Source of the DNA: Acidiferrobacterales bacterium
GTDB taxonomy: Bacteria > Pseudomonadota > Gammaproteobacteria > Arenicellales > JAJDZL01
Direction of reading: 5' to 3'
Assembly (NCBI GenBank): GCA_028820695.1
Contig: JAPPIB010000020.1
Span: 1 to 64,000, forward strand
Length of the DNA: 64,000 bases
Under the pieces are notes generated by a model. It did not search any database. It had not been told where the DNA came from and saw only the letters and a list, made by a program, of their open reading frames with translations. Positions 1 to 64,000 of this stretch are shown piece after piece; within the stretch, counting starts at the first letter, position 1, and each line of letters opens with the position of its first letter. The position numbers were made by a program, and so were the translations under genes.

Positions 1-91
1 TTTGCCTTATCGGGTGCCGTCGGCTGCGGCATTCACTCGGTTCCGAGAGTCGCTGATGTACCTCCACCGCCCGCATTATGAATAACTTATA

Positions 92-110
92 GTATGGTTT
101 TGTACCATAC
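92..110. promoter_or_regulatory. Perfect 7-bp-arm palindrome, candidate operator
   Basis: GTATGGT (92-98), a 5-nt spacer, then ACCATAC (104-110) form a perfect inverted repeat 44 bp upstream of the racemase-like gene start. A compact symmetric site in a promoter region is typical of a dimeric repressor such as the GntR family. The regulator is not in the window, so its identity is unknown. Confidence 0.45.
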
Positions 111-153
111 GGATTCCAGATTCTCTCATTATTTTGTCTCCGTTGACTGACTC

Positions 154-900
154 ATGCGGATATTGCTGATCAACCCCAACACCAGTGAATTCGTAACTGA
201 TCGTGCGGTCGAGGCGGCGCGTAAAGTTGCTGCAGCCGATACGGTCGTCAAAGGGGTGACTGGCAGCTTCGGTGCACCGATCATCAACAGTGAGACGGAT
301 ATGGTGGTTGGCGCGCACTCAGCGGTGGATCTCGCTGCTGTCCATGCCGCGGGGTTCGATGCGGTCGGACTTGCGGTATCGTTCGATACTGGACTTGCGG
401 CTTTGCGCGAGATGCTGACAATTCCGGTCGCAGGCTTGGCGGAGAGCTCGATTCGACTCGCACTTGAGCACAGCAGGCGGATTGCATTGGTATCTTTCGG
501 CGAGCGTACGCGGCCGCTGTACGAAAGACTGGCACTGCGATATATGCACCGGGATAATCTCGCCGGTGTGCGATGCATGGAAGCGCTCAGTGCCGCCGAG
601 ATGAATGATCCTGACTATCTGCAGGAAAGGATAGAACTGGAAGTTGAGAAGACCACACTTGTACTTGACTGCGATGCTGTTGTATTGCTGGCCACCGCAT
701 TCGCAGGTCTTTCTGACAGTGTGACGCACAAGGTGCCCGTGATCGACTGCGTTGCCGCAATGATCCGCGAACTCGAGTCATCCAACCGAAATGAAAAGGT
801 CAGACGAATGCTCACCGATGAAGCGCTTCCCCAACACAAGCTAATGCACGGTGTGTCGGAAGATCTTTCAGGTTTTTATCGGAATTTACCGTCGGAATGA
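154..900 (+). CDS. Asp/Glu/hydantoin racemase superfamily protein lacking both catalytic cysteines
   Basis: This 248-residue protein has the fold signature of the Asp/Glu/hydantoin racemase superfamily: an N-terminal LLINPNTS strand-loop (4-11), a VSFDTGL loop at 75-81 where racemases carry the first catalytic Cys (usual form CFGDPG), and AVVLLATAF at 175-183 where the second Cys normally sits (usual form VLGCAG). Here the positions are Ser76 and Ala180/Thr181, and the only cysteines (141, 173, 199) lie elsewhere. Racemases use two cysteines and arylmalonate decarboxylase uses one, so this homologue probably does neither reaction by the known mechanism. Family membership is clear from the sequence; substrate and reaction are unknown. 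It stands alone behind a palindromic candidate operator. Confidence 0.75.
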   Translation: MRILLINPNTSEFVTDRAVEAARKVAAADTVVKGVTGSFGAPIINSETDMVVGAHSAVDLAAVHAAGFDAVGLAVSFDTGLAALREMLTIPVAGLAESSIRLALEHSRRIALVSFGERTRPLYERLALRYMHRDNLAGVRCMEALSAAEMNDPDYLQERIELEVEKTTLVLDCDAVVLLATAFAGLSDSVTHKVPVIDCVAAMIRELESSNRNEKVRRMLTDEALPQHKLMHGVSEDLSGFYRNLPSE

Positions 901-984
901 AACAATTTGGCAGCGTCTGACGATCTGCTGGGAAGGCAGTCTTGATCTTCGGATTGAGGATTTGAACTCCCCAATTTCATATAG

Positions 985-1075
985 ATATCATTAGTGATAT
1001 ATATTTTGCAATATGAGTAATAATATATCATTTGTGATATGTATTGTGAACATGCATATGGAATATTGCAATATG
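985..1075. repeat. Paired ATATCA-N4-TGATAT palindromes plus repeated TTGCAATATG
   Basis: Two 16-bp inverted repeats ATATCA-N4-TGATAT lie at 985-1000 and 1025-1040, exactly 40 bp apart. A 10-mer TTGCAATATG occurs at 1006-1015 and again at 1066-1075. Two identical dyads spaced by about four helical turns suggest binding sites for one dimeric regulator, or decayed tandem duplication. Neither flanking gene starts close by (petA starts about 580 bp downstream). Confidence 0.5.
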
Positions 1076-1500
1076 GATAATTTGTAAAACGACGAGTTTG
1101 TGTGCGCGTCGACAGCGAAACGATTTACGGGTTCGCCGCCAATTTTCTGGCTGGGACTCGAATTCGTTCGAAACTCCGAGTCAATATTCTTTGTTGTTTC
1201 CAATCAACCTGTCCCTGATCCTCCCATCACTCATGGACAATTGCTCCCGTCGGGTCAGCGGCCACAATTTCACATGGCTGCCTTCCGTGCACGGGATTCC
1301 GATACTTTCTCCATCAGCAAAAGATTCGTTGAACCAGCCAGAATGAAACACGCCGCCTGCCTGTTTCTGTCAACCTTAAGTTTTATGTCTGTCAGAATAT
1401 TCGGATTTCGTTGATTTTCATCAAGCGTAACCCGTGCAGTTCCACCGGATTACGCCTGCGAATCGCGGCGTTCGAGCGGTATAAACTGTCAAATTTGTTC

Positions 1501-1509
1501 TGCTATAAT
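1501..1509 (+). promoter_or_regulatory. Extended -10 promoter of petABC
   Basis: TGCTATAAT is a consensus extended -10 element (TG-N-TATAAT). There is no good -35 hexamer at the normal distance, as expected for this promoter class. It lies 113 bp upstream of the petA start, giving a leader of roughly 100 nt. Confidence 0.55.
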
Positions 1510-1621
1510 TTTTCGCCGTACTGTCAAATTTCAGAACATCAGGACAGTATGAAGGCACCGGTTGGCACGTGACCGTTAAGCCGGTGCTCTTGCTTTATAT
1601 ATGACAGCTAGAGGAGAAAAG

Positions 1622-2218
1622 ATGGCTGACGAACATGTCGATAAGGATCGCCGGCGGTTTCTGACAGGCGTCACAACCGGAGTGGGTGCGGCAGGTGTCG
1701 CAGCCGCGGCAGTGCCATTTGTTTCCAGCATGACGCCGAGCGCGAAAGCACGCGCGGCAGGTGCCCCTGTACTGGTTGACATCGGGGATCTGGAACCTGG
1801 AAAACTGCTCAAGATAGAATGGCGGGGCAAGCCTGTCTGGATTATCAAGCGGACGCAGGAAATGCTCGACTCACTGGAGACCGTGCAAGATGAGCTTGCC
1901 GATCCCGATTCGGACCGTGAGCAGCAACCGCAATACGCGCAGAACGCCACCCGTTCAATTGAACCGGAAGTATTGGTCCTGGTGGGACTTTGCACCCATC
2001 TCGGCTGCTCGCCACTCGAAAAGCTCAAGCCGGGTGAGTTGGACTCGGATTGGCAAGGGGGCTTTTTCTGCCCCTGTCATGGGTCAAAATTCGACTTGGC
2101 GGGGCGTGTATACAAAAATGTTCCCGCACCGACCAATCTTGAAGTCCCACCACACCGATTCCTATCTGACTCCAGAGTCGAGATCGGTGTTGATTCGGTG
2201 GAGGAAGATCTGGCGTGA
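1622..2218 (+). CDS. petA: Ubiquinol-cytochrome c reductase, Rieske iron-sulfur subunit
   Basis: The Rieske subunit of the cytochrome bc1 complex carries electrons from ubiquinol at the Qo site to cytochrome c1. The 198-residue protein has a twin-arginine-type start (RRRFLTG, 10-16) followed by an Ala/Val-rich membrane anchor (about 17-37), then the soluble domain with both cluster-binding boxes, CTHLGC (124-129) and CPCHGS (150-155). These supply two Cys, two His and the disulfide pair of a 2Fe-2S cluster. The start at 1622 is chosen because AGAGGAG lies just upstream; an in-frame ATG at 1601 lacks a ribosome-binding site. First gene of petABC; its stop overlaps the petB start. Confidence 0.96.
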   Translation: MADEHVDKDRRRFLTGVTTGVGAAGVAAAAVPFVSSMTPSAKARAAGAPVLVDIGDLEPGKLLKIEWRGKPVWIIKRTQEMLDSLETVQDELADPDSDREQQPQYAQNATRSIEPEVLVLVGLCTHLGCSPLEKLKPGELDSDWQGGFFCPCHGSKFDLAGRVYKNVPAPTNLEVPPHRFLSDSRVEIGVDSVEEDLA

Positions 2219-3471
2219 TTGCGAAACTTCGTAACTGGATTGATGAGCGCTATCCCGCGACGAAAGTCTGGGAAGAGCACGTCTCAAAATACTACGCACC
2301 GAAAAATTTCAATTTCTGGTATTTCTTCGGATCTCTGGCACTTCTTGTTCTCGCCGTGCAGATCATAACGGGAATATTCCTGACCATGCATTACAAGCCT
2401 GACACCGATCTGGCATTTGATTCGGTAGAGCACATCATGAGGGACGTGTCGTGGGGCTGGCTGATGCGGTATCTGCACTCGACCGGCGCATCACTGTTCT
2501 TCGTGGTGATATATCTGCATATGTTTCGGGCGCTGCTCTATGGTTCCCACCGCAAACCGCGTGAGCTTTTGTGGATCGTTGGAATGGTGATCTACCTGAC
2601 ACTGATGGCGGAAGCGTTTTTCGGCTACCTGCTGCCGTGGGGCAACATGTCGTACTGGGGGGCGCAGGTGATCATCTCGCTGTTTGCGGCGATTCCCTTT
2701 GTCGGTGAGGGCCTTGCCGAATGGATTCGCGGCGATTTCGTCGTGTCGGATGCAACCTTGACACGATTTTTCGCGTTCCACGTCATTTTGGTTCCACTGC
2801 TGCTGGTGGGTCTTGTATTTGTGCATATGGTCGCCCTTCACAAGGTCGGCTCCAACAATCCCGACGGTGTCGAGATCAAGGCACGCAAGAAAGAGGATGG
2901 AACACCGAAAGATGGCATTCCGTTTCATCCCTATTACACCGTCAAGGATCTTTTCGTCGCAGGTGTATTTCTCTGTATTCTGTTCGGTATCACCTTCATC
3001 GCACCGGAGATGGCAGGATGGTTTCTGGAGCGCGCGAATTTCGAACCGGCCAATCCATTGCAGACACCACCGGACATCATTCCGTTGTGGTACCTGACAC
3101 CTTACTACTCGATTCTTCGCGCAGTCACCTATCCGCTGTTCGGCGTGGACGCAAAACTATGGGGGGTTCTCTCCATGGGGTTTGCGATATTCCTTTTCTT
3201 CCTGCTGCCATGGCTGGACAGATCGCCGGTGAAGTCGATTCGATATAGAGGCTGGATGTTCAAGACCGCATTGACTGTATTCACAATATCTTTTGTGTTG
3301 CTTGGTTATCTGGGTACAAAAAATCCCCAGGCGATCGATCTGTTCCTGTTTACCAATGTCACATGGGCACAGATCTGTTATTTCCTTTATTTCGCATTTT
3401 TCCTGCTGATGCCGATTTACACAAGACTTGATCCAGTGAAACCAGTTCCAGATCGGGTGACGTTCAAATGA
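2215..3471 (+). CDS. petB: Ubiquinol-cytochrome c reductase, cytochrome b subunit
   Basis: Cytochrome b is the membrane core of complex III and holds the two b hemes and both quinone sites. The 418-residue product has the eight hydrophobic helices of full-length cytochrome b, including a RYLHSTGAS segment in the heme region and the Qo loop. At the Qo PEWY position the sequence reads PLWY, so the Glu is replaced, as it is by other residues in several beta/gammaproteobacteria. The start is GTG at 2215, giving a GTGA overlap with the petA stop and translational coupling. It overlaps petC by ATGA. Confidence 0.96.
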   Translation: MIAKLRNWIDERYPATKVWEEHVSKYYAPKNFNFWYFFGSLALLVLAVQIITGIFLTMHYKPDTDLAFDSVEHIMRDVSWGWLMRYLHSTGASLFFVVIYLHMFRALLYGSHRKPRELLWIVGMVIYLTLMAEAFFGYLLPWGNMSYWGAQVIISLFAAIPFVGEGLAEWIRGDFVVSDATLTRFFAFHVILVPLLLVGLVFVHMVALHKVGSNNPDGVEIKARKKEDGTPKDGIPFHPYYTVKDLFVAGVFLCILFGITFIAPEMAGWFLERANFEPANPLQTPPDIIPLWYLTPYYSILRAVTYPLFGVDAKLWGVLSMGFAIFLFFLLPWLDRSPVKSIRYRGWMFKTALTVFTISFVLLGYLGTKNPQAIDLFLFTNVTWAQICYFLYFAFFLLMPIYTRLDPVKPVPDRVTFK

Positions 3472-4124
3472 TCAGATCAATCGTTTCAATATTGTTGCTG
3501 TCCATTGCCGGGAGCGTATATGCGGCTTCCGGAGGTTCCGAAAATCTGGACCCGGTCCACATCAATCTGGACGATCGCAAATCGCTGCAGCAAGGTGCTG
3601 CGACATTCGCCAGCTATTGCCTGTCATGTCATGGCATCAAATACATGCGGTATAACCGGATGGCAGACGATCTTGGAATCAGCGAGGACGTGTTGCGGGA
3701 GAATTTTCTTGTCGGCTCACAGAAACCGTCAGATCCGATGGACGTGACCATGTCGGAAGAAGATGCCAAACGGTGGTTTGGTACCGCACCGCCCGACCTC
3801 AGCCTGACGGCAAGGTCACGCTCTCCGGAGTGGATCTATACGTTCTTGCGAGGGTTTCACGCTGACGACGGTTCTGTAACGGGATGGAACAACGATCTGT
3901 TTGAGGATGTCGCCATGCCGCATGTGCTTTACGAGCAGCAGAATAATTTTGAGCCGGATGACTACGACAAACTGGTCCGTGATGTCGTCAATTTTCTGGT
4001 CTATGTCGCCGAACCGGCAAGACTTGTCCGCTATAACATTGGGATACTGGTATTGCTGTTTACGGGTCTTTTCACGATCCTTGCCTATCTGTTGAAGAAG
4101 GAGTATTGGAAAGACGTTCATTGA
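3468..4124 (+). CDS. petC: Cytochrome c1
   Basis: Cytochrome c1 passes electrons from the Rieske protein to soluble cytochrome c. The 218-residue protein has a Sec signal peptide (about 1-19, ending SVYA), a single heme c attachment motif CLSCH (51-55), an AMPHVL segment that probably contains the axial Met, and a C-terminal membrane anchor (GILVLLFTGLFTILAYLL) with a short basic cytoplasmic tail. The ATG overlaps the petB stop. It is the last gene of petABC; sspA follows 82 bp later, the arrangement usual in gammaproteobacteria. Confidence 0.95.
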   Translation: MIRSIVSILLLSIAGSVYAASGGSENLDPVHINLDDRKSLQQGAATFASYCLSCHGIKYMRYNRMADDLGISEDVLRENFLVGSQKPSDPMDVTMSEEDAKRWFGTAPPDLSLTARSRSPEWIYTFLRGFHADDGSVTGWNNDLFEDVAMPHVLYEQQNNFEPDDYDKLVRDVVNFLVYVAEPARLVRYNIGILVLLFTGLFTILAYLLKKEYWKDVH

Positions 4125-4206
4125 ATCAATTGAAAGTTCCACTATTGCCCCCACATATGTAATTTGCGATCCGTCTATTCACAAACAGAACCGTTGAATT
4201 CGGGAA

Positions 4207-4839
4207 ATGGCAGACAATATTGAGAATCGAAGATCCGGGATGATTCTGTTTTCGACCGAGACTTGCATAGAAGGTCATGCATGCCGGATGGTACTGCACG
4301 AAAAGGAAGTGGAGTGCGAAGTCGAATATGTCGACCTGAACCGCAATCCGAATCCCATCATCGAATTGAACCCGTACGGTGAGAGTCCGACATTGATGGA
4401 CCGGGATATGGTCCTGTATGGTTCTCATGTCGTAGCTGAATACCTGGACGACCGACTCCCCCATCCGCCCTTGATGCCGCCCGATCCGGTGAATCGCGGC
4501 AGGGTGAGAATGATGATTTACAGAAGTCAGCGCGACTGGTTGCGCAGGCTCCGGGAATTGGACGAAAAGAAACAGAAACCCAATAAGATCTTCCGCACCG
4601 CACTCACTCGAGATCTGTCCAGTCTGGCTCCTTATCTGGCGGAACAGGATTTCTGGCTGGGTGAGGAATTCAGCTTGGTCGATTGCTTCATTGCCCCCTT
4701 ATTGTGGCGACTGAAACACTATGGTATCGAACTGCCGTCGCAGTCTCGTTCCATCACGCAGTACGCCGGTCGGCTATTCGTCAGGGAATCTTTCCGCAAG
4801 AGCCTCAGCGAAGCGGAAATGGAAATGCAACTTGATTGA
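4207..4839 (+). CDS. sspA: Stringent starvation protein A
   Basis: SspA is a glutathione-S-transferase-fold protein that binds RNA polymerase and alters transcription in stationary phase and acid stress; it has no transferase activity. The 210-residue product has the N-terminal thioredoxin-like half (about 10-90) with the conserved NPYGESPTLMDRD segment and the helical C-terminal half. The PHPPLMPPDP stretch is close to the SspA pocket that carries the Pro-His-Pro functional site. sspB starts 7 bp after its stop. Confidence 0.93.
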   Translation: MADNIENRRSGMILFSTETCIEGHACRMVLHEKEVECEVEYVDLNRNPNPIIELNPYGESPTLMDRDMVLYGSHVVAEYLDDRLPHPPLMPPDPVNRGRVRMMIYRSQRDWLRRLRELDEKKQKPNKIFRTALTRDLSSLAPYLAEQDFWLGEEFSLVDCFIAPLLWRLKHYGIELPSQSRSITQYAGRLFVRESFRKSLSEAEMEMQLD

Positions 4840-4846
4840 CGCAGAC

Positions 4847-5257
4847 ATGCAGCAGGAGATTTCCAAAGTACCGTACCTGATTGATGCGATGCGAAGTTGG
4901 GCCATGGATTCCGGATACACGCCGTATCTGACAATTCAGGCCGATTATCCCGAAGTGAATCTTCCGTTCGATAAGATCGAATGCGAGAACGGATTGGTCA
5001 CACTCAACATTCATGACCGGGCATTGAGAGGCTATACGGTTTCCGACGGCTGGATCCTGTTCGAGGCACGGTTTTCCGGAGAGAGTCATCACGTGGACCT
5101 GCCGCTCGAGTCAGTGGTGTCGCTGATTGTTCCCGAAGCGAGGAATCAGATGGTTTTCAAAGAACACAGCACGGAATCCGTACAATACGATGATTCATCA
5201 CAAGCGTCGGAAAGTTCGCCGCGCAAGGGCAAACCTCACCTGCGCCTTGTTGAGTGA
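4847..5257 (+). CDS. sspB: ClpXP adaptor protein SspB
   Basis: SspB delivers SsrA-tagged proteins from stalled ribosomes to ClpXP. The 136-residue product has the [20 protein letters not shown] opening and a substrate-binding beta domain of about 110 residues, then a flexible acidic/Ser-rich linker (about 106-125) ending in KPHLRLVE, which matches the C-terminal ClpX-docking tail. The start at 4847 follows the usual family N terminus; TTG at 4832 is an in-frame alternative and a longer frame inside sspA is a shadow. Its stop overlaps the hslV start (GTGA), coupling an SsrA adaptor to a second ATP-dependent protease. Confidence 0.92.
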
Positions 5258-5835
5258 ACGATCGCAGATTGCAACTTTCCCCAAGCGGCCCTAAATTGCC
5301 AACAATTCGCAGTACAACAATTCTGTCAGTGCGTCGGGGCGACCGCGTGGTGCTCGGTGGCGACGGACAGGTTTCGCTTGGCGATACCGTGATCAAGTCG
5401 AACACCAAGAAAGTTCGGCGACTTTACAAAGATCAGGTGCTGGCGGGATTTGCCGGCGGCACCGCGGATGCGTTTACCTTGTTTGAACGTTTCGAGGGCA
5501 AGCTGGAAGAGTACTCGGGAAATCTCGTTCGATCAGCGGTCGAACTGGCAAAGGAGTGGCGAACGGACCGATTTCTCAGACGTCTTGAGGCATTGCTTGT
5601 TGTCTGTGACCTGAACGATTCCCTGATTATTTCGGGCAACGGTGATGTGATTCAGCCTGAAGATGGATTGATGGCGATCGGATCCGGTGGCAATTATGCC
5701 AAGGCGGCGGCCAAGGCGTTGCTTGAGTCGACGGATCTGGATGCCAGGCAGATCGTTGAGAAAAGTCTTGCCATCGCTGGAGAGATCTGTGTCTATACCA
5801 ATCACAGCATAACAATTGAAGAGCTGGAGGCTTGA
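5254..5835 (+). CDS. hslV: ATP-dependent protease peptidase subunit HslV, with N-terminal leader
   Basis: HslV (ClpQ) is the proteasome-like threonine peptidase of the HslUV protease. The 193-residue sequence aligns over the whole family, including [47 protein letters not shown] and [12 protein letters not shown]. In the usual protein the catalytic Thr follows the initiator Met directly. Here it is Thr21, preceded by Ser and not by a start codon, so translation from GTG 5254 (or from TTG 5296, leaving MPTIRS) yields a short propeptide that must be removed. Leaders of this kind occur in some alphaproteobacterial HslV proteins. It lies between sspB (overlapping) and hslU (6 bp gap). Confidence 0.94.
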
Positions 5836-5841
5836 CAGAAC

Positions 5842-7257
5842 GTGTCGGAGATGACACCTCGAGAAATTGTCCAGGAACTGGATAAGCATATCATTGGCCA
5901 GCTCGATGCCAAACGTGCGGTCGCCAATGCGCTGCGCAATCGGTGGCGGCGCCTCAATGTCGAAGACGAGGATCTCCGTGCGGAGATCACGCCCAAGAAC
6001 ATCCTGATGATCGGACCCACCGGCGTCGGAAAAACCGAAATTGCCCGTCGGCTTGCGAAACTCGCGAACGCACCATTTCTCAAGGTTGAGGCATCCAAGT
6101 TCACTGAGGTTGGCTATGTCGGCCGCGAGGTTGATTCAATCGTTCGCGATCTGCTGGAGTTGGCCGTCAAGATGGTTCGTGAAGAGAATTACGAGTTGGT
6201 TCAGGTGCGTGCAGAGGCTGAGGCGGAAGATGCGGTGCTGGACATACTGATTCCTCCTGCTCGTGCGGATTATGATGATGACTATGGTTCCTCCGACCCG
6301 GATTATGACGACGACGAGTTTCCAAGAAACATTTCGCTCCAGCATTTCGACGACAGGGACGAGGTGGCGCCCATAGAGGACAGCGCAGCCAGAAAGTCGT
6401 TCAGAAAGAAGCTCAGACAAGGTGAGTTGGACGACAAGGAAATCGAGATTGAGCTCAGCACCTCTATCGGTGTGGAAATATTCGGACCACCGGGGTTCGA
6501 AGAGATGACCAGTCAGTTGCAGGGCATGATGCAGAATCTCGGAAATCGAAAGAGTCGCAAACGCAGGGTCACTGTCGCACAGGCGCTGAAATTACTGACT
6601 GACGAAGCGGCGGAACGCATGGTGAACGACGAACAGATCAAGATCGATGCCATCAACAGGGTTGAGGAGAATGGCATCGTATTCCTGGACGAGATAGACA
6701 AGATCGTCGGTCGCTCGCACCACACGAGCGGTCCGGATGTCTCACGTGAAGGTGTCCAGCGCGACCTGCTTCCCTTGGTTGAGGGCGCCACGGTATCGAC
6801 CCGCTACGGTATGGTGAAAACTGATCACGTACTGTTCATTGCCTCAGGTGCGTTCCAGCTGACAAAACCGTCGGACCTTATTCCGGAGCTGCAGGGTCGC
6901 CTGCCCATCAGGGTGGAACTGAACGCGTTGACCACCGAAGATTTCATTCGAATCCTGAACGAGACTGACAGTTCCCTGACCCAGCAGTACTTTGAACTGC
7001 TGAAAACCGAGAAGGTGGAGTTGGAGTTTGTCGATTCCGGCGTGCAGTGTCTGGCTGAGTTTGCATGGCGGGTGAACGAATCGACCGAAAACATCGGCGC
7101 CCGCCGGTTGCATACGGTCATGGAGCGCCTGCTGGAGAAGATTTCCTTCGAGGCCGCCGACCGAAGCGGCGACAGGGTTGTCATCGACAAAGAGTTTGTT
7201 GAGCAGGAATTGCAAGGACTCGTCGAAGATCAGCAGCTTGCCCGTTACATTCTCTAG
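5842..7257 (+). CDS. hslU: ATP-dependent protease ATPase subunit HslU
   Basis: HslU is the AAA+ unfoldase ring that feeds substrates to HslV. The 471-residue protein has Walker A GPTGVGKT (58-65), the GYVGREV pore loop (91-97), Walker B IVFLDE (279-284), a C-terminal sensor-2 region and the terminal RYIL tail that inserts into HslV. It is about 28 residues longer than the E. coli protein (443). The extra length is mostly an Asp-rich stretch (about 143-160) in the intermediate domain, which handles substrates. The start is GTG 5842, since the AGCTGGAGG sequence ahead is at a workable distance; ATG 5851 sits too close to the following GGAG. Confidence 0.96.
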
Positions 7258-7422
7258 CCATCTTTGAGGGACCGCACTGCTGCAGTCGTACCCCACACTC
7301 AGCTCACAACTGCGCCGTTACAAGATCCGCCCTTCGGGGCAGTGCTGAACTTTCACTGCGATCCGGCCAGACCGGTGGTGAGATGGCGAATCTCCACTCG
7401 CGCCTCACTTTTTCTGTCAGCA

Positions 7423-7452
7423 CTTGAAAAAAGCAATTGTGCTCCCACTTAT
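7423..7452 (+). promoter_or_regulatory. Sigma-32-type heat-shock promoter of hsp20
   Basis: CTTGAAA (7423-7429), a 14-nt spacer, then CCCACTTAT (7444-7452) matches the sigma-32 consensus (CTTGAAA, N13-14, CCCCATNTA) almost base for base. It lies 64 bp upstream of the hsp20 start, which fits heat-shock control of that gene. Confidence 0.75.
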
Positions 7453-7515
7453 ACAACCAGAGGATTCACGACAACCGGGAATCAATGAAAAATTTAAGTG
7501 TTTGAGGTAGATAAC

Positions 7516-7962
7516 ATGAATCAACTTGTAAGAACCAGAGATTGGAGCACAAACCCCGTGTCTGTTTTTGATGCGGGTTGGGGTCTTTACAGTCCCTTTT
7601 CGAAGATTCGAAATGCGGTACCGTCGGGAGCTGCTGTGCTTGCGGTCGATATCAGCGAAACTGACACCGGGTATGATGTCGTTGCCGACCTGCCGGGAAT
7701 TTCGAAGGATGCGCTGAACGTATCGGTTGCCGATAATGTTCTGAGTATCGAGGTCAGTGCCGAGAAGGACAACGAGGACAATCTTGAGGGTCGTATGATT
7801 CGCCGGGAACGATACCGGGGAAAGGTGACCAGGTCGTTCAAACTGGGCGAAGCTATGGACAGCGAGAACATTCAAGCCAGTTACAAGGATGGTGTACTGT
7901 CCGTTTCTGTGCCGAAGAAAGAAATCTCGCAACCCAAGAAGATTGAAGTTTCGGTTCATTAG
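7516..7962 (+). CDS. Hsp20/alpha-crystallin small heat-shock protein
   Basis: Small heat-shock proteins hold unfolding proteins in an ATP-independent way for later refolding by DnaK/ClpB. The 148-residue product has an N-terminal arm (about 1-45), an alpha-crystallin domain (about 46-135, with VVADLPGISKDALNVSV and a DGVLSVSVPKK C-terminal strand) and a short tail with an I-x-V motif (KIEV) used in oligomer assembly. The start at 7516 is chosen for the GAGGTAG 6 nt upstream rather than GTG 7498. It is preceded by a sigma-32 promoter and followed by a strong terminator, so it is monocistronic. Confidence 0.95.
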   Translation: MNQLVRTRDWSTNPVSVFDAGWGLYSPFSKIRNAVPSGAAVLAVDISETDTGYDVVADLPGISKDALNVSVADNVLSIEVSAEKDNEDNLEGRMIRRERYRGKVTRSFKLGEAMDSENIQASYKDGVLSVSVPKKEISQPKKIEVSVH

Positions 7963-8003
7963 TTTCATCGTCTGATCAATTTCAGACGATTGAGCAACTG
8001 TTC

Positions 8004-8035
8004 GAGCGACTGCCTGGGTGCAGTCGCTCTTTTTT
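8004..8035 (+). terminator. Rho-independent terminator of hsp20
   Basis: A perfect 10-bp stem GAGCGACTGC / GCAGTCGCTC (8004-8013 and 8020-8029) with a 6-nt loop is followed by six T residues (8030-8035). It starts 41 bp after the hsp20 stop. The group II intron fragment begins directly at the end of its T-tract. Confidence 0.93.
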
Positions 8036-8371
8036 GTGCGCCAGGCATGGCGCGCAGCGCCTTGACTGGCGCTATTGCAGTGCACGCGGTGGTGGCCGGA
8101 TGACTTGGCGGTGAAAGTACGCTGCTGGCCCGACAAGGGGAACAGTCAGCCGAACGGCAAGGGTGTCCGTTGCGAAGCGGAATCTGAAGCAAGCCGAAGG
8201 CAAACCACTGGCCTGACGAAGTCGAATCGCATACGAGGCGGTCACGGTGGGTGAGAAGGCAGATATCTTCCAAGCCCCATGCTTGCACGGCAGCCGTGGA
8301 CGCATATGCGGCGGGTATAAGTCGGAAAGTCGCGCGCATTGCGCTGGGAGGACGGCGGGAGCAATCCCGCC
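8036..8371 (+). mobile_element. 5' fragment of a class C group II intron (no maturase gene)
   Basis: The stretch starts with GTGCG, the canonical group II intron 5' end, continuing GCCAGGCATGGCGC. It contains blocks typical of bacterial class C intron domain I: a GGTGAAAGT segment near 8110, GGCAAGGGTGTCC (about 8157-8169), GCGGAATCTGAAGCAAGCC, and GGCAAACCACTGGCCTGACG (about 8199-8218). Class C introns insert just downstream of terminator hairpins, and this one begins exactly after the hsp20 terminator. No reverse-transcriptase frame and no domain V/VI pattern follow before argB, so it is a truncated, immobile remnant. Its 3' limit is uncertain; a GGCGGGA-GCAA-TCCCGCC hairpin at 8354-8371 marks the last obvious structure. 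Confidence 0.72.
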
Positions 8372-8453
8372 TCCTGCCCGATGCTGGTAGGTCCATCCGC
8401 GAGCCTAATTTATCGGATAATACAGACATTGTGAATCTTGGTTTCGGCAGGTT

Positions 8454-9365
8454 ATGACAGGCACAAAATCCAGTACCAGGCGGTCAGCAAATATTCTTCT
8501 TGAGGGACTGCCCTATATTCATCAGTTTCGCGATAAGACTATCGTGATCAAATACGGTGGCAATGCAATGAATTCGGTGGAACTGCAAAGGGATTTTTGT
8601 CGTGATATCGTGCTGATGAAGAGTGTGGGGTTGAATCCTGTGGTGGTGCACGGAGGCGGACCCCAGATCAGTCGGGCCATAGAGGCAGCAGGTCTCAAGT
8701 CCAGATTCGTGAACGGTCTGAGAGTGACTGACCGGCAGACGATGGACATCGTGGAGAAGGTGGTCACTCAATCCATCAATCCTGACTTGGTCAGTATGGT
8801 GATCGAGGAAGGATGGGACGCGTTCGGACTCGGCGCAAACTTGGGCGGTACGTTCATTCGGGCAAAGAAACTGAATTCTGATTTCATTGATCCGGATTCC
8901 GGAATGCCGGTGGAATATGGTTTTGTCGGAGATGTTGAGAGTATCGATGTCCAGTTGCTTCAGCTCGAATCCAGCGACAATGCGATTCCGATCGTCGCAC
9001 CAATCGGTGTCGATCAGGACGGCCTTACCTACAACATCAATGCCGACACGGTCGCCGGCTCGGTCGCTGAGGCGGTCGGGGCCGAAAAGTTGGTGGTGCT
9101 GACCAATACGTCGGGCATCCTGGATTCACAAGGTGCGTTGATATCGAATCTGACAACCTCACAGCTCGAGGGTCTGATCGAAGATCGGACGATTTCCGAC
9201 GGCATGCTGCCAAAGGTACGCTGCGCGAAACATGCGCTGGACCACGGAGTGCAGTCCGTTCAGATCGTCGACGGTCAGCTTCCCCATTCCGCGTTGCTTG
9301 AGATCTTTACAGACGCGGGTGTCGGGACGCTGTTGGTCAGCGATGAGTCTCTCGATCAGGCCTGA
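8454..9365 (+). CDS. argB: Acetylglutamate kinase
   Basis: ArgB phosphorylates N-acetyl-L-glutamate with ATP, the second step of arginine synthesis. The 303-residue protein has the amino-acid-kinase fold with IVIKYGGNAM (near 31-40), the glycine loop VVVHGGGPQIS (near 63-73), the NADTVAG substrate-site segment (near 196-202) and VLTNTSGIL. The length and the N-terminal helix (SANILLEGLPYIHQF) are like the arginine-sensitive hexameric enzymes, so feedback inhibition is plausible. No other arg gene is nearby. Confidence 0.95.
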   Translation: MTGTKSSTRRSANILLEGLPYIHQFRDKTIVIKYGGNAMNSVELQRDFCRDIVLMKSVGLNPVVVHGGGPQISRAIEAAGLKSRFVNGLRVTDRQTMDIVEKVVTQSINPDLVSMVIEEGWDAFGLGANLGGTFIRAKKLNSDFIDPDSGMPVEYGFVGDVESIDVQLLQLESSDNAIPIVAPIGVDQDGLTYNINADTVAGSVAEAVGAEKLVVLTNTSGILDSQGALISNLTTSQLEGLIEDRTISDGMLPKVRCAKHALDHGVQSVQIVDGQLPHSALLEIFTDAGVGTLLVSDESLDQA

Positions 9366-9386
9366 AGGTTCGCTGTCAGCCTGATC

Positions 9387-10328
9387 TCAAGTCTCGCTCA
9401 ATGCGCCGGGCGTATTCTCTTTTGTCAGGTTCCTGGCCTTCTGAACGATTCCGATACCCATGAACATCAGCAAAGTCGCTATCCAGACCAGTATCGGCAA
9501 CACCTCATCGTGGACGTACGCGCCGATCATGATCCCGATTATCGTGGTTGAATAGGTAACCTGACTCGAATACAGTGCACCGGACATCTTTACCAGGGTA
9601 AAGAACAGGCAGAATGCGATGGACGTCACCAATCCCTGAAGCAGGGTCAGACTGGCAACCAGTGGTGGTGCGTTCCATAGTGGGTACAGCGGCTCGAACA
9701 GCAGCGTAGCGACGAACATCACGGCGGTCGCAGTGACCAGCATGCAGGTTGTCATATCCATGATATGCAGATCTGCCGGACGGCAACGCGCGGTGTACAC
9801 CAGGTTCATGGCATAGAACGCGGGGGCCAGAAAGCCGATGAGAACACCCCCTATCGGCGCTTTCATTTCGGCGATGGAGTCGGGTAGCAGAATGAGGACA
9901 ATGCCGACAAATGCCAGCAGCACTCCAACTGTTTTCAGCGGATGGTGCTTTTCCGTATTGGTGATCAGCGAGAAAATGTAAGTGAATATCGGTGTCACCG
10001 CGATCAGCAGTACCATCAAGCCGGCTGGAATCTCGACGACCGCGAAATACATGGCTGTAGTGGGGATGGCGCTCCCGGTCAGTCCGCAGACCAAATAGAA
10101 CACAATGTAGGGAGGCGGCCGCTGCCTGCTTCGGATGAAGTTTATTGAGCCGGTCATGATTGAGGCCGTGAAGAAGATCCAAAACGAGTAGCTGAGCGGA
10201 GAAACACCCTGCTGGGTGACATACTTGGATAGGCTTGGCACACCACCCCAGATCAATCCCAGAATCAAGATCAGGGCAAAGGGCAGGTAACTGACTGTGG
10301 TGCCGAAGCCTGTGCGGTCGGAAGTCAT
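9387..10328 (-). CDS. EamA/DMT-superfamily transporter
   Basis: This 313-residue hydrophobic protein has about ten predicted membrane helices in two repeats, the EamA (drug/metabolite transporter) layout. The first repeat opens with ILILGLIWGGVPSLSKY; the second includes FLAPAFYAMNLVYTARC and SSQVTYSTTIIGIMIGAYVHDEVL. Family members export amino acids or other metabolites, and substrate cannot be read from the sequence. It lies downstream of msrB on the same strand with a 114-bp gap and converges on argB. Confidence 0.85.
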   Translation of the reverse strand: MTSDRTGFGTTVSYLPFALILILGLIWGGVPSLSKYVTQQGVSPLSYSFWIFFTASIMTGSINFIRSRQRPPPYIVFYLVCGLTGSAIPTTAMYFAVVEIPAGLMVLLIAVTPIFTYIFSLITNTEKHHPLKTVGVLLAFVGIVLILLPDSIAEMKAPIGGVLIGFLAPAFYAMNLVYTARCRPADLHIMDMTTCMLVTATAVMFVATLLFEPLYPLWNAPPLVASLTLLQGLVTSIAFCLFFTLVKMSGALYSSQVTYSTTIIGIMIGAYVHDEVLPILVWIATLLMFMGIGIVQKARNLTKENTPGALSET

Positions 10329-10442
10329 ATATTTTCCGGAGTCAATGGCTGGCTGACCGCAGCAGGCGCTGTCGCGTAGTCATCAAACGGGGTCGGCGCA
10401 ATGCCGGACAACCGAAATCCGGGGCACGAACAATCAGCTGAG

Positions 10443-10847
10443 TCAGCTTGCGGATTGCGGACCAGGCTCGAACACCAGTGCCACGCCATTGTTGCAATAC
10501 CGTTTCCCGGTCGGTTTCGGACCATCTTTGAAAACATGTCCGTGATGGCCGCCACATCGCGCGCAATGATACTCAGTTCGAGGTATGATCAGCTTGAAGT
10601 CGGTGCGGGTTTCTATACTGCCCTCGATGGCGGAGTGAAAACTCGGCCAACCGGTTCCACTGTCGAATTTTGTGTTGGAGTCAAAAATAGCAAGACCACA
10701 GCCGCGGCATTTGTAGACACCATCGGCATTATTCTTGTTCAGCTCGCTGCTGAAGGGCGGTTCAGTTCCCTCCTGTCGCAGTACGTGATATTCATCCACA
10801 CTCAGCAACTCTCGCCATTGCGAATCTGACTTGGTAACTTTTTCCAT
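10443..10847 (-). CDS. msrB: Peptide-methionine (R)-S-oxide reductase
   Basis: MsrB reduces the R-epimer of methionine sulfoxide in oxidised proteins. The 134-residue form has the full catalytic domain: zinc-binding CRGC (47-50) and CARC (95-98), the GWPSF substrate segment (67-71), HGHVF (103-107) and the nucleophile Cys118 in RYCNNGVALVF (family form RYCINS). The start at 10847 is preferred because the usual MEKV opening is preceded by AGGAG about 11 nt upstream. A GTG at 10913 would add 22 residues resembling a signal or lipoprotein leader (LTFNCLAG), so periplasmic targeting cannot be excluded. Confidence 0.92.
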   Translation of the reverse strand: MEKVTKSDSQWRELLSVDEYHVLRQEGTEPPFSSELNKNNADGVYKCRGCGLAIFDSNTKFDSGTGWPSFHSAIEGSIETRTDFKLIIPRTEYHCARCGGHHGHVFKDGPKPTGKRYCNNGVALVFEPGPQSAS

Positions 10848-11015
10848 AGCAACGTGAACTCCTGCCAAACAGTTGAAGGTCAAGAAACACAAAGATAGCA
10901 GAATTATCCGCACTGCGAGTCGGTTTCTTTCAAATTTACTTGTGCGGAGCGCAACTTAAACTAAAATTCCATTTTTCGTATCTGGAGACAGATGCAAGTT
11001 TGATCGGTTCTACGA

Positions 11016-11897
11016 ATGATCCCGGATTCAATGAGGGAAGATCGCGCAAAGGGTGTGTTTCTCGTCCTGACCGCTGGAGTATTTTGGAGTTTCGCAGGCC
11101 TTGCTGTTCGGCTTATCGAATTCGCCAACGAATGGCAAATTCTGTTTTACCGGTCGACCACACTCGTTGCCTTTCTCGTTCTTTACCTGTCGGTCTCGCG
11201 CGGCCGCGCGGTCATTGATGCAGTTCGCGATTGCGGCTGGATTGGATTCTTCGCGGGATTTTCGCTCAGCCTTGCGTTCTGTACCTGGATTTACGCGCTG
11301 ACGCATACAACCGTCGCGAATGCTCTGTTTCTGCTTTCTACGGCACCTTTCATAGCCGCACTCGCGGGCTGGTGGCTCCTCGGCGAGAGAGTGACCAGCA
11401 CCCTGGTTTGGTTCATTCTCATGGCAACGGTCGGTGTTGCGGTCATGGTGGCGGAGGGGTATCAGTTCGGTACGCTTTTCGGGACTGTCATGGGATTGCT
11501 GTCTGCAACAGGATTCGGGTTATTCGCCGTTTTTCTCAGAATGGGCAGAACAACCGACCTGGTCCCCGCGGTTTTGTGGGCTGGTGTGAGTGCCACCATA
11601 ATATCCGCTTGCATGGTCGGGTTGACCGGATCAGGTCTAGAGGTCACTACGCGGGATTGGCTGCTTTGCGCCTCGATGGGAATCTTCCAGGTCGGAGTTG
11701 GCCTGGTGATTTTCACGCACGGTGCAAAATATCTCCCAGCTGCCGAAATCACATTGCTTTCGCTTACAGAAATTGTGCTTGGTCCTATCTGGGTGTGGCT
11801 TGCCATCCGCGAAGTGCCAGGCATCATGACCGTGATCGGTGGTGCGATTGTGCTTTCGGCTATTGCCGGTCAGTCGTTTTTCACCCTTCGCAGGTGA
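11016..11897 (+). CDS. EamA/DMT-superfamily transporter
   Basis: A second ten-helix EamA-type transporter of 293 residues. The first repeat carries GVFWSFAGLAVRLIEFANEWQ and a FYRS motif after helix 2; the second starts at TVMGLLSATGFGLFAVFLRMGR and ends with LLSLTEIVLGPIWVWLAIREVPG. It diverges from msrB and is not closely similar to the 9387-10328 protein in its motifs, so the two are unlikely to be a recent duplication. Substrate unknown. Confidence 0.85.
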   Translation: MIPDSMREDRAKGVFLVLTAGVFWSFAGLAVRLIEFANEWQILFYRSTTLVAFLVLYLSVSRGRAVIDAVRDCGWIGFFAGFSLSLAFCTWIYALTHTTVANALFLLSTAPFIAALAGWWLLGERVTSTLVWFILMATVGVAVMVAEGYQFGTLFGTVMGLLSATGFGLFAVFLRMGRTTDLVPAVLWAGVSATIISACMVGLTGSGLEVTTRDWLLCASMGIFQVGVGLVIFTHGAKYLPAAEITLLSLTEIVLGPIWVWLAIREVPGIMTVIGGAIVLSAIAGQSFFTLRR

Positions 11898-12111
11898 GAT
11901 CGAGCGGCTGTTGCATGATGATTGCGCGCGGTGCCCGGCTGCTTCGTGCATCGAACTGCTGGGTCCGTGTATGTGGCTATAATAATGGCTCCTGACCCTG
12001 CGACAAGACATGCTCTTGAGAATTACTGTCAGAAAATCCGATTGCCATGCCGCGGCTGGACCGCTCGCGGACGATACGGTAATGCCCATTCACTGCAGTT
12101 GAGGTGTATCC

Positions 12112-12894
12112 ATGGCTTGGTGGGGTAAGGTAATCGGTGGTGTTCTAGGATCAATGGCACTCGGCCCGATCGGGATCATTCTGGGTGTCGCGGTTGGCAA
12201 CATGTTCGACAAGCGACGAGCTTCGGTCGGCAGTGGCAGCTGGAATATGCAGGAAAGAATGCAGACCGTATTCTTTACCACCACTTTCTCAGTACTCGGA
12301 TACATCGCCAAGGTCGACGGCCATGTCAGTCCGCAGGAAGTTCGGTTCGCCGAGGAAGTCATGCGCAACATGGACTTGGACGTTGACATGCGTGAAGTCG
12401 CCATCCAGTTGTTTCGTCAAGGAAAACAACCGGAATTTGAGCTCAACCCGATACTGAAACAGTTCAATCGGGAATGCGGCAATCGCAAAAATCTCAAGCG
12501 AATGTTCATCAACATCCTGTTGAGCGGCGCTTTGTGCGACGGTGTTATCGATGATGTCGAAAATGAGGCCATACGCGACATCGCTGATCGGATCGGAATT
12601 TCGAGGCGGGAATTTGCGGAACTGTACAACGAGGTTTCAGGTCGGTCGTCCGGTGCCGGAGCGAGTCAGCAATCCCTGTCGGACGATTACAAGATGCTGG
12701 GACTGAGCGAAAATGCGGACGATGACGAAATCAAACGTGCCTACCGAAGAAAAATGAGTCGATTGCATCCGGACAAACTGGTATCGCAAGGATTGCCGGA
12801 CGAAATGATCGAAATGGCAACCGAGAAAACCAAGCAGATCAGAGCGGCATACGATCGAATCCGGGAACGCAAGAAATACAATCAGGATGCATGA
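12112..12894 (+). CDS. djlA: DjlA-like TerB/J-domain co-chaperone
   Basis: DjlA-type proteins are membrane-anchored DnaJ co-chaperones that stimulate DnaK. The 260-residue product has an N-terminal glycine-zipper-like hydrophobic segment (about 7-30, VIGGVLGSMALGPIGIILGVAVG), a TerB-like alpha domain (about 50-175) and a C-terminal J domain (about 190-255) with the HPD motif at 219-221. This order matches E. coli DjlA. A TATAAT at 11978-11983 could be part of its promoter. The quinone oxidoreductase gene starts 64 bp downstream. Confidence 0.9.
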   Translation: MAWWGKVIGGVLGSMALGPIGIILGVAVGNMFDKRRASVGSGSWNMQERMQTVFFTTTFSVLGYIAKVDGHVSPQEVRFAEEVMRNMDLDVDMREVAIQLFRQGKQPEFELNPILKQFNRECGNRKNLKRMFINILLSGALCDGVIDDVENEAIRDIADRIGISRREFAELYNEVSGRSSGAGASQQSLSDDYKMLGLSENADDDEIKRAYRRKMSRLHPDKLVSQGLPDEMIEMATEKTKQIRAAYDRIRERKKYNQDA

Positions 12895-12958
12895 CGGTCC
12901 TGTTCTTGGGATTATTGTCGAAATAAGAATCTGGATCCATTGAATCAAGGAGATTAAT

Positions 12959-13936
12959 ATGCCGAAAGCGATGCAAGTATACGAAGTGGGAAATCCTGAC
13001 GTGATGAAGTGGGAAGAGGTCGATCCGGGCAGTCCCGGTGAAGATCAGGTGCTCGTTCGACACACCGTAGTCGGGTTGAATTTCATTGATGTGTATTTTA
13101 GAACAGGTGTTTACCCGCCACCGGGCTTCCCCTTTGTACCGGGTTTGGAAGGAGCCGGCGTTGTAGAACAAGTTGGAGCCGCGGTATCCGACCTCTCAGT
13201 GGGAGATCGTGTAGCCTACGCATCGCCGCCGTTAGGGGCATACGCTGAACTTCGCTTGATGCCGGCCGACAGGCTGGTCCGAATACCGGACTCAGTCGAT
13301 GACGAAACTGCCGCTGCCATGATGCTTAAAGGCATGACGGCACAATATCTTCTGCGGCAGGTATACAAAGTTGGCGCCAGCGATACGATCCTGTTTCACG
13401 CAGCAGCGGGCGGAGTGGGACTGATTGCCTGTCAGTGGGCAAAAAGTCTCGGCGCGACGGTCATAGGAACTGTCGGCAGCGAAGAAAAAGCCGACCTTGC
13501 GCGGCAACACGGGTGCGACCATCCGATCATTTACACCCGTGAGGATTTTACTGAACGTGTGAGAGAGATAACGAACGGGAAGGGTGTTCCTGTGGTCTAC
13601 GATTCTGTCGGGTTGAGCACATTCGAAAAATCACTTGACTGTCTTTCACCCAAAGGGTTGATGGTGAGTTTCGGGCAGTCATCGGGCGGGGTCGAGTCAT
13701 TCAACCCGGTGGTGCTGAGCGCGAAAGGTTCCCTATTTCTGACAAGACCGACCCTGATGACCTATACGGCCGAACGGGAAGATCTCGTCATGATGGCGGA
13801 CGAGTTATGCGACATGGTGACGACTGGCGCTGTTGGAATACCTGTCAGACAGCGTTTTGCGCTCGAAGATGCGGTTGAGGCGCATCGCAGTCTTGAGTCG
13901 CGCGCCACTCAGGGTGCAACTGTGCTTGTGGTCTGA
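12959..13936 (+). CDS. Zinc-independent NADPH:quinone oxidoreductase (Qor family)
   Basis: A 325-residue medium-chain dehydrogenase/reductase of the quinone reductase type. It has the N-terminal GroES-like domain (about 1-130, with GLNFIDVYFRTGVYPPPGFP) and the Rossmann domain with AAAGGVG near 143-149, which binds NADPH. It lacks the structural zinc cysteines of alcohol dehydrogenases. AAGGAG at 12948-12953 fixes the start. It converges on moeA with a 7-bp gap. Confidence 0.9.
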   Translation: MPKAMQVYEVGNPDVMKWEEVDPGSPGEDQVLVRHTVVGLNFIDVYFRTGVYPPPGFPFVPGLEGAGVVEQVGAAVSDLSVGDRVAYASPPLGAYAELRLMPADRLVRIPDSVDDETAAAMMLKGMTAQYLLRQVYKVGASDTILFHAAAGGVGLIACQWAKSLGATVIGTVGSEEKADLARQHGCDHPIIYTREDFTERVREITNGKGVPVVYDSVGLSTFEKSLDCLSPKGLMVSFGQSSGGVESFNPVVLSAKGSLFLTRPTLMTYTAEREDLVMMADELCDMVTTGAVGIPVRQRFALEDAVEAHRSLESRATQGATVLVV

Positions 13937-13943
13937 CCGGCAA

Positions 13944-15209
13944 TCAGTTCAGCCCTTCAAATAACTGGACATCGACCATGTCACCCGGGTTCACAGAAGC
14001 GGCATGGTCGTCCAACAGTACGAAGCAGTTCGCCTGGGACATGCTGCTGAGCAGTCCGGACCCCTGCTGACCGGTACTGACAACAACCGGTTCCCCGTTG
14101 TCGTCCTGCGACAGTACCGCACGATAGACTTCGGACCTGTTCGGCTTCTTTCTGAATCGGCTGAGCGCACGGGCCTTCATGATCGGTACCGGATTGACAT
14201 CAGACTGTCCCATCAATCGACGAAGTGCCGGCTGGACCAGTTTATAGAAAGTTACCATGACAGCAACGGGGTTGCCCGGCAAGCCGAAAAACAGCTTGTC
14301 CTGAATCTTGCCGAACGCGAACGGCCGGCCGGGACGAATCGCAATCCGCCACAGACTGATTTGCCCAAGTTCTTCCAGCGTACGGATGACAAAATCAGCA
14401 CTGCCAGTTGAGACTCCACCGGAAGTGATGATCAGGTCCGCCCGGTCGCTGGCATCAGCGAGTGCGGTTCTCGTGTGGACAGGATCATCCGGAATGATGC
14501 CCAGATTCAGGATTTCAAGTCCCATGCTCTGCAACAGCCCGATCAGTGTGTATCGATTGCTGTCGTATATCGCTCCGGGCGGCAGGTCATCGCCTGCGTT
14601 GCGCAGTTCGTCGCCGGTCGAAAAAATAGCGACAATCGGTTTTCTGAATACGCAGACCCGACCGACTCCAACCGATGCGAGCACACCCAACTCGGCAGCG
14701 CCGACACGAACCCCGGCATCAACCGCAGTTTCGTCGCGTTCCAGATCCTCTCCGGCCTGACGGACATTCTGCCCCGTTCTGTGTCCCGCCGAGACAATCG
14801 CAATCTGATTCTCCAACTGAACATCTTCCTGGATTACGACGGTATCTGTTCCCTGTGGCATGACCGCGCCGGTCATGACCTGTACTGTCTCATCCGGCTG
14901 ACAGGGGTGTTCCCACGGCTTGCCTGCCAGTGCGGTTCCAACCACGGTGAACCGATGAACTCCATCAGAGGGAAGCGAGTCACCGCATACGGCATAGCCA
15001 TCCATCGCTGAATTTGCATGTGGCGGAACGTCAATCGTTGAGGCGACAGGTTCGGCGAGAATCCGTCCGACCGCATCCGGCAGCGAGACGACTTCTGTAT
15101 CAGCAATCGGAACCACCTCATCAAGCAATGCTTTTTCGGCATCAGCGATTGGAATCAGCCCGATTCGAGGGTCAAAGCAATTGTTGGGACCTGGTGGCGA
15201 AGAATCCAT
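13944..15209 (-). CDS. moeA: Molybdopterin molybdotransferase
   Basis: MoeA inserts molybdate into adenylylated molybdopterin, the last step of molybdenum cofactor synthesis. The 421-residue protein shows the family landmarks in order: HANSAMDGYAV (near 64-74), VMTGAVMPQGTDTVV (near 110-124), FSTGDEL (near 196-202), TSGGVSTGSADF (near 260-271) and FGLPGNPVAVMVTF (near 323-336), then the small C-terminal beta domain. Other moa/mob genes are not in the window. Confidence 0.95.
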   Translation of the reverse strand: MDSSPPGPNNCFDPRIGLIPIADAEKALLDEVVPIADTEVVSLPDAVGRILAEPVASTIDVPPHANSAMDGYAVCGDSLPSDGVHRFTVVGTALAGKPWEHPCQPDETVQVMTGAVMPQGTDTVVIQEDVQLENQIAIVSAGHRTGQNVRQAGEDLERDETAVDAGVRVGAAELGVLASVGVGRVCVFRKPIVAIFSTGDELRNAGDDLPPGAIYDSNRYTLIGLLQSMGLEILNLGIIPDDPVHTRTALADASDRADLIITSGGVSTGSADFVIRTLEELGQISLWRIAIRPGRPFAFGKIQDKLFFGLPGNPVAVMVTFYKLVQPALRRLMGQSDVNPVPIMKARALSRFRKKPNRSEVYRAVLSQDDNGEPVVVSTGQQGSGLLSSMSQANCFVLLDDHAASVNPGDMVDVQLFEGLN

Positions 15210-15333
15210 CGTCGGAACTCATGAATGTTCGGAAAGGTAGACTTTCACGTATGCAATATGACGTTTGATGCACTGTCAATCGTTGTTTTCACTACAATTG
15301 TAATGAATCTGAATAACACAGGAGCAAACAAGA

Positions 15334-15540
15334 ATGAACGAAGATGTCTTTAATATACAGGTTCGCAAATTCCTGAAGAAAGTGGGGATTGAGTCGCAGC
15401 GTCAGATTGAGCGAGCGGTGCGCGACGGAATCGAGTCCGGTGCATTGACGGGTTCTGAAACGCTGAATGCGACAGTCCAACTGAAAGTTGAAGCCGCTGG
15501 CGTTGATCACACCATCGAGGATACCATCGCGCTGGAATAG
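15334..15540 (+). CDS. DUF6494-type small protein
   Basis: A 68-residue acidic protein beginning MNEDVFNIQVRKFLKKVGI, which resembles the small conserved proteins grouped as DUF6494. It is predicted to be helical in the first half with a short beta-like C terminus (LNATVQLKVEA). A good AGGAG lies 8-9 nt before the ATG, so it is a real gene despite its size. No function is known. It ends 6 bp from the convergent thi operon. Confidence 0.65.
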   Translation: MNEDVFNIQVRKFLKKVGIESQRQIERAVRDGIESGALTGSETLNATVQLKVEAAGVDHTIEDTIALE

Positions 15541-15546
15541 GTTGAG

Positions 15547-16485
15547 TCAGTTCAGCTCAACTGCATATTGTTCCATTTCGGGTTTTTCGGCGATCAGTCC
15601 CCGTGCCATGAGAAAGTCGGCGAATCTGTCGTAGCGTGCGCGATCCAACGCGCCCGGCCGAAGGGCGAATCTGGGTAGCGTATCGCGCCACGCGCGGCGA
15701 TTCAGCTCGTCATCCAGAGCCTTGTCGTAACTGATGAAATTATCCCAGGCTTCATCTGGATGATTGATCATGAACTGTACGCCGCGTTCCACAGCGTCCA
15801 TGAATTTTCGCATCTTGGGGTCATTGACGCGATCAGTGTGTGTGACGACGATGAGTTCGTCGTAGCTGGGAATCCCTTCCTCTTCCAGATAGAAGGCCCG
15901 GCCCGGCTCGCCATGCAGATCCATCTGGTTGAGCTCGAAATTTCGGTATGCGCCGATCACCGCGTCCACCTGACCGGACATGACAGCAGGTGACAGGGAG
16001 AAGTTGACATTGATCAGTTCAACATCCTCAAGTTTCAGGTCATTCGCTTCAAGAACAGCTGCCAGCAACACATCTTCGAACCCGGCGACTGAGTATCCGA
16101 CCTTCCTGCCTTTGAGGTCCGCGATCGCATGAATGTCAGAGTCGTCCAGAACGACGATGCAATTCAGCGGAGTTGCAACCAGTGTACCGATCCGCACCAG
16201 CGGTAATCCCTGTTCGACCTGAAGGTGAAGTTGCGGCTGATAGGATATCGCCACATCCCCCTTTTTGGCGGCAACAAGTTTTGGCGGGTCGTTGGGATTC
16301 GCCGGTGCGATCAACTCGACATCCAGACCTGCGTCGTCGAAGAATCCCTGAGCGTCGGCAACAAACAGCGGGCCGTGATCCGGATTGACATACCAGTCAA
16401 GAAGTACTGTAAACTTCTGTGCCGCATGGAGCGACTGTCCCGCAAGAAGAAGTGAAAGCAAGATAGCGGTAATTGATCTTTTCAT
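15547..16485 (-). CDS. thiY: ThiY-like ABC substrate-binding protein for the thiamine pyrimidine precursor
   Basis: This periplasmic NMT1/THI5-type binding protein probably captures N-formyl-4-amino-5-aminomethyl-2-methylpyrimidine or related pyrimidine for salvage. It has a Sec signal peptide (MKRSITAILLSLLLAGQSLHAA), then KFTVLLDWYVNPDHGPLFVA typical of the family, and a YSVAGFEDVLL hinge region. ATG 16485 is taken as the start; TTG 16494 is possible since GGAGG lies upstream of both. It is the last gene of the TPP-riboswitch operon, directly after its permease, which supports the thiamine-related role. Confidence 0.85.
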   Translation of the reverse strand: MKRSITAILLSLLLAGQSLHAAQKFTVLLDWYVNPDHGPLFVADAQGFFDDAGLDVELIAPANPNDPPKLVAAKKGDVAISYQPQLHLQVEQGLPLVRIGTLVATPLNCIVVLDDSDIHAIADLKGRKVGYSVAGFEDVLLAAVLEANDLKLEDVELINVNFSLSPAVMSGQVDAVIGAYRNFELNQMDLHGEPGRAFYLEEEGIPSYDELIVVTHTDRVNDPKMRKFMDAVERGVQFMINHPDEAWDNFISYDKALDDELNRRAWRDTLPRFALRPGALDRARYDRFADFLMARGLIAEKPEMEQYAVELN

Positions 16486-16490
16486 AATGT

Positions 16491-17243
16491 TCAATGAGCC
16501 TCCAAGGTGGTTTCCGTTTGCCAGAAAATAGTTTTTTTGATCAGCGAATCAATGCCAAAATACAAAAGCACGGCGAACGCCGCCAATACGATCAGCGCTG
16601 CGAACATCAGATCAATCTGCGACCTCGCGTTGGCATGCAGCATCAGATAGCCGAGTCCGGAACTGGATCCGACCCACTCCCCGACTACTGCGCCGATGGG
16701 TGCGACCGCGGCCGCAATCCGCAGTCCGGACCCAAGTGACGGCAAGGCGGCCGGCAGGCGGATGAATTTTGCAACCGTGTGTTTGGATGCACCCATGATT
16801 CGAGCCATGTCGATCCATCCGGAATCGGTATTTCTCAACCCGTCGTAGAGCGCAGCTGTGACGGGGAAATAGATGATCAGTGTCGCCATGGCAATTTTCG
16901 AGGGCATACCAAATCCGAGCCACAGCATCAGAACCGGCGCGATCGCAAAAACAGGCAATGCCTGGCTTGCGACCAGAATCGGCAGAAACCACGTACGAAC
17001 CGGCTGAAATTGCAAGATCAGCCAAGCACTGCCAATTCCAATGGTACAGCCGAGCAGCAGTCCGGCAATGATTTCGAAGATAGTCACTGTTGCATGGAAT
17101 CCGATCAGGCCGAGATTCCCGATCAATGCGGTGGCCACTGCGAGCGGTGCCGGTACGATAAACGGCGGTGCTCCGGTTATCCAGACAATGATCTGCCAGA
17201 CTGCGATCAGGCTTGTAATGATGACAACCGACTTAAACCACAT
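16491..17243 (-). CDS. thiX: ThiX-like ABC transporter permease
   Basis: A 250-residue inner-membrane permease with about six helices. The cytoplasmic EAA-like loop (ARIMGASKHTVAKFIRLPAALPSLGSGL) would contact the ThiZ ATPase. It belongs to the same family as the TauC/SsuC permeases, but the operon places it with thiamine salvage. The start at 17243 overlaps the end of thiZ by 11 bp; a longer in-frame extension upstream is unlikely because it lies entirely within thiZ. Confidence 0.87.
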   Translation of the reverse strand: MWFKSVVIITSLIAVWQIIVWITGAPPFIVPAPLAVATALIGNLGLIGFHATVTIFEIIAGLLLGCTIGIGSAWLILQFQPVRTWFLPILVASQALPVFAIAPVLMLWLGFGMPSKIAMATLIIYFPVTAALYDGLRNTDSGWIDMARIMGASKHTVAKFIRLPAALPSLGSGLRIAAAVAPIGAVVGEWVGSSSGLGYLMLHANARSQIDLMFAALIVLAAFAVLLYFGIDSLIKKTIFWQTETTLEAH

Positions 17244-17979
17244 TGGTTGATGACTCGGGATGTACCAGTTGATGCATAAGGTCCGCGTAAGCATTGCTCA
17301 CGTTGACGTCGGACAGCTGTCGCGGTGGCGAGCCCGGAGGCTCGATGCGATGCGCCACCGTCGCGGGGCGTCCGCTCAAGACGTAGATGAAGTCGGCCAT
17401 GCGGACCGCCTCAAGAGGATCGTGCGTCACAAGCAACGTCGTTGTCTTGGTGAGCATTGTGCATGCCAGGTCCTGCAGCTGATAGCGGGTCGTCGCATCC
17501 AGCCCTGAGAATGGCTCGTCCAGCAGGTTGACTGCTCGGTCCTCGATCAGGGTTCTCGCCAGCGCGACTCTCTGACGCATTCCGCCAGAAAGTTCATGCG
17601 GATAGCGTTCATCCACACCGCTGAGCTCGACTTTCTCGAGCAGCTGTCTCGCCAGCTCAACTCGCCTGTTGCCGTTCTCACCGCGCAGAAACGATCCGAT
17701 CATTACATTGTCAATCACTTTCAGCCATGGCAGCAGCAGGTCCTGCTGGGCCATCCACGCAATCCGGCCGTTGAGCGGGCTGTCATCACTCGCAACGACC
17801 GATCCGGTTGCGATGTCGGGAGACATCAATCCTGCGATAAAACGCAACAAGGTCGATTTACCGGAACCGCTTTTCCCGAGCAGGCAGATCAGTTTTCCCG
17901 ATTCTAGAGTCAATCTGAAGTCGTCGAAGATGCGCTCCTCGCCATAGTTGAGGCTGACCCGGACTGAAACGGAAATCAT
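17233..17979 (-). CDS. thiZ: ThiZ-like ABC transporter ATP-binding protein
   Basis: A 248-residue ATPase that powers the ThiXYZ importer. It has Walker A GKSGSGKST (near 35-43), Q-loop WMAQQDLLLPW, signature LSGGMRQRVALAR, Walker B VNLLDEPFSGLD and the switch His in LLVTHD. ATG 17979 is the start because the upstream 50 residues of open frame lie in dctP sequence and do not look like an ABC protein. It sits between the TRAP binding-protein gene (13 bp gap) and thiX. Confidence 0.92.
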   Translation of the reverse strand: MISVSVRVSLNYGEERIFDDFRLTLESGKLICLLGKSGSGKSTLLRFIAGLMSPDIATGSVVASDDSPLNGRIAWMAQQDLLLPWLKVIDNVMIGSFLRGENGNRRVELARQLLEKVELSGVDERYPHELSGGMRQRVALARTLIEDRAVNLLDEPFSGLDATTRYQLQDLACTMLTKTTTLLVTHDPLEAVRMADFIYVLSGRPATVAHRIEPPGSPPRQLSDVNVSNAYADLMHQLVHPESSTNVV

Positions 17980-17992
17980 GGATCTGCACAGA

Positions 17993-19060
17993 TCAGGCGG
18001 AGCGTGCCCTGAGAAATGGCAGGCTTGAGACTCTCGACCATTCAATCTGGGTATTCTTTGTCTCCCTGAATGAGCGGGTGATTCTGTTTGTGATGTCATC
18101 GTGTTGCGCAAGGTCATCCAAAACCTCATCCGCCGCCTTGCTGGCCGCTGACATCACATCATCCGGAAATTGGAAGACTTGTGTTCCATGCTCGGAGATC
18201 AGCTTGTGCAGCGCCTCGGGGTTGGACCTGTCGATTTCCGTAAGGCTGTATGCGTGCTCGGCAATGCATGCGGTATTGATGATTTGCTTGATGTCATCCG
18301 GCATGCCTTGCCATAGCTCCCTATTGACCACGAACTCCCCAGCCCCATTCGGCTCATGGAATCCGGGGCCATAGTAGTATGGTGCGCTCTTGTAAAACCC
18401 CATGGCCAGGTCCGACCAGGGTCCGAGCCACTCGGCCGCATCGACTGTACCCAAGTGCAGTGCCGGTCCGATTTCGGGTGGCGGAAGGGTTACCGCGACG
18501 GCGCCGATCCGTCGGAACACCTCACCACCCAATCCCGGTACCCTGTATCTGAGTCCCGCGATATCGTCAAGGGAGTTGATCTTTTTCTTGAACCAGCCGC
18601 CCATTCCGATACTGGTGTTGGATGCCAGAAACGGCTTCACATTGAACGGGGCATACAGTTCGTCCCAAAGTTGCTGTCCTCCATTGTGGTAGATCCATAC
18701 CATGTGTTCCTGAGGGGTCAGTCCGAAAGGAACAGCTGTAAAAAAAGCGCTGGCGCGCATTTTGCCCTGCCAGAAGAAAGAAGCGCTGTGTCCGAAATCG
18801 GCAGTCCCGGACCCGACTGCATCAAGGACCTCAAACGGACCGACCAGTTCACCGGCAGCGAAAATCTTGATCCTGACTCGTCCGGCACTGAGGGTTTCTA
18901 TTCTGCGGGCCAGTCGTTCCGCGGTAGCGCCTGCGCCGGGACTGTTCTTGATCCACGACATGGCCATGCGATATTCCTGTTTGTCGGCATGGCTGATACC
19001 GGGAGCCACGGCAGCGGCTACACCGGCACCAGCCCCCTTAAGAAAATTTCGACGTTGCAT
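17993..19060 (-). CDS. TRAP-type (DctP-family) substrate-binding protein inside the thi operon
   Basis: The 355-residue protein has a twin-arginine signal peptide (RRNFLKG at 3-9, then an Ala/Val-rich core) and the DctP-family body, with RLARRIETLSAGRVRIKIF, GPFEVLDAVGSGTADFGH and SNTSIGMGGWFKKKINSLDDIAGLRYR-like segments split across 30-190. DctP proteins bind carboxylates for DctQM permeases, but no TRAP permease is adjacent; its neighbours are thiD (10 bp away) and thiZXY. The TPP-riboswitch context suggests it binds a thiamine precursor or a keto-acid-like thiazole fragment, which is inference. It may work with distant or orphan QM subunits. Confidence 0.85.
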   Translation of the reverse strand: MQRRNFLKGAGAGVAAAVAPGISHADKQEYRMAMSWIKNSPGAGATAERLARRIETLSAGRVRIKIFAAGELVGPFEVLDAVGSGTADFGHSASFFWQGKMRASAFFTAVPFGLTPQEHMVWIYHNGGQQLWDELYAPFNVKPFLASNTSIGMGGWFKKKINSLDDIAGLRYRVPGLGGEVFRRIGAVAVTLPPPEIGPALHLGTVDAAEWLGPWSDLAMGFYKSAPYYYGPGFHEPNGAGEFVVNRELWQGMPDDIKQIINTACIAEHAYSLTEIDRSNPEALHKLISEHGTQVFQFPDDVMSAASKAADEVLDDLAQHDDITNRITRSFRETKNTQIEWSRVSSLPFLRARSA

Positions 19061-19070
19061 GATGTTTCAC

Positions 19071-19877
19071 CTAGTTCCATTGATGATGAAAGTGATGGAT
19101 CGGACCGTGGCCGGTACCGACGTCCAGTACGTCGGCACAGGCGATTGCCTGGCTGATGTACTGCTTGGCAATGAATACTGCCGATTCCATACCCTGCTTT
19201 TTTGCAAGTTCGGCGCAGATCGCTGATGACAGCGAACATCCGGTACCGTGAGTATTTCTGGTGTCGACTCGCGGGCTCGACATGTACCTGAAATTGTTGC
19301 CGTCAAAATAAAGGTCGGTACTCTCTGCAGTGTCATGATCGTGTCCGCCCTTGAGCAGAATCGAGCCGCAACCGAGGGACAGCAGCCGCTCGGTTGCGGC
19401 CTCCTTGTTGGTGTAGACAAATTCTTCCTTGCGTCTGAGCAGCCGGGCGGCTTCCGGAATATTGGGTGTGATGATCGATGCGATTGGAATCAGCATCGAT
19501 TTCAGAGCATCAATGGCGTCATCGTGCAGGAGCGGGTCGCCACTTTTGGCGACCATGACGGGGTCCAGCACAATGTGACCGATTGAATGGCGTTCAAGTG
19601 CCTGTGCGACGGTCTGAATTACATCAGTGCGATGAAGCATGCCGATTTTTGCGGCGCGGACGTTCAGGTCACTGCACACCGCATCAATCTGCTCGGCGAT
19701 GAATGCCGGGTCCACGTCGTGAACGGCGGTGACACCGGTTGTGTTCTGGGCAGTCAGTGCAGTGATTACACTGGCACTGTAGACCCCGAGCGCGGACATG
19801 GTCTTGATATCCGCTTGTATTCCGGCGCCACCGCCGCTGTCTGAACCTGCGATGGTCAGTGCAATCGGTATTGTCAT
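19071..19877 (-). CDS. thiD: Hydroxymethylpyrimidine/phosphomethylpyrimidine kinase
   Basis: ThiD phosphorylates hydroxymethylpyrimidine twice to give HMP-PP for thiamine phosphate synthesis. The 268-residue ribokinase-fold protein has TIAGSDSGGGAGIQAD (near 8-23), SASVITALTAQNT, VLDPVMVAKSGD, LLKGGHD and the anion-hole motif HGTGCSLSSAI near the C terminus. Its start overlaps the thiE stop by 4 bp, indicating translational coupling within the riboswitch-controlled operon. Confidence 0.95.
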   Translation of the reverse strand: MTIPIALTIAGSDSGGGAGIQADIKTMSALGVYSASVITALTAQNTTGVTAVHDVDPAFIAEQIDAVCSDLNVRAAKIGMLHRTDVIQTVAQALERHSIGHIVLDPVMVAKSGDPLLHDDAIDALKSMLIPIASIITPNIPEAARLLRRKEEFVYTNKEAATERLLSLGCGSILLKGGHDHDTAESTDLYFDGNNFRYMSSPRVDTRNTHGTGCSLSSAICAELAKKQGMESAVFIAKQYISQAIACADVLDVGTGHGPIHHFHHQWN

Positions 19878-20599
19878 TCTGTCCTCATCCTGTTTTTGTA
19901 TCGATCGATTAGAATCTTGAATTGCTGTGCCGCCAAGTGTGGATTGTGCGACTCGCAGATTGCGGAGACGACGGCAACCCCGTCAACTGCGCATTCCAGA
20001 ACCGACTCAAGGTTGCGAGTTGTGATTCCACTGATGGCGATGATTGGAAGTTGCGGGTCCCGCGAGCGCAACAGACTCACAATCTCCTCCAGCCTGTCGA
20101 GCCCGATGGGCGGGTCCGGGTTGATCTTGCTGTGTGTGCGGAACACGCCGCCGACGCTGATGTAGTCAAGCAAATGAACCGGAGCGCTTTGCGCCTCGCT
20201 CACCGAGCGAACTGTGAGTCCGATGCAGGCGTCCTCTCCCAGCATTGCCCGGGCGGCATCAACCGCCATGTCTTCCTGGCCAAGATGCACGGCATTCACG
20301 CCGGTCGAGGCGGCAATGTGAACACTGTCATTGACAAACACAGGAATGTTCAGGGAGCCCAACGCGTCGACAACGCCTGTCACCAGCTCGGCAAGTTTCT
20401 CAGGGCCCATGGTTTTGGATCTGAGCTGAATCGCGCTGACCCCACCCGTGACAGCTGCGATGACCGTCTGTTCGACACTATTATGGATGCACTGCTCAGG
20501 GTTGATGACAAGGTAGAGCGTCGGGTCGAACTTTCCGATCCGAACCGGTTGTGCGTGACGGCGTGTTGCGGTCTGGGCTTTATCGGATGGATTCGGCAT
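19874..20599 (-). CDS. thiE: Thiamine-phosphate synthase
   Basis: ThiE joins HMP-PP and thiazole phosphate to thiamine phosphate. The product of about 241 residues has LYLVINPEQC, IQLRSKTM, VFVNDSVHIAASTGVNAVHLGQEDM, ISVGGVFRTHSK (usual form GPIFPTxTK) and AISGITTRN, all TIM-barrel landmarks of the family. ATG 20599 is chosen because the family homology begins a little after it; the longer frame to 20704 would overlap thiM by 125 bp. With this start it overlaps thiM by 20 bp. Confidence 0.93.
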   Translation of the reverse strand: MPNPSDKAQTATRRHAQPVRIGKFDPTLYLVINPEQCIHNSVEQTVIAAVTGGVSAIQLRSKTMGPEKLAELVTGVVDALGSLNIPVFVNDSVHIAASTGVNAVHLGQEDMAVDAARAMLGEDACIGLTVRSVSEAQSAPVHLLDYISVGGVFRTHSKINPDPPIGLDRLEEIVSLLRSRDPQLPIIAISGITTRNLESVLECAVDGVAVVSAICESHNPHLAAQQFKILIDRYKNRMRTE

Positions 20600-21320
20600 G
20601 AATGCAATCAAGAAAGTTTCCGGCATAGGTTCCTGGACCATGCGATACCTGAGCGGCCGTCTGTCCGATCGAGCCATAAGTCTGTGCGATTTCAACTGCA
20701 GCATCGAACGGGTCTTGCCTGACCGTCAGGGAAGCCGCGAGCAGTGCTGAAAAAGCGCAACCCAACCCGGTGACGCTCTCCATCCACGGATGCCCACTGG
20801 TGATCTCGCGGGTGCGATTGTCCGAGATTACATGGTCGAACTCCCCGGTTGTCATCACAACGATCGAATGTTCCCGTGCGAGTTCCTCGCGGGTCAGGTC
20901 CATACTGCGGCAGATTGAGTCAATCTCAGCTGAGTTGCCGCGAAGTGCACTGGGTCGGTTTTTGATAAGTCCCGTACAGAAGTCCAGTCGGGATTGTGAA
21001 CGGTCGCACAATGTCGGGTCCAGTACCCATGGAATTTGCTTGTCTGAAGCTGTGTCTGAAGCGATCATGATCGCCCTGCACTTGGATTGTGTGAGCATTC
21101 CAAGATTGATACTGAGCGCATCGGACGAGTTCGTGAATTGCGCGACCTCGTGAGGGTCGTGAGTCATACAAGGAGAAGCTCCGCACGCCAATAGAACATT
21201 TGCGGTCAATGAGACTGCAGCTTCATTGACGATGCAATGGACTCGCGGATGCAATGCACGGATTTGTGCGAGCGGGTTTGAGCACGCCGAAGACTCGAAT
21301 TTGTCAGCAGTATCGGTCAT
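20580..21320 (-). CDS. thiM: Hydroxyethylthiazole kinase
   Basis: ThiM phosphorylates 4-methyl-5-(2-hydroxyethyl)thiazole to the form used by ThiE. The 246-residue protein has VHCIVNEAAVSLTANVLLACGASP near its start (family form VHxITNxV..NxxANxxLAxGxSP), WVLDPTLCD, RGNSAEI and the catalytic segment VTGLGCAFSALLAASL. The start at 21320 is preceded by GAGG; GTG 21329 is an alternative. It is the first gene of the operon and follows the TPP riboswitch by about 77 nt. Confidence 0.92.
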   Translation of the reverse strand: MTDTADKFESSACSNPLAQIRALHPRVHCIVNEAAVSLTANVLLACGASPCMTHDPHEVAQFTNSSDALSINLGMLTQSKCRAIMIASDTASDKQIPWVLDPTLCDRSQSRLDFCTGLIKNRPSALRGNSAEIDSICRSMDLTREELAREHSIVVMTTGEFDHVISDNRTREITSGHPWMESVTGLGCAFSALLAASLTVRQDPFDAAVEIAQTYGSIGQTAAQVSHGPGTYAGNFLDCIHAESIR

Positions 21321-21372
21321 TAACCTCACTCGCCGAAATACCTTACAATACGGCGAAAGAGAAGTTATGTCC

Positions 21373-21392
21373 GGCTGGTGAAGCCCTCAGCC
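21373..21392 (-). promoter_or_regulatory. Small hairpin between TPP riboswitch and thiM
   Basis: GGCTG (21388-21392 read on the minus strand) and CAGCC (21373-21377) can pair across a 10-nt loop just 3' of the riboswitch aptamer. No T-run follows, so it is more likely part of a translational expression platform than a terminator. Confidence 0.35.
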
Positions 21393-21397
21393 ATCCT

Positions 21398-21480
21398 GAT
21401 TCCCTACGCCAGCATAATCTGGATCAGGTTCAACGGGTTGGTAGATTCCAACGTCTCAGCCCTTGCGGGCACCCCGTCAA
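21398..21480 (-). promoter_or_regulatory. TPP (THI-element) riboswitch
   Basis: Read on the minus strand the element begins ACGGGGTGCCC, continues through GGGCTGAGA, then ACCCGTTGAACCTGATCC and GATTATGCTGGCGTAGGGA. These are the conserved P1/J3-2, CUGAGA pyrimidine sensor and GAACCUGAUC helper-sensor blocks of the thiamine pyrophosphate aptamer. It lies in the leader of thiM-thiE-thiD-dctP-thiZXY, so TPP should repress both synthesis and precursor uptake. Confidence 0.97.
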
Positions 21481-21492
21481 GATGTAAGGACT

Positions 21493-21501
21493 ATTTTAGC
21501 A
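21493..21501 (-). promoter_or_regulatory. Extended -10 promoter of the thi operon
   Basis: The minus strand reads TGCTAAAAT (21501 down to 21493), an extended -10 element. Transcription would begin near 21486, a few nucleotides before the 5' edge of the riboswitch, as expected for a leader riboswitch. It lies only about 20 bp from the divergent enolase-superfamily gene. Confidence 0.6.
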
Positions 21502-21522
21502 CTGAGTTTCGAGTCTGCGCAG

Positions 21523-22620
21523 ATGAAAATCAACTCGATTGAGACATTCAACGATGAATACATCGGCTTCGTCAAAGTGACGGCTGATAGCGGAGATTTT
21601 GGCTGGGGCCAGGTTTCTCCCTACAACGCCGATATTACATGTCAGGTTCTTCATCGTCAGGTCGCGCGATGGGCGATCGGATCACAGTGTGACGATCTTG
21701 ATGATCTGGAAAGTCGAATCTACGAACGCGAGCACAAGTTTCCGGGAACCTATATGAATCGTGCGATGGCGGGTCTGGACACCGCGTTATGGGACATGCG
21801 CGGGCGGATCGAACGCAAACCGGTTGTTGAATTGCTCGGTGGTCATGCCGGAAAGCTTCGCGTCTACGGCTCATCCATGCGTCGTGACATTACCCCTCAG
21901 CGGGAACTGGAACGATTGCAGCGTCTGCGTGACGAGTATGGATATGATGCCTTCAAGTTTCGTGTTGCCGCAGAGTGCGGTCGAGATGTTGACGAGTGGC
22001 CGGGTCGCACTGAGATGATTGTGCCGACCATTCGTCGTGGAATCGGTGATGATGTTGCCTTGCTGGTTGACGCGAACAGCGGATTTTCCGCCGAACGTGC
22101 GATCTCGGTTGGCAAGATGCTTCAGGACAACGATGTCTGTCACTTCGAGGAACCGTGTCCATATTGGGAGTTTGAACAGACACGGCGGGTCACCGAAGCG
22201 CTTGAATTGGATGTCACCGGTGGTGAGCAGGATTGCTATCTGCCGGCTTGGCGCAGGATGATTGACATGCGTGCGGTGAATATTGTTCAGCCCGATGTGT
22301 GTTATGTCGGCGGAATTACGCGCGCACTCAAGGTGGCGCGCATGGCGCAGGACGCCGGGCTGCCAGTCACCCCTCATGCGGCAAATCTGTCAATGGTGAC
22401 GGTGTTTACCATGCATCTGCTTGCGGCACTTGTCAATGCAGGCAAGTATCTGGAGTTCTCGATCGAGGATGAAACGTACTATCCGTGGCAGCAGGGGTTG
22501 TTTCGGAATCCACCGTTTGATGTGGAAGATGGCAAGGTCACCATCCCGTCCGATCCGGGTTGGGGTGTCGAGATCGAGCCGCGTTGGCTGGATGGCGCCA
22601 ACTATATCGCCACCGACTGA
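21523..22620 (+). CDS. Mandelate racemase/muconate lactonizing (enolase superfamily) enzyme
   Basis: Enolase-superfamily enzymes abstract a proton alpha to a carboxylate with a Mg-stabilised enediolate, typically as acid-sugar dehydratases or racemases. The 365-residue protein shows the capping domain (1-115) and a barrel with FKFRV (Lys145-x-Arg147), metal ligands Asp183 (LVDANSGF), Glu209 (FEEP) and Glu235 (GGEQD), and His285 (TPHAA). The Lys-x-Arg form and the C-terminal His are like sugar-acid dehydratases of the mandelate racemase subgroup. The start at 21523 avoids running into the riboswitch. It diverges tightly from the thi promoter but no thiamine role is evident. Confidence 0.87.
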
Positions 22621-22629
22621 GAAGCGCGA

Positions 22630-23313
22630 TTATTCTGTCTCCAGGCACATCTGCCAGAATCCAGTTTCCAGAATCGTAGCCTGGCGGTAGGTTTCGACCA
22701 GTTGCTTGAACCGCGAATTTCCTCCCCGCTCGACGCTGATCCGCTCCAGGTTGCTGATTGAGCGGATTGCGAGTGCCTGATATTCCTCGCTGGCGTACAT
22801 CTCGACCCACTCGCGATATGGATTTTGTGCCAGGGTAGAGGAATAGTCGAGTTGCAGGCGAACACCGATCTCGGCGTAACCGACAACACACGGCATCAGG
22901 GCGATATACAGGTCCAGCAGGTCACCACTTTGACCCTTGTCCAGGACATATCTCGTATAGGCCAGGTTTTCCTGGTATTCGGGCGCGCTCTCGAGTTCGG
23001 ATTGGGTTACTCCGAACTGTTCGCTGAATCGGACATGCAAATCCATTTCGACATTGAGTGTGGAGTGCAGGATTTCGGATGCCCACTGCATGTCGCGTAA
23101 GCTGGTCGACTTGTAGGCGGCAAGCGCCCAGGCGCGGCAAAAGTGTATGAGAAACACATAATCCTGCTCAAGGTAAAGGCGAAATGATTCCATCGGCAGT
23201 GAACCGTCACCGACTCTCTCAACGAATTCGTGATGACAGTAATCCTTCCATTCGCTGGAACAGGCTTGTTTCAGACGGTCGAAAATGGATGTTCCATAGT
23301 TTTGTCTTTGCAT
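22630..23313 (-). CDS. tenA: Aminopyrimidine aminohydrolase (thiaminase II)
   Basis: TenA hydrolyses aminomethyl-pyrimidine breakdown products of thiamine to hydroxymethylpyrimidine, which ThiD then phosphorylates. The 227-residue all-helical protein has FRLYLEQDYVFLIHFCRAWALA (44-65 region) and the nucleophile Cys142 in LMPCVVGYAEIG, plus a C-terminal acidic helix region. It converges on the enolase-superfamily gene with a 9-bp gap. No TPP riboswitch is visible upstream of it, unlike the neighbouring operon, so it is probably regulated separately while completing a salvage route with ThiXYZ and ThiD. Confidence 0.93.
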   Translation of the reverse strand: MQRQNYGTSIFDRLKQACSSEWKDYCHHEFVERVGDGSLPMESFRLYLEQDYVFLIHFCRAWALAAYKSTSLRDMQWASEILHSTLNVEMDLHVRFSEQFGVTQSELESAPEYQENLAYTRYVLDKGQSGDLLDLYIALMPCVVGYAEIGVRLQLDYSSTLAQNPYREWVEMYASEEYQALAIRSISNLERISVERGGNSRFKQLVETYRQATILETGFWQMCLETE

Positions 23314-23461
23314 AAATCAGGCCTCTGCAAGGGCGTTGACCGGTCAGTTGCCGGGTGCCAATGATTGAATAATCGAGCCTATTCTACACGAACACGGATA
23401 GGTAAGACCTGACCAACTCAACGGACCATGGTCAGCGAGATGGAACTAATGAGGAACACCA

Positions 23462-23970
23462 ATGAAACTGAACGCCTGCGGACAGAGGCTCGGCAAGGGG
23501 AACCGGCTTGCCTGGCACTATCGACGGCCTGCTGGCCCATCATCTGCCCTGTGTACGGGTGAGCCGGCAGAAATTAATTTTCCAGCCGCTGAGGGCGCAG
23601 CACCGCTTCAGACCGAAACCCTTTCGCAAGCGGTGTTCCGGTGCGGACGTTCAATTGATTGCACCAGTGGAGTCGAGACTCTCGAGACTTACAATGACAC
23701 CGGCCTTAACCGTCACCTGCACACCGGTATTGAAACGCGTGACACCAGCTGTCAGACGTTCTCGATTCACCCCGACCAACCGAATTCTGCGGTTGGAACG
23801 TGTACCTGGTGGAAGCGCTGCGCAAGGCAGGGCTGGCGCGCGGATGTTGAAGCCTCGGTTGAAGTGCGAGCCGGCGAATCAATTTGGACGATTGGGGCGA
23901 CACTCAAGGCCAGTGATGCAGACGGCGTCGTTGCCGAAAAACCATAATCTGAGCGTATGCAGAGGGACTT
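23462..23970 (+). pseudogene. Decayed C-terminal fragment resembling a CocE/NonD (X-Pro dipeptidyl-peptidase) hydrolase
   Basis: An open frame of 161 codons contains a stretch (IHPDQPNSA, then WRADVEASVEVRAGESI and IGATLKASDADGVVAEK) whose pattern matches the C-terminal beta-jelly-roll (PepX_C) of CocE/NonD esterases, where the order DDPLSA, WxxRVE and LxAxxGD is usual. The N-terminal catalytic domain is absent and the segments lie in awkward context, with no ribosome-binding site. I read it as a remnant. The match is by eye, so the family is tentative. Confidence 0.35.
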
Positions 23971-24146
23971 AACTTGAGCATCAGGGGTTCGGCCGGGAAC
24001 ACGCACCCGGATCATGTTCAATGTGCCGCGACTGAAACAGAACCTGGCCCGCTTTTGTCAAGACGGTTGAATTTCACTTGTTGAACTGAGTAACATAGCC
24101 TTTTTATTTGCTTACTGAGTGAAAGTAATTTACGGAGGATAATCCA

Positions 24147-25121
24147 TTGAAAACTTCAATGAAAAAGATGTTTACGGGCATACTGCCGCTGTTTTTTTTC
24201 GGTTTGGTCTCGGGTTCCGCGATCGCCGACAGCAGTGAACCCATTAAGATTCCGATCAAGAACTGGTCAAGTCAGATTGTAATGGCGCACGTGATTGGTG
24301 GTATTTTTGAGAGTATCGGCAATACCGTGGAGTACGTCCCTGTCGATAACCAGGCAAGTTTTGAAGCGGTTCGGACCGGTGACCTGACGCTTGTGCACGA
24401 AGTGTGGCAATCGACGATGCAGAACGCCTACTACGCTGCGATGGAAAAAGGCGGCCTGATTGATGCCGGAACTCACGCAGCAGAAACCCTAGAAGAAATG
24501 GGCGTTCCAAACTGGGTAATCGAGAAGGATTTATGCCCGGGCCTGCCGAGTTGGGAGGCACTGAAAGACTGCTATGAAAATTTTGCCACACCGGATTCAG
24601 ACGGCAAGGGCCGGTGGTTGGAAGGCCCGCAAAGCTGGCACGGAGATGTCATGCCGAACCGCCTCAAGGGATTAGGCCTCGATGACACCTGGGTGGTCAA
24701 GTTCGCAGGGGCAGCGGATGCACTTTGGGCAGAACTCAAGGCTGCTGAGAAAGAAGGCCGGGGCACGATCATTTTCAACTGGTCACCAAACTTCACCGAT
24801 GCTGCAGGCTTCACTTTCATTGAATTTCCACCATATTACGACGGTTGCAGAATTGTCGATGGCGGTGATGTGACCACCACAGGTTGCGGCTCCCCCACTG
24901 GATGGCTCAAGAAAGGCGCCAACTACCGGTTTCCCAGGTCGCACCCCAACGCTTACACCATTTTCACCAAGTTGTCTTTCACCACACCGCAGATCGGTTC
25001 CATGGCAGCGCTGGTTGATGTTGAAGGCATGACACATAAGGATGCAGGTGCCAAGTGGCTCATGGACAACGAAGATGTCTGGAAGCCGTGGACGGAATCC
25101 GTGCTTGGCGAATCCAACTGA
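24147..25121 (+). CDS. Glycine betaine/proline-type ABC substrate-binding protein (OpuAC family)
   Basis: This 324-residue periplasmic protein has a signal peptide (about 1-27, ending GSAIA) and an OpuAC body, with IPIKNWSSQIVMAHVIGGIFE at the front and VWQSTMQNAYYAA in the first lobe; Trp residues at this type of site form the cage for quaternary ammonium groups. It most likely binds glycine betaine, choline or a related methylated compound. The start is TTG 24147, because GGAGG lies 8 nt upstream; the ATG at 24159 is too far from it. First gene of a three-gene importer operon. Confidence 0.9.
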   Translation: MKTSMKKMFTGILPLFFFGLVSGSAIADSSEPIKIPIKNWSSQIVMAHVIGGIFESIGNTVEYVPVDNQASFEAVRTGDLTLVHEVWQSTMQNAYYAAMEKGGLIDAGTHAAETLEEMGVPNWVIEKDLCPGLPSWEALKDCYENFATPDSDGKGRWLEGPQSWHGDVMPNRLKGLGLDDTWVVKFAGAADALWAELKAAEKEGRGTIIFNWSPNFTDAAGFTFIEFPPYYDGCRIVDGGDVTTTGCGSPTGWLKKGANYRFPRSHPNAYTIFTKLSFTTPQIGSMAALVDVEGMTHKDAGAKWLMDNEDVWKPWTESVLGESN

Positions 25122-25172
25122 TCAGGCAAGTGTTCATCAAATGGCTGACTTTGGTGACTTGATTTGGAACCT

Positions 25173-25199
25173 GGCTCCTCCCTGCCTCAGGGAGGAGCC
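25173..25199 (+). promoter_or_regulatory. Perfect 12-bp hairpin between binding-protein and ATPase genes
   Basis: GGCTCCTCCCTG (25173-25184), loop CCT, then CAGGGAGGAGCC (25188-25199) form a perfect GC-rich stem. There is no T-run, so it is unlikely to be a full terminator. Such hairpins after binding-protein genes protect the upstream mRNA and raise the ratio of binding protein to membrane components. Confidence 0.7.
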
Positions 25200-25271
25200 T
25201 GTATGAAAATTCCCGCGATGATCAGCCTGATCCCTTTTGAAAGAAAGATGTTCGCAACCGGCACTTGATTT

Positions 25272-26327
25272 ATGTCGGCTCAAGACTCATCCGCTTCGCA
25301 ACCCAAGACCATAATCAAGTGTGAGTCTGTCTACAAAATATTTGGCAACAATGCCAAATCGATGCTTGAACAGTCCGATGGAAAAGTAGAAAGCGACAAG
25401 TTTCTCGAGGCCGGACTGATTGTCGGCGTCAATAACGTGTCTTTAGAGGTCTACAGCGGAGAGCTGGTGGTGATCATGGGACTGTCAGGGTCAGGAAAGT
25501 CGACGCTGCTGCGCTGTATTTCCCGCTTGACCGATGCGACCGCTGGGAAAATATTTATTGAAGGTCAGGACCTGCTGGCTCTTGGCCGCAAGCAGCTGAT
25601 TGAACTTCGCCGCAAAAAAATGGGCATGGTTTTTCAGTCGTTCGGTCTGCTTCCCCACAAGACGGTACTGGAGAATATAGCCTTCCCGCTCCAGGTCAAG
25701 GGAAGCAAAACCAGGGACAGTGTTGAACGAGCCTCTGAGATGATTCAGCTGGTTGGACTTCAGGGTCGGGAAAATTATTTTCCGAGAGAGCTTTCCGGCG
25801 GTCAGCAGCAACGAGTGGGTATCGCGCGTTCGCTCGCCGCAGAGCCTGACATCTGGTTTCTGGATGAACCGTTTTCCGCCTTGGACCCCCTCATCCGCAA
25901 GGAAATGCAGGATGAGTTTCTTCGATTGCAAAAGGTTTTGAGCAAAACGATCCTGTTTGTGACTCACGATATCGACGAGGCCCTGCGTCTTGCAGACCGA
26001 ATGGCGATCATGAAAGATGGCGTAGTTGAGCAACTCGACACGCCGGCGAATATTGTGCTGAGTCCGGCGACCGACTATGTACGCAGGTTTACAAAGGACG
26101 TGCCGCGGGAGAAAGTCCTTAAAGTCGATTCCGTTATGGACCCCGCAGACCCCTCAGAGAAGCTGAGCGAGCTTAGAGTTCCGCTTGGCACCATTATCGA
26201 AACTGTCGCCGAAGACATTCTTGGACAGGACAAACCTGTCGGAGTGGCCAACTCTGACGGTGATATAGTGGGGACACTTCATTCATCCCATGTACTGAAT
26301 GTCCTGTTCGGAGAACGGTCCGACTGA
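25272..26327 (+). CDS. Glycine betaine/proline-type ABC ATP-binding protein (ProV/OpuAA family)
   Basis: The 351-residue ATPase has the ProV N-terminal lead (KCESVYKIFGNNAKSML), Walker A MGLSGSGKST (near 73-82), Q-loop VFQSFGLLPHKTVLENIAFPL, signature LSGGQQQRVGIARSLA, Walker B WFLDEPFSALDPLI and the H-loop VTHDIDEALRLADR. The C-terminal part after about 270 is shorter than a full CBS-domain tandem, so osmosensing by CBS domains is doubtful. It is 150 bp downstream of the binding protein and 27 bp upstream of the permease. Confidence 0.93.
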   Translation: MSAQDSSASQPKTIIKCESVYKIFGNNAKSMLEQSDGKVESDKFLEAGLIVGVNNVSLEVYSGELVVIMGLSGSGKSTLLRCISRLTDATAGKIFIEGQDLLALGRKQLIELRRKKMGMVFQSFGLLPHKTVLENIAFPLQVKGSKTRDSVERASEMIQLVGLQGRENYFPRELSGGQQQRVGIARSLAAEPDIWFLDEPFSALDPLIRKEMQDEFLRLQKVLSKTILFVTHDIDEALRLADRMAIMKDGVVEQLDTPANIVLSPATDYVRRFTKDVPREKVLKVDSVMDPADPSEKLSELRVPLGTIIETVAEDILGQDKPVGVANSDGDIVGTLHSSHVLNVLFGERSD

Positions 26328-26354
26328 ACCCGCGCGGACCGGCTACACTGTGTG

Positions 26355-28418
26355 ATGGCAGCACGCTTTCAGAAACACCCCAGGCTCTATCAGTTCGGTC
26401 TTGTGCTGGCGGTGTTCTTTTTGCTTTGTTTTTCAATCTCTCCTGACGAATCCAATATTCTTTGGCGTCTGCCGCCGCTATTGAAAAGCATCCCGACGAT
26501 CATTAACGATGCTGTGAACCATCTGATGTTTGACTGGATGCCGGTTCAGGTGTACGACCCGGTTATCGAAGACTATGAAGAAAAGCCGCTCTTCAGGGAA
26601 TTTACGCGTTCTGTATCCAGTGGATTTCTGTTCGTCATCAACTTTCTGCGAGAAATCATTCTGGGCGGTAACAAAACAGTTGTTGTGTTCACCAGTTGGG
26701 ATTTCATCAACGAGAATCCGTGGGCGCGGCTGCCGGCCATTCCATGGATTGTGATCCTGGGCTGGGCCGTGATTCTGGCATACAGGCTGCAAGGGAAGGG
26801 ACTGGCTGTTCTAGCGGCACTGTGCACCGTGTACATCGCGCTGTTCGGACAGTGGAAGCCATCGATGGAAACGTTGTCATTTGTTTTGATCGCAGCACCA
26901 GTATCGGTCGTTCTCGGTATCGTTTTGGGTATCTGGGCCTATCGAAACCGGTTCATTGAAGCAGCGCTGAATCCGATTCTGAATGTCGCACAAACCATGC
27001 CGCACTACTCATACCTGGTTCCGGTCATCGTGCTTTTCGGTGTCGGAGATCACGCTGCGGCGATTGCAACCATCGTGTTTGCCACGCCGCCGATGGTTCG
27101 ACTGACTCTGCTGGGACTGAAAATGGTACCCGGTGATGTTGTTGATGCAGGCATGATGAGCGGTTGTAACGGGTGGCAACTGATGTTCCGGGTGCTGATT
27201 CCCACTGCAAGACGAGATATTCTGATCGGCGTCAACCAGGTGGTCATGCAATGCCTTGCGATGACCGTCATCGCTTCATTTATCGGCGCCCAGGGTCTGG
27301 GATCCAATCTTATGATTGCACTGAACTCGCTGAAGGTCGGTACCGGTATCGAAATCGGGATTTGCATCGTCGTAATCGCGGTGGTGCTGGACAAAATGTC
27401 ACTGGCTTGGGCGAATAAGCAGACGGACTACTTTGCCAACCTGTCTTTTGTGCGGCGACACAAGTATTCGCTGGCCGCCGCCGCAGTCTTTGTTGCCGGC
27501 TGCCTGCTGGCATACCTGGGCAGTTTGATTTTTAAGGACGGGTTCAATTATTTGTATATCGTTCCGCACAACAAGGGGATTACCACCGCACCCTACTGGC
27601 AATCTGCTGTGGACTGGACTTGGGATACATTCTTTTTCACGCTGAAGGGATTCAATGAGTTCTTGATCACGAAAGTGCTGGTGCCCATGAAAAACACCTA
27701 CCTTGCCATGCCCGTTGCGGCAACGTTCGTGCTCATGATGGGGGTGGGTTACATTCTGGCGGGCATACGCTCAGCGCTCATCATTGGCGGATTCTTGCTG
27801 TTCATTGCCTTGTCGGAATACTGGGACAGGGCCTTGATTACTGCCTACATCACCTCTTTTGTAGTGATTGTTTCGGTTGTTCTTGGTGTGAGTCTAGGAT
27901 CGGTCTGTGCACAGAGTAATCGCGCCAGCAGGTTCATTCTGCTGATTTGCGACTTCCTTCAGACCTTTCCGTCATTCATCTATCTGATACCGGTGATTAT
28001 GCTTTTCGGCATCACCGACACCTCGGTCATCATTGCCGCAATAGTCTATGCGACCGTTCCAGCTACGCGCTATACGGTCGAAGGTCTAAGAAGCGTCCCG
28101 TCCGTACTGCATGATGCAGGCTCCATGATGGGTGTATCGCGTTTGCAAAGGTGGATATCCATCGAGCTGCCCCTTGCATTTCCGCACATTATGCTGGGTG
28201 TGAATCAGACCGTGATATTTGCTTTATTCATGGTCATCATTGGTGCCTTTATCGGCACCACCGACCTCGGACAACTCATCCTCAAGGCCATTTCCGATCC
28301 GCGGGGCACGGGGATCGGACTGACGCTGGGACTTTGTGTTGCCTTTATTGGACTTGCTGTTGATCAGATCATCCGTACCTGGGCAAACGAACGCAAAAAA
28401 GCACTCGATTTAAAGTAG
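26355..28418 (+). CDS. Double-length ABC permease (two fused ProW-type domains)
   Basis: At 687 residues this is about twice a normal ProW/OpuAB permease. It has two membrane domains in tandem, each with its own coupling-loop sequence: VVDAGMMSGCNGWQLMFRVLIPTA (about 260-285) and VLHDAGSMMGVSRLQRWISIELP (about 580-605). Each domain repeats the motif PxxxYLxPVIxLFG (MPHYSYLVPVIVLFG and FPSFIYLIPVIMLFG). The fusion would supply both membrane halves of the importer as one chain. A poorly conserved linker with extra helices (about 370-470) joins them. ATG 26355 is used; GTG 26352 directly precedes it. It belongs to the preceding binding protein and ATPase. Confidence 0.9.
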   Translation: MAARFQKHPRLYQFGLVLAVFFLLCFSISPDESNILWRLPPLLKSIPTIINDAVNHLMFDWMPVQVYDPVIEDYEEKPLFREFTRSVSSGFLFVINFLREIILGGNKTVVVFTSWDFINENPWARLPAIPWIVILGWAVILAYRLQGKGLAVLAALCTVYIALFGQWKPSMETLSFVLIAAPVSVVLGIVLGIWAYRNRFIEAALNPILNVAQTMPHYSYLVPVIVLFGVGDHAAAIATIVFATPPMVRLTLLGLKMVPGDVVDAGMMSGCNGWQLMFRVLIPTARRDILIGVNQVVMQCLAMTVIASFIGAQGLGSNLMIALNSLKVGTGIEIGICIVVIAVVLDKMSLAWANKQTDYFANLSFVRRHKYSLAAAAVFVAGCLLAYLGSLIFKDGFNYLYIVPHNKGITTAPYWQSAVDWTWDTFFFTLKGFNEFLITKVLVPMKNTYLAMPVAATFVLMMGVGYILAGIRSALIIGGFLLFIALSEYWDRALITAYITSFVVIVSVVLGVSLGSVCAQSNRASRFILLICDFLQTFPSFIYLIPVIMLFGITDTSVIIAAIVYATVPATRYTVEGLRSVPSVLHDAGSMMGVSRLQRWISIELPLAFPHIMLGVNQTVIFALFMVIIGAFIGTTDLGQLILKAISDPRGTGIGLTLGLCVAFIGLAVDQIIRTWANERKKALDLK

Positions 28419-28972
28419 AGGGACTGCACAAAGACTACACGACGGCAACCGTGGATTTACGCGGTTATCGCCACTGCACAGGGGACAATCACGCCTGGAA
28501 TCACCATCATCTCATCGGTCGGCCTGTCAGGTTCGTATTTCGCCATCCGATGCAAGTCAAACACCCGCCACGCAGCAATCGCACCAAACGCCGGGCACTT
28601 GAGCAGGTCTTCGGCATCATCAAACTGGCGTTTCTCAATCTGACAGCCGATCTTCAAGGCATCAAAAATACCCCTCTATCCCCCAGCGCACCTCATACCA
28701 CTGGCAAATGCACACCACATTGTCACCGCGCCCGCCTCACCCTCGGTGCACAGAAAAACCAATGCCGAACAAAACCTGTCACTGGTGAAACATTCCGCTT
28801 CACTTTCGATCGCACCCGTGTGAAACGATGAAAGGCTCAAAAAAAGAAAATTGATATATATTTGTACCCGAAATAGATTGAAGATAGAAATACAGGGTTC
28901 GCCTACCGCGGTTTTCTTGGCATCCTCAAACCGACCGCATATTTTTCACTTGATGGGCAAGCGTTATGTTGT
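28419..28972. other. Gene-free region with IS4-family debris
   Basis: About 550 bases without an intact gene. It holds a degraded transposase fragment on the minus strand (listed separately) and an AT-rich tail. The open frame on the plus strand here is only the complement of that fragment. Confidence 0.6.
28457..28706 (-). pseudogene. Frameshifted C-terminal fragment of an IS4-family transposase
   Basis: Read on the minus strand the sequence gives WYEVRWGIEGYF, then, after removing one T, DALKIGCQIEKRQFDDAEDL and AFGAIAAWRVFDLHRMA. This contains the IS4 YREK signature (Y-x2-R-x3-E-x6-K) with the following EKRQ/AAWR segments typical of Tn5-like enzymes. One frameshift and absence of the N-terminal two thirds mark it as dead. 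No inverted repeats of an intact element were seen. Confidence 0.65.
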
Positions 28973-30199
28973 ATGGATCTTACGTCATCACGGATGGACA
29001 GATTGATGGTATTTGACACTCAATTGGCTCGACGGGATACACCCGGTTGTTTAGGTGTGGTGCACTTGCACCATTCCGGTTCAGCGATGATGCCGATACC
29101 GGTGATTGACGCATTTCGAGGCCATATTGAGCTCGAAACAATTCGCGGCGGTTATGAAGCTGAAGAAGAGGCCAAGGAAAAACTGAACGCAGTCTACTCC
29201 TCCATCGGCAGCATGATCAACTGTTCGTCCAACGAAATTGCCTTGACCGAAAGCGCAACAGTCGCATGGAACGCCGTGTTTTACGGCATCGCCCAGACAT
29301 TGAAACCGGGTGATCGCATTCTCACGTCCAAGTCTGAGTACGTCTCGAACATGATTGCCTACTTTCAGGTCGCTGAGCGGACCGGTGCGCAAGTTGAGGT
29401 TGTGCCGGATGACGACACCGGTCAGTTGGATGTTCGGGCACTTGAATCCATGATCAATAACCGCGTCAGATTGATTTCGGTAACGCATGTTCCGACTCAT
29501 AACGGGCTCGTCAATCCGATCAATGACATTGGTCAGGTCGCGAGTGACTACAACATTCCCTATATTGTTGATGCATGCCAGTCGGCCGGGCAGATGCCAC
29601 TGGATGTGACACAGATTGGCTGCGACGCGTTGTCAGCTACTGGCAGGAAATTCCTGAGGGCACCGCGGGGAACAGGATTTCTCTATGTGCGCGAGCAGAT
29701 GCTTGAAAGGTTTCCGCCGGTCACACTGGACCTGCACGCGGCAACCTGGACCGGCCCGCAGACCTACGAGTTGCAAGCCGGCGCGAGACGTTACGAAATG
29801 TTCGAGTCCAACATTGCCGCGCGGATCGGGCTCGGAGCGGCAGTTGACTACGCCATGTCCTGGGGATTGGCTGATATCTATTCGCGAATTCGCTTTCTTG
29901 CGGACCGCTTACGCGAGCAACTGGGACTGATCGAGCGCGTAACACTGCGCGATAAGGGTAAGGAAAAGTGCGGCATCGTCACTTTCACACTCGACGGTAT
30001 CAATGCTGAGGAGTTTCAACAGCTGATGCGAAAGAAAAATATCAATGTCGGTGTTTCCAAAAGAAACTGTGCCCTGACAGATTTGGAAGAGTGGGGCTTG
30101 GATTCATTAATTCGCAGCCCGGTGCACTACTACAACTCAGATGATGAGATTGAGTTTTTTGTCAATGAGGTGAAGAAACTGGCTGAGTCGCTCAGCTGA
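28973..30199 (+). CDS. Class V aminotransferase-fold PLP enzyme
   Basis: A 408-residue PLP-dependent enzyme of the class V (cysteine desulfurase/isopenicillin-epimerase-like) fold. The cofactor lysine is Lys226 in SATGRKFLRAPRGTGFL, and the pyridine-binding Asp200 is in VDACQSAGQ. The GRKFLRxPRGTGFL pattern is typical of lyase/epimerase-type members rather than of IscS or SufS, and the desulfurase catalytic Cys loop is not obvious. Reaction unknown. It sits beside the glycine-betaine importer and dimethylglycine dehydrogenase, so action on an N- or S-containing osmolyte product is possible. Other in-frame ATGs (28994 and later) are alternative starts. Confidence 0.85.
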   Translation: MDLTSSRMDRLMVFDTQLARRDTPGCLGVVHLHHSGSAMMPIPVIDAFRGHIELETIRGGYEAEEEAKEKLNAVYSSIGSMINCSSNEIALTESATVAWNAVFYGIAQTLKPGDRILTSKSEYVSNMIAYFQVAERTGAQVEVVPDDDTGQLDVRALESMINNRVRLISVTHVPTHNGLVNPINDIGQVASDYNIPYIVDACQSAGQMPLDVTQIGCDALSATGRKFLRAPRGTGFLYVREQMLERFPPVTLDLHAATWTGPQTYELQAGARRYEMFESNIAARIGLGAAVDYAMSWGLADIYSRIRFLADRLREQLGLIERVTLRDKGKEKCGIVTFTLDGINAEEFQQLMRKKNINVGVSKRNCALTDLEEWGLDSLIRSPVHYYNSDDEIEFFVNEVKKLAESLS

Positions 30200-31025
30200 C
30201 GGGCAAGCTTGCGGCAGTATTCGCACTTTCCCAGGTCAGCATCGCTCGCTTGCGGCTGGTCCCCCATCGGTATCCACCGATACCACCACCTTTCTGAAGT
30301 ACCCGGTGACAGGGAATGACGTAGGAGATGGCGTTTCGGCCGACCGCTGAAGCCACTGCCCGAACCGCATTCGGCCGCTCAACCCTGCTTGCGAGCCGGC
30401 TGTAGGACACAATCTCCCCGGGAGCAATTTCGAGCAGCGCCTTCCACACCCGAATCTGCAGGTTGGTGCCCTTGAGGTGCAACATGATCGATTTGTCTGT
30501 TTCGTCGGTTTCGAATATCCGACTGATCAGTTCGGCTGTCTTTGCCGGATTCATGACAAGGTCCGCTGCTGCCCACTGGCTGCCCAGCGCGACCAGTCCC
30601 TCTTCGCTGTCGTGGAAACTCATCCAGCATAACCCTTTGTCAGTTGCTCCCGCCAGGCAGGTTCCGAACGGTGTAGGATGCCAGCCATACTCGATTGTCA
30701 GCGAATCGCCGCAGTCACGATACTCCTTCGGCGTCATCGCATAGACATTCACCATAAGGTCATGTAATCGACTGGGGTTCGACAGACCGGTGTCCGAGAT
30801 GACATCCATCATATCGGATTGGTCGCGAAGGAGCTGACCGCTCAACTGTGCAGTCAGATATTGGACAAACCTTTTCGGTGAGATGCCGGCCCAGCGCCTG
30901 AAGAGCCGCTGAAAATGGTAATCACTCAGTCCGACATGCGCTGCGACTTCAGAAAGTGCCGGTTGATGGACATAGCTCGTCTCCAGGTACCGTATGGCCC
31001 GTTCGATTCTTTGGTAATCATTCAT
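30192..31025 (-). CDS. AraC-family regulator fused to O6-methylguanine-DNA methyltransferase (Ada-like)
   Basis: The 277-residue protein joins an AraC-type DNA-binding domain (about 1-105, with LSEVAAHVGLSDYHFQRLFRRWAGISPKRF) to a methyltransferase domain (about 115-265) whose acceptor is Cys239 in VIPCHRVLQ. Unlike E. coli Ada it lacks the N-terminal zinc domain with the phosphotriester-repair cysteine, so it should repair O6-methylguanine and may act as a regulator without that switch. ATG 31025 is used; ATG 31055 and TTG 31061 are alternatives. It overlaps the class V aminotransferase end by 8 bp. Confidence 0.92.
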   Translation of the reverse strand: MNDYQRIERAIRYLETSYVHQPALSEVAAHVGLSDYHFQRLFRRWAGISPKRFVQYLTAQLSGQLLRDQSDMMDVISDTGLSNPSRLHDLMVNVYAMTPKEYRDCGDSLTIEYGWHPTPFGTCLAGATDKGLCWMSFHDSEEGLVALGSQWAAADLVMNPAKTAELISRIFETDETDKSIMLHLKGTNLQIRVWKALLEIAPGEIVSYSRLASRVERPNAVRAVASAVGRNAISYVIPCHRVLQKGGGIGGYRWGTSRKRAMLTWESANTAASLPVS

Positions 31026-31101
31026 CTGATTATGACCGTAATTCAAGTGATTCATTACCAACCATTTTCGGAAAATTGCGACTGCCTTGCAATCCGATTC
31101 T

Positions 31102-31110
31102 TGCTATAAA
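31102..31110 (+). promoter_or_regulatory. Extended -10 promoter of the dimethylglycine dehydrogenase-like gene
   Basis: TGCTATAAA is a near-consensus extended -10 element 52 bp ahead of the chosen start. If used, transcription begins near 31117, which rules out the upstream in-frame starts for the gene. Confidence 0.45.
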
Positions 31111-31161
31111 ATGTCGTTTCGTTCATCTGTCAACTACAAGTCAATCAATATTTCAGCTGAA

Positions 31162-33609
31162 ATGGATTCAGGTCTGCCTGCAAAAGCGCGTGTAGTCATT
31201 ATCGGTGGCGGCTGTGTCGGCACCAGCACCCTATACCATCTTGCAAAAATGGGATGGGAAGATATCGTACTGCTTGAACGCAGGGAATTGGGTTGCGGAA
31301 CAACATGGCATGCCGCGGGACTGGTCGGCCAATTGCGATCGAGCTACAACCTTACGCGGCTCGCGCAGTATACCACCGAACTTTTCGCCAATCTCGAAGA
31401 GGAAACCGGGCAGCCAACGGGATACCGCGTCAACGGTTCGATCGCGGTCGCTCCTCATGATCAGCGCTTTGAGGAGCTCAAGCGTTCAGTCTCCATGGCT
31501 CGTGCGTACGGTATCAAAGCCGATGTCATCACACCTTCGCAAGCCAAGGATCTTTATCCGGCACTGCATATCGACGACCTGGTCGGCGCGGTCTTTATCC
31601 CCAAAGACGGTCAGATTAACCCCTTGGATCTGGTTCAGGCCTATGCGAAAGGAGCGAGAATGCATGGTGCGATGATTCGTGAGAATGTCAAGGTGACAGA
31701 CATCATTGTTGAGAACGGTGCGGTGTGTGGCGTTCAGACCGATCAGGGCGACATATCGGCACCAGTCGTTGTCAACTGTGCAGGCATGTGGGCGAGAGAG
31801 ATTGGATTGATGTGCGGTGTGGAAGTTCCATTGCATGCTGCCGAGCATTTCTATGTCGTAACCGAGCCGATCAGCGACTTGCCATCGAATTTGCCGGTCT
31901 TGCGCGATCCAACGGGTTACACATACTACAAGGAAGATGCGGGAAAGCTGCTCATAGGCGCATTCGAGCCGAATGCGAAGCCATGGGGAATGGATGGCAT
32001 ACCTGAGGATTTCTGTTTTGATCAGTTGCCGGAGGACTGGGATCATTTCCAGGACGCGCTGAACAACGCGTTGCACCGCGTACCCATTCTGGGCAGTGCC
32101 GGTATTCATACCTTTTTCTGCGGGCCGGAGAGTTTTACCCCGGACAACCGATACTATCTGGGTGAGGTGTCGACGGTGAAAGGTTTTTTTGTGGCCGCGG
32201 GGTTCAATTCAATTGGAATTCAGTCATCCGGCGGCGCGGGCAAGGTCATATCCGAATGGATCGCACACGGACACCCATTGAACGACTACTGGGACGTGGA
32301 TATCCGCAGAATCGCGCCGATGCAGAATAACAGCCGCTATCTTCACGATCGGATTTCGGAAACATTAGGACTTCTCTATGCCATGCACTGGCCATTTCGG
32401 CAACCTGAAACCTCTCGGAACGTCCGCAAATCGCCGTTGCACGACCGTCTGGCCGAACGAGGCGCATGCTTTGGTGAGACATACGGCTGGGAACGCCCTG
32501 ACTGGTATGCGCCCGGCGAGCGCAATCCTCAATACGAATACTCCTACGGACGTCAGAACTGGTTCGAGAATGTGCGTGCGGAGCACGAAGCGGTACGAAG
32601 CAACGTCGGTATATTCGATCAGACTTCGTTCGCCAAATTCATGGTTGAAGGTCGCGATGCCGAGACATTTCTGAATCGGATCTGCGCCAACAATGTTGCA
32701 GTCGAGCCGGGCCGGGTTGTGTATACGCAGTGGTTAAATGAGCGCGGTGGTATCGAGGCGGACCTCACAGTCACACGGCTGTCAGAACGCCGTTATCTGG
32801 TGGTCACCGGCGCCGCGGTCCAGCAACGCGATCTGAGCTGGCTGCAACGACATGTATCGGATGACATGCATGTTGTGGTCACTGACGTGACATCCGGATA
32901 TTCAGTATTGTCGATCATGGGGCCGAATTCGCGTAATCTGCTTTCGAAGGTGACGACAGCCGATCTTTCGAATGAGGCGTTTCCATTTCTTTCGTCAAGG
33001 GAAATTGAACTCGGTATGACATTTGGGCGGGCCTCCCGAATCACCTACGTCGGGGAGCTTGGATGGGAGTTATACATCCCCACTGACTTCGTACAGCATG
33101 TCTATGACGAGATTGTCGCCGCTGGAGAGGAGTTTTCGCTGGTTCACTGTGGTTACCTTTCATTGAATTCATTGCGGATCGAAAAGGCCTACCGTCACTT
33201 CGGTCACGACATTGCTGATGAGGACAATCCGATTGAGGCGGGACTCGGATTCGCTGTGGCGTGGGACAAGGACGGCGGATTCATCGGTAAGGATGCCCTT
33301 GAACCGATGCGAGGTAAGTTGCCGAATCGGCGATTGGTTCAATTTCTGTTCGAGGATCCGGAACCGTTGATCTACCACGAGGAACCGATCTATCGTGACG
33401 GCGAGATAGTCGGGCGTGTGACTTCCGGCATGTATGGCTATGCGCTGGGGGCTTGCGTGGGGCTTGGCTACGTCGGATGTGAGCAGGGCGTCAGTGCGGA
33501 CTTCGTCAACAGTGGAAGTTACGAGATTGAGGTGGCGGGAGAACGATTTCCTGTTACGGCGTCCCTTAGACCGATGTACGATTCCCGCTCGGAACGGCCC
33601 AAGGCCTGA
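31162..33609 (+). CDS. FAD-dependent dimethylglycine/sarcosine dehydrogenase-like protein
   Basis: An 815-residue two-part enzyme that oxidatively demethylates N-methylated glycines and hands the one-carbon unit to tetrahydrofolate. The N-terminal DAO-type FAD domain has VVIIGGGCVGTSTLYHL and GCGTTWHAAGLVG, whose His matches the covalent FAD site of sarcosine/dimethylglycine dehydrogenases. The C-terminal half (about 400-815) is a GcvT-like folate-binding domain with VRSNVGIFDQTSFAKFMVEG and YVGELGWELYIP. It fits next to a betaine-type importer. Dimethylglycine versus sarcosine specificity cannot be decided by reading. The start at 31162 precedes the FAD motif closely; 31111 and 31087 are alternatives. 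Confidence 0.9.
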   Translation: MDSGLPAKARVVIIGGGCVGTSTLYHLAKMGWEDIVLLERRELGCGTTWHAAGLVGQLRSSYNLTRLAQYTTELFANLEEETGQPTGYRVNGSIAVAPHDQRFEELKRSVSMARAYGIKADVITPSQAKDLYPALHIDDLVGAVFIPKDGQINPLDLVQAYAKGARMHGAMIRENVKVTDIIVENGAVCGVQTDQGDISAPVVVNCAGMWAREIGLMCGVEVPLHAAEHFYVVTEPISDLPSNLPVLRDPTGYTYYKEDAGKLLIGAFEPNAKPWGMDGIPEDFCFDQLPEDWDHFQDALNNALHRVPILGSAGIHTFFCGPESFTPDNRYYLGEVSTVKGFFVAAGFNSIGIQSSGGAGKVISEWIAHGHPLNDYWDVDIRRIAPMQNNSRYLHDRISETLGLLYAMHWPFRQPETSRNVRKSPLHDRLAERGACFGETYGWERPDWYAPGERNPQYEYSYGRQNWFENVRAEHEAVRSNVGIFDQTSFAKFMVEGRDAETFLNRICANNVAVEPGRVVYTQWLNERGGIEADLTVTRLSERRYLVVTGAAVQQRDLSWLQRHVSDDMHVVVTDVTSGYSVLSIMGPNSRNLLSKVTTADLSNEAFPFLSSREIELGMTFGRASRITYVGELGWELYIPTDFVQHVYDEIVAAGEEFSLVHCGYLSLNSLRIEKAYRHFGHDIADEDNPIEAGLGFAVAWDKDGGFIGKDALEPMRGKLPNRRLVQFLFEDPEPLIYHEEPIYRDGEIVGRVTSGMYGYALGACVGLGYVGCEQGVSADFVNSGSYEIEVAGERFPVTASLRPMYDSRSERPKA

Positions 33610-33653
33610 AATCCGAAGTCGAGTCCGGCAAAACCCATCATCCGGAGCATTCC

Positions 33654-34403
33654 GTGAGCGAGGAACTGTTTCAGACTTTTCCGTATCTGCGAGAGTGCAA
33701 GGCTGTTGTCCAGACAGTCGATGCGGACGCCGGAAGTTTCACCGTCAATCGCACTGTTTTTTATCCTACCGGCGGTGGACAGCCCGGTGACATCGGTGTT
33801 TATTTTGACAGCAGTGATCGGGAATACCCGATTACAGATACTCAGCGCAATCGCGCGACCGGAGACATCGATCACTTTATCGAAGACCTGGCCCAACTGC
33901 CGCAGGTCGGTGACACCATCTATCTGGAAATCGATTGGGAGCGCCGCCATCGGCTGATGCGCATGCACAGCTGCCTTCATCTTTTATGCGCGGTGATATC
34001 GGGGAAGGTAACTGGTGCGCAGGTGTATGATGGCCGCGGCCGCGTAGACTTTGATACCTCGGAAACCTATGACAAGAATCAGCTTTCCACCAGCCTGAAT
34101 CTTCTCATTGAACAGAACGCACAATGCCAAAGCCTGAGTTATTCAACTGCTGAACTCAGTGCTAATCCGGAATTGGTCGACAGTCTTTCGGTGCCAGTTC
34201 CGCCGATTGAGGGATCGGTCAGATTGGTTCACTTCGACGGAATCGACATCCAGCCGTGCGGCGGGACACATGTTGCGAATACCGAGGAAATCGGGCATGT
34301 GAAGGTGGTGAAGATTGAAAGCAAGGGTCGACACAATCGACGAATTTCCGTGGTGCTGGATGATCGGAATTCGTCATCAGAATACGACAGTTCAGACAAT
34401 TGA
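33654..34403 (+). CDS. Alanyl-tRNA editing protein AlaX-type
   Basis: Free-standing editing proteins of the AlaX family deacylate Ser- or Gly-tRNA(Ala). The 249-residue protein has an N-terminal beta domain with FYPTGGGQPGD (37-46), and the zinc site HSCLH (His105, His109) plus CGGTH (Cys202, His206). Its size matches AlaX-L/M types with the extra N-terminal domain and no C-terminal dimerisation arm. The GTG start at 33654 lies 44 bp after the dehydrogenase. A real link to methylated-amine metabolism is not obvious. Confidence 0.92.
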   Translation: MSEELFQTFPYLRECKAVVQTVDADAGSFTVNRTVFYPTGGGQPGDIGVYFDSSDREYPITDTQRNRATGDIDHFIEDLAQLPQVGDTIYLEIDWERRHRLMRMHSCLHLLCAVISGKVTGAQVYDGRGRVDFDTSETYDKNQLSTSLNLLIEQNAQCQSLSYSTAELSANPELVDSLSVPVPPIEGSVRLVHFDGIDIQPCGGTHVANTEEIGHVKVVKIESKGRHNRRISVVLDDRNSSSEYDSSDN

Positions 34404-34878
34404 CAGGTCCGAATGGAGGATGCCGTGCATCAGGGGATTATGAACTTGGCTTGCCCATTGGAATAATTCTCTAAAATCCCTGATCCGCAGATAGAGACTG
34501 CCAGTATCTCCCCGAGGTCAAAAAGTCATCGAATGTCCTTCAGCTTGCTTTCTGATATGTCAGCTCTCAGGTTGTACCACCACACAATCTGCTCATCGCT
34601 CACCACCCATCTATTGTGCACCATCAGACAAAACGCCCCCCTGCCTGTGTTCCATCGCATGCGGTGTGCGGGTCTCAAATTCGGTTTCCGAAACACTGCC
34701 ATCCTCATCAACCAGTGCCTGCCAGCCGTCATCGGGTATCTGTATTTGGGGGAACCAAGGTTTCGTTGTGGCATGCGTGTAGCCCCGTTTTCTTTTGTAT
34801 GCTGGGGTAAAGCGAATTTGCGATTTTGGATCACCGGCGAGAAACTACTGGTCAATACACCGACTTGATACCCCGGAT
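34404..34878. other. Gene-free region with transposase debris
   Basis: About 475 bases between the AlaX gene and the antiporter hold no intact gene. A degraded transposase-like segment is listed separately. Confidence 0.55.
34526..34855 (-). pseudogene. Transposase-like remnant, possibly IS1380-type
   Basis: The minus strand encodes 109 residues ending RWVVSDEQIVWWYNLRADISESKLKDIR, a pattern like the IS1380 catalytic C-terminal half (x-E-x-x-x-x-W/Y-x-x-R-x-x-x-E-x-x-I/K-K). The continuing frame is broken by stop codons soon after, and the N-terminal domain is missing. Family assignment is by pattern only. Confidence 0.3.
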
Positions 34879-36450
34879 TTACGCAAACCGCTTCTTTTTC
34901 ATTTTTCTAAGCACACACTGAGCGAACCCGCGCCCCGCTTCTGCGTACAGATTGAAAGCAATACAGCCCTTGGCCTCAAGTTCCGCAGTGTGCTCAGGAT
35001 AGCGTGAAATCACGGCAAGGACGCCTTTGTAGTTGAATTGTTTAGCCAGCGTGACGACATGCAAATTCTCCTGATGGTTCGACAGATTCACAAACAGTAA
35101 TCGTCTTTCAGTCAGTTTCGCGTCAAGCCAGAAATCGTAGTCACTGGCGTCTGCGAGAATACAGCGGTAACCGTGCCGATTCAATTTGTTGACACGGTCG
35201 AGATTCTGTTCCACACCGATAACGCTGTCGCCGAACTGTTTTCTTAATTGCCTATATGCGCCAAGGCCGACGCGCCCCATACCGAGAATGACACAATCAG
35301 TGTCACCGAGCGAAGAGAACTTATCCCGCTCGAGGCGTTGGCGGCGTTCGAATTTCTGCAGAAAGTCCGAGCTTTTGCTGTACAGCTCATGCACCCAGGT
35401 ATTGAAAGGCGTTGCAATAAATAGTGAAACTGCCATCGCTAGAGCCAAAGTGGTCAGCCATTGCGAAGAAAGCATCCCTGAAGAAACTGCGATTGACCCG
35501 ACGATTAACCCGAACTCAGAATAGTTGAACAGCGAAAACCCGCAGAGAAACGCAGTTCGAGCCCGAAGGCCAAACGCTACGAGAAGAAAAAAGTACAAAA
35601 GCGGACGTATGAAAATCAGCAAAGAAAGTGCCAGCGCAACCAGCAGCATTTCCGCTGATGGCAGCCCGTAAAACCCAATTTGCAGAAAAAAACCAATAAG
35701 AAACAAGTCCTTCACCGATATCAGACTGTTGTATAGTTCTTTCGATTTCGTAGAATTGCCAAGGAATACGCCGATCAGCAGTGCGCCAAGATCGCCTTTA
35801 AGGTGAACCAGTTCAAACAGTTCATGGGCGCCGAAAGCAGCAACCACTCCGAAAAGAACAAGCAACTCTCCGTATCCGACTCGGTCAAGAATCCGCGTGA
35901 ACAATGGTTTCAGCAACGGCAGAACAAGCAATCCCAATGCCCACAAACTGGGCAATTCATCGCTGGTGAAAACCAAAAAGCAGACCGCAAAAATATCCTG
36001 TACGATCAAAATGCCAATCGCGATGTCTGCGTGAAGCGAAGATCGTCCACCTCTTTGCTCAAATATCTTTACTGCAAATACCGTGCTTGAAAATGACAGG
36101 GCGAAAGCCAGAATCCAGGCAGCTGAATAACTACCGAGCGCGAGCGGTGAATAAAACAATCCTGCCAGGATAATCACCGGTACAGTCAGCACAACCGCAA
36201 TAATCATGTGGGTCGCGGCAGTTCCCCAAACCTGTACCTGAGCCAATTCCCGAAGATTGAGCTTTAGGCCAATTGTGAATAATAGGAGGGTGATGCCAAT
36301 GTCTGCCAGCTGGCGAATCGTTTCAATTTCACCGACGCCGAACTCATGAGCAATGAATCCCGCGAGCAGGAAACCGAGCAGTGGCGGATAACCGAGATGC
36401 CGAAAGGCCAATCCGGCAAGCAGAGCGACCATTAACAATACTGCTGTCAT
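34879..36450 (-). CDS. CPA2-family K+(Na+)/H+ antiporter with TrkA-N domain
   Basis: A 523-residue membrane antiporter of the KefB/YbaL type. The N-terminal part (about 1-365) has about twelve hydrophobic helices, beginning VLLMVALLAGLAFRHLGYPPLLGFLLAGFIAHEFG. The C-terminal RCK/TrkA-N domain (about 385-515) has the NAD-binding DCVILGMGRVGLGAYRQL. Such proteins extrude K+ or Na+ for pH and osmotic control, sensed through nucleotide or glutathione conjugates. ATG 36450 is taken as the start, with AAGGG upstream and homology starting there; a TTG at 36489 would give a non-conserved extension. Confidence 0.92.
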   Translation of the reverse strand: MTAVLLMVALLAGLAFRHLGYPPLLGFLLAGFIAHEFGVGEIETIRQLADIGITLLLFTIGLKLNLRELAQVQVWGTAATHMIIAVVLTVPVIILAGLFYSPLALGSYSAAWILAFALSFSSTVFAVKIFEQRGGRSSLHADIAIGILIVQDIFAVCFLVFTSDELPSLWALGLLVLPLLKPLFTRILDRVGYGELLVLFGVVAAFGAHELFELVHLKGDLGALLIGVFLGNSTKSKELYNSLISVKDLFLIGFFLQIGFYGLPSAEMLLVALALSLLIFIRPLLYFFLLVAFGLRARTAFLCGFSLFNYSEFGLIVGSIAVSSGMLSSQWLTTLALAMAVSLFIATPFNTWVHELYSKSSDFLQKFERRQRLERDKFSSLGDTDCVILGMGRVGLGAYRQLRKQFGDSVIGVEQNLDRVNKLNRHGYRCILADASDYDFWLDAKLTERRLLFVNLSNHQENLHVVTLAKQFNYKGVLAVISRYPEHTAELEAKGCIAFNLYAEAGRGFAQCVLRKMKKKRFA

Positions 36451-36810
36451 ATTCGAACCCTTAGTGGAATGGTTTTTTGAATCCGTCAATCGTGACGCAA
36501 AACTGTCAAAATGATGCCGTATTGAATTTCAACCGGTCTTTCATATGACTCCCAACCCCGTCTCAGGCGTGGACACCATCACGGAAGAAACAGGACATTC
36601 CAAGAGTCAAGACATAGACAATTGAAAGAAGGTATTCTGATGGCAATGTGTCGGAACCAAGGCCGTTCTTCTATGGTGACCTGGGTCCCGAATTTGAATT
36701 TTGGGCCACTGCGCAGTTATTGCCTATCACTGGTGGCGCCGCAGGGCGACCCCATTGCAAAGACTGTGCAAGACTCAATAGCGGAGCAGCCGACGCAACC
36801 ATCGTATCGT
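36451..36810. other. Gene-free region
   Basis: About 360 bases. Short frames around 36622-36848 have no recognisable domain, no ribosome-binding site and overlap each other in different frames. I see no promoter, terminator or repeat that I can support. Confidence 0.5.
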
Positions 36811-37098
36811 TCAATCCAACGAAACAGATTGTAGCACGAGAAAGATGATCAAGAACCTGACGTCCTCGCTCACTGCATATGAGATGAATCCTGAATAAGA
36901 CTTTGTTTCTATGGTCTGCATAACGATGGAATCGGCTCCAACGTGTGGCAATTCAATGCGGACACGCATATCCTGACCTGACTTGAACATTTCGGTCAGC
37001 GCTTTGATGTCATTACTGATGAAGACCTGCACGCCGAAGGTGTCGAACTCCTCAGGGACTACCGGATGGTGATCACCGGATCGCATCCGTACTGCCAC
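36811..37098 (-). pseudogene. Unrecognised small open frame, possible remnant
   Basis: A 95-codon frame (beginning MAVRMRSGDHHPVVPEEF) shows alternating hydrophobic strands that look protein-like. The same frame reads open upstream to about 37190 without a good start codon, as LPAAIYVRLKAVNPFERV, which suggests a longer parent that has lost its beginning. No domain was recognised. No ribosome-binding site was seen. Confidence 0.25.
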
Positions 37099-37301
37099 TC
37101 GCTCGAAAGGATTGACGGCCTTCAGTCGTACGTAAATCGCTGCGGGTAGCGGAGCCGTCTTCTCAACCGGACCGATTTGCCTGGGCAGGCTTCTATTCCC
37201 ATGAGCACTGCAACAACGATGCGGCCCGCGTTACAGCCAAGCGCTAGAACGCTTTGCAGACTGAGAAGCCCTTCGACATCCTGCCCCAGGGCTGACCGGG
37301 A

Positions 37302-38504
37302 TCAGTCCAAGTCATCCTCAAACGGAAAGTCCGAAAGCACAATCGGTCCGTCGGCGCTGATCCAAACCGGCTGTTCCAGTTTTACACCTTCGTGCCCGCC
37401 CTTCTCACCAACGTAGCTTTCAATGCATACGATCATGTTTTCCTCAAATACACCGTCGTAGGCACCATATTTTTCGTCCTCCTGATACCACAGAAACGGG
37501 TATTCGACTCCGAGACCACAGCCATGACCAACGTCAGCGTACCGGTTTGCCAGGTATTTTTCGGGCAATTGGTAGGCTTTCGAAGAATACTCAAGAAAAG
37601 ACATACCGGGATGCAATAGTGAAATGTTGGTTTCGAGCTGAGTCCGGGACTCGCGGTAGAGTTTTCTTTGTTCATCAGTCGGTTTCGCATCGCCAACAAT
37701 CCAGCTGCGGGAAATATCGTTGTAATAGCCCATCGGACCAATCAGATCGGTATCAAAGGACAGAAAGTCTCCGTTTTCGATCACTCGATCGCTGGTCTCC
37801 TGAAACCAGGGGTTGGTGCGCGGACCTGAGGTCATTAACCGGGTTTCCGGATACTCGCCGCCGCGGTGAACGCTCTGTGCCAGCAGAATTGACAACGCCT
37901 GCTGCTCGCTCATGCCGGGCTGAACCTGTTGCCTGAGTTCTTCCATGGCAGCCTCACAGGTTGAAAGCGAAGCTCGAAAAGCCCGGATTTCTTCCAGAGA
38001 CTTGATCGCTCTTGCGTGTTCCATCACCTCTTTACCGTCCGACAGTACAAGTCTCAAGCGCTCAAGTGCATGGGCGGTCCCCGCATCCAGCCGATCCACC
38101 GCCAAACGACGGTTTCCACCAGCATGCTGTCGCACCAGATCGTCAATCTCGGAAGCCCATTTGGATTGAATTTCCGGTGTGCGCGGGCCGATGATCAAAT
38201 AATCGGTAGACAGAGCCGGGCGCACTTCATCAATCGTGTCGAGATTTTTGAGCAGGTGCATACCGTTTGGCAATTCGAACATCACGCAAGGACCTGAGGT
38301 CAGAACCAGTGCATAGCGACAAAAGTTGTGCATGGTCCAAACTTGCATGTTACGTGATCCTGTAGCATAGCGGATGTTGATTGGATCGAAAAGAAGTACT
38401 CCAGCGAGGTCCTGTTTGGCCACTTGGCTGCGTACCGAGTTCAATCGGTATCGCCGCACCGCACTTTCGTCAATTGGGTGGGGTGAATCAAAAAGACCGG
38501 GCAT
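37302..38504 (-). CDS. dddP: M24 metallopeptidase-fold protein close to DMSP lyase DddP
   Basis: DddP is a diverged M24 (aminopeptidase P fold) enzyme that cleaves dimethylsulfoniopropionate into dimethylsulfide and acrylate. The 400-residue protein is strikingly like it: AGVLLFDPINIRYATGSRNMQVW, SGPRTNPWFQE and SFDTDLIG all match characteristic DddP stretches. The six expected metal ligands are present: Asp251 and Asp253 (FDTD), Asp263 (NDIS), His327 (GHG), Glu362 (CIES) and Glu377 (KLEQ). ATG 38504 is chosen for the AGGAG 7 nt upstream. Related Xaa-Pro peptidases and creatinases share the fold, so lyase function is an inference from motif similarity and osmolyte context. Confidence 0.7.
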   Translation of the reverse strand: MPGLFDSPHPIDESAVRRYRLNSVRSQVAKQDLAGVLLFDPINIRYATGSRNMQVWTMHNFCRYALVLTSGPCVMFELPNGMHLLKNLDTIDEVRPALSTDYLIIGPRTPEIQSKWASEIDDLVRQHAGGNRRLAVDRLDAGTAHALERLRLVLSDGKEVMEHARAIKSLEEIRAFRASLSTCEAAMEELRQQVQPGMSEQQALSILLAQSVHRGGEYPETRLMTSGPRTNPWFQETSDRVIENGDFLSFDTDLIGPMGYYNDISRSWIVGDAKPTDEQRKLYRESRTQLETNISLLHPGMSFLEYSSKAYQLPEKYLANRYADVGHGCGLGVEYPFLWYQEDEKYGAYDGVFEENMIVCIESYVGEKGGHEGVKLEQPVWISADGPIVLSDFPFEDDLD

Positions 38505-38818
38505 CAACGCACTCCTGTAAAATGGCAAGAAGTCCTTTTGTTCGTACAACTGTTTTTTTTAATTTGTCCAATAGACGCAATCGATACCAGGCAAATCAGT
38601 GTCGTTTGGACTGAAGACAACAGCATTGGATGACAGCTCTTTCCACGGACGGCACCTAGCGAAGGATTCTGTCATAGCCAAGATCGGACAAATCCGGTGT
38701 TGATGAATTCACCATTAATCAGGACATTATAGAATTGACTTACGTATCGAAATATTTTACTATTCAAGCCAATAATTTAGAAAAAATTTCTAATTAGCAA
38801 GCTAGGTTTATCATCCCC
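38505..38818. other. Divergent intergenic region, AT-rich, with a palindrome
   Basis: The 314 bases between the DddP-like gene and the GFA gene should contain both promoters. The last 100 bases are AT-rich. A 17-bp palindrome TTAGAAA-AAA-TTTCTAA lies at 38777-38793, 25 bp ahead of the GFA start. Confidence 0.5.
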
Positions 38819-39211
38819 ATGCATAAAGGTAGTTGTCTTTGCAAGACAGTGACATTCGAGATTGATTCCGAAATCCACCGATTCCATCATTGTCACTGTC
38901 AGACCTGCAGGAAAGCTCATGCGACCGTGTACGGTTCGAGTGCGCTGGTCAAGGCTTCTGAATTTCGGATCCTGAGCGGCGAGGACGAAATCTCCCGCTA
39001 TAAATCCTCACCGGACAAGACCCGGTATTTTTGCAGTAATTGCGGTACCCACGTGTTCGCTACCTGCCTGCGTGATCCGGGAGATGTGATCTTGCGTATC
39101 GGAACGATTGATGGCGATATTGGCATCAAGGCACGGGGACACATCTGGGTCAGTCATAAACCTGACTGGTATGACATCGCCGATGATCTGCCGCAACACG
39201 ACGAGTGGTAA
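38819..39211 (+). CDS. GFA/CENP-V family zinc protein
   Basis: A 130-residue protein of the glutathione-dependent formaldehyde-activating (GFA)/CENP-V fold. It has the zinc-binding cysteines in CLCKTV (near 6-8), HCHCQTCRKAH (near 24-34) and CSNCGTHVF (near 72-80). The formaldehyde role is documented only for some members, so only the fold is sure. Formaldehyde would arise from demethylation of methylated glycines by the dehydrogenase encoded upstream, which makes the link attractive but unproven. Confidence 0.88.
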   Translation: MHKGSCLCKTVTFEIDSEIHRFHHCHCQTCRKAHATVYGSSALVKASEFRILSGEDEISRYKSSPDKTRYFCSNCGTHVFATCLRDPGDVILRIGTIDGDIGIKARGHIWVSHKPDWYDIADDLPQHDEW

Positions 39212-39518
39212 ATTCGGATCCGCCTCTCCCAACCCAACACAAGGGGTCCATCAACTTGACCGGTTCAATGGAATAAATTAGGTACCACACCACCTCCACC
39301 CCCGCCCCCGAGTCCCTCGTCGTAAAGATGGCAAGTCGGGACGACAATCCCGAATTTTGTTGTCGTTCCTCAGTTTTTTTTCGGACTTCGTAGTTCGGTA
39401 AAGTACGGGAAAGATCTCACGTGTATGTGAACAACATCAGACCCCTGCGCACTTTCTGGAAAAGACCCAAGGCGGCGTTGGGAATTGACGGCGGGACTTT
39501 AGGTCGATTTGGTTGAAT
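39212..39518. other. Intergenic region with overlapping hairpins
   Basis: The 307 bases between the convergent GFA and pta genes hold no gene. TCGGGA-N6-TCCCGA (39336-39353) and ACGACAA/TTGTCGT (39341-39347 and 39360-39366) can form alternative stems, followed by a run of eight T (39372-39379). This could be a weak terminator for the GFA gene, but the T-run is 6 nt from the stem. Confidence 0.35.
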
Positions 39519-40508
39519 TCAGGTTGTGGCGAGCAGCACGATAGTTGACTTTACGATGTCATCGACCGTTGCGCCTCGGGACAGATCGCTGATCGGTTTT
39601 GCAAACCCCTGAAGAATCGGGCCGATCGCTTGGGCGCCCGCGAGATACTGGGCGATCTTGTAACCGATATTTCCAGAGTTCAAGTCCGGGAAAATGAGCA
39701 CATTGGCCTGGCCAGCCACTTCACTGGCGTAGTCGACTTTCAATGCAGCCACTCTCGGATTTATCGCCGAGTCGAACTGGAACTCACCGTCAACCAGCAC
39801 GTCGGGATTCTGTTTGCGAACCAGCTCGACGGCCTCGGTCACCTTGTCCACTTTTTCGTGGCGCGCGCTGCCCTTCGATGAGAACGACAACAAGGCAATT
39901 CTCGGCTCATCCTCTAGCAATTTTCTGGCATTGGATGCGGTGGCCAGCACAATTTCCGAAAGCTGGACGGCTGTTGGGTCGATATTGACGGCGCAGTCGG
40001 CAACAATCAGTGTCCTCGGTAGACTGTCGGCTGTCGCCGGTACCAACAACACAATGTAGCTCGACGCGGTAGTCACATCAGCCGGCGTGCCAATCATCTT
40101 CAACCCGGCCTCAATCACACGGGCGGTGGGTATTGATGCGCCGGCGATCAGCGCATCTGCGTCACCGCAACGCAACATCATTGTTCCGTAGAGCAGGGGA
40201 TTTTTCATCATCTCCCTCCCTTCGGACAAACTGACTGGACGTCTGAGCCGGGTACAGTCAACCGCATAACGCTCCGCGTCGTGCCGGTTTTGCAAAGGAT
40301 CGGCAATCTCAATCCCCTGCAGGGCGACGTTGCATGCACTGGCAAGCGAACGGACTTTCTGTTCCTCTCCGGTCAGGACTGGAACCGCGATTTTCTGCGC
40401 CGCCAGTATGGCAGCGGCACGAATTGCCCGCTCATCTGTAGCGTCAGCTAAAACAGCGACACGCGGTCTTTGTTGCGCCAGACGCGTCAGTCGATCAAGA
40501 TCACTCAC
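39519..40508 (-). CDS. pta: Phosphate acetyltransferase
   Basis: Pta converts the acetyl phosphate made by Xsc to acetyl-CoA. The 329-residue protein is the short, catalytic-domain-only type, with GTMMLRCGDADALIAGASIPTA near 108-130, VLADCAVNIDPTAVQLSEIVLATA in the middle and PDLNSGNIGYKIAQYL near the C terminus; these are phosphate acetyl/butyryltransferase landmarks. It starts with GTG 6 bp downstream of the xsc stop, which fits the xsc-pta arrangement found in taurine degraders. Confidence 0.93.
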   Translation of the reverse strand: MSDLDRLTRLAQQRPRVAVLADATDERAIRAAAILAAQKIAVPVLTGEEQKVRSLASACNVALQGIEIADPLQNRHDAERYAVDCTRLRRPVSLSEGREMMKNPLLYGTMMLRCGDADALIAGASIPTARVIEAGLKMIGTPADVTTASSYIVLLVPATADSLPRTLIVADCAVNIDPTAVQLSEIVLATASNARKLLEDEPRIALLSFSSKGSARHEKVDKVTEAVELVRKQNPDVLVDGEFQFDSAINPRVAALKVDYASEVAGQANVLIFPDLNSGNIGYKIAQYLAGAQAIGPILQGFAKPISDLSRGATVDDIVKSTIVLLATT

Positions 40509-40513
40509 CCGCG

Positions 40514-42265
40514 CTATACAAATGACTTGTATTTATCGAGATGTCGCACGGGCTTGCTCAGCGCATCCCGTCTAAAGGGATCTCCAAGTTCTCGGGTACA
40601 CATCACTTCGATCACCGTGGTCTTGCCTTCGTTCTGTGCCTCGCAGGCTTCGCGAAGCGCATCACCGACCATATCAAGATGATCAACCACGATACCCTCA
40701 GCCCCCATTGACTTGGCGATGCCAGCCCAGCTGGGATTGTCGAGATCGACACCCTCAAAACGGCGTCCATAGAAATCGACCTGGTTCTTTTTCTCCGCTC
40801 CCCACTGTCGATTGTTGAATACCACCGGGGTGACAGCAATATTTTCCCGGACGCAGGTAAGAATCTCACCCATGCTCATTGCCCAGGCACCGTCACCGAC
40901 GTACGCGATCGCTGCCCGTTGCGGTGCTGCTGTCTTTACGCCCATGACAGTCGGAAACGCATAACCGCAGTTGCCGAAACTCATTGCCGCAAAGAAACTT
41001 CTCGGTTCCTCGAATCTCAGATAGCTGTTGGACACAGAACAGATATTTCCGATGTCGGTTGAAACCGTCGCATCGGACGGTGTGGCCTTTTCAAGCTCCC
41101 GGAGCACCTGCCGCGGATGGAGCATTCCCGCATCTTCCTTTGACACCAGCCGGCTCCACTCATCGACTTCTTCGGACCAACTATTCAGCTCGGATTCCCA
41201 AGACTGCTTCTCGCCGGCGATCTCCTCAAGACGTGCATCCCGATTTTTCAGACAAGCAACCTGTTCGCGGTTCCTGACGCGTTCGAGCAGTGCTGAAGCC
41301 GATTCGCCTGCATCACCACAGATACCGACTGCAATTTTCTTCACCAATCCGATCTTGCGGTAGTCAACATCGACCTGGATGATCTTGGCGTCTTTGGGCC
41401 AGTAGTCCATACCGTGCTGGGGAAGGGTGCCGAAGGGTCCCAATCGCGTACCCAGGGCGAGCACCACGTCCGCCTTGGAGATCAGTCGCATCCCAGCCTT
41501 CGACCCCTGATATCCGAGCGGTCCGCACCACAGCTTATGGCTGGCGGGAAACGAATCGTTGTGCAGGTAACTGTTGACGACGGGTGCTGACAGGTATTCG
41601 GCAAGTTCGACACACCCTTTCACCGCGTCGCCCATAATCACACCACCACCTGCCAGGATGACAGGAAATTCGGCTTCGGCAAGAAGACGCGCCGCGTCGT
41701 CCAGTGAATTGGCGCCACCGGCACCGCGTTCAATCACCTGCGGTTGAGGGACTTGTACGTCCACATCCCCATAGAAATAATCGCGGGGAATATTCAATTG
41801 TGTCGGTCCGCGTTCGGCCATGGCCATGTCAAAGGCACGGGCGGTTAACTCTGCCATTCGCCCGGGGCCGCTGACATGGGCCTGATACTTGGTTATCTTG
41901 GAGAAAATGGGCAGCTGTTCAGTTTCCTGAAATCCACCGAGTCCCATTGTGTTGCTTCCGGTTTCAGGTGTGATTGCCACAACCGGCGAATGCGCCCAGT
42001 AAGCGGCGGCGATCGCGGTGACGAAATTTGTGATGCCCGGACCGTTCTGTCCGATGCAGACACCGTGCCGACCGCTTACCCTGGCGTAGCCATCAGCCAT
42101 GTGCGCCGATCCCTGTTCATGTACCGTGGGAATAAAGCGGATTCCGGCGGCTGGAAAAATGTCCAGCGCGTCCATGTAGGCGGAACCGACAATTCCAAAG
42201 ACGTCGGTCACGCCGTAGGAGGCGAGTGTTTCGACAAACGCTTCGCTTGATGTCATTTTTGGCAT
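40514..42265 (-). CDS. xsc: Sulfoacetaldehyde acetyltransferase
   Basis: Xsc cleaves sulfoacetaldehyde with phosphate to acetyl phosphate and sulfite, the desulfonation step of taurine and related C2 sulfonates. The 583-residue protein is a thiamine-diphosphate enzyme: the activating Glu lies in VHEQGSAHMADGYARVSGRHG, the diphosphate/Mg site in YVGDGAWAMSMGE followed by FNNRQWGAEKKNQVDFY. The AEKKNQVDFY stretch distinguishes Xsc from acetolactate synthases. It is downstream of ald (50 bp) and upstream of pta, all on the minus strand. Confidence 0.95.
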   Translation of the reverse strand: MPKMTSSEAFVETLASYGVTDVFGIVGSAYMDALDIFPAAGIRFIPTVHEQGSAHMADGYARVSGRHGVCIGQNGPGITNFVTAIAAAYWAHSPVVAITPETGSNTMGLGGFQETEQLPIFSKITKYQAHVSGPGRMAELTARAFDMAMAERGPTQLNIPRDYFYGDVDVQVPQPQVIERGAGGANSLDDAARLLAEAEFPVILAGGGVIMGDAVKGCVELAEYLSAPVVNSYLHNDSFPASHKLWCGPLGYQGSKAGMRLISKADVVLALGTRLGPFGTLPQHGMDYWPKDAKIIQVDVDYRKIGLVKKIAVGICGDAGESASALLERVRNREQVACLKNRDARLEEIAGEKQSWESELNSWSEEVDEWSRLVSKEDAGMLHPRQVLRELEKATPSDATVSTDIGNICSVSNSYLRFEEPRSFFAAMSFGNCGYAFPTVMGVKTAAPQRAAIAYVGDGAWAMSMGEILTCVRENIAVTPVVFNNRQWGAEKKNQVDFYGRRFEGVDLDNPSWAGIAKSMGAEGIVVDHLDMVGDALREACEAQNEGKTTVIEVMCTRELGDPFRRDALSKPVRHLDKYKSFV

Positions 42266-42315
42266 AGTAGATACTTCCTTGGTCTCAAAATGTAAACGGG
42301 CTCAAATTTGTCCAT

Positions 42316-43437
42316 TCAGCCCATATCCAGAATTTGCTCAACTGGCGTGTAATCGTAATTCAGGCTGGAGGCGACTTCGCTGTGCGTGATCTTTCCGTGA
42401 CACACGTTGAGTCCGTTCAACAGATGCGGGTCACGTCGGAGTGCCTCTTTATACCCTAAATTCGCAATGCTCGTGGCAAAAGGTAATACGGCGTTATTCA
42501 ACGCGTAGGTGGATGTTCGCGGAACCGCACCGGGCATGTTCGCGACGCAATAGTGTGTAATGCCATGCACGTCATAGGTCGGGTTCGAATGCGTGGTCGC
42601 CCGAGAGGTCTCAAAACAGCCACCTTGATCGATTGCAACGTCCACCAGCACCGATCCGGGTCGCATGGCCTTTACCAGCTCTTCCGTGACAAGACGGGGA
42701 GCGGTCGCACCGGGTATCAGTACCGCACCGATGACAAGGTCAGCCTCGGCTACGTGTTTTTCCAGCGTGCTTCTCGTTGAATACACGCCATTGGTGGAGC
42801 GACCGAACTGCTGCCAGTGCTCGTCAAGCACGCGGACATTGCGATCGAGAACGAACACGTCTGCACCCATACCGACAGCGATGTGTGTGGCATGCGTGCC
42901 GACCACACCGCCACCGATGATCACAACCTTGGCAGGTTCCACACCGGGCACACCCCCAAGCAGGATGCCGGTCCCGCCGTGTGGTCGCTCAAGGCACCAG
43001 GCACCTTCCTGTATCGCCATCCTTCCCGCCACTTTTGACATGGGAGCCAGAAGCGGCAAGGCACCGCTATCGTCGGTTACGGTCTCGTAAGCGATGCATA
43101 CGGCACCGCTGGCGACGAGGTCTCGCGCCTGATCAGGATCCGGTGCCAGGTGCAGATACGTGAACAGAATCTGATCTTCCCTGAGCATTGCCCTTTCCGG
43201 GGCAAGCGGCTCCTTGACCTTGATGATCATGTCGGCACTGTCAAATACCTCCTTTGGAGTTCCGACAACTTGTGCTCCGGCTGAACGGTAATCGTCATCA
43301 CTGGCACGGATACCCCCGCCAGCGTTTGTCTCAACTACGACGCTGTGCCCGTGAGCGACAAATTCCTGCACATTGCCGGGTACCAATCCGACCCGGAATT
43401 CGTCGGTTTTTATCTCCTTGATCACTCCGATTTTCAT
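42316..43437 (-). CDS. ald: Alanine dehydrogenase
   Basis: Ald deaminates L-alanine to pyruvate and ammonium with NAD+, recycling the amino acceptor for the taurine aminotransferase. The 373-residue protein has MKIGVIKEIKTDEFRVGLVP at the start, KVKEPLAPE (catalytic Lys region), the Rossmann motif VVIIGGGVVGTHA and AIDQGGCFETSRATTHSNPTY. Both are standard for bacterial Ald. It heads the minus-strand ald-xsc-pta block and diverges from the aminotransferase gene. Confidence 0.95.
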   Translation of the reverse strand: MKIGVIKEIKTDEFRVGLVPGNVQEFVAHGHSVVVETNAGGGIRASDDDYRSAGAQVVGTPKEVFDSADMIIKVKEPLAPERAMLREDQILFTYLHLAPDPDQARDLVASGAVCIAYETVTDDSGALPLLAPMSKVAGRMAIQEGAWCLERPHGGTGILLGGVPGVEPAKVVIIGGGVVGTHATHIAVGMGADVFVLDRNVRVLDEHWQQFGRSTNGVYSTRSTLEKHVAEADLVIGAVLIPGATAPRLVTEELVKAMRPGSVLVDVAIDQGGCFETSRATTHSNPTYDVHGITHYCVANMPGAVPRTSTYALNNAVLPFATSIANLGYKEALRRDPHLLNGLNVCHGKITHSEVASSLNYDYTPVEQILDMG

Positions 43438-43686
43438 GGGTTGAAATTCCTTTTTTCTGACCTGTAAAACAAAATGAATAATAGGTGAATATGATAGTGT
43501 ATGTTGATTTTTTCAAGAGTCTTTATTGCTTGGTTTCGTACCCTGTTTCGACTGAAAAACCGGCTTGCCGCGATCGTGTTGACTGTAACACTCAAACCTG
43601 TAAAATAACACCTGAAACCGCTTTGTCAGCGGTTGCAGATGACTTCAACACCGATTCACCCATTACGAATTTCGAGGCCTGTATTC
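43438..43686. promoter_or_regulatory. Divergent regulatory region between ald and aminotransferase genes
   Basis: The 249-bp region contains a candidate promoter for the aminotransferase gene, TTGACT-N16-TAAAAT (43579-43606). ACCTGTAAAA occurs twice as a direct repeat (near 43461 and 43596), once on each side, which would suit a shared regulator of the two transcription units. No regulator gene is in the window. Confidence 0.4.
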
Positions 43687-44988
43687 ATGCGACTGGAAAT
43701 GGATAATTTATGGATGCCCTTTACGAGCAATCGAGATTTCAAGGCCGACCCGCGATTGATATCTCACGCGAAAGGTGTCTACCTCTACACACCTGAAGGC
43801 AGACAGATCATTGATGCGTCGTCCGGACTGTTCTGCTGTGCCGCAGGACACAGTCGGGACGAAATCGCGACTGCCGTTTACCGCCAGTTGAATGAACTCG
43901 CGTATTCCGCCCCATTCCAACTGGGACACGAGCACTCCTTCGAGCTTGCCCGTCGCTTGGCCGAACTGACTCCGGAAGGCATGGATCGAGTCTTTTTCGT
44001 CAATTCCGGCTCCGAATCCATCGATACTGCGATCAAGATCGCACTCGCCTATCACTACGCCAGAGGTGAGGCACAGCGTCAGCGCTTGATCTCGCGCGAA
44101 AGAGCCTACCATGGCGTCAACATCGGAGGTACCGCGCTCAGCGGCATGGTGAAGAACCGACAGGGGTTTGGGTTGACCATGCCGGGAATAGCCCATATGC
44201 GTCACACTTGGCTGGCTGAGAATCGCTTTGAGCGCAATCAACCGCAAAACGGCGCCTATCTGGCGGACGATCTGCAACGTCTGGTCGACAATTATGGTGC
44301 CGACACAATCGCCGCCTGCTTCGTAGAGCCGGTCGCCGGCTCGACCGGCTGTCTGGTTCCTCCGCAGGGATATCTGGAAAGATTGCGGGAAATCTGCGAC
44401 AACAACGGTATTCTGCTTGTTTTCGATGAAGTCATTTGCGGATTCGGCCGAACAGGTGAGCCGTTCGGCGCACAGAGTTTTGGTGTGACGCCGGATCTGA
44501 TGACCCTGGCCAAGGCGCTGACCAATGCCGCGCTGCCGATGGGTGCGATCGTGGTCGGCAGACATGTATACGATACCATTGTGGATGCAGCACCGGACAA
44601 GGCGATTGAGCTGTTTCATGGTTACACGTATTCAGGACATCCCGCGGCCTGCGTTGCCGGGCTTGCGACACTTGATATCTATCGCGATGAGAATCTGTTC
44701 GAGTGCGGCCGTCAGTTGTCAGGCTATTTTCAGGACTCGGTGTTCGCACTTCAGGAACATGATGTTGTGACGGATGTGCGGGGCTTCGGGATGATGGCAG
44801 GTATCGATGTGAGACAGGACGGCGCCCCGGGCAACGCTGGGCTGACGATACAAAAGCAGCTTTTTCATTCGGGACTGCATGTGAAGGCAACCGGTGATGC
44901 GCTGATTGTCGCGCCGCCTCTGGTCTCAACCAGAGCGCATATCGACGAGATCTGTGAAAAGTTTGCCGGCGTATTCAAAGCCTGTTGA
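43687..44988 (+). CDS. Class III omega-amino-acid:pyruvate aminotransferase (taurine or beta-alanine)
   Basis: A PLP-dependent class III aminotransferase of 433 residues. The start MDNLWMPFTSNRDFKADPR-like region (near 5-24) is characteristic of beta-alanine:pyruvate transaminases. The cofactor region is VFDEVICGFGRTGEPFGA, with the Schiff-base Lys in LAKALTNAALPMGA. The genomic setting with ald and xsc points to taurine:pyruvate transamination giving sulfoacetaldehyde and alanine; with mmsA nearby, beta-alanine is an alternative. ATG 43687 is preferred because GAGG lies about 10 nt upstream; frames starting at 43633 are not supported. Confidence 0.9.
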   Translation: MRLEMDNLWMPFTSNRDFKADPRLISHAKGVYLYTPEGRQIIDASSGLFCCAAGHSRDEIATAVYRQLNELAYSAPFQLGHEHSFELARRLAELTPEGMDRVFFVNSGSESIDTAIKIALAYHYARGEAQRQRLISRERAYHGVNIGGTALSGMVKNRQGFGLTMPGIAHMRHTWLAENRFERNQPQNGAYLADDLQRLVDNYGADTIAACFVEPVAGSTGCLVPPQGYLERLREICDNNGILLVFDEVICGFGRTGEPFGAQSFGVTPDLMTLAKALTNAALPMGAIVVGRHVYDTIVDAAPDKAIELFHGYTYSGHPAACVAGLATLDIYRDENLFECGRQLSGYFQDSVFALQEHDVVTDVRGFGMMAGIDVRQDGAPGNAGLTIQKQLFHSGLHVKATGDALIVAPPLVSTRAHIDEICEKFAGVFKAC

Positions 44989-45100
44989 TCGGCACCGGCA
45001 GTACACAATATTTCGGGTGACGACCGGGCGGTTCGGGTCCGATCAGTGATCAGCCGCCAATCGAAGCATCGGCTCTGCCGACAAGCTTGTTGAGCTCTCG

Positions 45101-46171
45101 ATGCTGACCACTTGTATCGGAGCCTATCCGAAACCCTCGTTTCTTGAGCTTCCGGATTGGTTCAGCAATCCCACCGGCATGGATATGGAGAATCCAACCA
45201 AGTCCTGGGCTGGCGCGATTGCGGCGATGGGCGATTCAGCTGAACAGAACATCACCAACGCATGCCGGGAGGTCGTGACAGACCAGGTTGAGGCTGGCAT
45301 TGATATTCCGACTGACGGAGAGGTCTGCCGCGAAAATTACATTCACTATCATTGCCGACACCTTGAGGGGTTTGATTTCAATCAGTTGACCGAGCGTGAG
45401 CTTCGCGGTGGCACCTATCGAGCCCAACTGCCGACGATCAGCGGGCCTGTGCGTGCAAGAGATGTCGGATTCCTGGTACGAGACTGGAAACGTGCCCAGT
45501 CATTCACGAACCGTCCGGTAAAGATCACCATGCCCGGACCCCTGACTGTGACCGATTCCAACGCCAATACATACTACGAGTCGGAAAAACCGCTCGGTGC
45601 GGCGATTGCAGACGCATTGAACACCGAAGCGCTCGCCCTGGTCGATGCCGGATGCGTCAACATTCAGGTTGATGAGCCGGTGTTCGCCCGTAAACCTGAT
45701 GTCGCCCTCGATTACGGAATTGAGAATCTGGAACGGGTTTTTCATGGCGTGCCGGCAAGCGTCAACAAGGTCATGCACATGTGCTGCGGCTACCCGGACC
45801 GAATGGATCGGCTGGACTATCCGAAAGCCGACCGCAATGCATATTTTCGAATTATGGGTGCGGTGGACGACAGTTGTGTGGATATGGTGTCCATAGAAGA
45901 TGCCCATAGACACAACGATCTGTCACTGCTTGAACTGGCTGGCAAAACCAAGGTCATTCTCGGTGTGGTGGCGATTGCCCTGAGTCGGGTCGAAACGGTC
46001 GGGCAGATTGTCACACGACTGGAACAGGCTTTGCAGCATATTGATCCCGACCGATTGGTTGCGGCACCGGACTGTGGGCTGGGATTGCTTGGCCGACACC
46101 TGTCTGTAGTGAAGTTGCGCAATATGTGCGAAGCGGCCGCAAAGCTGTCCAGCTCAGCGCACGCCCTGTAG
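45101..46171 (+). CDS. MetE C-terminal-domain-like cobalamin-independent methyltransferase
   Basis: A 356-residue TIM-barrel protein like the C-terminal half of cobalamin-independent methionine synthase. The zinc ligands of that family are all present: His226 and Cys228 (HMCCGY), Glu266 (SIEDAH) and Cys325 (PDCGLG). It lacks the N-terminal half of MetE, so folate-polyglutamate use is doubtful. In an osmolyte-degrading context it may transfer methyl groups to homocysteine or another thiol, but the donor is unknown. It lies 112 bp downstream of the aminotransferase, possibly in the same unit. Confidence 0.87.
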   Translation: MLTTCIGAYPKPSFLELPDWFSNPTGMDMENPTKSWAGAIAAMGDSAEQNITNACREVVTDQVEAGIDIPTDGEVCRENYIHYHCRHLEGFDFNQLTERELRGGTYRAQLPTISGPVRARDVGFLVRDWKRAQSFTNRPVKITMPGPLTVTDSNANTYYESEKPLGAAIADALNTEALALVDAGCVNIQVDEPVFARKPDVALDYGIENLERVFHGVPASVNKVMHMCCGYPDRMDRLDYPKADRNAYFRIMGAVDDSCVDMVSIEDAHRHNDLSLLELAGKTKVILGVVAIALSRVETVGQIVTRLEQALQHIDPDRLVAAPDCGLGLLGRHLSVVKLRNMCEAAAKLSSSAHAL

Positions 46172-46329
46172 TCCGAACTCGGTGCGGGTCGTTGTACCGG
46201 CCCGTGCAACGAAACTGTGCATCTCGAAACCAATCTGAAACTGGCTTATGAACCGTCACCTGACCAGTTTCAAACGCAGGACAATATCATGTACACCGCC
46301 AGGTTAGCAGGAAGTCAGGTTCTCTGAAA

Positions 46330-48090
46330 TCAGTGCAGAATGTCAACCCGTATGGTCAAAATGTCGCAATCGCGATATTGCTGATGATGAACAGATGACG
46401 ACAAGTGTCGCAATAGTCGAAGCGACATCTCCTCTTGCACATGATCCAAATCAACCTGTTCACCAAGCAGCGCGATGCGGTCCTGAATATTTTCCGCGCT
46501 CGAAGAAGCGATAAACTCAAGAAATAACTGGGCCCCTTCCCTATACGCATCGACGCGTAGGTGGTGTCGTTCGTATTGTTCTTTCAATTCAGTTCTCTGA
46601 AGCAATGTGAGCAGTGTCTCTTCACTGACAGCGGAGAGACGTTCGCTCATCCTTTCATCCCATCCATTGCGAATCGCTATGTTGTTGAGAAACTTCTGAA
46701 TCGGTACCAGTGCCGACAAACTGAGATTCGTGTCAAGTCGGTGGCGACGGGGTTTGGCGAGTTCGAGCAGCAAAGTCAGCAAAATCGCAGTAGTCCCTCC
46801 CGCTACCATCCCATTTTGAAACATCCCTCCTGCAAAATCTGAAACAATTTCCGGAAAGATGGAATCCAGTTCGAAACCTACGCCAAGCCAGAATGAGATG
46901 CCGACGATTGTACCCTTGCGAAAATTAATCTCGTCCTGAACAACAATCTTCATGCCGATGATGAATATTGCCGCCATCATCACCGTAATGAATGCCGCTA
47001 CAATCGGGCCGGGTATCGCAAGAATCGCCGCGAGCGCTTTAGGGAGGAGCGAAATGGCAATCAGCACGATCCCGAGCGCGACGCCTACTCGTCTGGAACT
47101 GATTCCGGTGATTTCGACCATTGCAGAACCGGTCGGGCGATAGCCCAATGGAGAAATACCCGCAAAGCCCGCCAAAAAATTTCCTATTCCATCTGCGTTG
47201 ATCGCACTTTGAACTGATCTGAAGTCGACAGCTCTGGGGGGTCGCCACGAAACTCGCTGAATTGTCACAGAACCGCTGATCTGCTGAATCGTGCACACCA
47301 AGGCGATGAATATAAAGGCGGGCAGCAGTGCCCAGAATGAAGAATCAAAATTGAGATCCAGACCAGGCCAGTACATTTCAGGCAGTCCAACCCACGAAGC
47401 ATTCACAACTCGATCAACATCATAAATTCCGAACAGTGCCGCCACTATTGAACCGCTGACGACGCCAATAAATGGGGACCACAATCGCATCAGGCCTGTA
47501 CCCAAGAGCATCAAGATGACGATTACAGCAAATGTCGTCGATGCGCACAAAGGAGCTGCAAGATCGGAAACGCCTTCAGGTACGTTTTTCAACTGATCAA
47601 ACAGGATGGGCATAACAGTCACAGGTGTCAGCAACATGATTGTTCCTGTTACTGTGGGCGTCAAGATCCTGCGAAACAGCAGGAGTTTATAGGAGAAGAC
47701 AATCTGTGCAAGTGCCATTGCGACAACCAGGGATGCAAGCATCTTCAAACCGCCACTTGTGATTGCCGATACGCTTGCGGCGATTGCAACACCTGCAGTG
47801 CCTGCAGCGACGATATAACCTGCATTCGATCGACCAAAGCGCATCGCGTGCAAGATCGAAACCATGCCGCATATGACAACTGAGGCGAATACTGCCCATA
47901 CCACTACAGATTCAGTTTGTCCAGCCGCCCGAAATACAATTGTTGGGATCATCGCTATACTCGGAAGCAGCACGGTAGCGATCTGAAGAGCCAGCCCGGC
48001 TGCGAGTCTGGATGAAATATTCGCGTCGGGAGACCTGCGTGTTTCTGTATGCATGCCCGAACCGCCAGACTGCGTATTTTGTCTACTCAT
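46330..48090 (-). CDS. NCS2-family permease with long C-terminal extension
   Basis: The first 440 or so residues form a membrane transporter of the nucleobase:cation symporter-2 (uracil/xanthine/ascorbate) type, with about 14 helices and the motifs SAINADGIGNFLAGFAGISPLGY and AILAIPGPIVAAFITVMM. An added soluble region of roughly 130 residues (about 455-585) follows, rich in charged helices (RMSERLSAVSEETLLTLLQRTELKEQYERHH) and unlike plain NCS2 transporters, suggesting a regulatory tail. The start is uncertain (48090 used; TTG 48111 and ATG 48054 also fit). It faces away from the taurine genes, so its substrate is not implied by them. Confidence 0.82.
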   Translation of the reverse strand: MSRQNTQSGGSGMHTETRRSPDANISSRLAAGLALQIATVLLPSIAMIPTIVFRAAGQTESVVVWAVFASVVICGMVSILHAMRFGRSNAGYIVAAGTAGVAIAASVSAITSGGLKMLASLVVAMALAQIVFSYKLLLFRRILTPTVTGTIMLLTPVTVMPILFDQLKNVPEGVSDLAAPLCASTTFAVIVILMLLGTGLMRLWSPFIGVVSGSIVAALFGIYDVDRVVNASWVGLPEMYWPGLDLNFDSSFWALLPAFIFIALVCTIQQISGSVTIQRVSWRPPRAVDFRSVQSAINADGIGNFLAGFAGISPLGYRPTGSAMVEITGISSRRVGVALGIVLIAISLLPKALAAILAIPGPIVAAFITVMMAAIFIIGMKIVVQDEINFRKGTIVGISFWLGVGFELDSIFPEIVSDFAGGMFQNGMVAGGTTAILLTLLLELAKPRRHRLDTNLSLSALVPIQKFLNNIAIRNGWDERMSERLSAVSEETLLTLLQRTELKEQYERHHLRVDAYREGAQLFLEFIASSSAENIQDRIALLGEQVDLDHVQEEMSLRLLRHLSSSVHHQQYRDCDILTIRVDILH

Positions 48091-48441
48091 TGCGGAATTT
48101 GACGCATGCAATCAAGTGGCTGAACTGCATATCGAAGAAGTGTTCGCACCAGTCAGAGTTGGATTTTAACAGTGTGCGACAAATTGCTTCCGATTCCGGC
48201 AAGCGAAACTTCGAGAATAAAGGGAAACAGTTGCAAAGAAATCAAACGGTGAAACAAAGAAATGAATTTGCTGACTGATTCAAAAAAACCGCTGAGTTGC
48301 TGCGTGTACTCAATCTGTGTCCGTATCGCCCATAGAATGAAAGATTTTCGTATTACATATACTACAATTGATTGACAAGCGAGCGTTGCTCACAGCAACG
48401 CCAGTCATTTTAACATTCATTGAAATGGTGATGAAATAGTT
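48091..48441. other. Gene-free region
   Basis: About 350 bases between divergent genes. It is AT-rich at the end and should hold the NCS2 and NIPSNAP promoters, but I see no consensus element, hairpin or repeat that I can support. Confidence 0.45.
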
Positions 48442-49074
48442 ATGATTTATGAATTGCGAACGCACACAATTCGCCCGGGCAGCGAGCAACACGTCGTTGA
48501 TGCAGGTAAGCGAATCAAGGAAATTCGAGGTGACAGCTGCGGGACACTGGAAGGCAGTTGGACGCCATCAACCGGTCAACTGAATCAAATTAATATATTG
48601 TGGAGTTACCCTGACCGAAATGAGCGTCAGAGACTTCGCAAAGACCTGATGAAAAACGAGCGTTGGACGAATGGTTATCTTCCCATGATTTCCGAATACG
48701 TGAGTCGTTTCGAACTCAAAATTCTCGATCCTATAGCGCCGTTCCATCCCCCTGCGACCGAAGGTAATATATATCTTCTGCGTTCCTTTCAAACACTGCC
48801 GGGTCAGGTTTGGAAATGGGCAAATATGTTTCGGGAGATATTACCGGTGCGTGAGAAGTACTCAAAAAATGTAGGTGCGTGGATATCCGATGCGAATATT
48901 CCAGACGAGGTATACCTCATGTATGCTTACCCATCAATCGATGCAATTACGCAGTGTGCCCGGAACATGGCGGCCGACCCGGAATGGAACAGCTTCATAG
49001 AAGAATCATCTAAGATTCTTCGAAATCGCCACCTCACGGTACTGTCACCAACGCCCAGTTCACCGATGCGGTAA
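48442..49074 (+). CDS. NIPSNAP-family protein
   Basis: A 210-residue protein of two NIPSNAP (dimeric alpha-beta barrel) repeats. The first begins MIYELRTHTIRPGSEQHVVDAG and the second near IYLLRSFQTLPGQVWKWANMF, each with the (I/M)YELRxYxxxPG pattern. Bacterial NIPSNAP proteins are often small oxygenase-like or stress-response proteins with no catalytic residues agreed. No ribosome-binding site is strong, but reading of both repeats is clear. It ends 99 bp from the convergent TRAP large permease. Confidence 0.88.
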   Translation: MIYELRTHTIRPGSEQHVVDAGKRIKEIRGDSCGTLEGSWTPSTGQLNQINILWSYPDRNERQRLRKDLMKNERWTNGYLPMISEYVSRFELKILDPIAPFHPPATEGNIYLLRSFQTLPGQVWKWANMFREILPVREKYSKNVGAWISDANIPDEVYLMYAYPSIDAITQCARNMAADPEWNSFIEESSKILRNRHLTVLSPTPSSPMR

Positions 49075-49173
49075 ATCTCAATGCTGCTCCGCGAGGTAAA
49101 ACGCGGACAGCTGGCGAGTTTACGTTTTGCATGGGGCTTGTCGCGTCGATATCGAAATATTGCAATGTCCGGC

Positions 49174-50478
49174 TCAGCTGAACATTGTATTGGGCAGATA
49201 TGTAGCGATGCTCGGGACGGCAATCACCAGGATAATCGCGATTGCCATCGCTAGCCAGAACGGCATGATACCTCGGAAAATGGTGTTGATCGGCACATCG
49301 GGCGCAATTGACTTTACTGCGAAAACATTGAGTCCGACTGGCGGAGATATCAGTGCCATTTCTATTACCAATACAAACAGCACCGCGAACCAGACAAGAT
49401 CAACCCCCTGACTTTGCAGAATTGGCAGCACAAAAGGAACGACCAGGACGAGAATTGCGAATCCGGTCAGAAATGTTCCGAGTGCAATGCATGTAGCAAG
49501 AGTGACAACTACAACCTCCAGGGCGGTGAAGCCTTGCGAGTCAACCCACTGGGCAAGCACTGACGTCACTTGAGTGAAACCGATGAATGTCTTGAATACG
49601 AAAGCGCCAAATACAACCAGGAAAATTGTGCCGGTAGCCTGCAGGGTATCAAGTATGACGTCCTTGATACTTGACCAGTTGAGTGTACCTCGAATCAAGG
49701 CGCTCAACAGAGTCAGGGAAGCGCCGACTCCGGCCGCCTCAACCGCGGAAAAGACGCCGAGATAGATTCCGCCGATTGTGATCAGGATTATTCCGGCAAT
49801 CCACAGGGCACGCGCTGCGAGGAGGATTCTTTCTCGAATCGGTGCGGATTCAGCGGCCTGAGGTGCGAGAGACGGATTTCTCAGTACAGTGAGCCAGATT
49901 GTGAAGATAAACAGCACCGTCAGCAGGAGCCCTGGGAAAATACCTGCAATGAACAGCCGTCCAATAGACTGTTCCGTCAGAATTGCATAGAGAACAAAGC
50001 CAACCGACGGTGGAATCAATATTCCCAGCGTACCGCCGGCTGCAACGGTGCCGGTTGAAAGTGCAGAGTTATATCGATAGCGCTGCATTTCAGGAAGACT
50101 GGCGCGTCCTACTGTGAGGGCTGAAGCAAGTGAAGAGCCTGATAACGCTGAAAAAATGGCGCATCCTACAACGGTTGTGATTGCCAGACCTCCTCGGAGG
50201 TGACCGAACCAGCTTTGGGCTGCCGCGTACAGGTCTCGACTCATGCCCGAGACCGCGGCAAGGTTGCCCATCAGAATGAACAGTGGAAAGATGATCAGGG
50301 AATAATTCGATGCCTGGCTGAAAATCTCGCTTGCCACTGCCGGCAAACTAGCCTGCGGGCGGATCAGCAATATTCCGGCAGCGCCAACAAAAATCAACGC
50401 CAATCCCACCGGCATCCGAATCAATAACAATACCGAGAGCGAGCCGAATCCTAATATTGCAATTAACGTGCCGCTCAT
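49174..50478 (-). CDS. dctM: TRAP transporter large permease
   Basis: The 434-residue large subunit of a TRAP importer, with about twelve helices. It opens LIAILGFGSLSVLLLIRMPVGLALIFVGAAGI and has the TRAP-M segments GCAIFSALSGSSLASALTVGRASLPEM and GGTLGILIPPSVGFVLYAI, which contribute to the sodium site. It is the last gene of dctP-dctQ-dctM. The transporter faces away from tauABC, and its substrate is unknown; taurine (as in TauKLM) or a carboxylate are the obvious candidates. Confidence 0.94.
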   Translation of the reverse strand: MSGTLIAILGFGSLSVLLLIRMPVGLALIFVGAAGILLIRPQASLPAVASEIFSQASNYSLIIFPLFILMGNLAAVSGMSRDLYAAAQSWFGHLRGGLAITTVVGCAIFSALSGSSLASALTVGRASLPEMQRYRYNSALSTGTVAAGGTLGILIPPSVGFVLYAILTEQSIGRLFIAGIFPGLLLTVLFIFTIWLTVLRNPSLAPQAAESAPIRERILLAARALWIAGIILITIGGIYLGVFSAVEAAGVGASLTLLSALIRGTLNWSSIKDVILDTLQATGTIFLVVFGAFVFKTFIGFTQVTSVLAQWVDSQGFTALEVVVVTLATCIALGTFLTGFAILVLVVPFVLPILQSQGVDLVWFAVLFVLVIEMALISPPVGLNVFAVKSIAPDVPINTIFRGIMPFWLAMAIAIILVIAVPSIATYLPNTMFS

Positions 50479-50504
50479 TGTGCTGTCAACTCATATGAGC
50501 ACGA

Positions 50505-50990
50505 CTATCTCCAATGAAGCAGATTGAACACGATCTGATATAGCAAAACCAGGAAATAAAAGGCCATTGATGCCGCGAGAAAGTAGTAGAAAGGCACATG
50601 TACAATCGCCAGGCTGCCGGTCACTGCCCCGCAGGGAAATCCGCACGAACCCACAGTAGCTAAAGCGTAGGCGACATAACTGACAGTTCCCGCGCCGAAC
50701 AGTCGAGCCGCAATTCCGCAGAATTGCATCACACGATTGCCTGCCATCAGCTCGATGAGATCTACGCTGACATGGGACTTGGTCCACGCGCCATATGCGA
50801 TTGATGACGCGGCAATGATCGTCAGAACCAATACTGAGATGTCCTCGATTCCATATATCGGATCGTTTATGACGTATCGAGCGATCACAGCCACATCCAC
50901 CAAGGTCATCAGGACTAACAGTGCAACACCGCCGATTACAGCGAACGACACGGCAATGAACTGAAGATATCGTTCCCAGGGTGAAAGCAT
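50505..50990 (-). CDS. dctQ: TRAP transporter small permease
   Basis: The 161-residue small subunit has four helices, beginning at LQFIAVSFAVIGGVALLVLMTLVDVAVIARYV, typical of DctQ. The segment IYGIEDISVLVLTIIAASSIAYGAWTKSHVSVDLI carries the W...H..V/IE pattern of the family's second helix region. ATG 50990 lies 7 bp after the dctP stop; a TTG at 51005 would overlap dctP. It precedes dctM by 26 bp. Confidence 0.92.
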   Translation of the reverse strand: MLSPWERYLQFIAVSFAVIGGVALLVLMTLVDVAVIARYVINDPIYGIEDISVLVLTIIAASSIAYGAWTKSHVSVDLIELMAGNRVMQFCGIAARLFGAGTVSYVAYALATVGSCGFPCGAVTGSLAIVHVPFYYFLAASMAFYFLVLLYQIVFNLLHWR

Positions 50991-50997
50991 GATTTCG

Positions 50998-51993
50998 TCA
51001 ATCAAGCCCTGATTTCATCATCGATACAATCTCGGACGCTTTCATGTCTCCTACGGTCATGTTCATAAGATCATCCAAAGTGTCCATAACCTCGGTCCTG
51101 AAACGCTCTTTCTCTGATTCCGGAATGTCGATCACCTCAACGCCTGCATCGCGAGCGTCCTGAATACCTGCCAAATCAGCTTGGTGGTAGCTGTGTGCTC
51201 CTGCAATGGCAAGTTCTTCAGTCGAAGCTGCGTCAATCCATGCGCGTTGCTGCTCACTGAGATTTTGATAGACCTGTTTATTCATCAATATAGCGAAAGA
51301 CAGCCCGGAGCCAGGAAAATACGTGGTCACGTATTTTGCTGGCTCATAAAGCTTAAACAGCCGAATGGCTGCCGGAGTGGTGAGGACCCCGTCTATTACG
51401 CCATTGGCTAAATTCTGGTGAACTACGGTAATGGGTTGCGACACAGCACTTGCCCCCACCGCCTCAACGAATCGCGCGGCCAGCTTGGATGCCACTCGAA
51501 TTTTCATCCCCTGCAGATCTTCCAATGTTCGTACTGCTTTGTCGCGGGTGATGAGAATTTGCGGCCCGCTACCGATTAATGCCAGTACTTTTGCGTCGTA
51601 CTCCGGTTCAAGCTCCTGACGGGCATTGATAAGCGCATGAGTGCATTCGACAGCGTTATCGCATACGTCAGGCAACCCCAGCAGATTAGTTTTTGGGAAC
51701 AGATCACTGGTATACCCTGGGAGCGCATAAACTATGTCTGCAACCCCACTGAGCATTATGGAGTACTGTTTTGGCGGTGACGAATTCAGCGCACCCCCGG
51801 GAAATTGCGTGACTGTGATCGTACCATTGGAAAGTTCCTCAATGTGCCTGGCGAATGGTTTGAATACCGAATCGTTAAAATGATGCTTCGGTCCCATGAA
51901 GTAGGCGAAACTCAAATTGATTTCGGTTGCCGCAACATTGCTGGTTGCCAAGGCCGCAAGCAAACAGATCAGAATCTTAAATCTAGACAACAT
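50998..51993 (-). CDS. dctP: TRAP transporter substrate-binding protein
   Basis: The periplasmic DctP-family protein of this TRAP importer. The 331-residue product has a signal peptide (about 1-22, ending SNVAATE), the N-terminal lobe with FAYFMGPKHHFNDSVFKPFARHIEELS, and the hinge/Arg region MKIRVASKLAARFVEAVGA (near 165-183), the Arg being the usual carboxylate ligand. It is the first gene of dctPQM. Presence of the Arg site favours a carboxylate or sulfonate substrate, which the sequence alone cannot separate. Confidence 0.93.
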   Translation of the reverse strand: MLSRFKILICLLAALATSNVAATEINLSFAYFMGPKHHFNDSVFKPFARHIEELSNGTITVTQFPGGALNSSPPKQYSIMLSGVADIVYALPGYTSDLFPKTNLLGLPDVCDNAVECTHALINARQELEPEYDAKVLALIGSGPQILITRDKAVRTLEDLQGMKIRVASKLAARFVEAVGASAVSQPITVVHQNLANGVIDGVLTTPAAIRLFKLYEPAKYVTTYFPGSGLSFAILMNKQVYQNLSEQQRAWIDAASTEELAIAGAHSYHQADLAGIQDARDAGVEVIDIPESEKERFRTEVMDTLDDLMNMTVGDMKASEIVSMMKSGLD

Positions 51994-52109
51994 TTGATAC
52001 AGTTCCCGGCGATGTCAGGAACCATTTGTTCCTGACTTCCGATATAAACAGCGACAATACAGCTCGCCTCAGGTTGATTTTTCCGAGCAGTGCAAATTTT
52101 CAGCATGCG

Positions 52110-52290
52110 ACTGCATAAGGCAGTTTAACCAAAAAGGCTGGCGAAGTGCAACATCGTGTACTCGCTCACCACATATGAGACTGGCGTCGGGCAGCCGGTA
52201 AGGAATGATTGACGTCAAGCTGGTTGGTCCCCAGTCAAACGCAGGCCAAGCGCACGAAGGGCCGAACCACCTGCGATGACGACTAGCGTC
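52110..52290 (-). pseudogene. Decayed DUF6088/AbiEi-like antitoxin fragment
   Basis: The minus strand reads GSALRALGLRLTGDQPA, stop, then SFLTGCPTPVSYVVSEYTMLHFASLFG. The order AxxALGL, Q/DxPA, FLTxG, a central beta run and an LxHAS-like end fits the DUF6088/AbiEi-type antitoxin C-terminal domain. An internal stop codon and no toxin partner mark it as a remnant. The identification is by eye only. Confidence 0.3.
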
Positions 52291-52347
52291 ACTCAAACAA
52301 CCGCTCGCCAGGATATGCAAAATTTTGGGGCGAATCGTTACGAGAAT

Positions 52348-52356
52348 TGTTAGAAT
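52348..52356 (+). promoter_or_regulatory. Candidate extended -10 promoter of tauABC
   Basis: TGTTAGAAT matches the extended -10 form TG-N-TANAAT 157 bp ahead of the tauA start. The distance leaves room for an operator in the leader, but none was recognised. Confidence 0.35.
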
Positions 52357-52512
52357 ATCGCCTCTACTTGCCTGACCTTATTCGTTGAATCAATGATTTT
52401 TTTGGGATTCTTCCAGGTCAGGATGAGTCTGAAACAATACTATTGAAGGATTGAAGCCTATCAATGGTCCCGATTTACCGGGCATAATCAATAAAATCTT
52501 TTGGAGGTCAAA

Positions 52513-53478
52513 ATGAATTTAAGGAAATCTGCATGTGCAGTGATTTTGTCTATTGCCGTATCCGGTGCTGTTCAAGCTGCTGATGAGGTCAATGTCGCAT
52601 TCTTTCTCGAGTGGGCTACTCCGAATCAGGTCGCTAAAGTTGAAAAAGTCTACGACGATGCCTTGGGCGTGCCGGTCAACTGGACCAACTTTGACGCAGG
52701 CACGCAGATGACCGAAGCAATGCTTGCCGGGGATATCGACATCTCCTACAGTCAGGGACTTGCTCCGTTCATCAATGCTGTCAATGCAAATGCACCGATC
52801 AAGCTCGTCGCGATCGCTGTACAGTATCCAGCTAACGACTGTGTGGTTCGCAATGGCGAGGGCATCGATAAGACCAATGCTACGGAACTCGAGGGCAAGT
52901 CTGTCGCAGTCCCGATCGCCACCATGGCTGATTACAGCTTCAGAATGATGATGCGTGCTTTGGACGTGGATACGGATAAGATCAACGTCGTGGACCAGGT
53001 TCCGGCCGATGCTGCCGTATCACTGGCTGATGGCGCGGTTTCCATGGCCTGTGGATTTGGCGCTGACTCGATGGCGAAGATGTATGAGGTCGGCGAGCCT
53101 TTGCTTTCTGCGGCCGACAAGGAAGACGCAGGCATCATCAGTTTTGATGTTATTTCAGTGACCGAGAAGTTCGCGCAGGAGAATCCTGACATGGTGCGAA
53201 CGTTCCTCTCCGTCACCGACGAAGCGAATGCAGCATTCGCGGCCGATCAATCCAAGGTTGATGTAATTGCGAAAGATGCCGGTCTGAGCGTTGAGATGAC
53301 GCAGAATCAGATGTCTGAATTCCACTTCCCGACCAACGAAGAACAGTTGTCACAGTACTTCAATGATGGTGGGCTGGCTTCTGTAGCCATTGCAGTGGTT
53401 GGCAGTGCGTTCGCCACGGCAGAAAATCCGGCATTGGATGATTACAGTGCCGTTGTTGATACTTCTTTCCTGCAGTAA
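52513..53478 (+). CDS. tauA: TauA-type taurine/sulfonate ABC substrate-binding protein
   Basis: A 321-residue periplasmic binding protein for alkanesulfonates, most likely taurine. It has a Sec signal peptide (about 1-22, ending AVQAA), followed by the TauA-like LEWATPNQVAK and GTQMTEAMLAGDIDISYSQGLAPF. Sulfonate-type contacts in TauA come from such Gln/Thr-rich loops. ATG 52513 is the start, with GGAGGT 6 nt upstream. It is the first gene of tauABC; the adjacent xsc/ald/aminotransferase genes support taurine. Confidence 0.92.
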   Translation: MNLRKSACAVILSIAVSGAVQAADEVNVAFFLEWATPNQVAKVEKVYDDALGVPVNWTNFDAGTQMTEAMLAGDIDISYSQGLAPFINAVNANAPIKLVAIAVQYPANDCVVRNGEGIDKTNATELEGKSVAVPIATMADYSFRMMMRALDVDTDKINVVDQVPADAAVSLADGAVSMACGFGADSMAKMYEVGEPLLSAADKEDAGIISFDVISVTEKFAQENPDMVRTFLSVTDEANAAFAADQSKVDVIAKDAGLSVEMTQNQMSEFHFPTNEEQLSQYFNDGGLASVAIAVVGSAFATAENPALDDYSAVVDTSFLQ

Positions 53479-53495
53479 TCAACGTTTACTGAAAT

Positions 53496-53536
53496 GTCAT
53501 GAGCCGGACTGGATTGACGAAAGTCCGGCTCATGAC
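53496..53536 (+). promoter_or_regulatory. Perfect 14-bp hairpin between tauA and tauB
   Basis: GTCATGAGCCGGAC (53496-53509) and GTCCGGCTCATGAC (53523-53536) pair perfectly across a 13-nt loop, 18 bp after the tauA stop. There is no T-run. It is the same arrangement as the hairpin after the betaine binding-protein gene, and would favour higher tauA than tauBC expression. Confidence 0.75.
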
Positions 53537-53590
53537 GATTCAGGATGAAAATTCCGCTTCCATGATCTGTCCCGCGACGCATCTGGCATT

Positions 53591-54394
53591 ATGAGTGATC
53601 TGGTTGCCGACAATCTGGACATGCAGTTCTTCATGCCTGAAGGTGCGGTAGTCCATGCACTCAAGGATGTTTCGTTCACCCTGAAACAAGGAGAGCTGCT
53701 CTCTGTTCTCGGTCCCTCCGGTTGCGGAAAAACCACTCTGCTCAATATCGTAGCCGGATTCTTGCACCCCACTGGGGGCAGTATCTCGCTGGGCGGTAAC
53801 ATCATCGAAAAACCAGGTGTCGATCGCGGCATGGTATTTCAGCAGGGTGCCTTGTTTGAATGGCTGACTGTCGCCAACAATGTCAATTTCGGTCTTCGGA
53901 TGAAAAACGCCGATCCCAAGGAGACTGCCGAAAAGGTAGAGGAATGGCTTGATATTGTGGGACTTCAAGGGTTTGGCGGGACGCCAACCTATCAACTGTC
54001 AGGTGGCATGCAACAACGGGTTGCACTGGCCCGCTGCCTGATCAATGATCCCGATGTCATCCTGATGGATGAACCGCTTGGCGCGCTCGATGCCCTGACA
54101 CGGGAAAAAATGCAGTCACTGGTATTGAAAATCTGGAAGGAAACCGGAAAGACAATCATGATCATCACCCATTCAGTGGAAGAAGCGCTGTTATTGGGTG
54201 AACGTCTGTTTGTCATGGCACCCCGACCGGGTCGGCTGTACAAGGAATACAATCTTCCGTTCGCAGAGATGGGACTGACCGGCGATTCGCGCGAAATAAA
54301 AAATGCCGATGACTTCACACAGACCAAGGAAGAGATTCTCGCCATGATCTGGAATATGGAAGAAGAGATCATGGGCAAGGTCGAAACTTCCTGA
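53591..54394 (+). CDS. tauB: TauB-type ABC transporter ATP-binding protein
   Basis: The 267-residue ATPase of the taurine importer has Walker A GPSGCGKTTLL (near 40-50), Q-loop MVFQQGALFEWLTV, signature LSGGMQQRVALARCL, Walker B VILMDEPLGALDAL and the switch His in IITHS. The TauB/SsuB/NrtD family is clear. It lies between the tauA hairpin and the permease gene (12 bp). Confidence 0.94.
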   Translation: MSDLVADNLDMQFFMPEGAVVHALKDVSFTLKQGELLSVLGPSGCGKTTLLNIVAGFLHPTGGSISLGGNIIEKPGVDRGMVFQQGALFEWLTVANNVNFGLRMKNADPKETAEKVEEWLDIVGLQGFGGTPTYQLSGGMQQRVALARCLINDPDVILMDEPLGALDALTREKMQSLVLKIWKETGKTIMIITHSVEEALLLGERLFVMAPRPGRLYKEYNLPFAEMGLTGDSREIKNADDFTQTKEEILAMIWNMEEEIMGKVETS

Positions 54395-54406
54395 TCGAAA
54401 TCGCTC

Positions 54407-56299
54407 ATGGTTGTTGTTGGCACAATATTTGTCTGCCTGGTCCTCGCGCTGGTGTGGTCGATCTTCTATGGACGACGGGTCATACGGACTGAAAAAACCG
54501 ACGCCGTTTTCGGAAATCCCGTTCGTGCACTCGGCGGCTGGCATTGGGTTGTCTGTGGCGTGTCCAGTCTGCTCATATTCTGGTTGTGGTTTTCGTGGGA
54601 TGCAGGTCGGGCGTTTTTCCCCGGTGCGGCAAACGAATTATGCCAGGTCGCCAAGTTAAACCGGGCTGTCAATCCAATACGCTCTGCTTATCCGATCGAC
54701 AATAGATACCTGCTCGGAACCCGATTGCTGGAACGGGACTTCAAGCAGATTGAATTGCTCTACGAGTCCCTGGCCGGAGTCAATTTCAACGAGACTGACC
54801 GCAAGGAAGTGACCGAGGTCATCGATCTCATGCACAACGCACTCGAGGCACAGGCCAACTCCGAATATCTTTCTCACGACACTGTGGAAAAATTCGCCGA
54901 TGCGGCGTCCAGGATCAATCATGTCGCGAATGAATTGACTGATCCGGACTATCCTGGCCCCGCAGACAGTGAAGCATTGGAAAAAGCGCTCAGCCAGCCC
55001 GGCTGGGGCGAATCAAGTGCTGAGATTCCGGTTCTGCCAACGACTGACCGCGGGCGTGCGTTCGACGCCGCAGCCGAGGTCATGGAGGGAATCGCAGAGG
55101 ATTACGGAAAAATTCGAAACGACAGTGCGCAGATCACGGCGATGATTGCCGAGATGAGTCAGAGAATAGAGGCATTTGTCATTGACGAAAGCGGTACTGA
55201 AGTCGATGTTGAGCGGCGCGAGGAATTACTGAGTCAGGTCAAGAAGATATCGAAGCGAGTCGATAACCTGAAGGTGTTCCCCTCCGAGACAACCGACGCG
55301 GTTGAGGCCGCACTGCGTAATCTCGATGCGGCGATGGATGAGCGGCAGGGTATGCTGCGGGTTATTGACATTTGGGCAATGCCGGGGGGCGAGATATTGG
55401 CGGGCAATAACGCCTGTTCGGAACAGGGTTCCGGACGGTGGCTGCCGAAGCCTTCAGACACACTCGCAACCTTTGTATACATGGCACATCCGGACAAGGG
55501 GTATAAGGGATTTCCTCTTCTGTGGTTCAAGATGAAGCCGGTTTCTGAAATGGTTGGTTTCATTCTGCCTGACTGGATTGCGAACCTGATGCCTGGCGAG
55601 CATGCGCGCCACAACGATCAGGGCGTGATTGAGACAAGGTTCAAGGACAAGGTCTACAACATCGTCACCGGCAACTTCAACTCGTTTTCGGTACCTGTGC
55701 CGACCGGCCACATCTGGGACTCAATCATGCGAGTTCTTGCCGGTTTGTTTCTTGGCGTGATCTTGGGTGTGCCGCTGGGACTCTTTATGGGTCTTTCCAG
55801 ATTCGCCAAAGGATATTTTGACCCGTTGGTTGAGCTTTACCGCCCGGTTCCCCCACTCGCTTGGGCGCCGTTGATCCTGACTATTTTCGGAATCCAGGAT
55901 GATGGTAAGATTTTTCTTCTGTTCATGGTGGCGTTTGCGATCATGGTCATTTCGGCTCGTACCGGCGCGACCGGAACACAGTTATCGAAGATTCACGCCG
56001 CGCACTCTCTTGGCGCCTCAAGCCGACAGATTGTCCGGCAGGTCATCCTGCCGAATTCGTTACCGGAAATTCTGACCGGAATCAGGATATCAATCGGTGT
56101 CTGCTGGGGAACACTCGTTGCCGCGGAGATGCTTGCGGGGACTACAGGAATCGGATTTGTCGAAAACGTGGCCAGGAAGCAGTCAGACTATGAGATCATC
56201 TGGATGACGATCATCGTCATGGGGGTGCTCGGTCTGATTTTCGACATGATCATGCGTTTTGTGATTGACAAGACCATCCCCTGGAGAGGAAAGGGATAG
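54407..56299 (+). CDS. tauC: TauC-type permease with a large periplasmic insert
   Basis: A normal TauC has about 270-280 residues; this product has 630. An extra helix comes first (1-20). The helix at 46-64 matches TauC helix 1, and the canonical permease resumes at about 436 (IWDSIMRVLAGLFLGVILGVPLGLFMGLSR) with the coupling loop HSLGASSRQIVRQVILPNSLPE (533-554). Between lies an insert of roughly 370 residues with long helices and an abundance of Glu/Asp/Arg (215-320), which by the TauC topology must face the periplasm. It may trap substrate, hold TauA or sense osmolarity. Known sulfonate permeases lack it, as far as I can recall. It is the last gene of tauABC. Confidence 0.9.
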   Translation: MVVVGTIFVCLVLALVWSIFYGRRVIRTEKTDAVFGNPVRALGGWHWVVCGVSSLLIFWLWFSWDAGRAFFPGAANELCQVAKLNRAVNPIRSAYPIDNRYLLGTRLLERDFKQIELLYESLAGVNFNETDRKEVTEVIDLMHNALEAQANSEYLSHDTVEKFADAASRINHVANELTDPDYPGPADSEALEKALSQPGWGESSAEIPVLPTTDRGRAFDAAAEVMEGIAEDYGKIRNDSAQITAMIAEMSQRIEAFVIDESGTEVDVERREELLSQVKKISKRVDNLKVFPSETTDAVEAALRNLDAAMDERQGMLRVIDIWAMPGGEILAGNNACSEQGSGRWLPKPSDTLATFVYMAHPDKGYKGFPLLWFKMKPVSEMVGFILPDWIANLMPGEHARHNDQGVIETRFKDKVYNIVTGNFNSFSVPVPTGHIWDSIMRVLAGLFLGVILGVPLGLFMGLSRFAKGYFDPLVELYRPVPPLAWAPLILTIFGIQDDGKIFLLFMVAFAIMVISARTGATGTQLSKIHAAHSLGASSRQIVRQVILPNSLPEILTGIRISIGVCWGTLVAAEMLAGTTGIGFVENVARKQSDYEIIWMTIIVMGVLGLIFDMIMRFVIDKTIPWRGKG

Positions 56300-56456
56300 C
56301 TTGGCTCCAACCGGTTCGTCACTGCGATGGACCGCAGCTTGTCCGATACGGACACTCGGGTGAATCGCCTGGCAGGTGAGAATTCTGCCTCAAGGGATAC
56401 TGGCAGCCGCTATCTGCGGACAAGAAACCCACACTCATTTCGGAGACAGCTAATTT

Positions 56457-56465
56457 TGCTATACT
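56457..56465 (+). promoter_or_regulatory. Extended -10 promoter of mmsA
   Basis: TGCTATACT matches the extended -10 form 43 bp ahead of the mmsA start, placing the transcript start near 56472. No -35 hexamer is obvious at the normal distance. Confidence 0.5.
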
Positions 56466-56507
56466 TCGCGTTGAGCCAATGGTCAAAACTATGCAGGTCG
56501 GCAAGTC

Positions 56508-58028
56508 ATGGATATGCAAGTCAAGGAAACTCTATATCACTACGTCAACGGTAAACGGGTAGAGGGCCGCAGCGGTCGCTATGGTGATATCTACAACCCG
56601 GCGATCGGTGCTGTTGTCAGGCAGGTACCGTACGCGAACGCTGAAGAAGTCAGCAATGCGATCGATGTCGCTGCCGAAGCATTGCCCGGATGGTCCGCGA
56701 CACCGCCGGCTGCCCGTGCCCAGGTCATGTTTGCATTTCGCGAAATCATCAAAAAGAATATGGATTCCATCGCGAGGGCGGTATCCGAGGAGCATGGTAA
56801 AACCGTGGAGGACGCGAAAGGTTCCATTAGTCGAGGTCTGGAAGTTGTCGAATTCGCCTGTGGTATCCCACAGCTTCTGAAAGGTGAGATGTCCGAGCGT
56901 GTTGCAAGGAATGTCGAGAGTTATTCCATTCGACAGCCGGTCGGAGTCTGCGCAGGCATTACACCGTTCAATTTTCCGGCGATGGTTCCGATGTGGATGT
57001 TTCCGGTCGCGATAGCATGTGGAAATACCTTCGTATTGAAACCATCCGAAAAAGATCCGTCCTGTCCGCTCATGCTCGCTGAGATGATGAAGGAGGCGGG
57101 TCTGCCCGGCGGTGTGCTCAATGTGGTCATCGGCGACAAGGAAGCAGTCGACACGATTCTGATGCATCCCGGTGTCTCAGCGGTCAGTTTTGTCGGTTCG
57201 ACTGCAGTTGGCGAATATATCTACCAGACGGGCTGCAAGCATGGCAAGCGGGTTCAGGCGCTGTGCGGCGCCAAAAATCACATGGTAGTCATGCCGGATG
57301 CGGATATGAACCAGGTGGTCGATGCCGCGGTCGGTGCGGGGTATGGCTCGGCCGGTGAACGATGTATGGCAGTGTCGGTCGTGGTTGCTGTCGGAAAGGA
57401 CACCGCGGATGAGCTGGTTGAGCGACTGAAGCCACGTGTCACGGATCTGAAAATTGGACCCTACACCGACTCAGAAGCTGAAATGGGACCGCTCGTCACA
57501 CCAGAGCATTACCAAAAGGTCAAGTCTTATGTTGACCTCGGCGTTGAGGAAGGTGCGGATCTGGTTGTGGATGGACGTGATTGTTCGATCAAGGGCTATG
57601 AGGAAGGCGCGTTCCTTGGCGGGTGTCTGTTCGATAAGGTTACATCCGATATGAAAATCTATACGGATGAGATATTTGGTCCGGTACTGAGTGTCGTTCG
57701 AGTCGACAGTTATGACGAGGCTGTCAGCCTGGTCAATGATCACGAATATGGCAACGGCGTGGCGTTGTTCACAAGAGACGGTGGCTTTGCCCAGGATTTT
57801 GTATCCAATGCCAGGATCGGCATGGTGGGAATCAACGTTCCCATTCCGGTACCCGTCGCATATCACAGTTTTGGCGGGTGGAAGCGTTCACTGTTTGGTG
57901 ACCACTTCATGCATGGACCGGAAGGAGTTCGCTTTTATACCCGGATGAAGACAGTCACGGCGAGATGGCCGACTGCCATCGAGGCTGGAGCGAAGTTTCA
58001 CTTCAAACGGGGCAGCGACGACAACTGA
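56508..58028 (+). CDS. mmsA: CoA-acylating methylmalonate/malonate-semialdehyde dehydrogenase
   Basis: MmsA converts malonate semialdehyde to acetyl-CoA or methylmalonate semialdehyde to propionyl-CoA, with release of CO2. The 506-residue aldehyde dehydrogenase has GVCAGITPFNFPAMVPMWMFP, VLKPSEKDP and the catalytic Cys in GYGSAGERCMAVSV, all characteristic of MmsA. It closes beta-alanine breakdown (with the aminotransferase), and in DMSP users its homologue DddC closes the acrylate/3-hydroxypropionate route. Both ideas fit this neighbourhood; valine breakdown is the third. It is 208 bp downstream of tauC. Confidence 0.94.
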   Translation: MDMQVKETLYHYVNGKRVEGRSGRYGDIYNPAIGAVVRQVPYANAEEVSNAIDVAAEALPGWSATPPAARAQVMFAFREIIKKNMDSIARAVSEEHGKTVEDAKGSISRGLEVVEFACGIPQLLKGEMSERVARNVESYSIRQPVGVCAGITPFNFPAMVPMWMFPVAIACGNTFVLKPSEKDPSCPLMLAEMMKEAGLPGGVLNVVIGDKEAVDTILMHPGVSAVSFVGSTAVGEYIYQTGCKHGKRVQALCGAKNHMVVMPDADMNQVVDAAVGAGYGSAGERCMAVSVVVAVGKDTADELVERLKPRVTDLKIGPYTDSEAEMGPLVTPEHYQKVKSYVDLGVEEGADLVVDGRDCSIKGYEEGAFLGGCLFDKVTSDMKIYTDEIFGPVLSVVRVDSYDEAVSLVNDHEYGNGVALFTRDGGFAQDFVSNARIGMVGINVPIPVPVAYHSFGGWKRSLFGDHFMHGPEGVRFYTRMKTVTARWPTAIEAGAKFHFKRGSDDN

Positions 58029-58085
58029 CGGTTTTTGGCAGAATCGCAGTTGCGCAGTCGGTTATCGGCTGCGCCCGACATCTTG

Positions 58086-58967
58086 TCAGACCATGTCAGG
58101 ACGACATGTCTGATCCAGTCGCAGATTATCGATCAGCCGTACTCCACCGACCTTTACAGCAATCAACGCGACCGCACGGTCCAGTTCCCCGACTGGCGGG
58201 TTTGCGCGCCAGTTACGGGGGTCCCGGACTTGCGCATATTCGACGTTGATGGAGCATGCATCAAGAAAGGACTTCATAGCGGCGCTTAGCGTCTGACTGT
58301 CGCGGATTCCGCTGTTCCACATCTTTTTGACCTCGATCAGCGCCCGAAAAATATTTTTGGCTGCTGTTTTGTCCGCATCCGATAACAGTCGATTCCTCGA
58401 AGACAGCGCCAGTCCGGAATTTTCACGTACTGTTTCGCAGGCGATGACCTGAGGGTAGCCCAGACTTTCTGCAAGGTGTTGTACAACCAATAATTGCTGA
58501 TAGTCTTTCAGTCCGAAGTAAGCGCGACACTCACCGACGAATCTGAACAGGCGATCGACGACTGTGCACACGCCTTCGAGGTGACCGGGGCGATAATCGC
58601 CTTCAAGTCCGACCGCATAAGGCCCCGGATCCAAGATCTCAACCTCTTTCAGACTGGAAGCCTCTGGAAACATATCCCGACTGGTGCCGCTGAAAACCAT
58701 GTCGCAACCGAGTTCCTCGAGAATCCGGTAGTCTGAATCAAGTTGTCGCGGATATGTCTCGTAGTCATCCGGGTCATTGAATTGCAAGGGATTGACGAAA
58801 ATACTCGCGCAGGTGACATCATTTTCGTCGAGTGACCTTTCGATGAGCGCCTGATGACCAGCGTGCAAAGCTCCCATGGTCGGAACGAATCCGACATGGA
58901 GTCCCTGTGCACGTTGGCTGGCACACCAATCTGAGGCGGATACAGGACTTTCAATGATTTCGAGCAT
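58086..58967 (-). CDS. panC: Pantothenate synthetase
   Basis: PanC condenses pantoate and beta-alanine with ATP. The product of about 293 residues has the conserved GFVPTMGALHAGHQALI (near 25-42, with the HxGH motif), VFSGTSRDMFPEA, FGLKDYQQLLVVQ and SSRNRLLSD. ATG 58967 is chosen by homology; the frame to 58982 adds five residues. PanC consumes beta-alanine, the same compound that the aminotransferase/mmsA pair could degrade. It converges on mmsA. Confidence 0.95.
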   Translation of the reverse strand: MLEIIESPVSASDWCASQRAQGLHVGFVPTMGALHAGHQALIERSLDENDVTCASIFVNPLQFNDPDDYETYPRQLDSDYRILEELGCDMVFSGTSRDMFPEASSLKEVEILDPGPYAVGLEGDYRPGHLEGVCTVVDRLFRFVGECRAYFGLKDYQQLLVVQHLAESLGYPQVIACETVRENSGLALSSRNRLLSDADKTAAKNIFRALIEVKKMWNSGIRDSQTLSAAMKSFLDACSINVEYAQVRDPRNWRANPPVGELDRAVALIAVKVGGVRLIDNLRLDQTCRPDMV

Positions 58968-59046
58968 GCCTGTCACGAGCACGGTTTACTGTATCTTGAC
59001 AGGTATCCGGTTGTCCGATCAGTACGATCTGTTGCAGTGGCTGTTT

Positions 59047-60042
59047 TCAGCTGATCTGCAGAAGAACCTTTCCGATGTGCGTGCCCGAATCGAGCCGCCT
59101 GTGTGCATCGCGAACCTGCGTCATCGGAAAAATCGAGTCGATAATTGGTCTTACATCGCCGTTATCGAGCAAGGGCCACGCATGCTTTCTCAGTTGCTCA
59201 GCAATTTCCGATTTTTGTGATACCGTTCTGGCCCTCAGTGTTGAGCCGGTCACTGTCAGCCGCTTGAGCATGATCGGCAGCACATTGATTTCGGACTTCA
59301 GTCCGCCCTGGGTTGCGATAATGACCAGACGGCCTTCGGGCGCGAGGCACTTGATGTTTTTGGAAAGGTAGGCACCTCCAACGATATCCAGGATTACGTC
59401 GACCCCTTGTCCGTTAGTCCAGGCCTTCACCTCTTCAACAAAATCGGCTTCCCGATAGTTGATTGCGTGTTCCGCCCCGAGTTCGATGATGGCGTTGCAT
59501 TTTTCCTTACTCCCGGCGGTCGCGCAGACTTGGGCACCGAACGCGTTTGCAAGTTGTATTGCGGTTGTTCCGATACCGCTGGTTCCGCCGTGAACAAGAA
59601 TGCGTTCCCCGTCTTTCAGATTCCCCCGCATGAATACGTTGGTCCAGACTGTGAAGAAAGTTTCCGGGACTGCGCCGGCCTCCACGATATCCAGTGATTT
59701 TGGGACCGGCAGGCAGGAACTTGCGGGTGCGGTACAGTATTCGGCATAACCTCCACCGGCAAGCAGTGCGCAGACTTCATCACCGACTGCCACACCGTCC
59801 GCGTCGGGTGCGGCCGACACAACTTGTCCCGAAACTTCAAGCCCCAGTATGTCTGATGCACCGGGCGGAGGGGGATATTGTCCATTGCGTTGCATGATGT
59901 CGGCACGATTCAGGCCGGCTGCCGCAACCTTGATCAGCACTTCACCATTGGCGGGTTCAGGAATCGGTCGCTCGGTGATGTCCAGGACATCAGCGTCTCC
60001 GAATTCGGAGAGGTCGACGACTTTCATTGTCCTATCACTCAT
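59047..60042 (-). CDS. NAD(P)H:quinone oxidoreductase of the PIG3/Qor type
   Basis: A 331-residue zinc-independent MDR protein. It has the GroES-like N-terminal part with AAAGLNRADIMQRNGQYPPPPGASDILGLE, typical of the PIG3 (TP53I3) quinone reductase family, and the Rossmann loop HGGTSGIGTTAIQLA (near 148-162). It differs clearly from the qor at 12959. The start at 60042 has AGGAAG 6-7 nt upstream. It overlaps the gamma-carbonic anhydrase gene by 8 bp, indicating coupling. Confidence 0.9.
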   Translation of the reverse strand: MSDRTMKVVDLSEFGDADVLDITERPIPEPANGEVLIKVAAAGLNRADIMQRNGQYPPPPGASDILGLEVSGQVVSAAPDADGVAVGDEVCALLAGGGYAEYCTAPASSCLPVPKSLDIVEAGAVPETFFTVWTNVFMRGNLKDGERILVHGGTSGIGTTAIQLANAFGAQVCATAGSKEKCNAIIELGAEHAINYREADFVEEVKAWTNGQGVDVILDIVGGAYLSKNIKCLAPEGRLVIIATQGGLKSEINVLPIMLKRLTVTGSTLRARTVSQKSEIAEQLRKHAWPLLDNGDVRPIIDSIFPMTQVRDAHRRLDSGTHIGKVLLQIS

Positions 60043-60562
60043 CGGCCACTTCCTTCAGGCTTGACTTATATCTCCTGATCTTGTCAATGTAAGACTGGTT
60101 GAACCGTTTCAACATATCAATCTCGCTGTCGTTCAACTTCCTGATCACCCGGCCGGGCGAACCTACGACCAGGCTGTTGTCGGGTATCTGTTTGCCATCG
60201 GTAATCAGTGCATTGGCTCCGACAAGACAGTTCTCACCGATTCGTGCGTTGTTGAGTACAACTGCATTGATACCGATCAGCGACCAGTTGCCGACAGTGC
60301 AGCCGTGCAGAACTGCCTTATGGCCAACCGTTACGTTGTCGCCGATGTCCAGCGGACAGCCCGGGTCGGTGTGCAGCACACAGCAGTCCTGAATATTTGT
60401 GCCGTTGCCGACGGTGATTCGTTCGTTATCGCCGCGAACGACGGCACCGAACCAAATTCCGACATTGTTTCCGAGGACCACATCACCGACCACTGTGGCG
60501 GACTGCGCAACAAAAACATTTTCTGCACATCGCGGAGTTCCGTTATCGAGAGAGTAGAGCAT
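60035..60562 (-). CDS. Gamma-class carbonic anhydrase family protein
   Basis: A left-handed beta-helix protein of 175 residues with hexapeptide repeats from about 15 to 140. The gamma-carbonic-anhydrase features are VVRGDNERITVGNGTNIQDCCVLHTDPGCP and VTVGHKAVLHGCTVG, whose His residues (in LHTD, VGHK and LHGC) would bind zinc or iron. The start at 60562 is chosen because the region upstream lies over the end of sohB and has no repeats. Activity is not proven for many such proteins. It lies in an operon with sohB and the quinone reductase. Confidence 0.9.
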   Translation of the reverse strand: MLYSLDNGTPRCAENVFVAQSATVVGDVVLGNNVGIWFGAVVRGDNERITVGNGTNIQDCCVLHTDPGCPLDIGDNVTVGHKAVLHGCTVGNWSLIGINAVVLNNARIGENCLVGANALITDGKQIPDNSLVVGSPGRVIRKLNDSEIDMLKRFNQSYIDKIRRYKSSLKEVADE

Positions 60563-60572
60563 TGGCAGAAGA

Positions 60573-61613
60573 TCAGAGTCGGCCTCTTGTCGGAAAGAAA
60601 TTTTTTCTGATGAAGTCAGACACCACCGACCCGAGCAATCCGGCGAAAGCCGGCTTGAACCGGTCGGACAGCGATTCCTTGCGAACAAATATCACTTCGT
60701 AAATGTCGGCGGTCTTGCTCGCTTCAAGCAGATAGTCGTCACTCGTTCTCAGCTCGTCCACCAACTTGAGATCCAGCGCCCGGGTTCCGTACCAATGCTC
60801 GCCGGTTGAGATTTGATCCACATCGACCTCGGGTCGATTCAGCTGTACGAATTCCTTGAACAGGCTGTGAACATCCTCGAGTTCTTCCATGAACTTCGCC
60901 TTACCTTTTTCAGTGGGTTCACTGAACATGCCTACGGTGCGTTTGTATTCGCCCGCGGTATATTCCTGATAGTCAATGTTGTGCTTTTCCAGGGCGCGAT
61001 GAAAGTTGGGGATCTGCGCCAGCACGCCGACCGACCCGACCACCGCGAAGGGTGCTGCGATAATCTTGTCGGCCACGCAGGCCATCAGGTATCCCCCGCT
61101 CGCCGCGACCTTGTCAACTGAAACCGTCAGTTGAATTTCCTGATCTTTTATGCGTTTCAGCTGGGAGGCCGCAAGTCCATAGCCGTGCACGACTCCCCCG
61201 CGGCTTTCAAGCTTGACGACAACCTCGTCCGGTGCGTCAGCGATGGTGAGGACCGAAGTGATTTCCTCGCGAAGTCGATCAATCTCGGTGGCCTCGAGAT
61301 CGCCTTCGAAGTTGAAGACAAAGATACGCTTTCTGTCTTCCGAATCTTCCGCATTTTTCTTACTCGAGGATTTCTGTTCCTTTTTCTGTTTTTTCATCTT
61401 CTCCTTGTAGTGTTTCTTGGGAAGCTGAACGGCGTCGATCGCATTCGACATGGCCTCATAACGTCGGTTAATATTGTTGACTTCCAGATGCTCCTTCTGA
61501 TGCTGACGCTGGCGCGCCGCGATAGCAGCGATCATCATTACCGGCACCAGAAAAGCGACGATTATTGTGACGGTTTTTGCGAGAAAAAGTGCGTATTCGG
61601 CTAATTGTTCCAT
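60573..61613 (-). CDS. sohB: Inner-membrane peptidase SohB
   Basis: SohB is a membrane serine peptidase of the signal-peptide-peptidase-A family. The 346-residue protein has an N-terminal membrane helix (about 10-35), a Lys-rich linker (about 65-90; KEKMKKQKKEQKSSSKK-like) and the peptidase domain with the Ser nucleophile in AASGGYLMACVADKI and a downstream Lys region in EYKRTVGMFSEPTEKGKAKF. It lies 10 bp upstream of the gamma-carbonic anhydrase gene in an unrelated-looking operon. Confidence 0.94.
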   Translation of the reverse strand: MEQLAEYALFLAKTVTIIVAFLVPVMMIAAIAARQRQHQKEHLEVNNINRRYEAMSNAIDAVQLPKKHYKEKMKKQKKEQKSSSKKNAEDSEDRKRIFVFNFEGDLEATEIDRLREEITSVLTIADAPDEVVVKLESRGGVVHGYGLAASQLKRIKDQEIQLTVSVDKVAASGGYLMACVADKIIAAPFAVVGSVGVLAQIPNFHRALEKHNIDYQEYTAGEYKRTVGMFSEPTEKGKAKFMEELEDVHSLFKEFVQLNRPEVDVDQISTGEHWYGTRALDLKLVDELRTSDDYLLEASKTADIYEVIFVRKESLSDRFKPAFAGLLGSVVSDFIRKNFFPTRGRL

Positions 61614-62134
61614 TGTTCAATTCAAGTGTGGCGAAATTGTGGTTTGAGCATTGTCAAGATTTACGATTTCTATTATATAGACGGATAAAGACAGGACACA
61701 TACGGCGTCTGGCGAACTGTATCGCAAAGGAATTTGACTTGCTGGGTTTTTCAAGATGTTCCCGGACGAAGCGGCGGCAGGGAATCGGTTGATTTTCGTG
61801 CGCTGGCTGATGGTATCCGATGCCCAAATTACAGCTGTGTAAACATCCAAACCGGATACCATCGTGAAACCATGTCTTTTCACTGACCTGATTGAGTCAA
61901 AGCACTCAAAAGCGAACGGTCTTCCAGCCAGCAATGAGCTGTCGGGCATGGTGACAACCAAGCCGTGCTGAACCGACTTGGTCGAGAGTAAGGACCGCGT
62001 TCTCCAACTCATCGTCAAGTTTATCGCGACCAACTGATTTCAATTGGTCAAGCTAACGCTTTCAAATAGTCGGTAATATAATTTCAAACAGTCGTATAAT
62101 CACTTGCAATCAGTCAATACAGTTGGAGGACAAC
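61614..62134. other. Gene-free region with phased repeats near its end
   Basis: About 520 bases. A 138-codon open frame on the minus strand (61617-62033) has no recognisable domain and no ribosome-binding site and may be a remnant. The last 80 bases hold three 22-bp repeats and a TATAAT, described separately. Confidence 0.5.
62060..62125 (+). repeat. Three imperfect 22-bp tandem repeats upstream of the ATPase gene
   Basis: Units start at 62060 (TTTCAAATAGTC), 62082 (TTTCAAACAGTC) and 62104 (TTGCAATCAGTC), exactly 22 bp apart. The shared core TT-x-CAA-x-x-AGTC lies on the same face of the helix every two turns. A TATAAT at 62095-62100 falls inside the second unit, so a bound protein could block the promoter, for instance by autoregulation. 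Confidence 0.6.
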
Positions 62135-63355
62135 TTGTATCCTCGATTCGTTGAAAACCGAGTCAATGAAGCATTATCCGATACCCGGATTGTTTTACTT
62201 TGCGGTCCTCGGCAATCAGGAAAAACGACCCTTGCACAGCAAATTGCAGGTGAAAAATTTCCGTTTTTTACACTTGACGATCCGCTTGTACTTGAAGCTG
62301 CGAAAAAGGACCCGGTTGGTTTCGTGCGCGGTATAGATCGAGGTGTAATTGACGAAGTGCATCGTGCTTCAAATCTCATTTTACCCCTCAAATTATCCGT
62401 CGATACTGATCAGCGCGCTGGTCGGTTTTTGCTAACCGGGTCGGCGAACCTGATGTCGCTTCCCCACCTTGCGGACTCGCTTGCAGGGCGTATGGCGATT
62501 ATTCGTTTATTGCCCTTATCCCAAGCAGAACTACGTGGAGGCCGATCGTCGTTTCTGGACCGGGTGTTTTCAGGCAAAGCACTGAAGCCTGCTAACTTGG
62601 TAATCGGTGATGAACTTGTCAGTGCTGTGCTTACTGGTGGATACCCAGAAGTCTTGACCCGTTCCAGTTGGAGTCGTCAACAAGACTGGCATCTGGACTA
62701 TGTCGAAGCAATAATTCAGCGAGACGTCAGTGATGTTGGACGAATAGAGAAATTGGGTGTCATGCCGAGATTGTTGCGGATTCTTGCCCAGTATTCCGGT
62801 AAACTTGTCAATTACTCAGCTATCGGATCAGACTTGGCTTTGAACCATGTTTCCACTAAAAAGTATGTGGACATATTTGAAAGTCTGTATCTCGTTCACA
62901 CATTGCAACCGTGGTTTACGAACAATTTGCAACGTCTGATCAAAACTCCAAAACTGCATTTTCTTGATTCTGGACTACTAGCTGCACTCACAGGTGTCTC
63001 TTCGGATAGATTGGTCGGAGAACGCGTCTTGTTCGGACCGCTGCTGGAAAGTTTCGTGTTCGGTGAACTTCTCAAGAATGCGAGTTGGTCTAACGAACGA
63101 TATGTATTCTCACACTTTCGGGACAAAGAGCGCAATGAAGTCGATATTGTCATCGAAAACAGGCGCGGCCGAATTGTCGGTATAGAGGTAAAGGCGTCGG
63201 CAACAGTTACCAAGAAAGATTTTTCCGGGTTGCGCAAGCTGATCACTGCATCTGGTGACAGGTTTGAATTGGGTTTGGTCTTGTATGACGGCGAACAGTT
63301 GGTGCCTTTCGGGGATCGTATGGTTGCCGCCCCGGTATCGGTTCTGTGGTCGTAA
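62135..63355 (+). CDS. AAA (AAA_14) ATPase with DUF4143 domain
   Basis: A 406-residue P-loop protein with Walker A GPRQSGKTT (near 24-32), Walker B GVIDEVHRA (near 68-76), a sensor-like LLTGSANLMSL and the C-terminal DUF4143 nuclease-like domain, including HFRDKERNEVDIVIENRRGRIVGIEVKAS (a PD-(D/E)xK-like E-VD-EVK arrangement). Such ATPases are abundant, often accessory and possibly of defence or mobile origin, but the function is unknown. The start is TTG 62135, since GGAGG lies 5 nt upstream; an alternative TTG at 62123 lies inside that ribosome-binding site. Confidence 0.88.
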   Translation: MYPRFVENRVNEALSDTRIVLLCGPRQSGKTTLAQQIAGEKFPFFTLDDPLVLEAAKKDPVGFVRGIDRGVIDEVHRASNLILPLKLSVDTDQRAGRFLLTGSANLMSLPHLADSLAGRMAIIRLLPLSQAELRGGRSSFLDRVFSGKALKPANLVIGDELVSAVLTGGYPEVLTRSSWSRQQDWHLDYVEAIIQRDVSDVGRIEKLGVMPRLLRILAQYSGKLVNYSAIGSDLALNHVSTKKYVDIFESLYLVHTLQPWFTNNLQRLIKTPKLHFLDSGLLAALTGVSSDRLVGERVLFGPLLESFVFGELLKNASWSNERYVFSHFRDKERNEVDIVIENRRGRIVGIEVKASATVTKKDFSGLRKLITASGDRFELGLVLYDGEQLVPFGDRMVAAPVSVLWS

Positions 63356-63672
63356 ATGAGTAGTTTAAACAACCCTGAATCGACGGGTCGCGATTAGCTT
63401 TTACGGCCTGCCCAGGTAGATGAGGTGCGAATCAACGGCATACGAATTACCTAGATCCGTCTAGTCTGGCCCCTGCTTCGTTGCCGTTTGCATCGAGAAT
63501 GAAGTCCATGTCGTTTTCACGCACTGGAATCTCCAAGCGCTTGAGCATCTTGCGCTTGTTTCTTTCGCCGGCTTCGCCTGTACCGCCAAAACCCTGATAG
63601 CCTTACTCGAAAGAATTTCAAATACCGATGCAACTTGGTGCAGGATTCGCTTCTCAGCTACCGCAAAAAATA
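63356..63672. other. Gene-free region with a short remnant on the minus strand
   Basis: About 320 bases. The minus strand has a short open stretch, MLKRLEIPVRENDMDFILDANGNEAGARLDGSR split over 63450-63560, preceded by GFGGTGEAGERNKRK and a stop, which looks like the end of a lost gene. No ribosome-binding site or promoter was seen. Confidence 0.35.
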
Positions 63673-64000
63673 TCAGCAGGGCACATCCGCAACCCAGATG
63701 TAGCCATCGTCATCCACCAAATAACACTCTCTGAGGCCATGCGGTTTATCCTCGGATCCGGCCAGCACAAAGTAGCCCAGATCCCGTGCTCTATTCTCGG
63801 CGTCGTCGGGGTCGCAGTCATGTAGTCTGATTTCAACTCCCGTTCCGCGTCGGGGGACATTGGATATCAGGTCGTAAAGATTGTTTTCGAGATAGGTGTG
63901 ATCGGCATGCAGCATCCATTCGGTTCCAAATCCTCTCAATACTGCGATATCAGGGTCGGAGTACACCACTTCAGCCTGCAAAATCCTCGTCTGGAATGCA
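63673..64000 (-). CDS. VOC (glyoxalase/dioxygenase) family protein, cut by the window edge
   Basis: The C-terminal 102 or more residues of a vicinal-oxygen-chelate protein, with ARDLGYFVLAGSEDKPHGLRECYLVDDDGYIWVAD matching the second beta-alpha-beta-beta-beta unit and its ending ..xDxDGxxxxV. The frame is open to the window end (AFQTRILQAEVV), so the start lies outside. A TTG at 63981 is unlikely to be the real start. Metal ligands cannot be assessed from a partial sequence. Confidence 0.75.
   Translation of the reverse strand, partial: AFQTRILQAEVVYSDPDIAVLRGFGTEWMLHADHTYLENNLYDLISNVPRRGTGVEIRLHDCDPDDAENRARDLGYFVLAGSEDKPHGLRECYLVDDDGYIWVADVPC

Follow-up and report, generated by a model that had tools for sequence, protein, structure and literature searches.

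A TauC-type permease encoded in the DNA analyzed here (64,000 nucleotides of contig JAPPIB010000020.1 from an Acidiferrobacterales bacterium, hereafter the window) carries, between its first and second transmembrane (TM) helices, a conserved domain of about 280 residues that is predicted to be all-helical and very probably lies on the periplasmic side of the membrane. By direct computation the protein is the product of a single gene with a TauC core, the domain is conserved and foldable, has invariant cysteines and a single origin, and the permease is partnered with TauA and TauB in a sulfonate-related gene context. From these data we develop a tentative reading in which the domain would help the importer to receive its substrate-binding protein, TauA, and we weigh it against the alternatives as the relevant evidence appears.

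The reading frame is one continuous gene rather than a chance fusion, given that 79 near-full-length homologues have a similar length and all carry the insert; on the equal architecture of these homologues we reject a sequencing or fusion artifact. The best NCBIfam match of the permease is TauC (NF007545), which covers residues 435–629 with an E-value of 8e-51 and a score of 173 bits, short of the cut-off of 342, the profile covering the core only, from its position 79. PF00528 (BPD_transp_1) matches residues 454–620 with 84 bits against a cut-off of 26.4, and residues 435–629 align with Escherichia coli TauC without gaps at 43% identity. Judged by sequence, the permease core is closest to TauC among characterized families. 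Whereas a normal TauC has about 275 residues and a short first periplasmic loop, this protein has 630 residues with an insertion spanning 67–434. The sequence-only reading of this DNA, which had described a TauC-type permease of more than twice the normal size, is thus borne out on both counts, by the match of the core to TauC and by a length ∼2.3 times the 275 residues of the E. coli protein. The coordinates of the permease, its parts and the associated genes are collected in Table 1.

Table 1. Coordinates of the permease, its parts and associated genes in the window and, in the last row, of Ig-like-insert permeases at two other loci
Feature	Coordinates	Strand	Basis or remark
Phosphate acetyltransferase (Pta)	39519..40508	-	
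Sulfoacetaldehyde acetyltransferase (Xsc)	40514..42265	-	TIGR03457, 931 bits (cut-off 676)
Alanine dehydrogenase (Ald)	42316..43437	-	TIGR00518, above cut-off
Aminotransferase, AptA family	43633..44988	+	NF052567, 595 bits (cut-off 500)
TauA-like substrate-binding protein	52501..53478	+	NCBIfam TIGR01729, 102.9 bits, below cut-off (304)
TauB-like ATPase	53591..54394	+	NF008421, 265 bits, below cut-off (357)
TauC-type permease with insert	54407..56299	+	ATG start, 630 aa, immediately downstream of TauB
Extra N-terminal TM helix, residues 2-20	54410..54466	+	Hydropathy; missing in E. coli TauC
Positively charged loop, residues 21-47, putatively cytoplasmic, with conserved VFGNP motif	54467..54547	+	Hydropathy, alignment
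TM1 of the TauC fold, residues 48-66	54548..54604	+	Hydropathy
Inserted all-helical domain, residues 67-345, predicted periplasmic	54605..55441	+	AlphaFold2
Cys79, invariant, predicted disulfide partner	54641..54643	+	80/80 alignment rows
Cys337, invariant, predicted disulfide partner	55415..55417	+	80/80 alignment rows
Linker, residues 346-434, conserved, starting with LPKPSD; larger than in E. coli TauC	55442..55708	+	Alignments
Permease core, residues 435-630 (TM2 onward, EAA coupling region)	55709..56296	+	NCBIfam TauC, PF00528, E. coli TauC alignment
Ig-like-insert TauC-like permeases (Ruegeria, Paracoccus; 408-421 aa)	L090:4377-5642, L091:4365-5591		Big_9

Hydropathy places TM segments at residues 2–20, 48–66, 443–461, 502–520, 555–573 and 597–615; the first of these, the extra N-terminal helix, had gone unmentioned in the earlier reading. 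The loop that follows it (residues 21–47) contains five lysine plus arginine and two aspartate plus glutamate residues, and the segment 67–442 is net negative, with 39 basic and 59 acidic residues. In plain TauC proteins TM1 is followed by an LPxP motif; here this motif is at residues 346–349, C-terminal of the helical domain, which locates the insertion in the first periplasmic loop. Cys-79 and Cys-337 bracket the domain at its base, which suggests a disulfide and hence a periplasmic location. Their surrounding motifs (NE.CQ and C.EQG) recur in all 12 further members checked, those of the SAR11 family included, and a third cysteine that is invariant across the 80 alignment rows, Cys-566, lies within a predicted TM segment. 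On the strength of hydropathy, charge and the invariant cysteines, the insert very probably stands between TM1 and TM2 on the periplasmic side. It had been proposed that residues ∼65–435 interrupt the first periplasmic loop as a charged helical domain; the location agrees with the TM pattern and charge distribution, and the description with the charge counts and an all-helical AlphaFold2 model, but the extent needs refinement, as the fold itself spans only residues ∼67–345 and is followed by the conserved segment 346–434. A cytoplasmic insert, or one produced by fusion or mis-assembly, might be entertained because the topology is deduced rather than observed, but we consider it very improbable in view of the positive loop before TM1, the net negative insert, the invariant cysteine pair, and the same length and order in the 79 homologues and in SAR11.

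When residues 66–345 were modeled alone with AlphaFold2 from 63 sequences, the prediction reached a pLDDT of 91.6 and a pTM of 0.87 and was all helical with a C-terminal hairpin, and the full-length model contained the same helices. These models point to an independently folding domain of ∼280 residues. No Pfam family matched the insert above its cut-off, the sub-threshold matches being coiled-coil-like only (e.g. GCIP_C). The matches from a profile search of the PDB were for the most part coiled coils and designed helical bundles, which we judged to be compositional, and Foldseek found no PDB match at E ≤ 0.001, the best (E = 0.013) being a designed bundle. Homology to the MalF P2 segment or the DppB scoop was likewise not detected by Pfam at its cut-off or by PDB fold comparison at E ≤ 0.001, and a viral fold library yielded no relative (best E = 0.05). 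The idea that the insert might also exist as an independent domain did not survive the search for it, as no copy occurs outside permeases in any searched genome, nor in plasmids or viral contigs. The domain is also not described in titles and abstracts on taurine permeases within the open-access literature subset that was searched. Being large, charged, helical and anchored in the membrane, with conserved distal loops but no ligand-binding family detected in it, the domain could conceivably tether the importer to an envelope component, such as peptidoglycan, an outer-membrane porin or a lipoprotein, and so place uptake near the substrate supply. This we regard as unlikely, since the Pfam search detected no peptidoglycan-binding family in the insert and no partner genes other than TauA and TauB recur beside the permease across the loci.

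A scan of genome contigs identified 80 loci, all but one of which contain a near-full-length reading frame (the frame at L057 is broken). The 79 homologues are 48–78% identical to the query, are of almost equal length, and come from both Gamma- and Alphaproteobacteria, with carriers in Leucothrix, the Granulosicoccaceae, sponge-associated Gammaproteobacteria, the Rhodobacterales and Puniceispirillum. A profile of the insert matched 65 of the 147 sampled genomes in the SAR11 family to which genome G622 belongs, 8 of 41 relatives, 8 of 337 genomes in a class-wide alphaproteobacterial sample, and 4 of 321 genomes of the window's own class. We call G622 and a second genome, G712, SAR11 by their size (1.2–1.3 Mb), their AT-richness and the exact match of each to what we take to be the SAR11 rRNA probe sequence, which matched none of four comparison genomes. 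Each genome has one copy of the insert, always inside a permease of ∼630–660 residues, shorter frames being fragments at contig edges. Between close pairs the insert has a dN/dS of ∼0.04–0.14 (ratios taken from computed dN and dS), which indicates purifying selection on it.

In a tree of the permease core, all insert-bearing sequences form one group with a support of 100/100; the sister group consists of permeases with a different insert together with some plain ones, and E. coli TauC falls outside. The insert is an old and conserved feature of single origin. The permeases of Ruegeria and Paracoccus (L090 and L091) resemble that of the window in their TauA-TauB-permease gene order and extra N-terminal TM helix, and their insert occupies the same site, between TM1 and the LPxP motif. 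Unlike the domain described here, however, theirs is shorter, matches the bacterial Ig domain family Big_9 (with a score above the cut-off in L090), and has no such cysteine pair. Two further permeases of 452–462 residues (L103 and L105) cluster with these Ig-like-insert proteins in the tree. The presence of an Ig-like insert at this site in the sister clade implies that the same loop has been extended with unrelated domains, more than once.

That the importer handles taurine is well supported as a prediction from gene content, both by the Xsc, Pta, Ald and aminotransferase genes of the window and by the neighborhoods of three other loci. Enzymes of this set convert taurine to sulfoacetaldehyde, sulfite and acetyl-CoA in established taurine biochemistry, and from its context the aminotransferase is probably a taurine:pyruvate aminotransferase. 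The TauA-like protein of the window, which is 23% identical to E. coli TauA, also has that protein as its best PDB match (6ssy, E = 3e-13). In two Rhodobacteraceae loci (L066 and L072) the insert-bearing permease gene is followed directly by genes for an aminotransferase, a MocR-type regulator and Xsc, and at L140, in a SAR11-family genome, the genes for TauA, TauB and the permease are accompanied by one for an aminotransferase that shares 54% identity with that of the window, as well as by an alanine dehydrogenase gene and a phosphotransacetylase-like gene. Downstream of the permease in this genome (L140:9834-13136) come genes resembling those for L-sulfolactate dehydrogenase and phosphotransacetylase and a homologue of histidinol dehydrogenase that may be HpsN-like; these genes hint at other C3 sulfonates as substrates. 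TauA of SAR11 reportedly binds taurine, according to a 2024 SAR11 transporter paper in Nature. For 'Ca. Taurinisymbion ianthellae', a gammaproteobacterial sponge symbiont, expression of TauABC, Tpa and Xsc has been reported (PMC10356861).

Several other genes of the window lie near or beside this system. Between the Xsc cluster and the TauABC genes is a TRAP transporter with large, small and binding subunits (49174-51993, minus strand), and the permease is followed on the same strand by a methylmalonate-semialdehyde dehydrogenase homologue (56508-58028). Farther away are a probable thiamine-precursor importer (binding protein, permease and ATPase, 15547-18129) near ThiD-, ThiE-, ThiM- and TenA-like genes (region 13944-23313), and a glycine-betaine-type ABC importer (24147-28418) whose 688-residue permease apparently consists of two tandem permease units.

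The TauA-TauB-permease gene order is common across the loci, and a single TauA is kept alongside a single permease per genome. Where the Granulosicoccaceae lack an adjacent TauA gene, an orthologue is found elsewhere in 13 of the 14 genomes. Ten loci of this family (L029, L033, L037, L047 and L051-L056), nearly all of them without an adjacent TauA gene, have response-regulator-like and histidine-kinase-like genes after the TauB and permease genes. Such neighbors, together with sub-threshold fold matches of the insert to the helical sensor domains of McpS, PilJ and TorS, would fit a role in sensing or regulation, with the domain binding taurine or some other solute and gating transport or signaling. 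We think this quite unlikely, as the two-component genes are confined to one family, with none beside the permease in the window, and the matches to the sensor domains, which we rejected as evidence of likeness, are far from significance (E > 0.1, TM-score ∼0.2).

The reading that we favor is built on the architecture of the transporter. Two copies of the permease would form the membrane part of a type I ABC importer that takes up taurine or a close sulfonate, with the TM1–TM2 insert as a putatively disulfide-closed helical domain facing the periplasm, so that each transporter would carry two copies flanking the docking site of TauA. Together, the two may make up a rigid cup or collar in which TauA is captured and oriented and which shields the entrance of the translocation pathway, and they would then serve TauA as the MalF P2 segment serves MalE and the DppB scoop serves DppA. 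We put this forward tentatively, as approaching but not reaching an even chance. It is preferred because of the MalF P2 and DppB precedents, the retention of TauA with the permease, and the pattern of conservation in the insert, which peaks at the base (residues 72–92 and 326–345, including both cysteines) and in two surface loops (residues 235–240 and 287–292), the helix bodies being variable. From the order of the helices, these loops are predicted to be distal to the membrane. Against a TauA-receiving role count the much faster evolution of the insert compared with the permease core, the equal conservation of the tip and base halves of the insert helices (p = 0.37), and the low confidence of the TM core in the full-length model as regards the orientation of the domain. 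Pairwise distances of TauA in a mirror-tree comparison, with a partial correlation of 0.58 with the core and only a weak 0.17 with the insert, likewise count against contact with TauA.

A structural collar or vestibule, which would stabilize the homodimer or protect the entrance to the pore with no specific binding of TauA, more readily accommodates this weak co-variation and is a serious rival, even though we rate it as rather unlikely. A collar would also fit the concentration of conserved residues at the base with variable helix bodies, and the Ig-like insert of the sister clade, which might mean no more than that this position accepts domains shaping the periplasmic surface. The conserved loops at 235–240 and 287–292, if their placement at the tip by helix order is correct, point instead to a possible binding site outside the base.

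Taurine, an organic compound that contains both sulfur and nitrogen, is common in seawater and in marine animals, and SAR11 is among the most abundant groups of ocean bacteria. Compared with the textbook E. coli form, the taurine importer described here has a whole additional domain, and the variant is widespread rather than exotic, being present in many of the SAR11-family genomes and in numerous other marine bacteria, both sponge-associated and free-living. A broader proposal, which we regard as possible but more speculative, is that a disulfide-closed helical domain present twice on a TauC homodimer would act as a symmetrical TauA receptor, that this would be the normal form of the taurine importer in much of SAR11 and in other marine lineages, and that it would tune capture at very low substrate concentrations. 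If the insert does help to capture TauA, it would show how importers of nutrient-poor waters are tuned, and the Ig-like insert at the same site in the sister clade offers a natural comparison for the role of such domains.

Among known systems, E. coli TauC (b0367) shares with the window permease the core, the LPxP motif after TM1 and the TauA and TauB partners, but it is a protein of 275 residues that lacks both the insert and the extra N-terminal TM helix, and the fact that it works without such a domain counts against the TauA-receiving reading. The closest solved relatives of the core in both sequence and fold, the cyanobacterial nitrate and bicarbonate permeases NrtB and CmpB, differ in having ∼280 residues and no insert of this kind. 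In MalF, the P2 segment sits between TM3 and TM4. It comprises residues 91–271, has its loops between β-strands, and contacts MalE directly (PMC3150292). Like P2, the insert would be a large periplasmic domain on a type I permease, although its predicted fold is all-helical, its position is between TM1 and TM2, and each transporter would have two copies. In DppB, the scoop connects TM1 with the helix that follows, reaches into the DppA cleft and closes off the cavity (PMC12136057). It matches the insert in position, as a helical periplasmic element directly after TM1, but has ∼30 residues (32–62) in one of two permeases, compared with ∼280 here. The suggestion that the protein represents a new design in sulfonate import therefore goes too far, both because large periplasmic permease domains are already known from MalF P2 and the DppB scoop and because the architecture is not confined to one genome and is in fact usual in several marine lineages, including SAR11. 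What is new is the insert domain itself, predicted to be all-helical, which matches no Pfam family above its cut-off and no PDB fold at E ≤ 0.001 and would join these precedents as a further kind of periplasmic extension on an importer permease.
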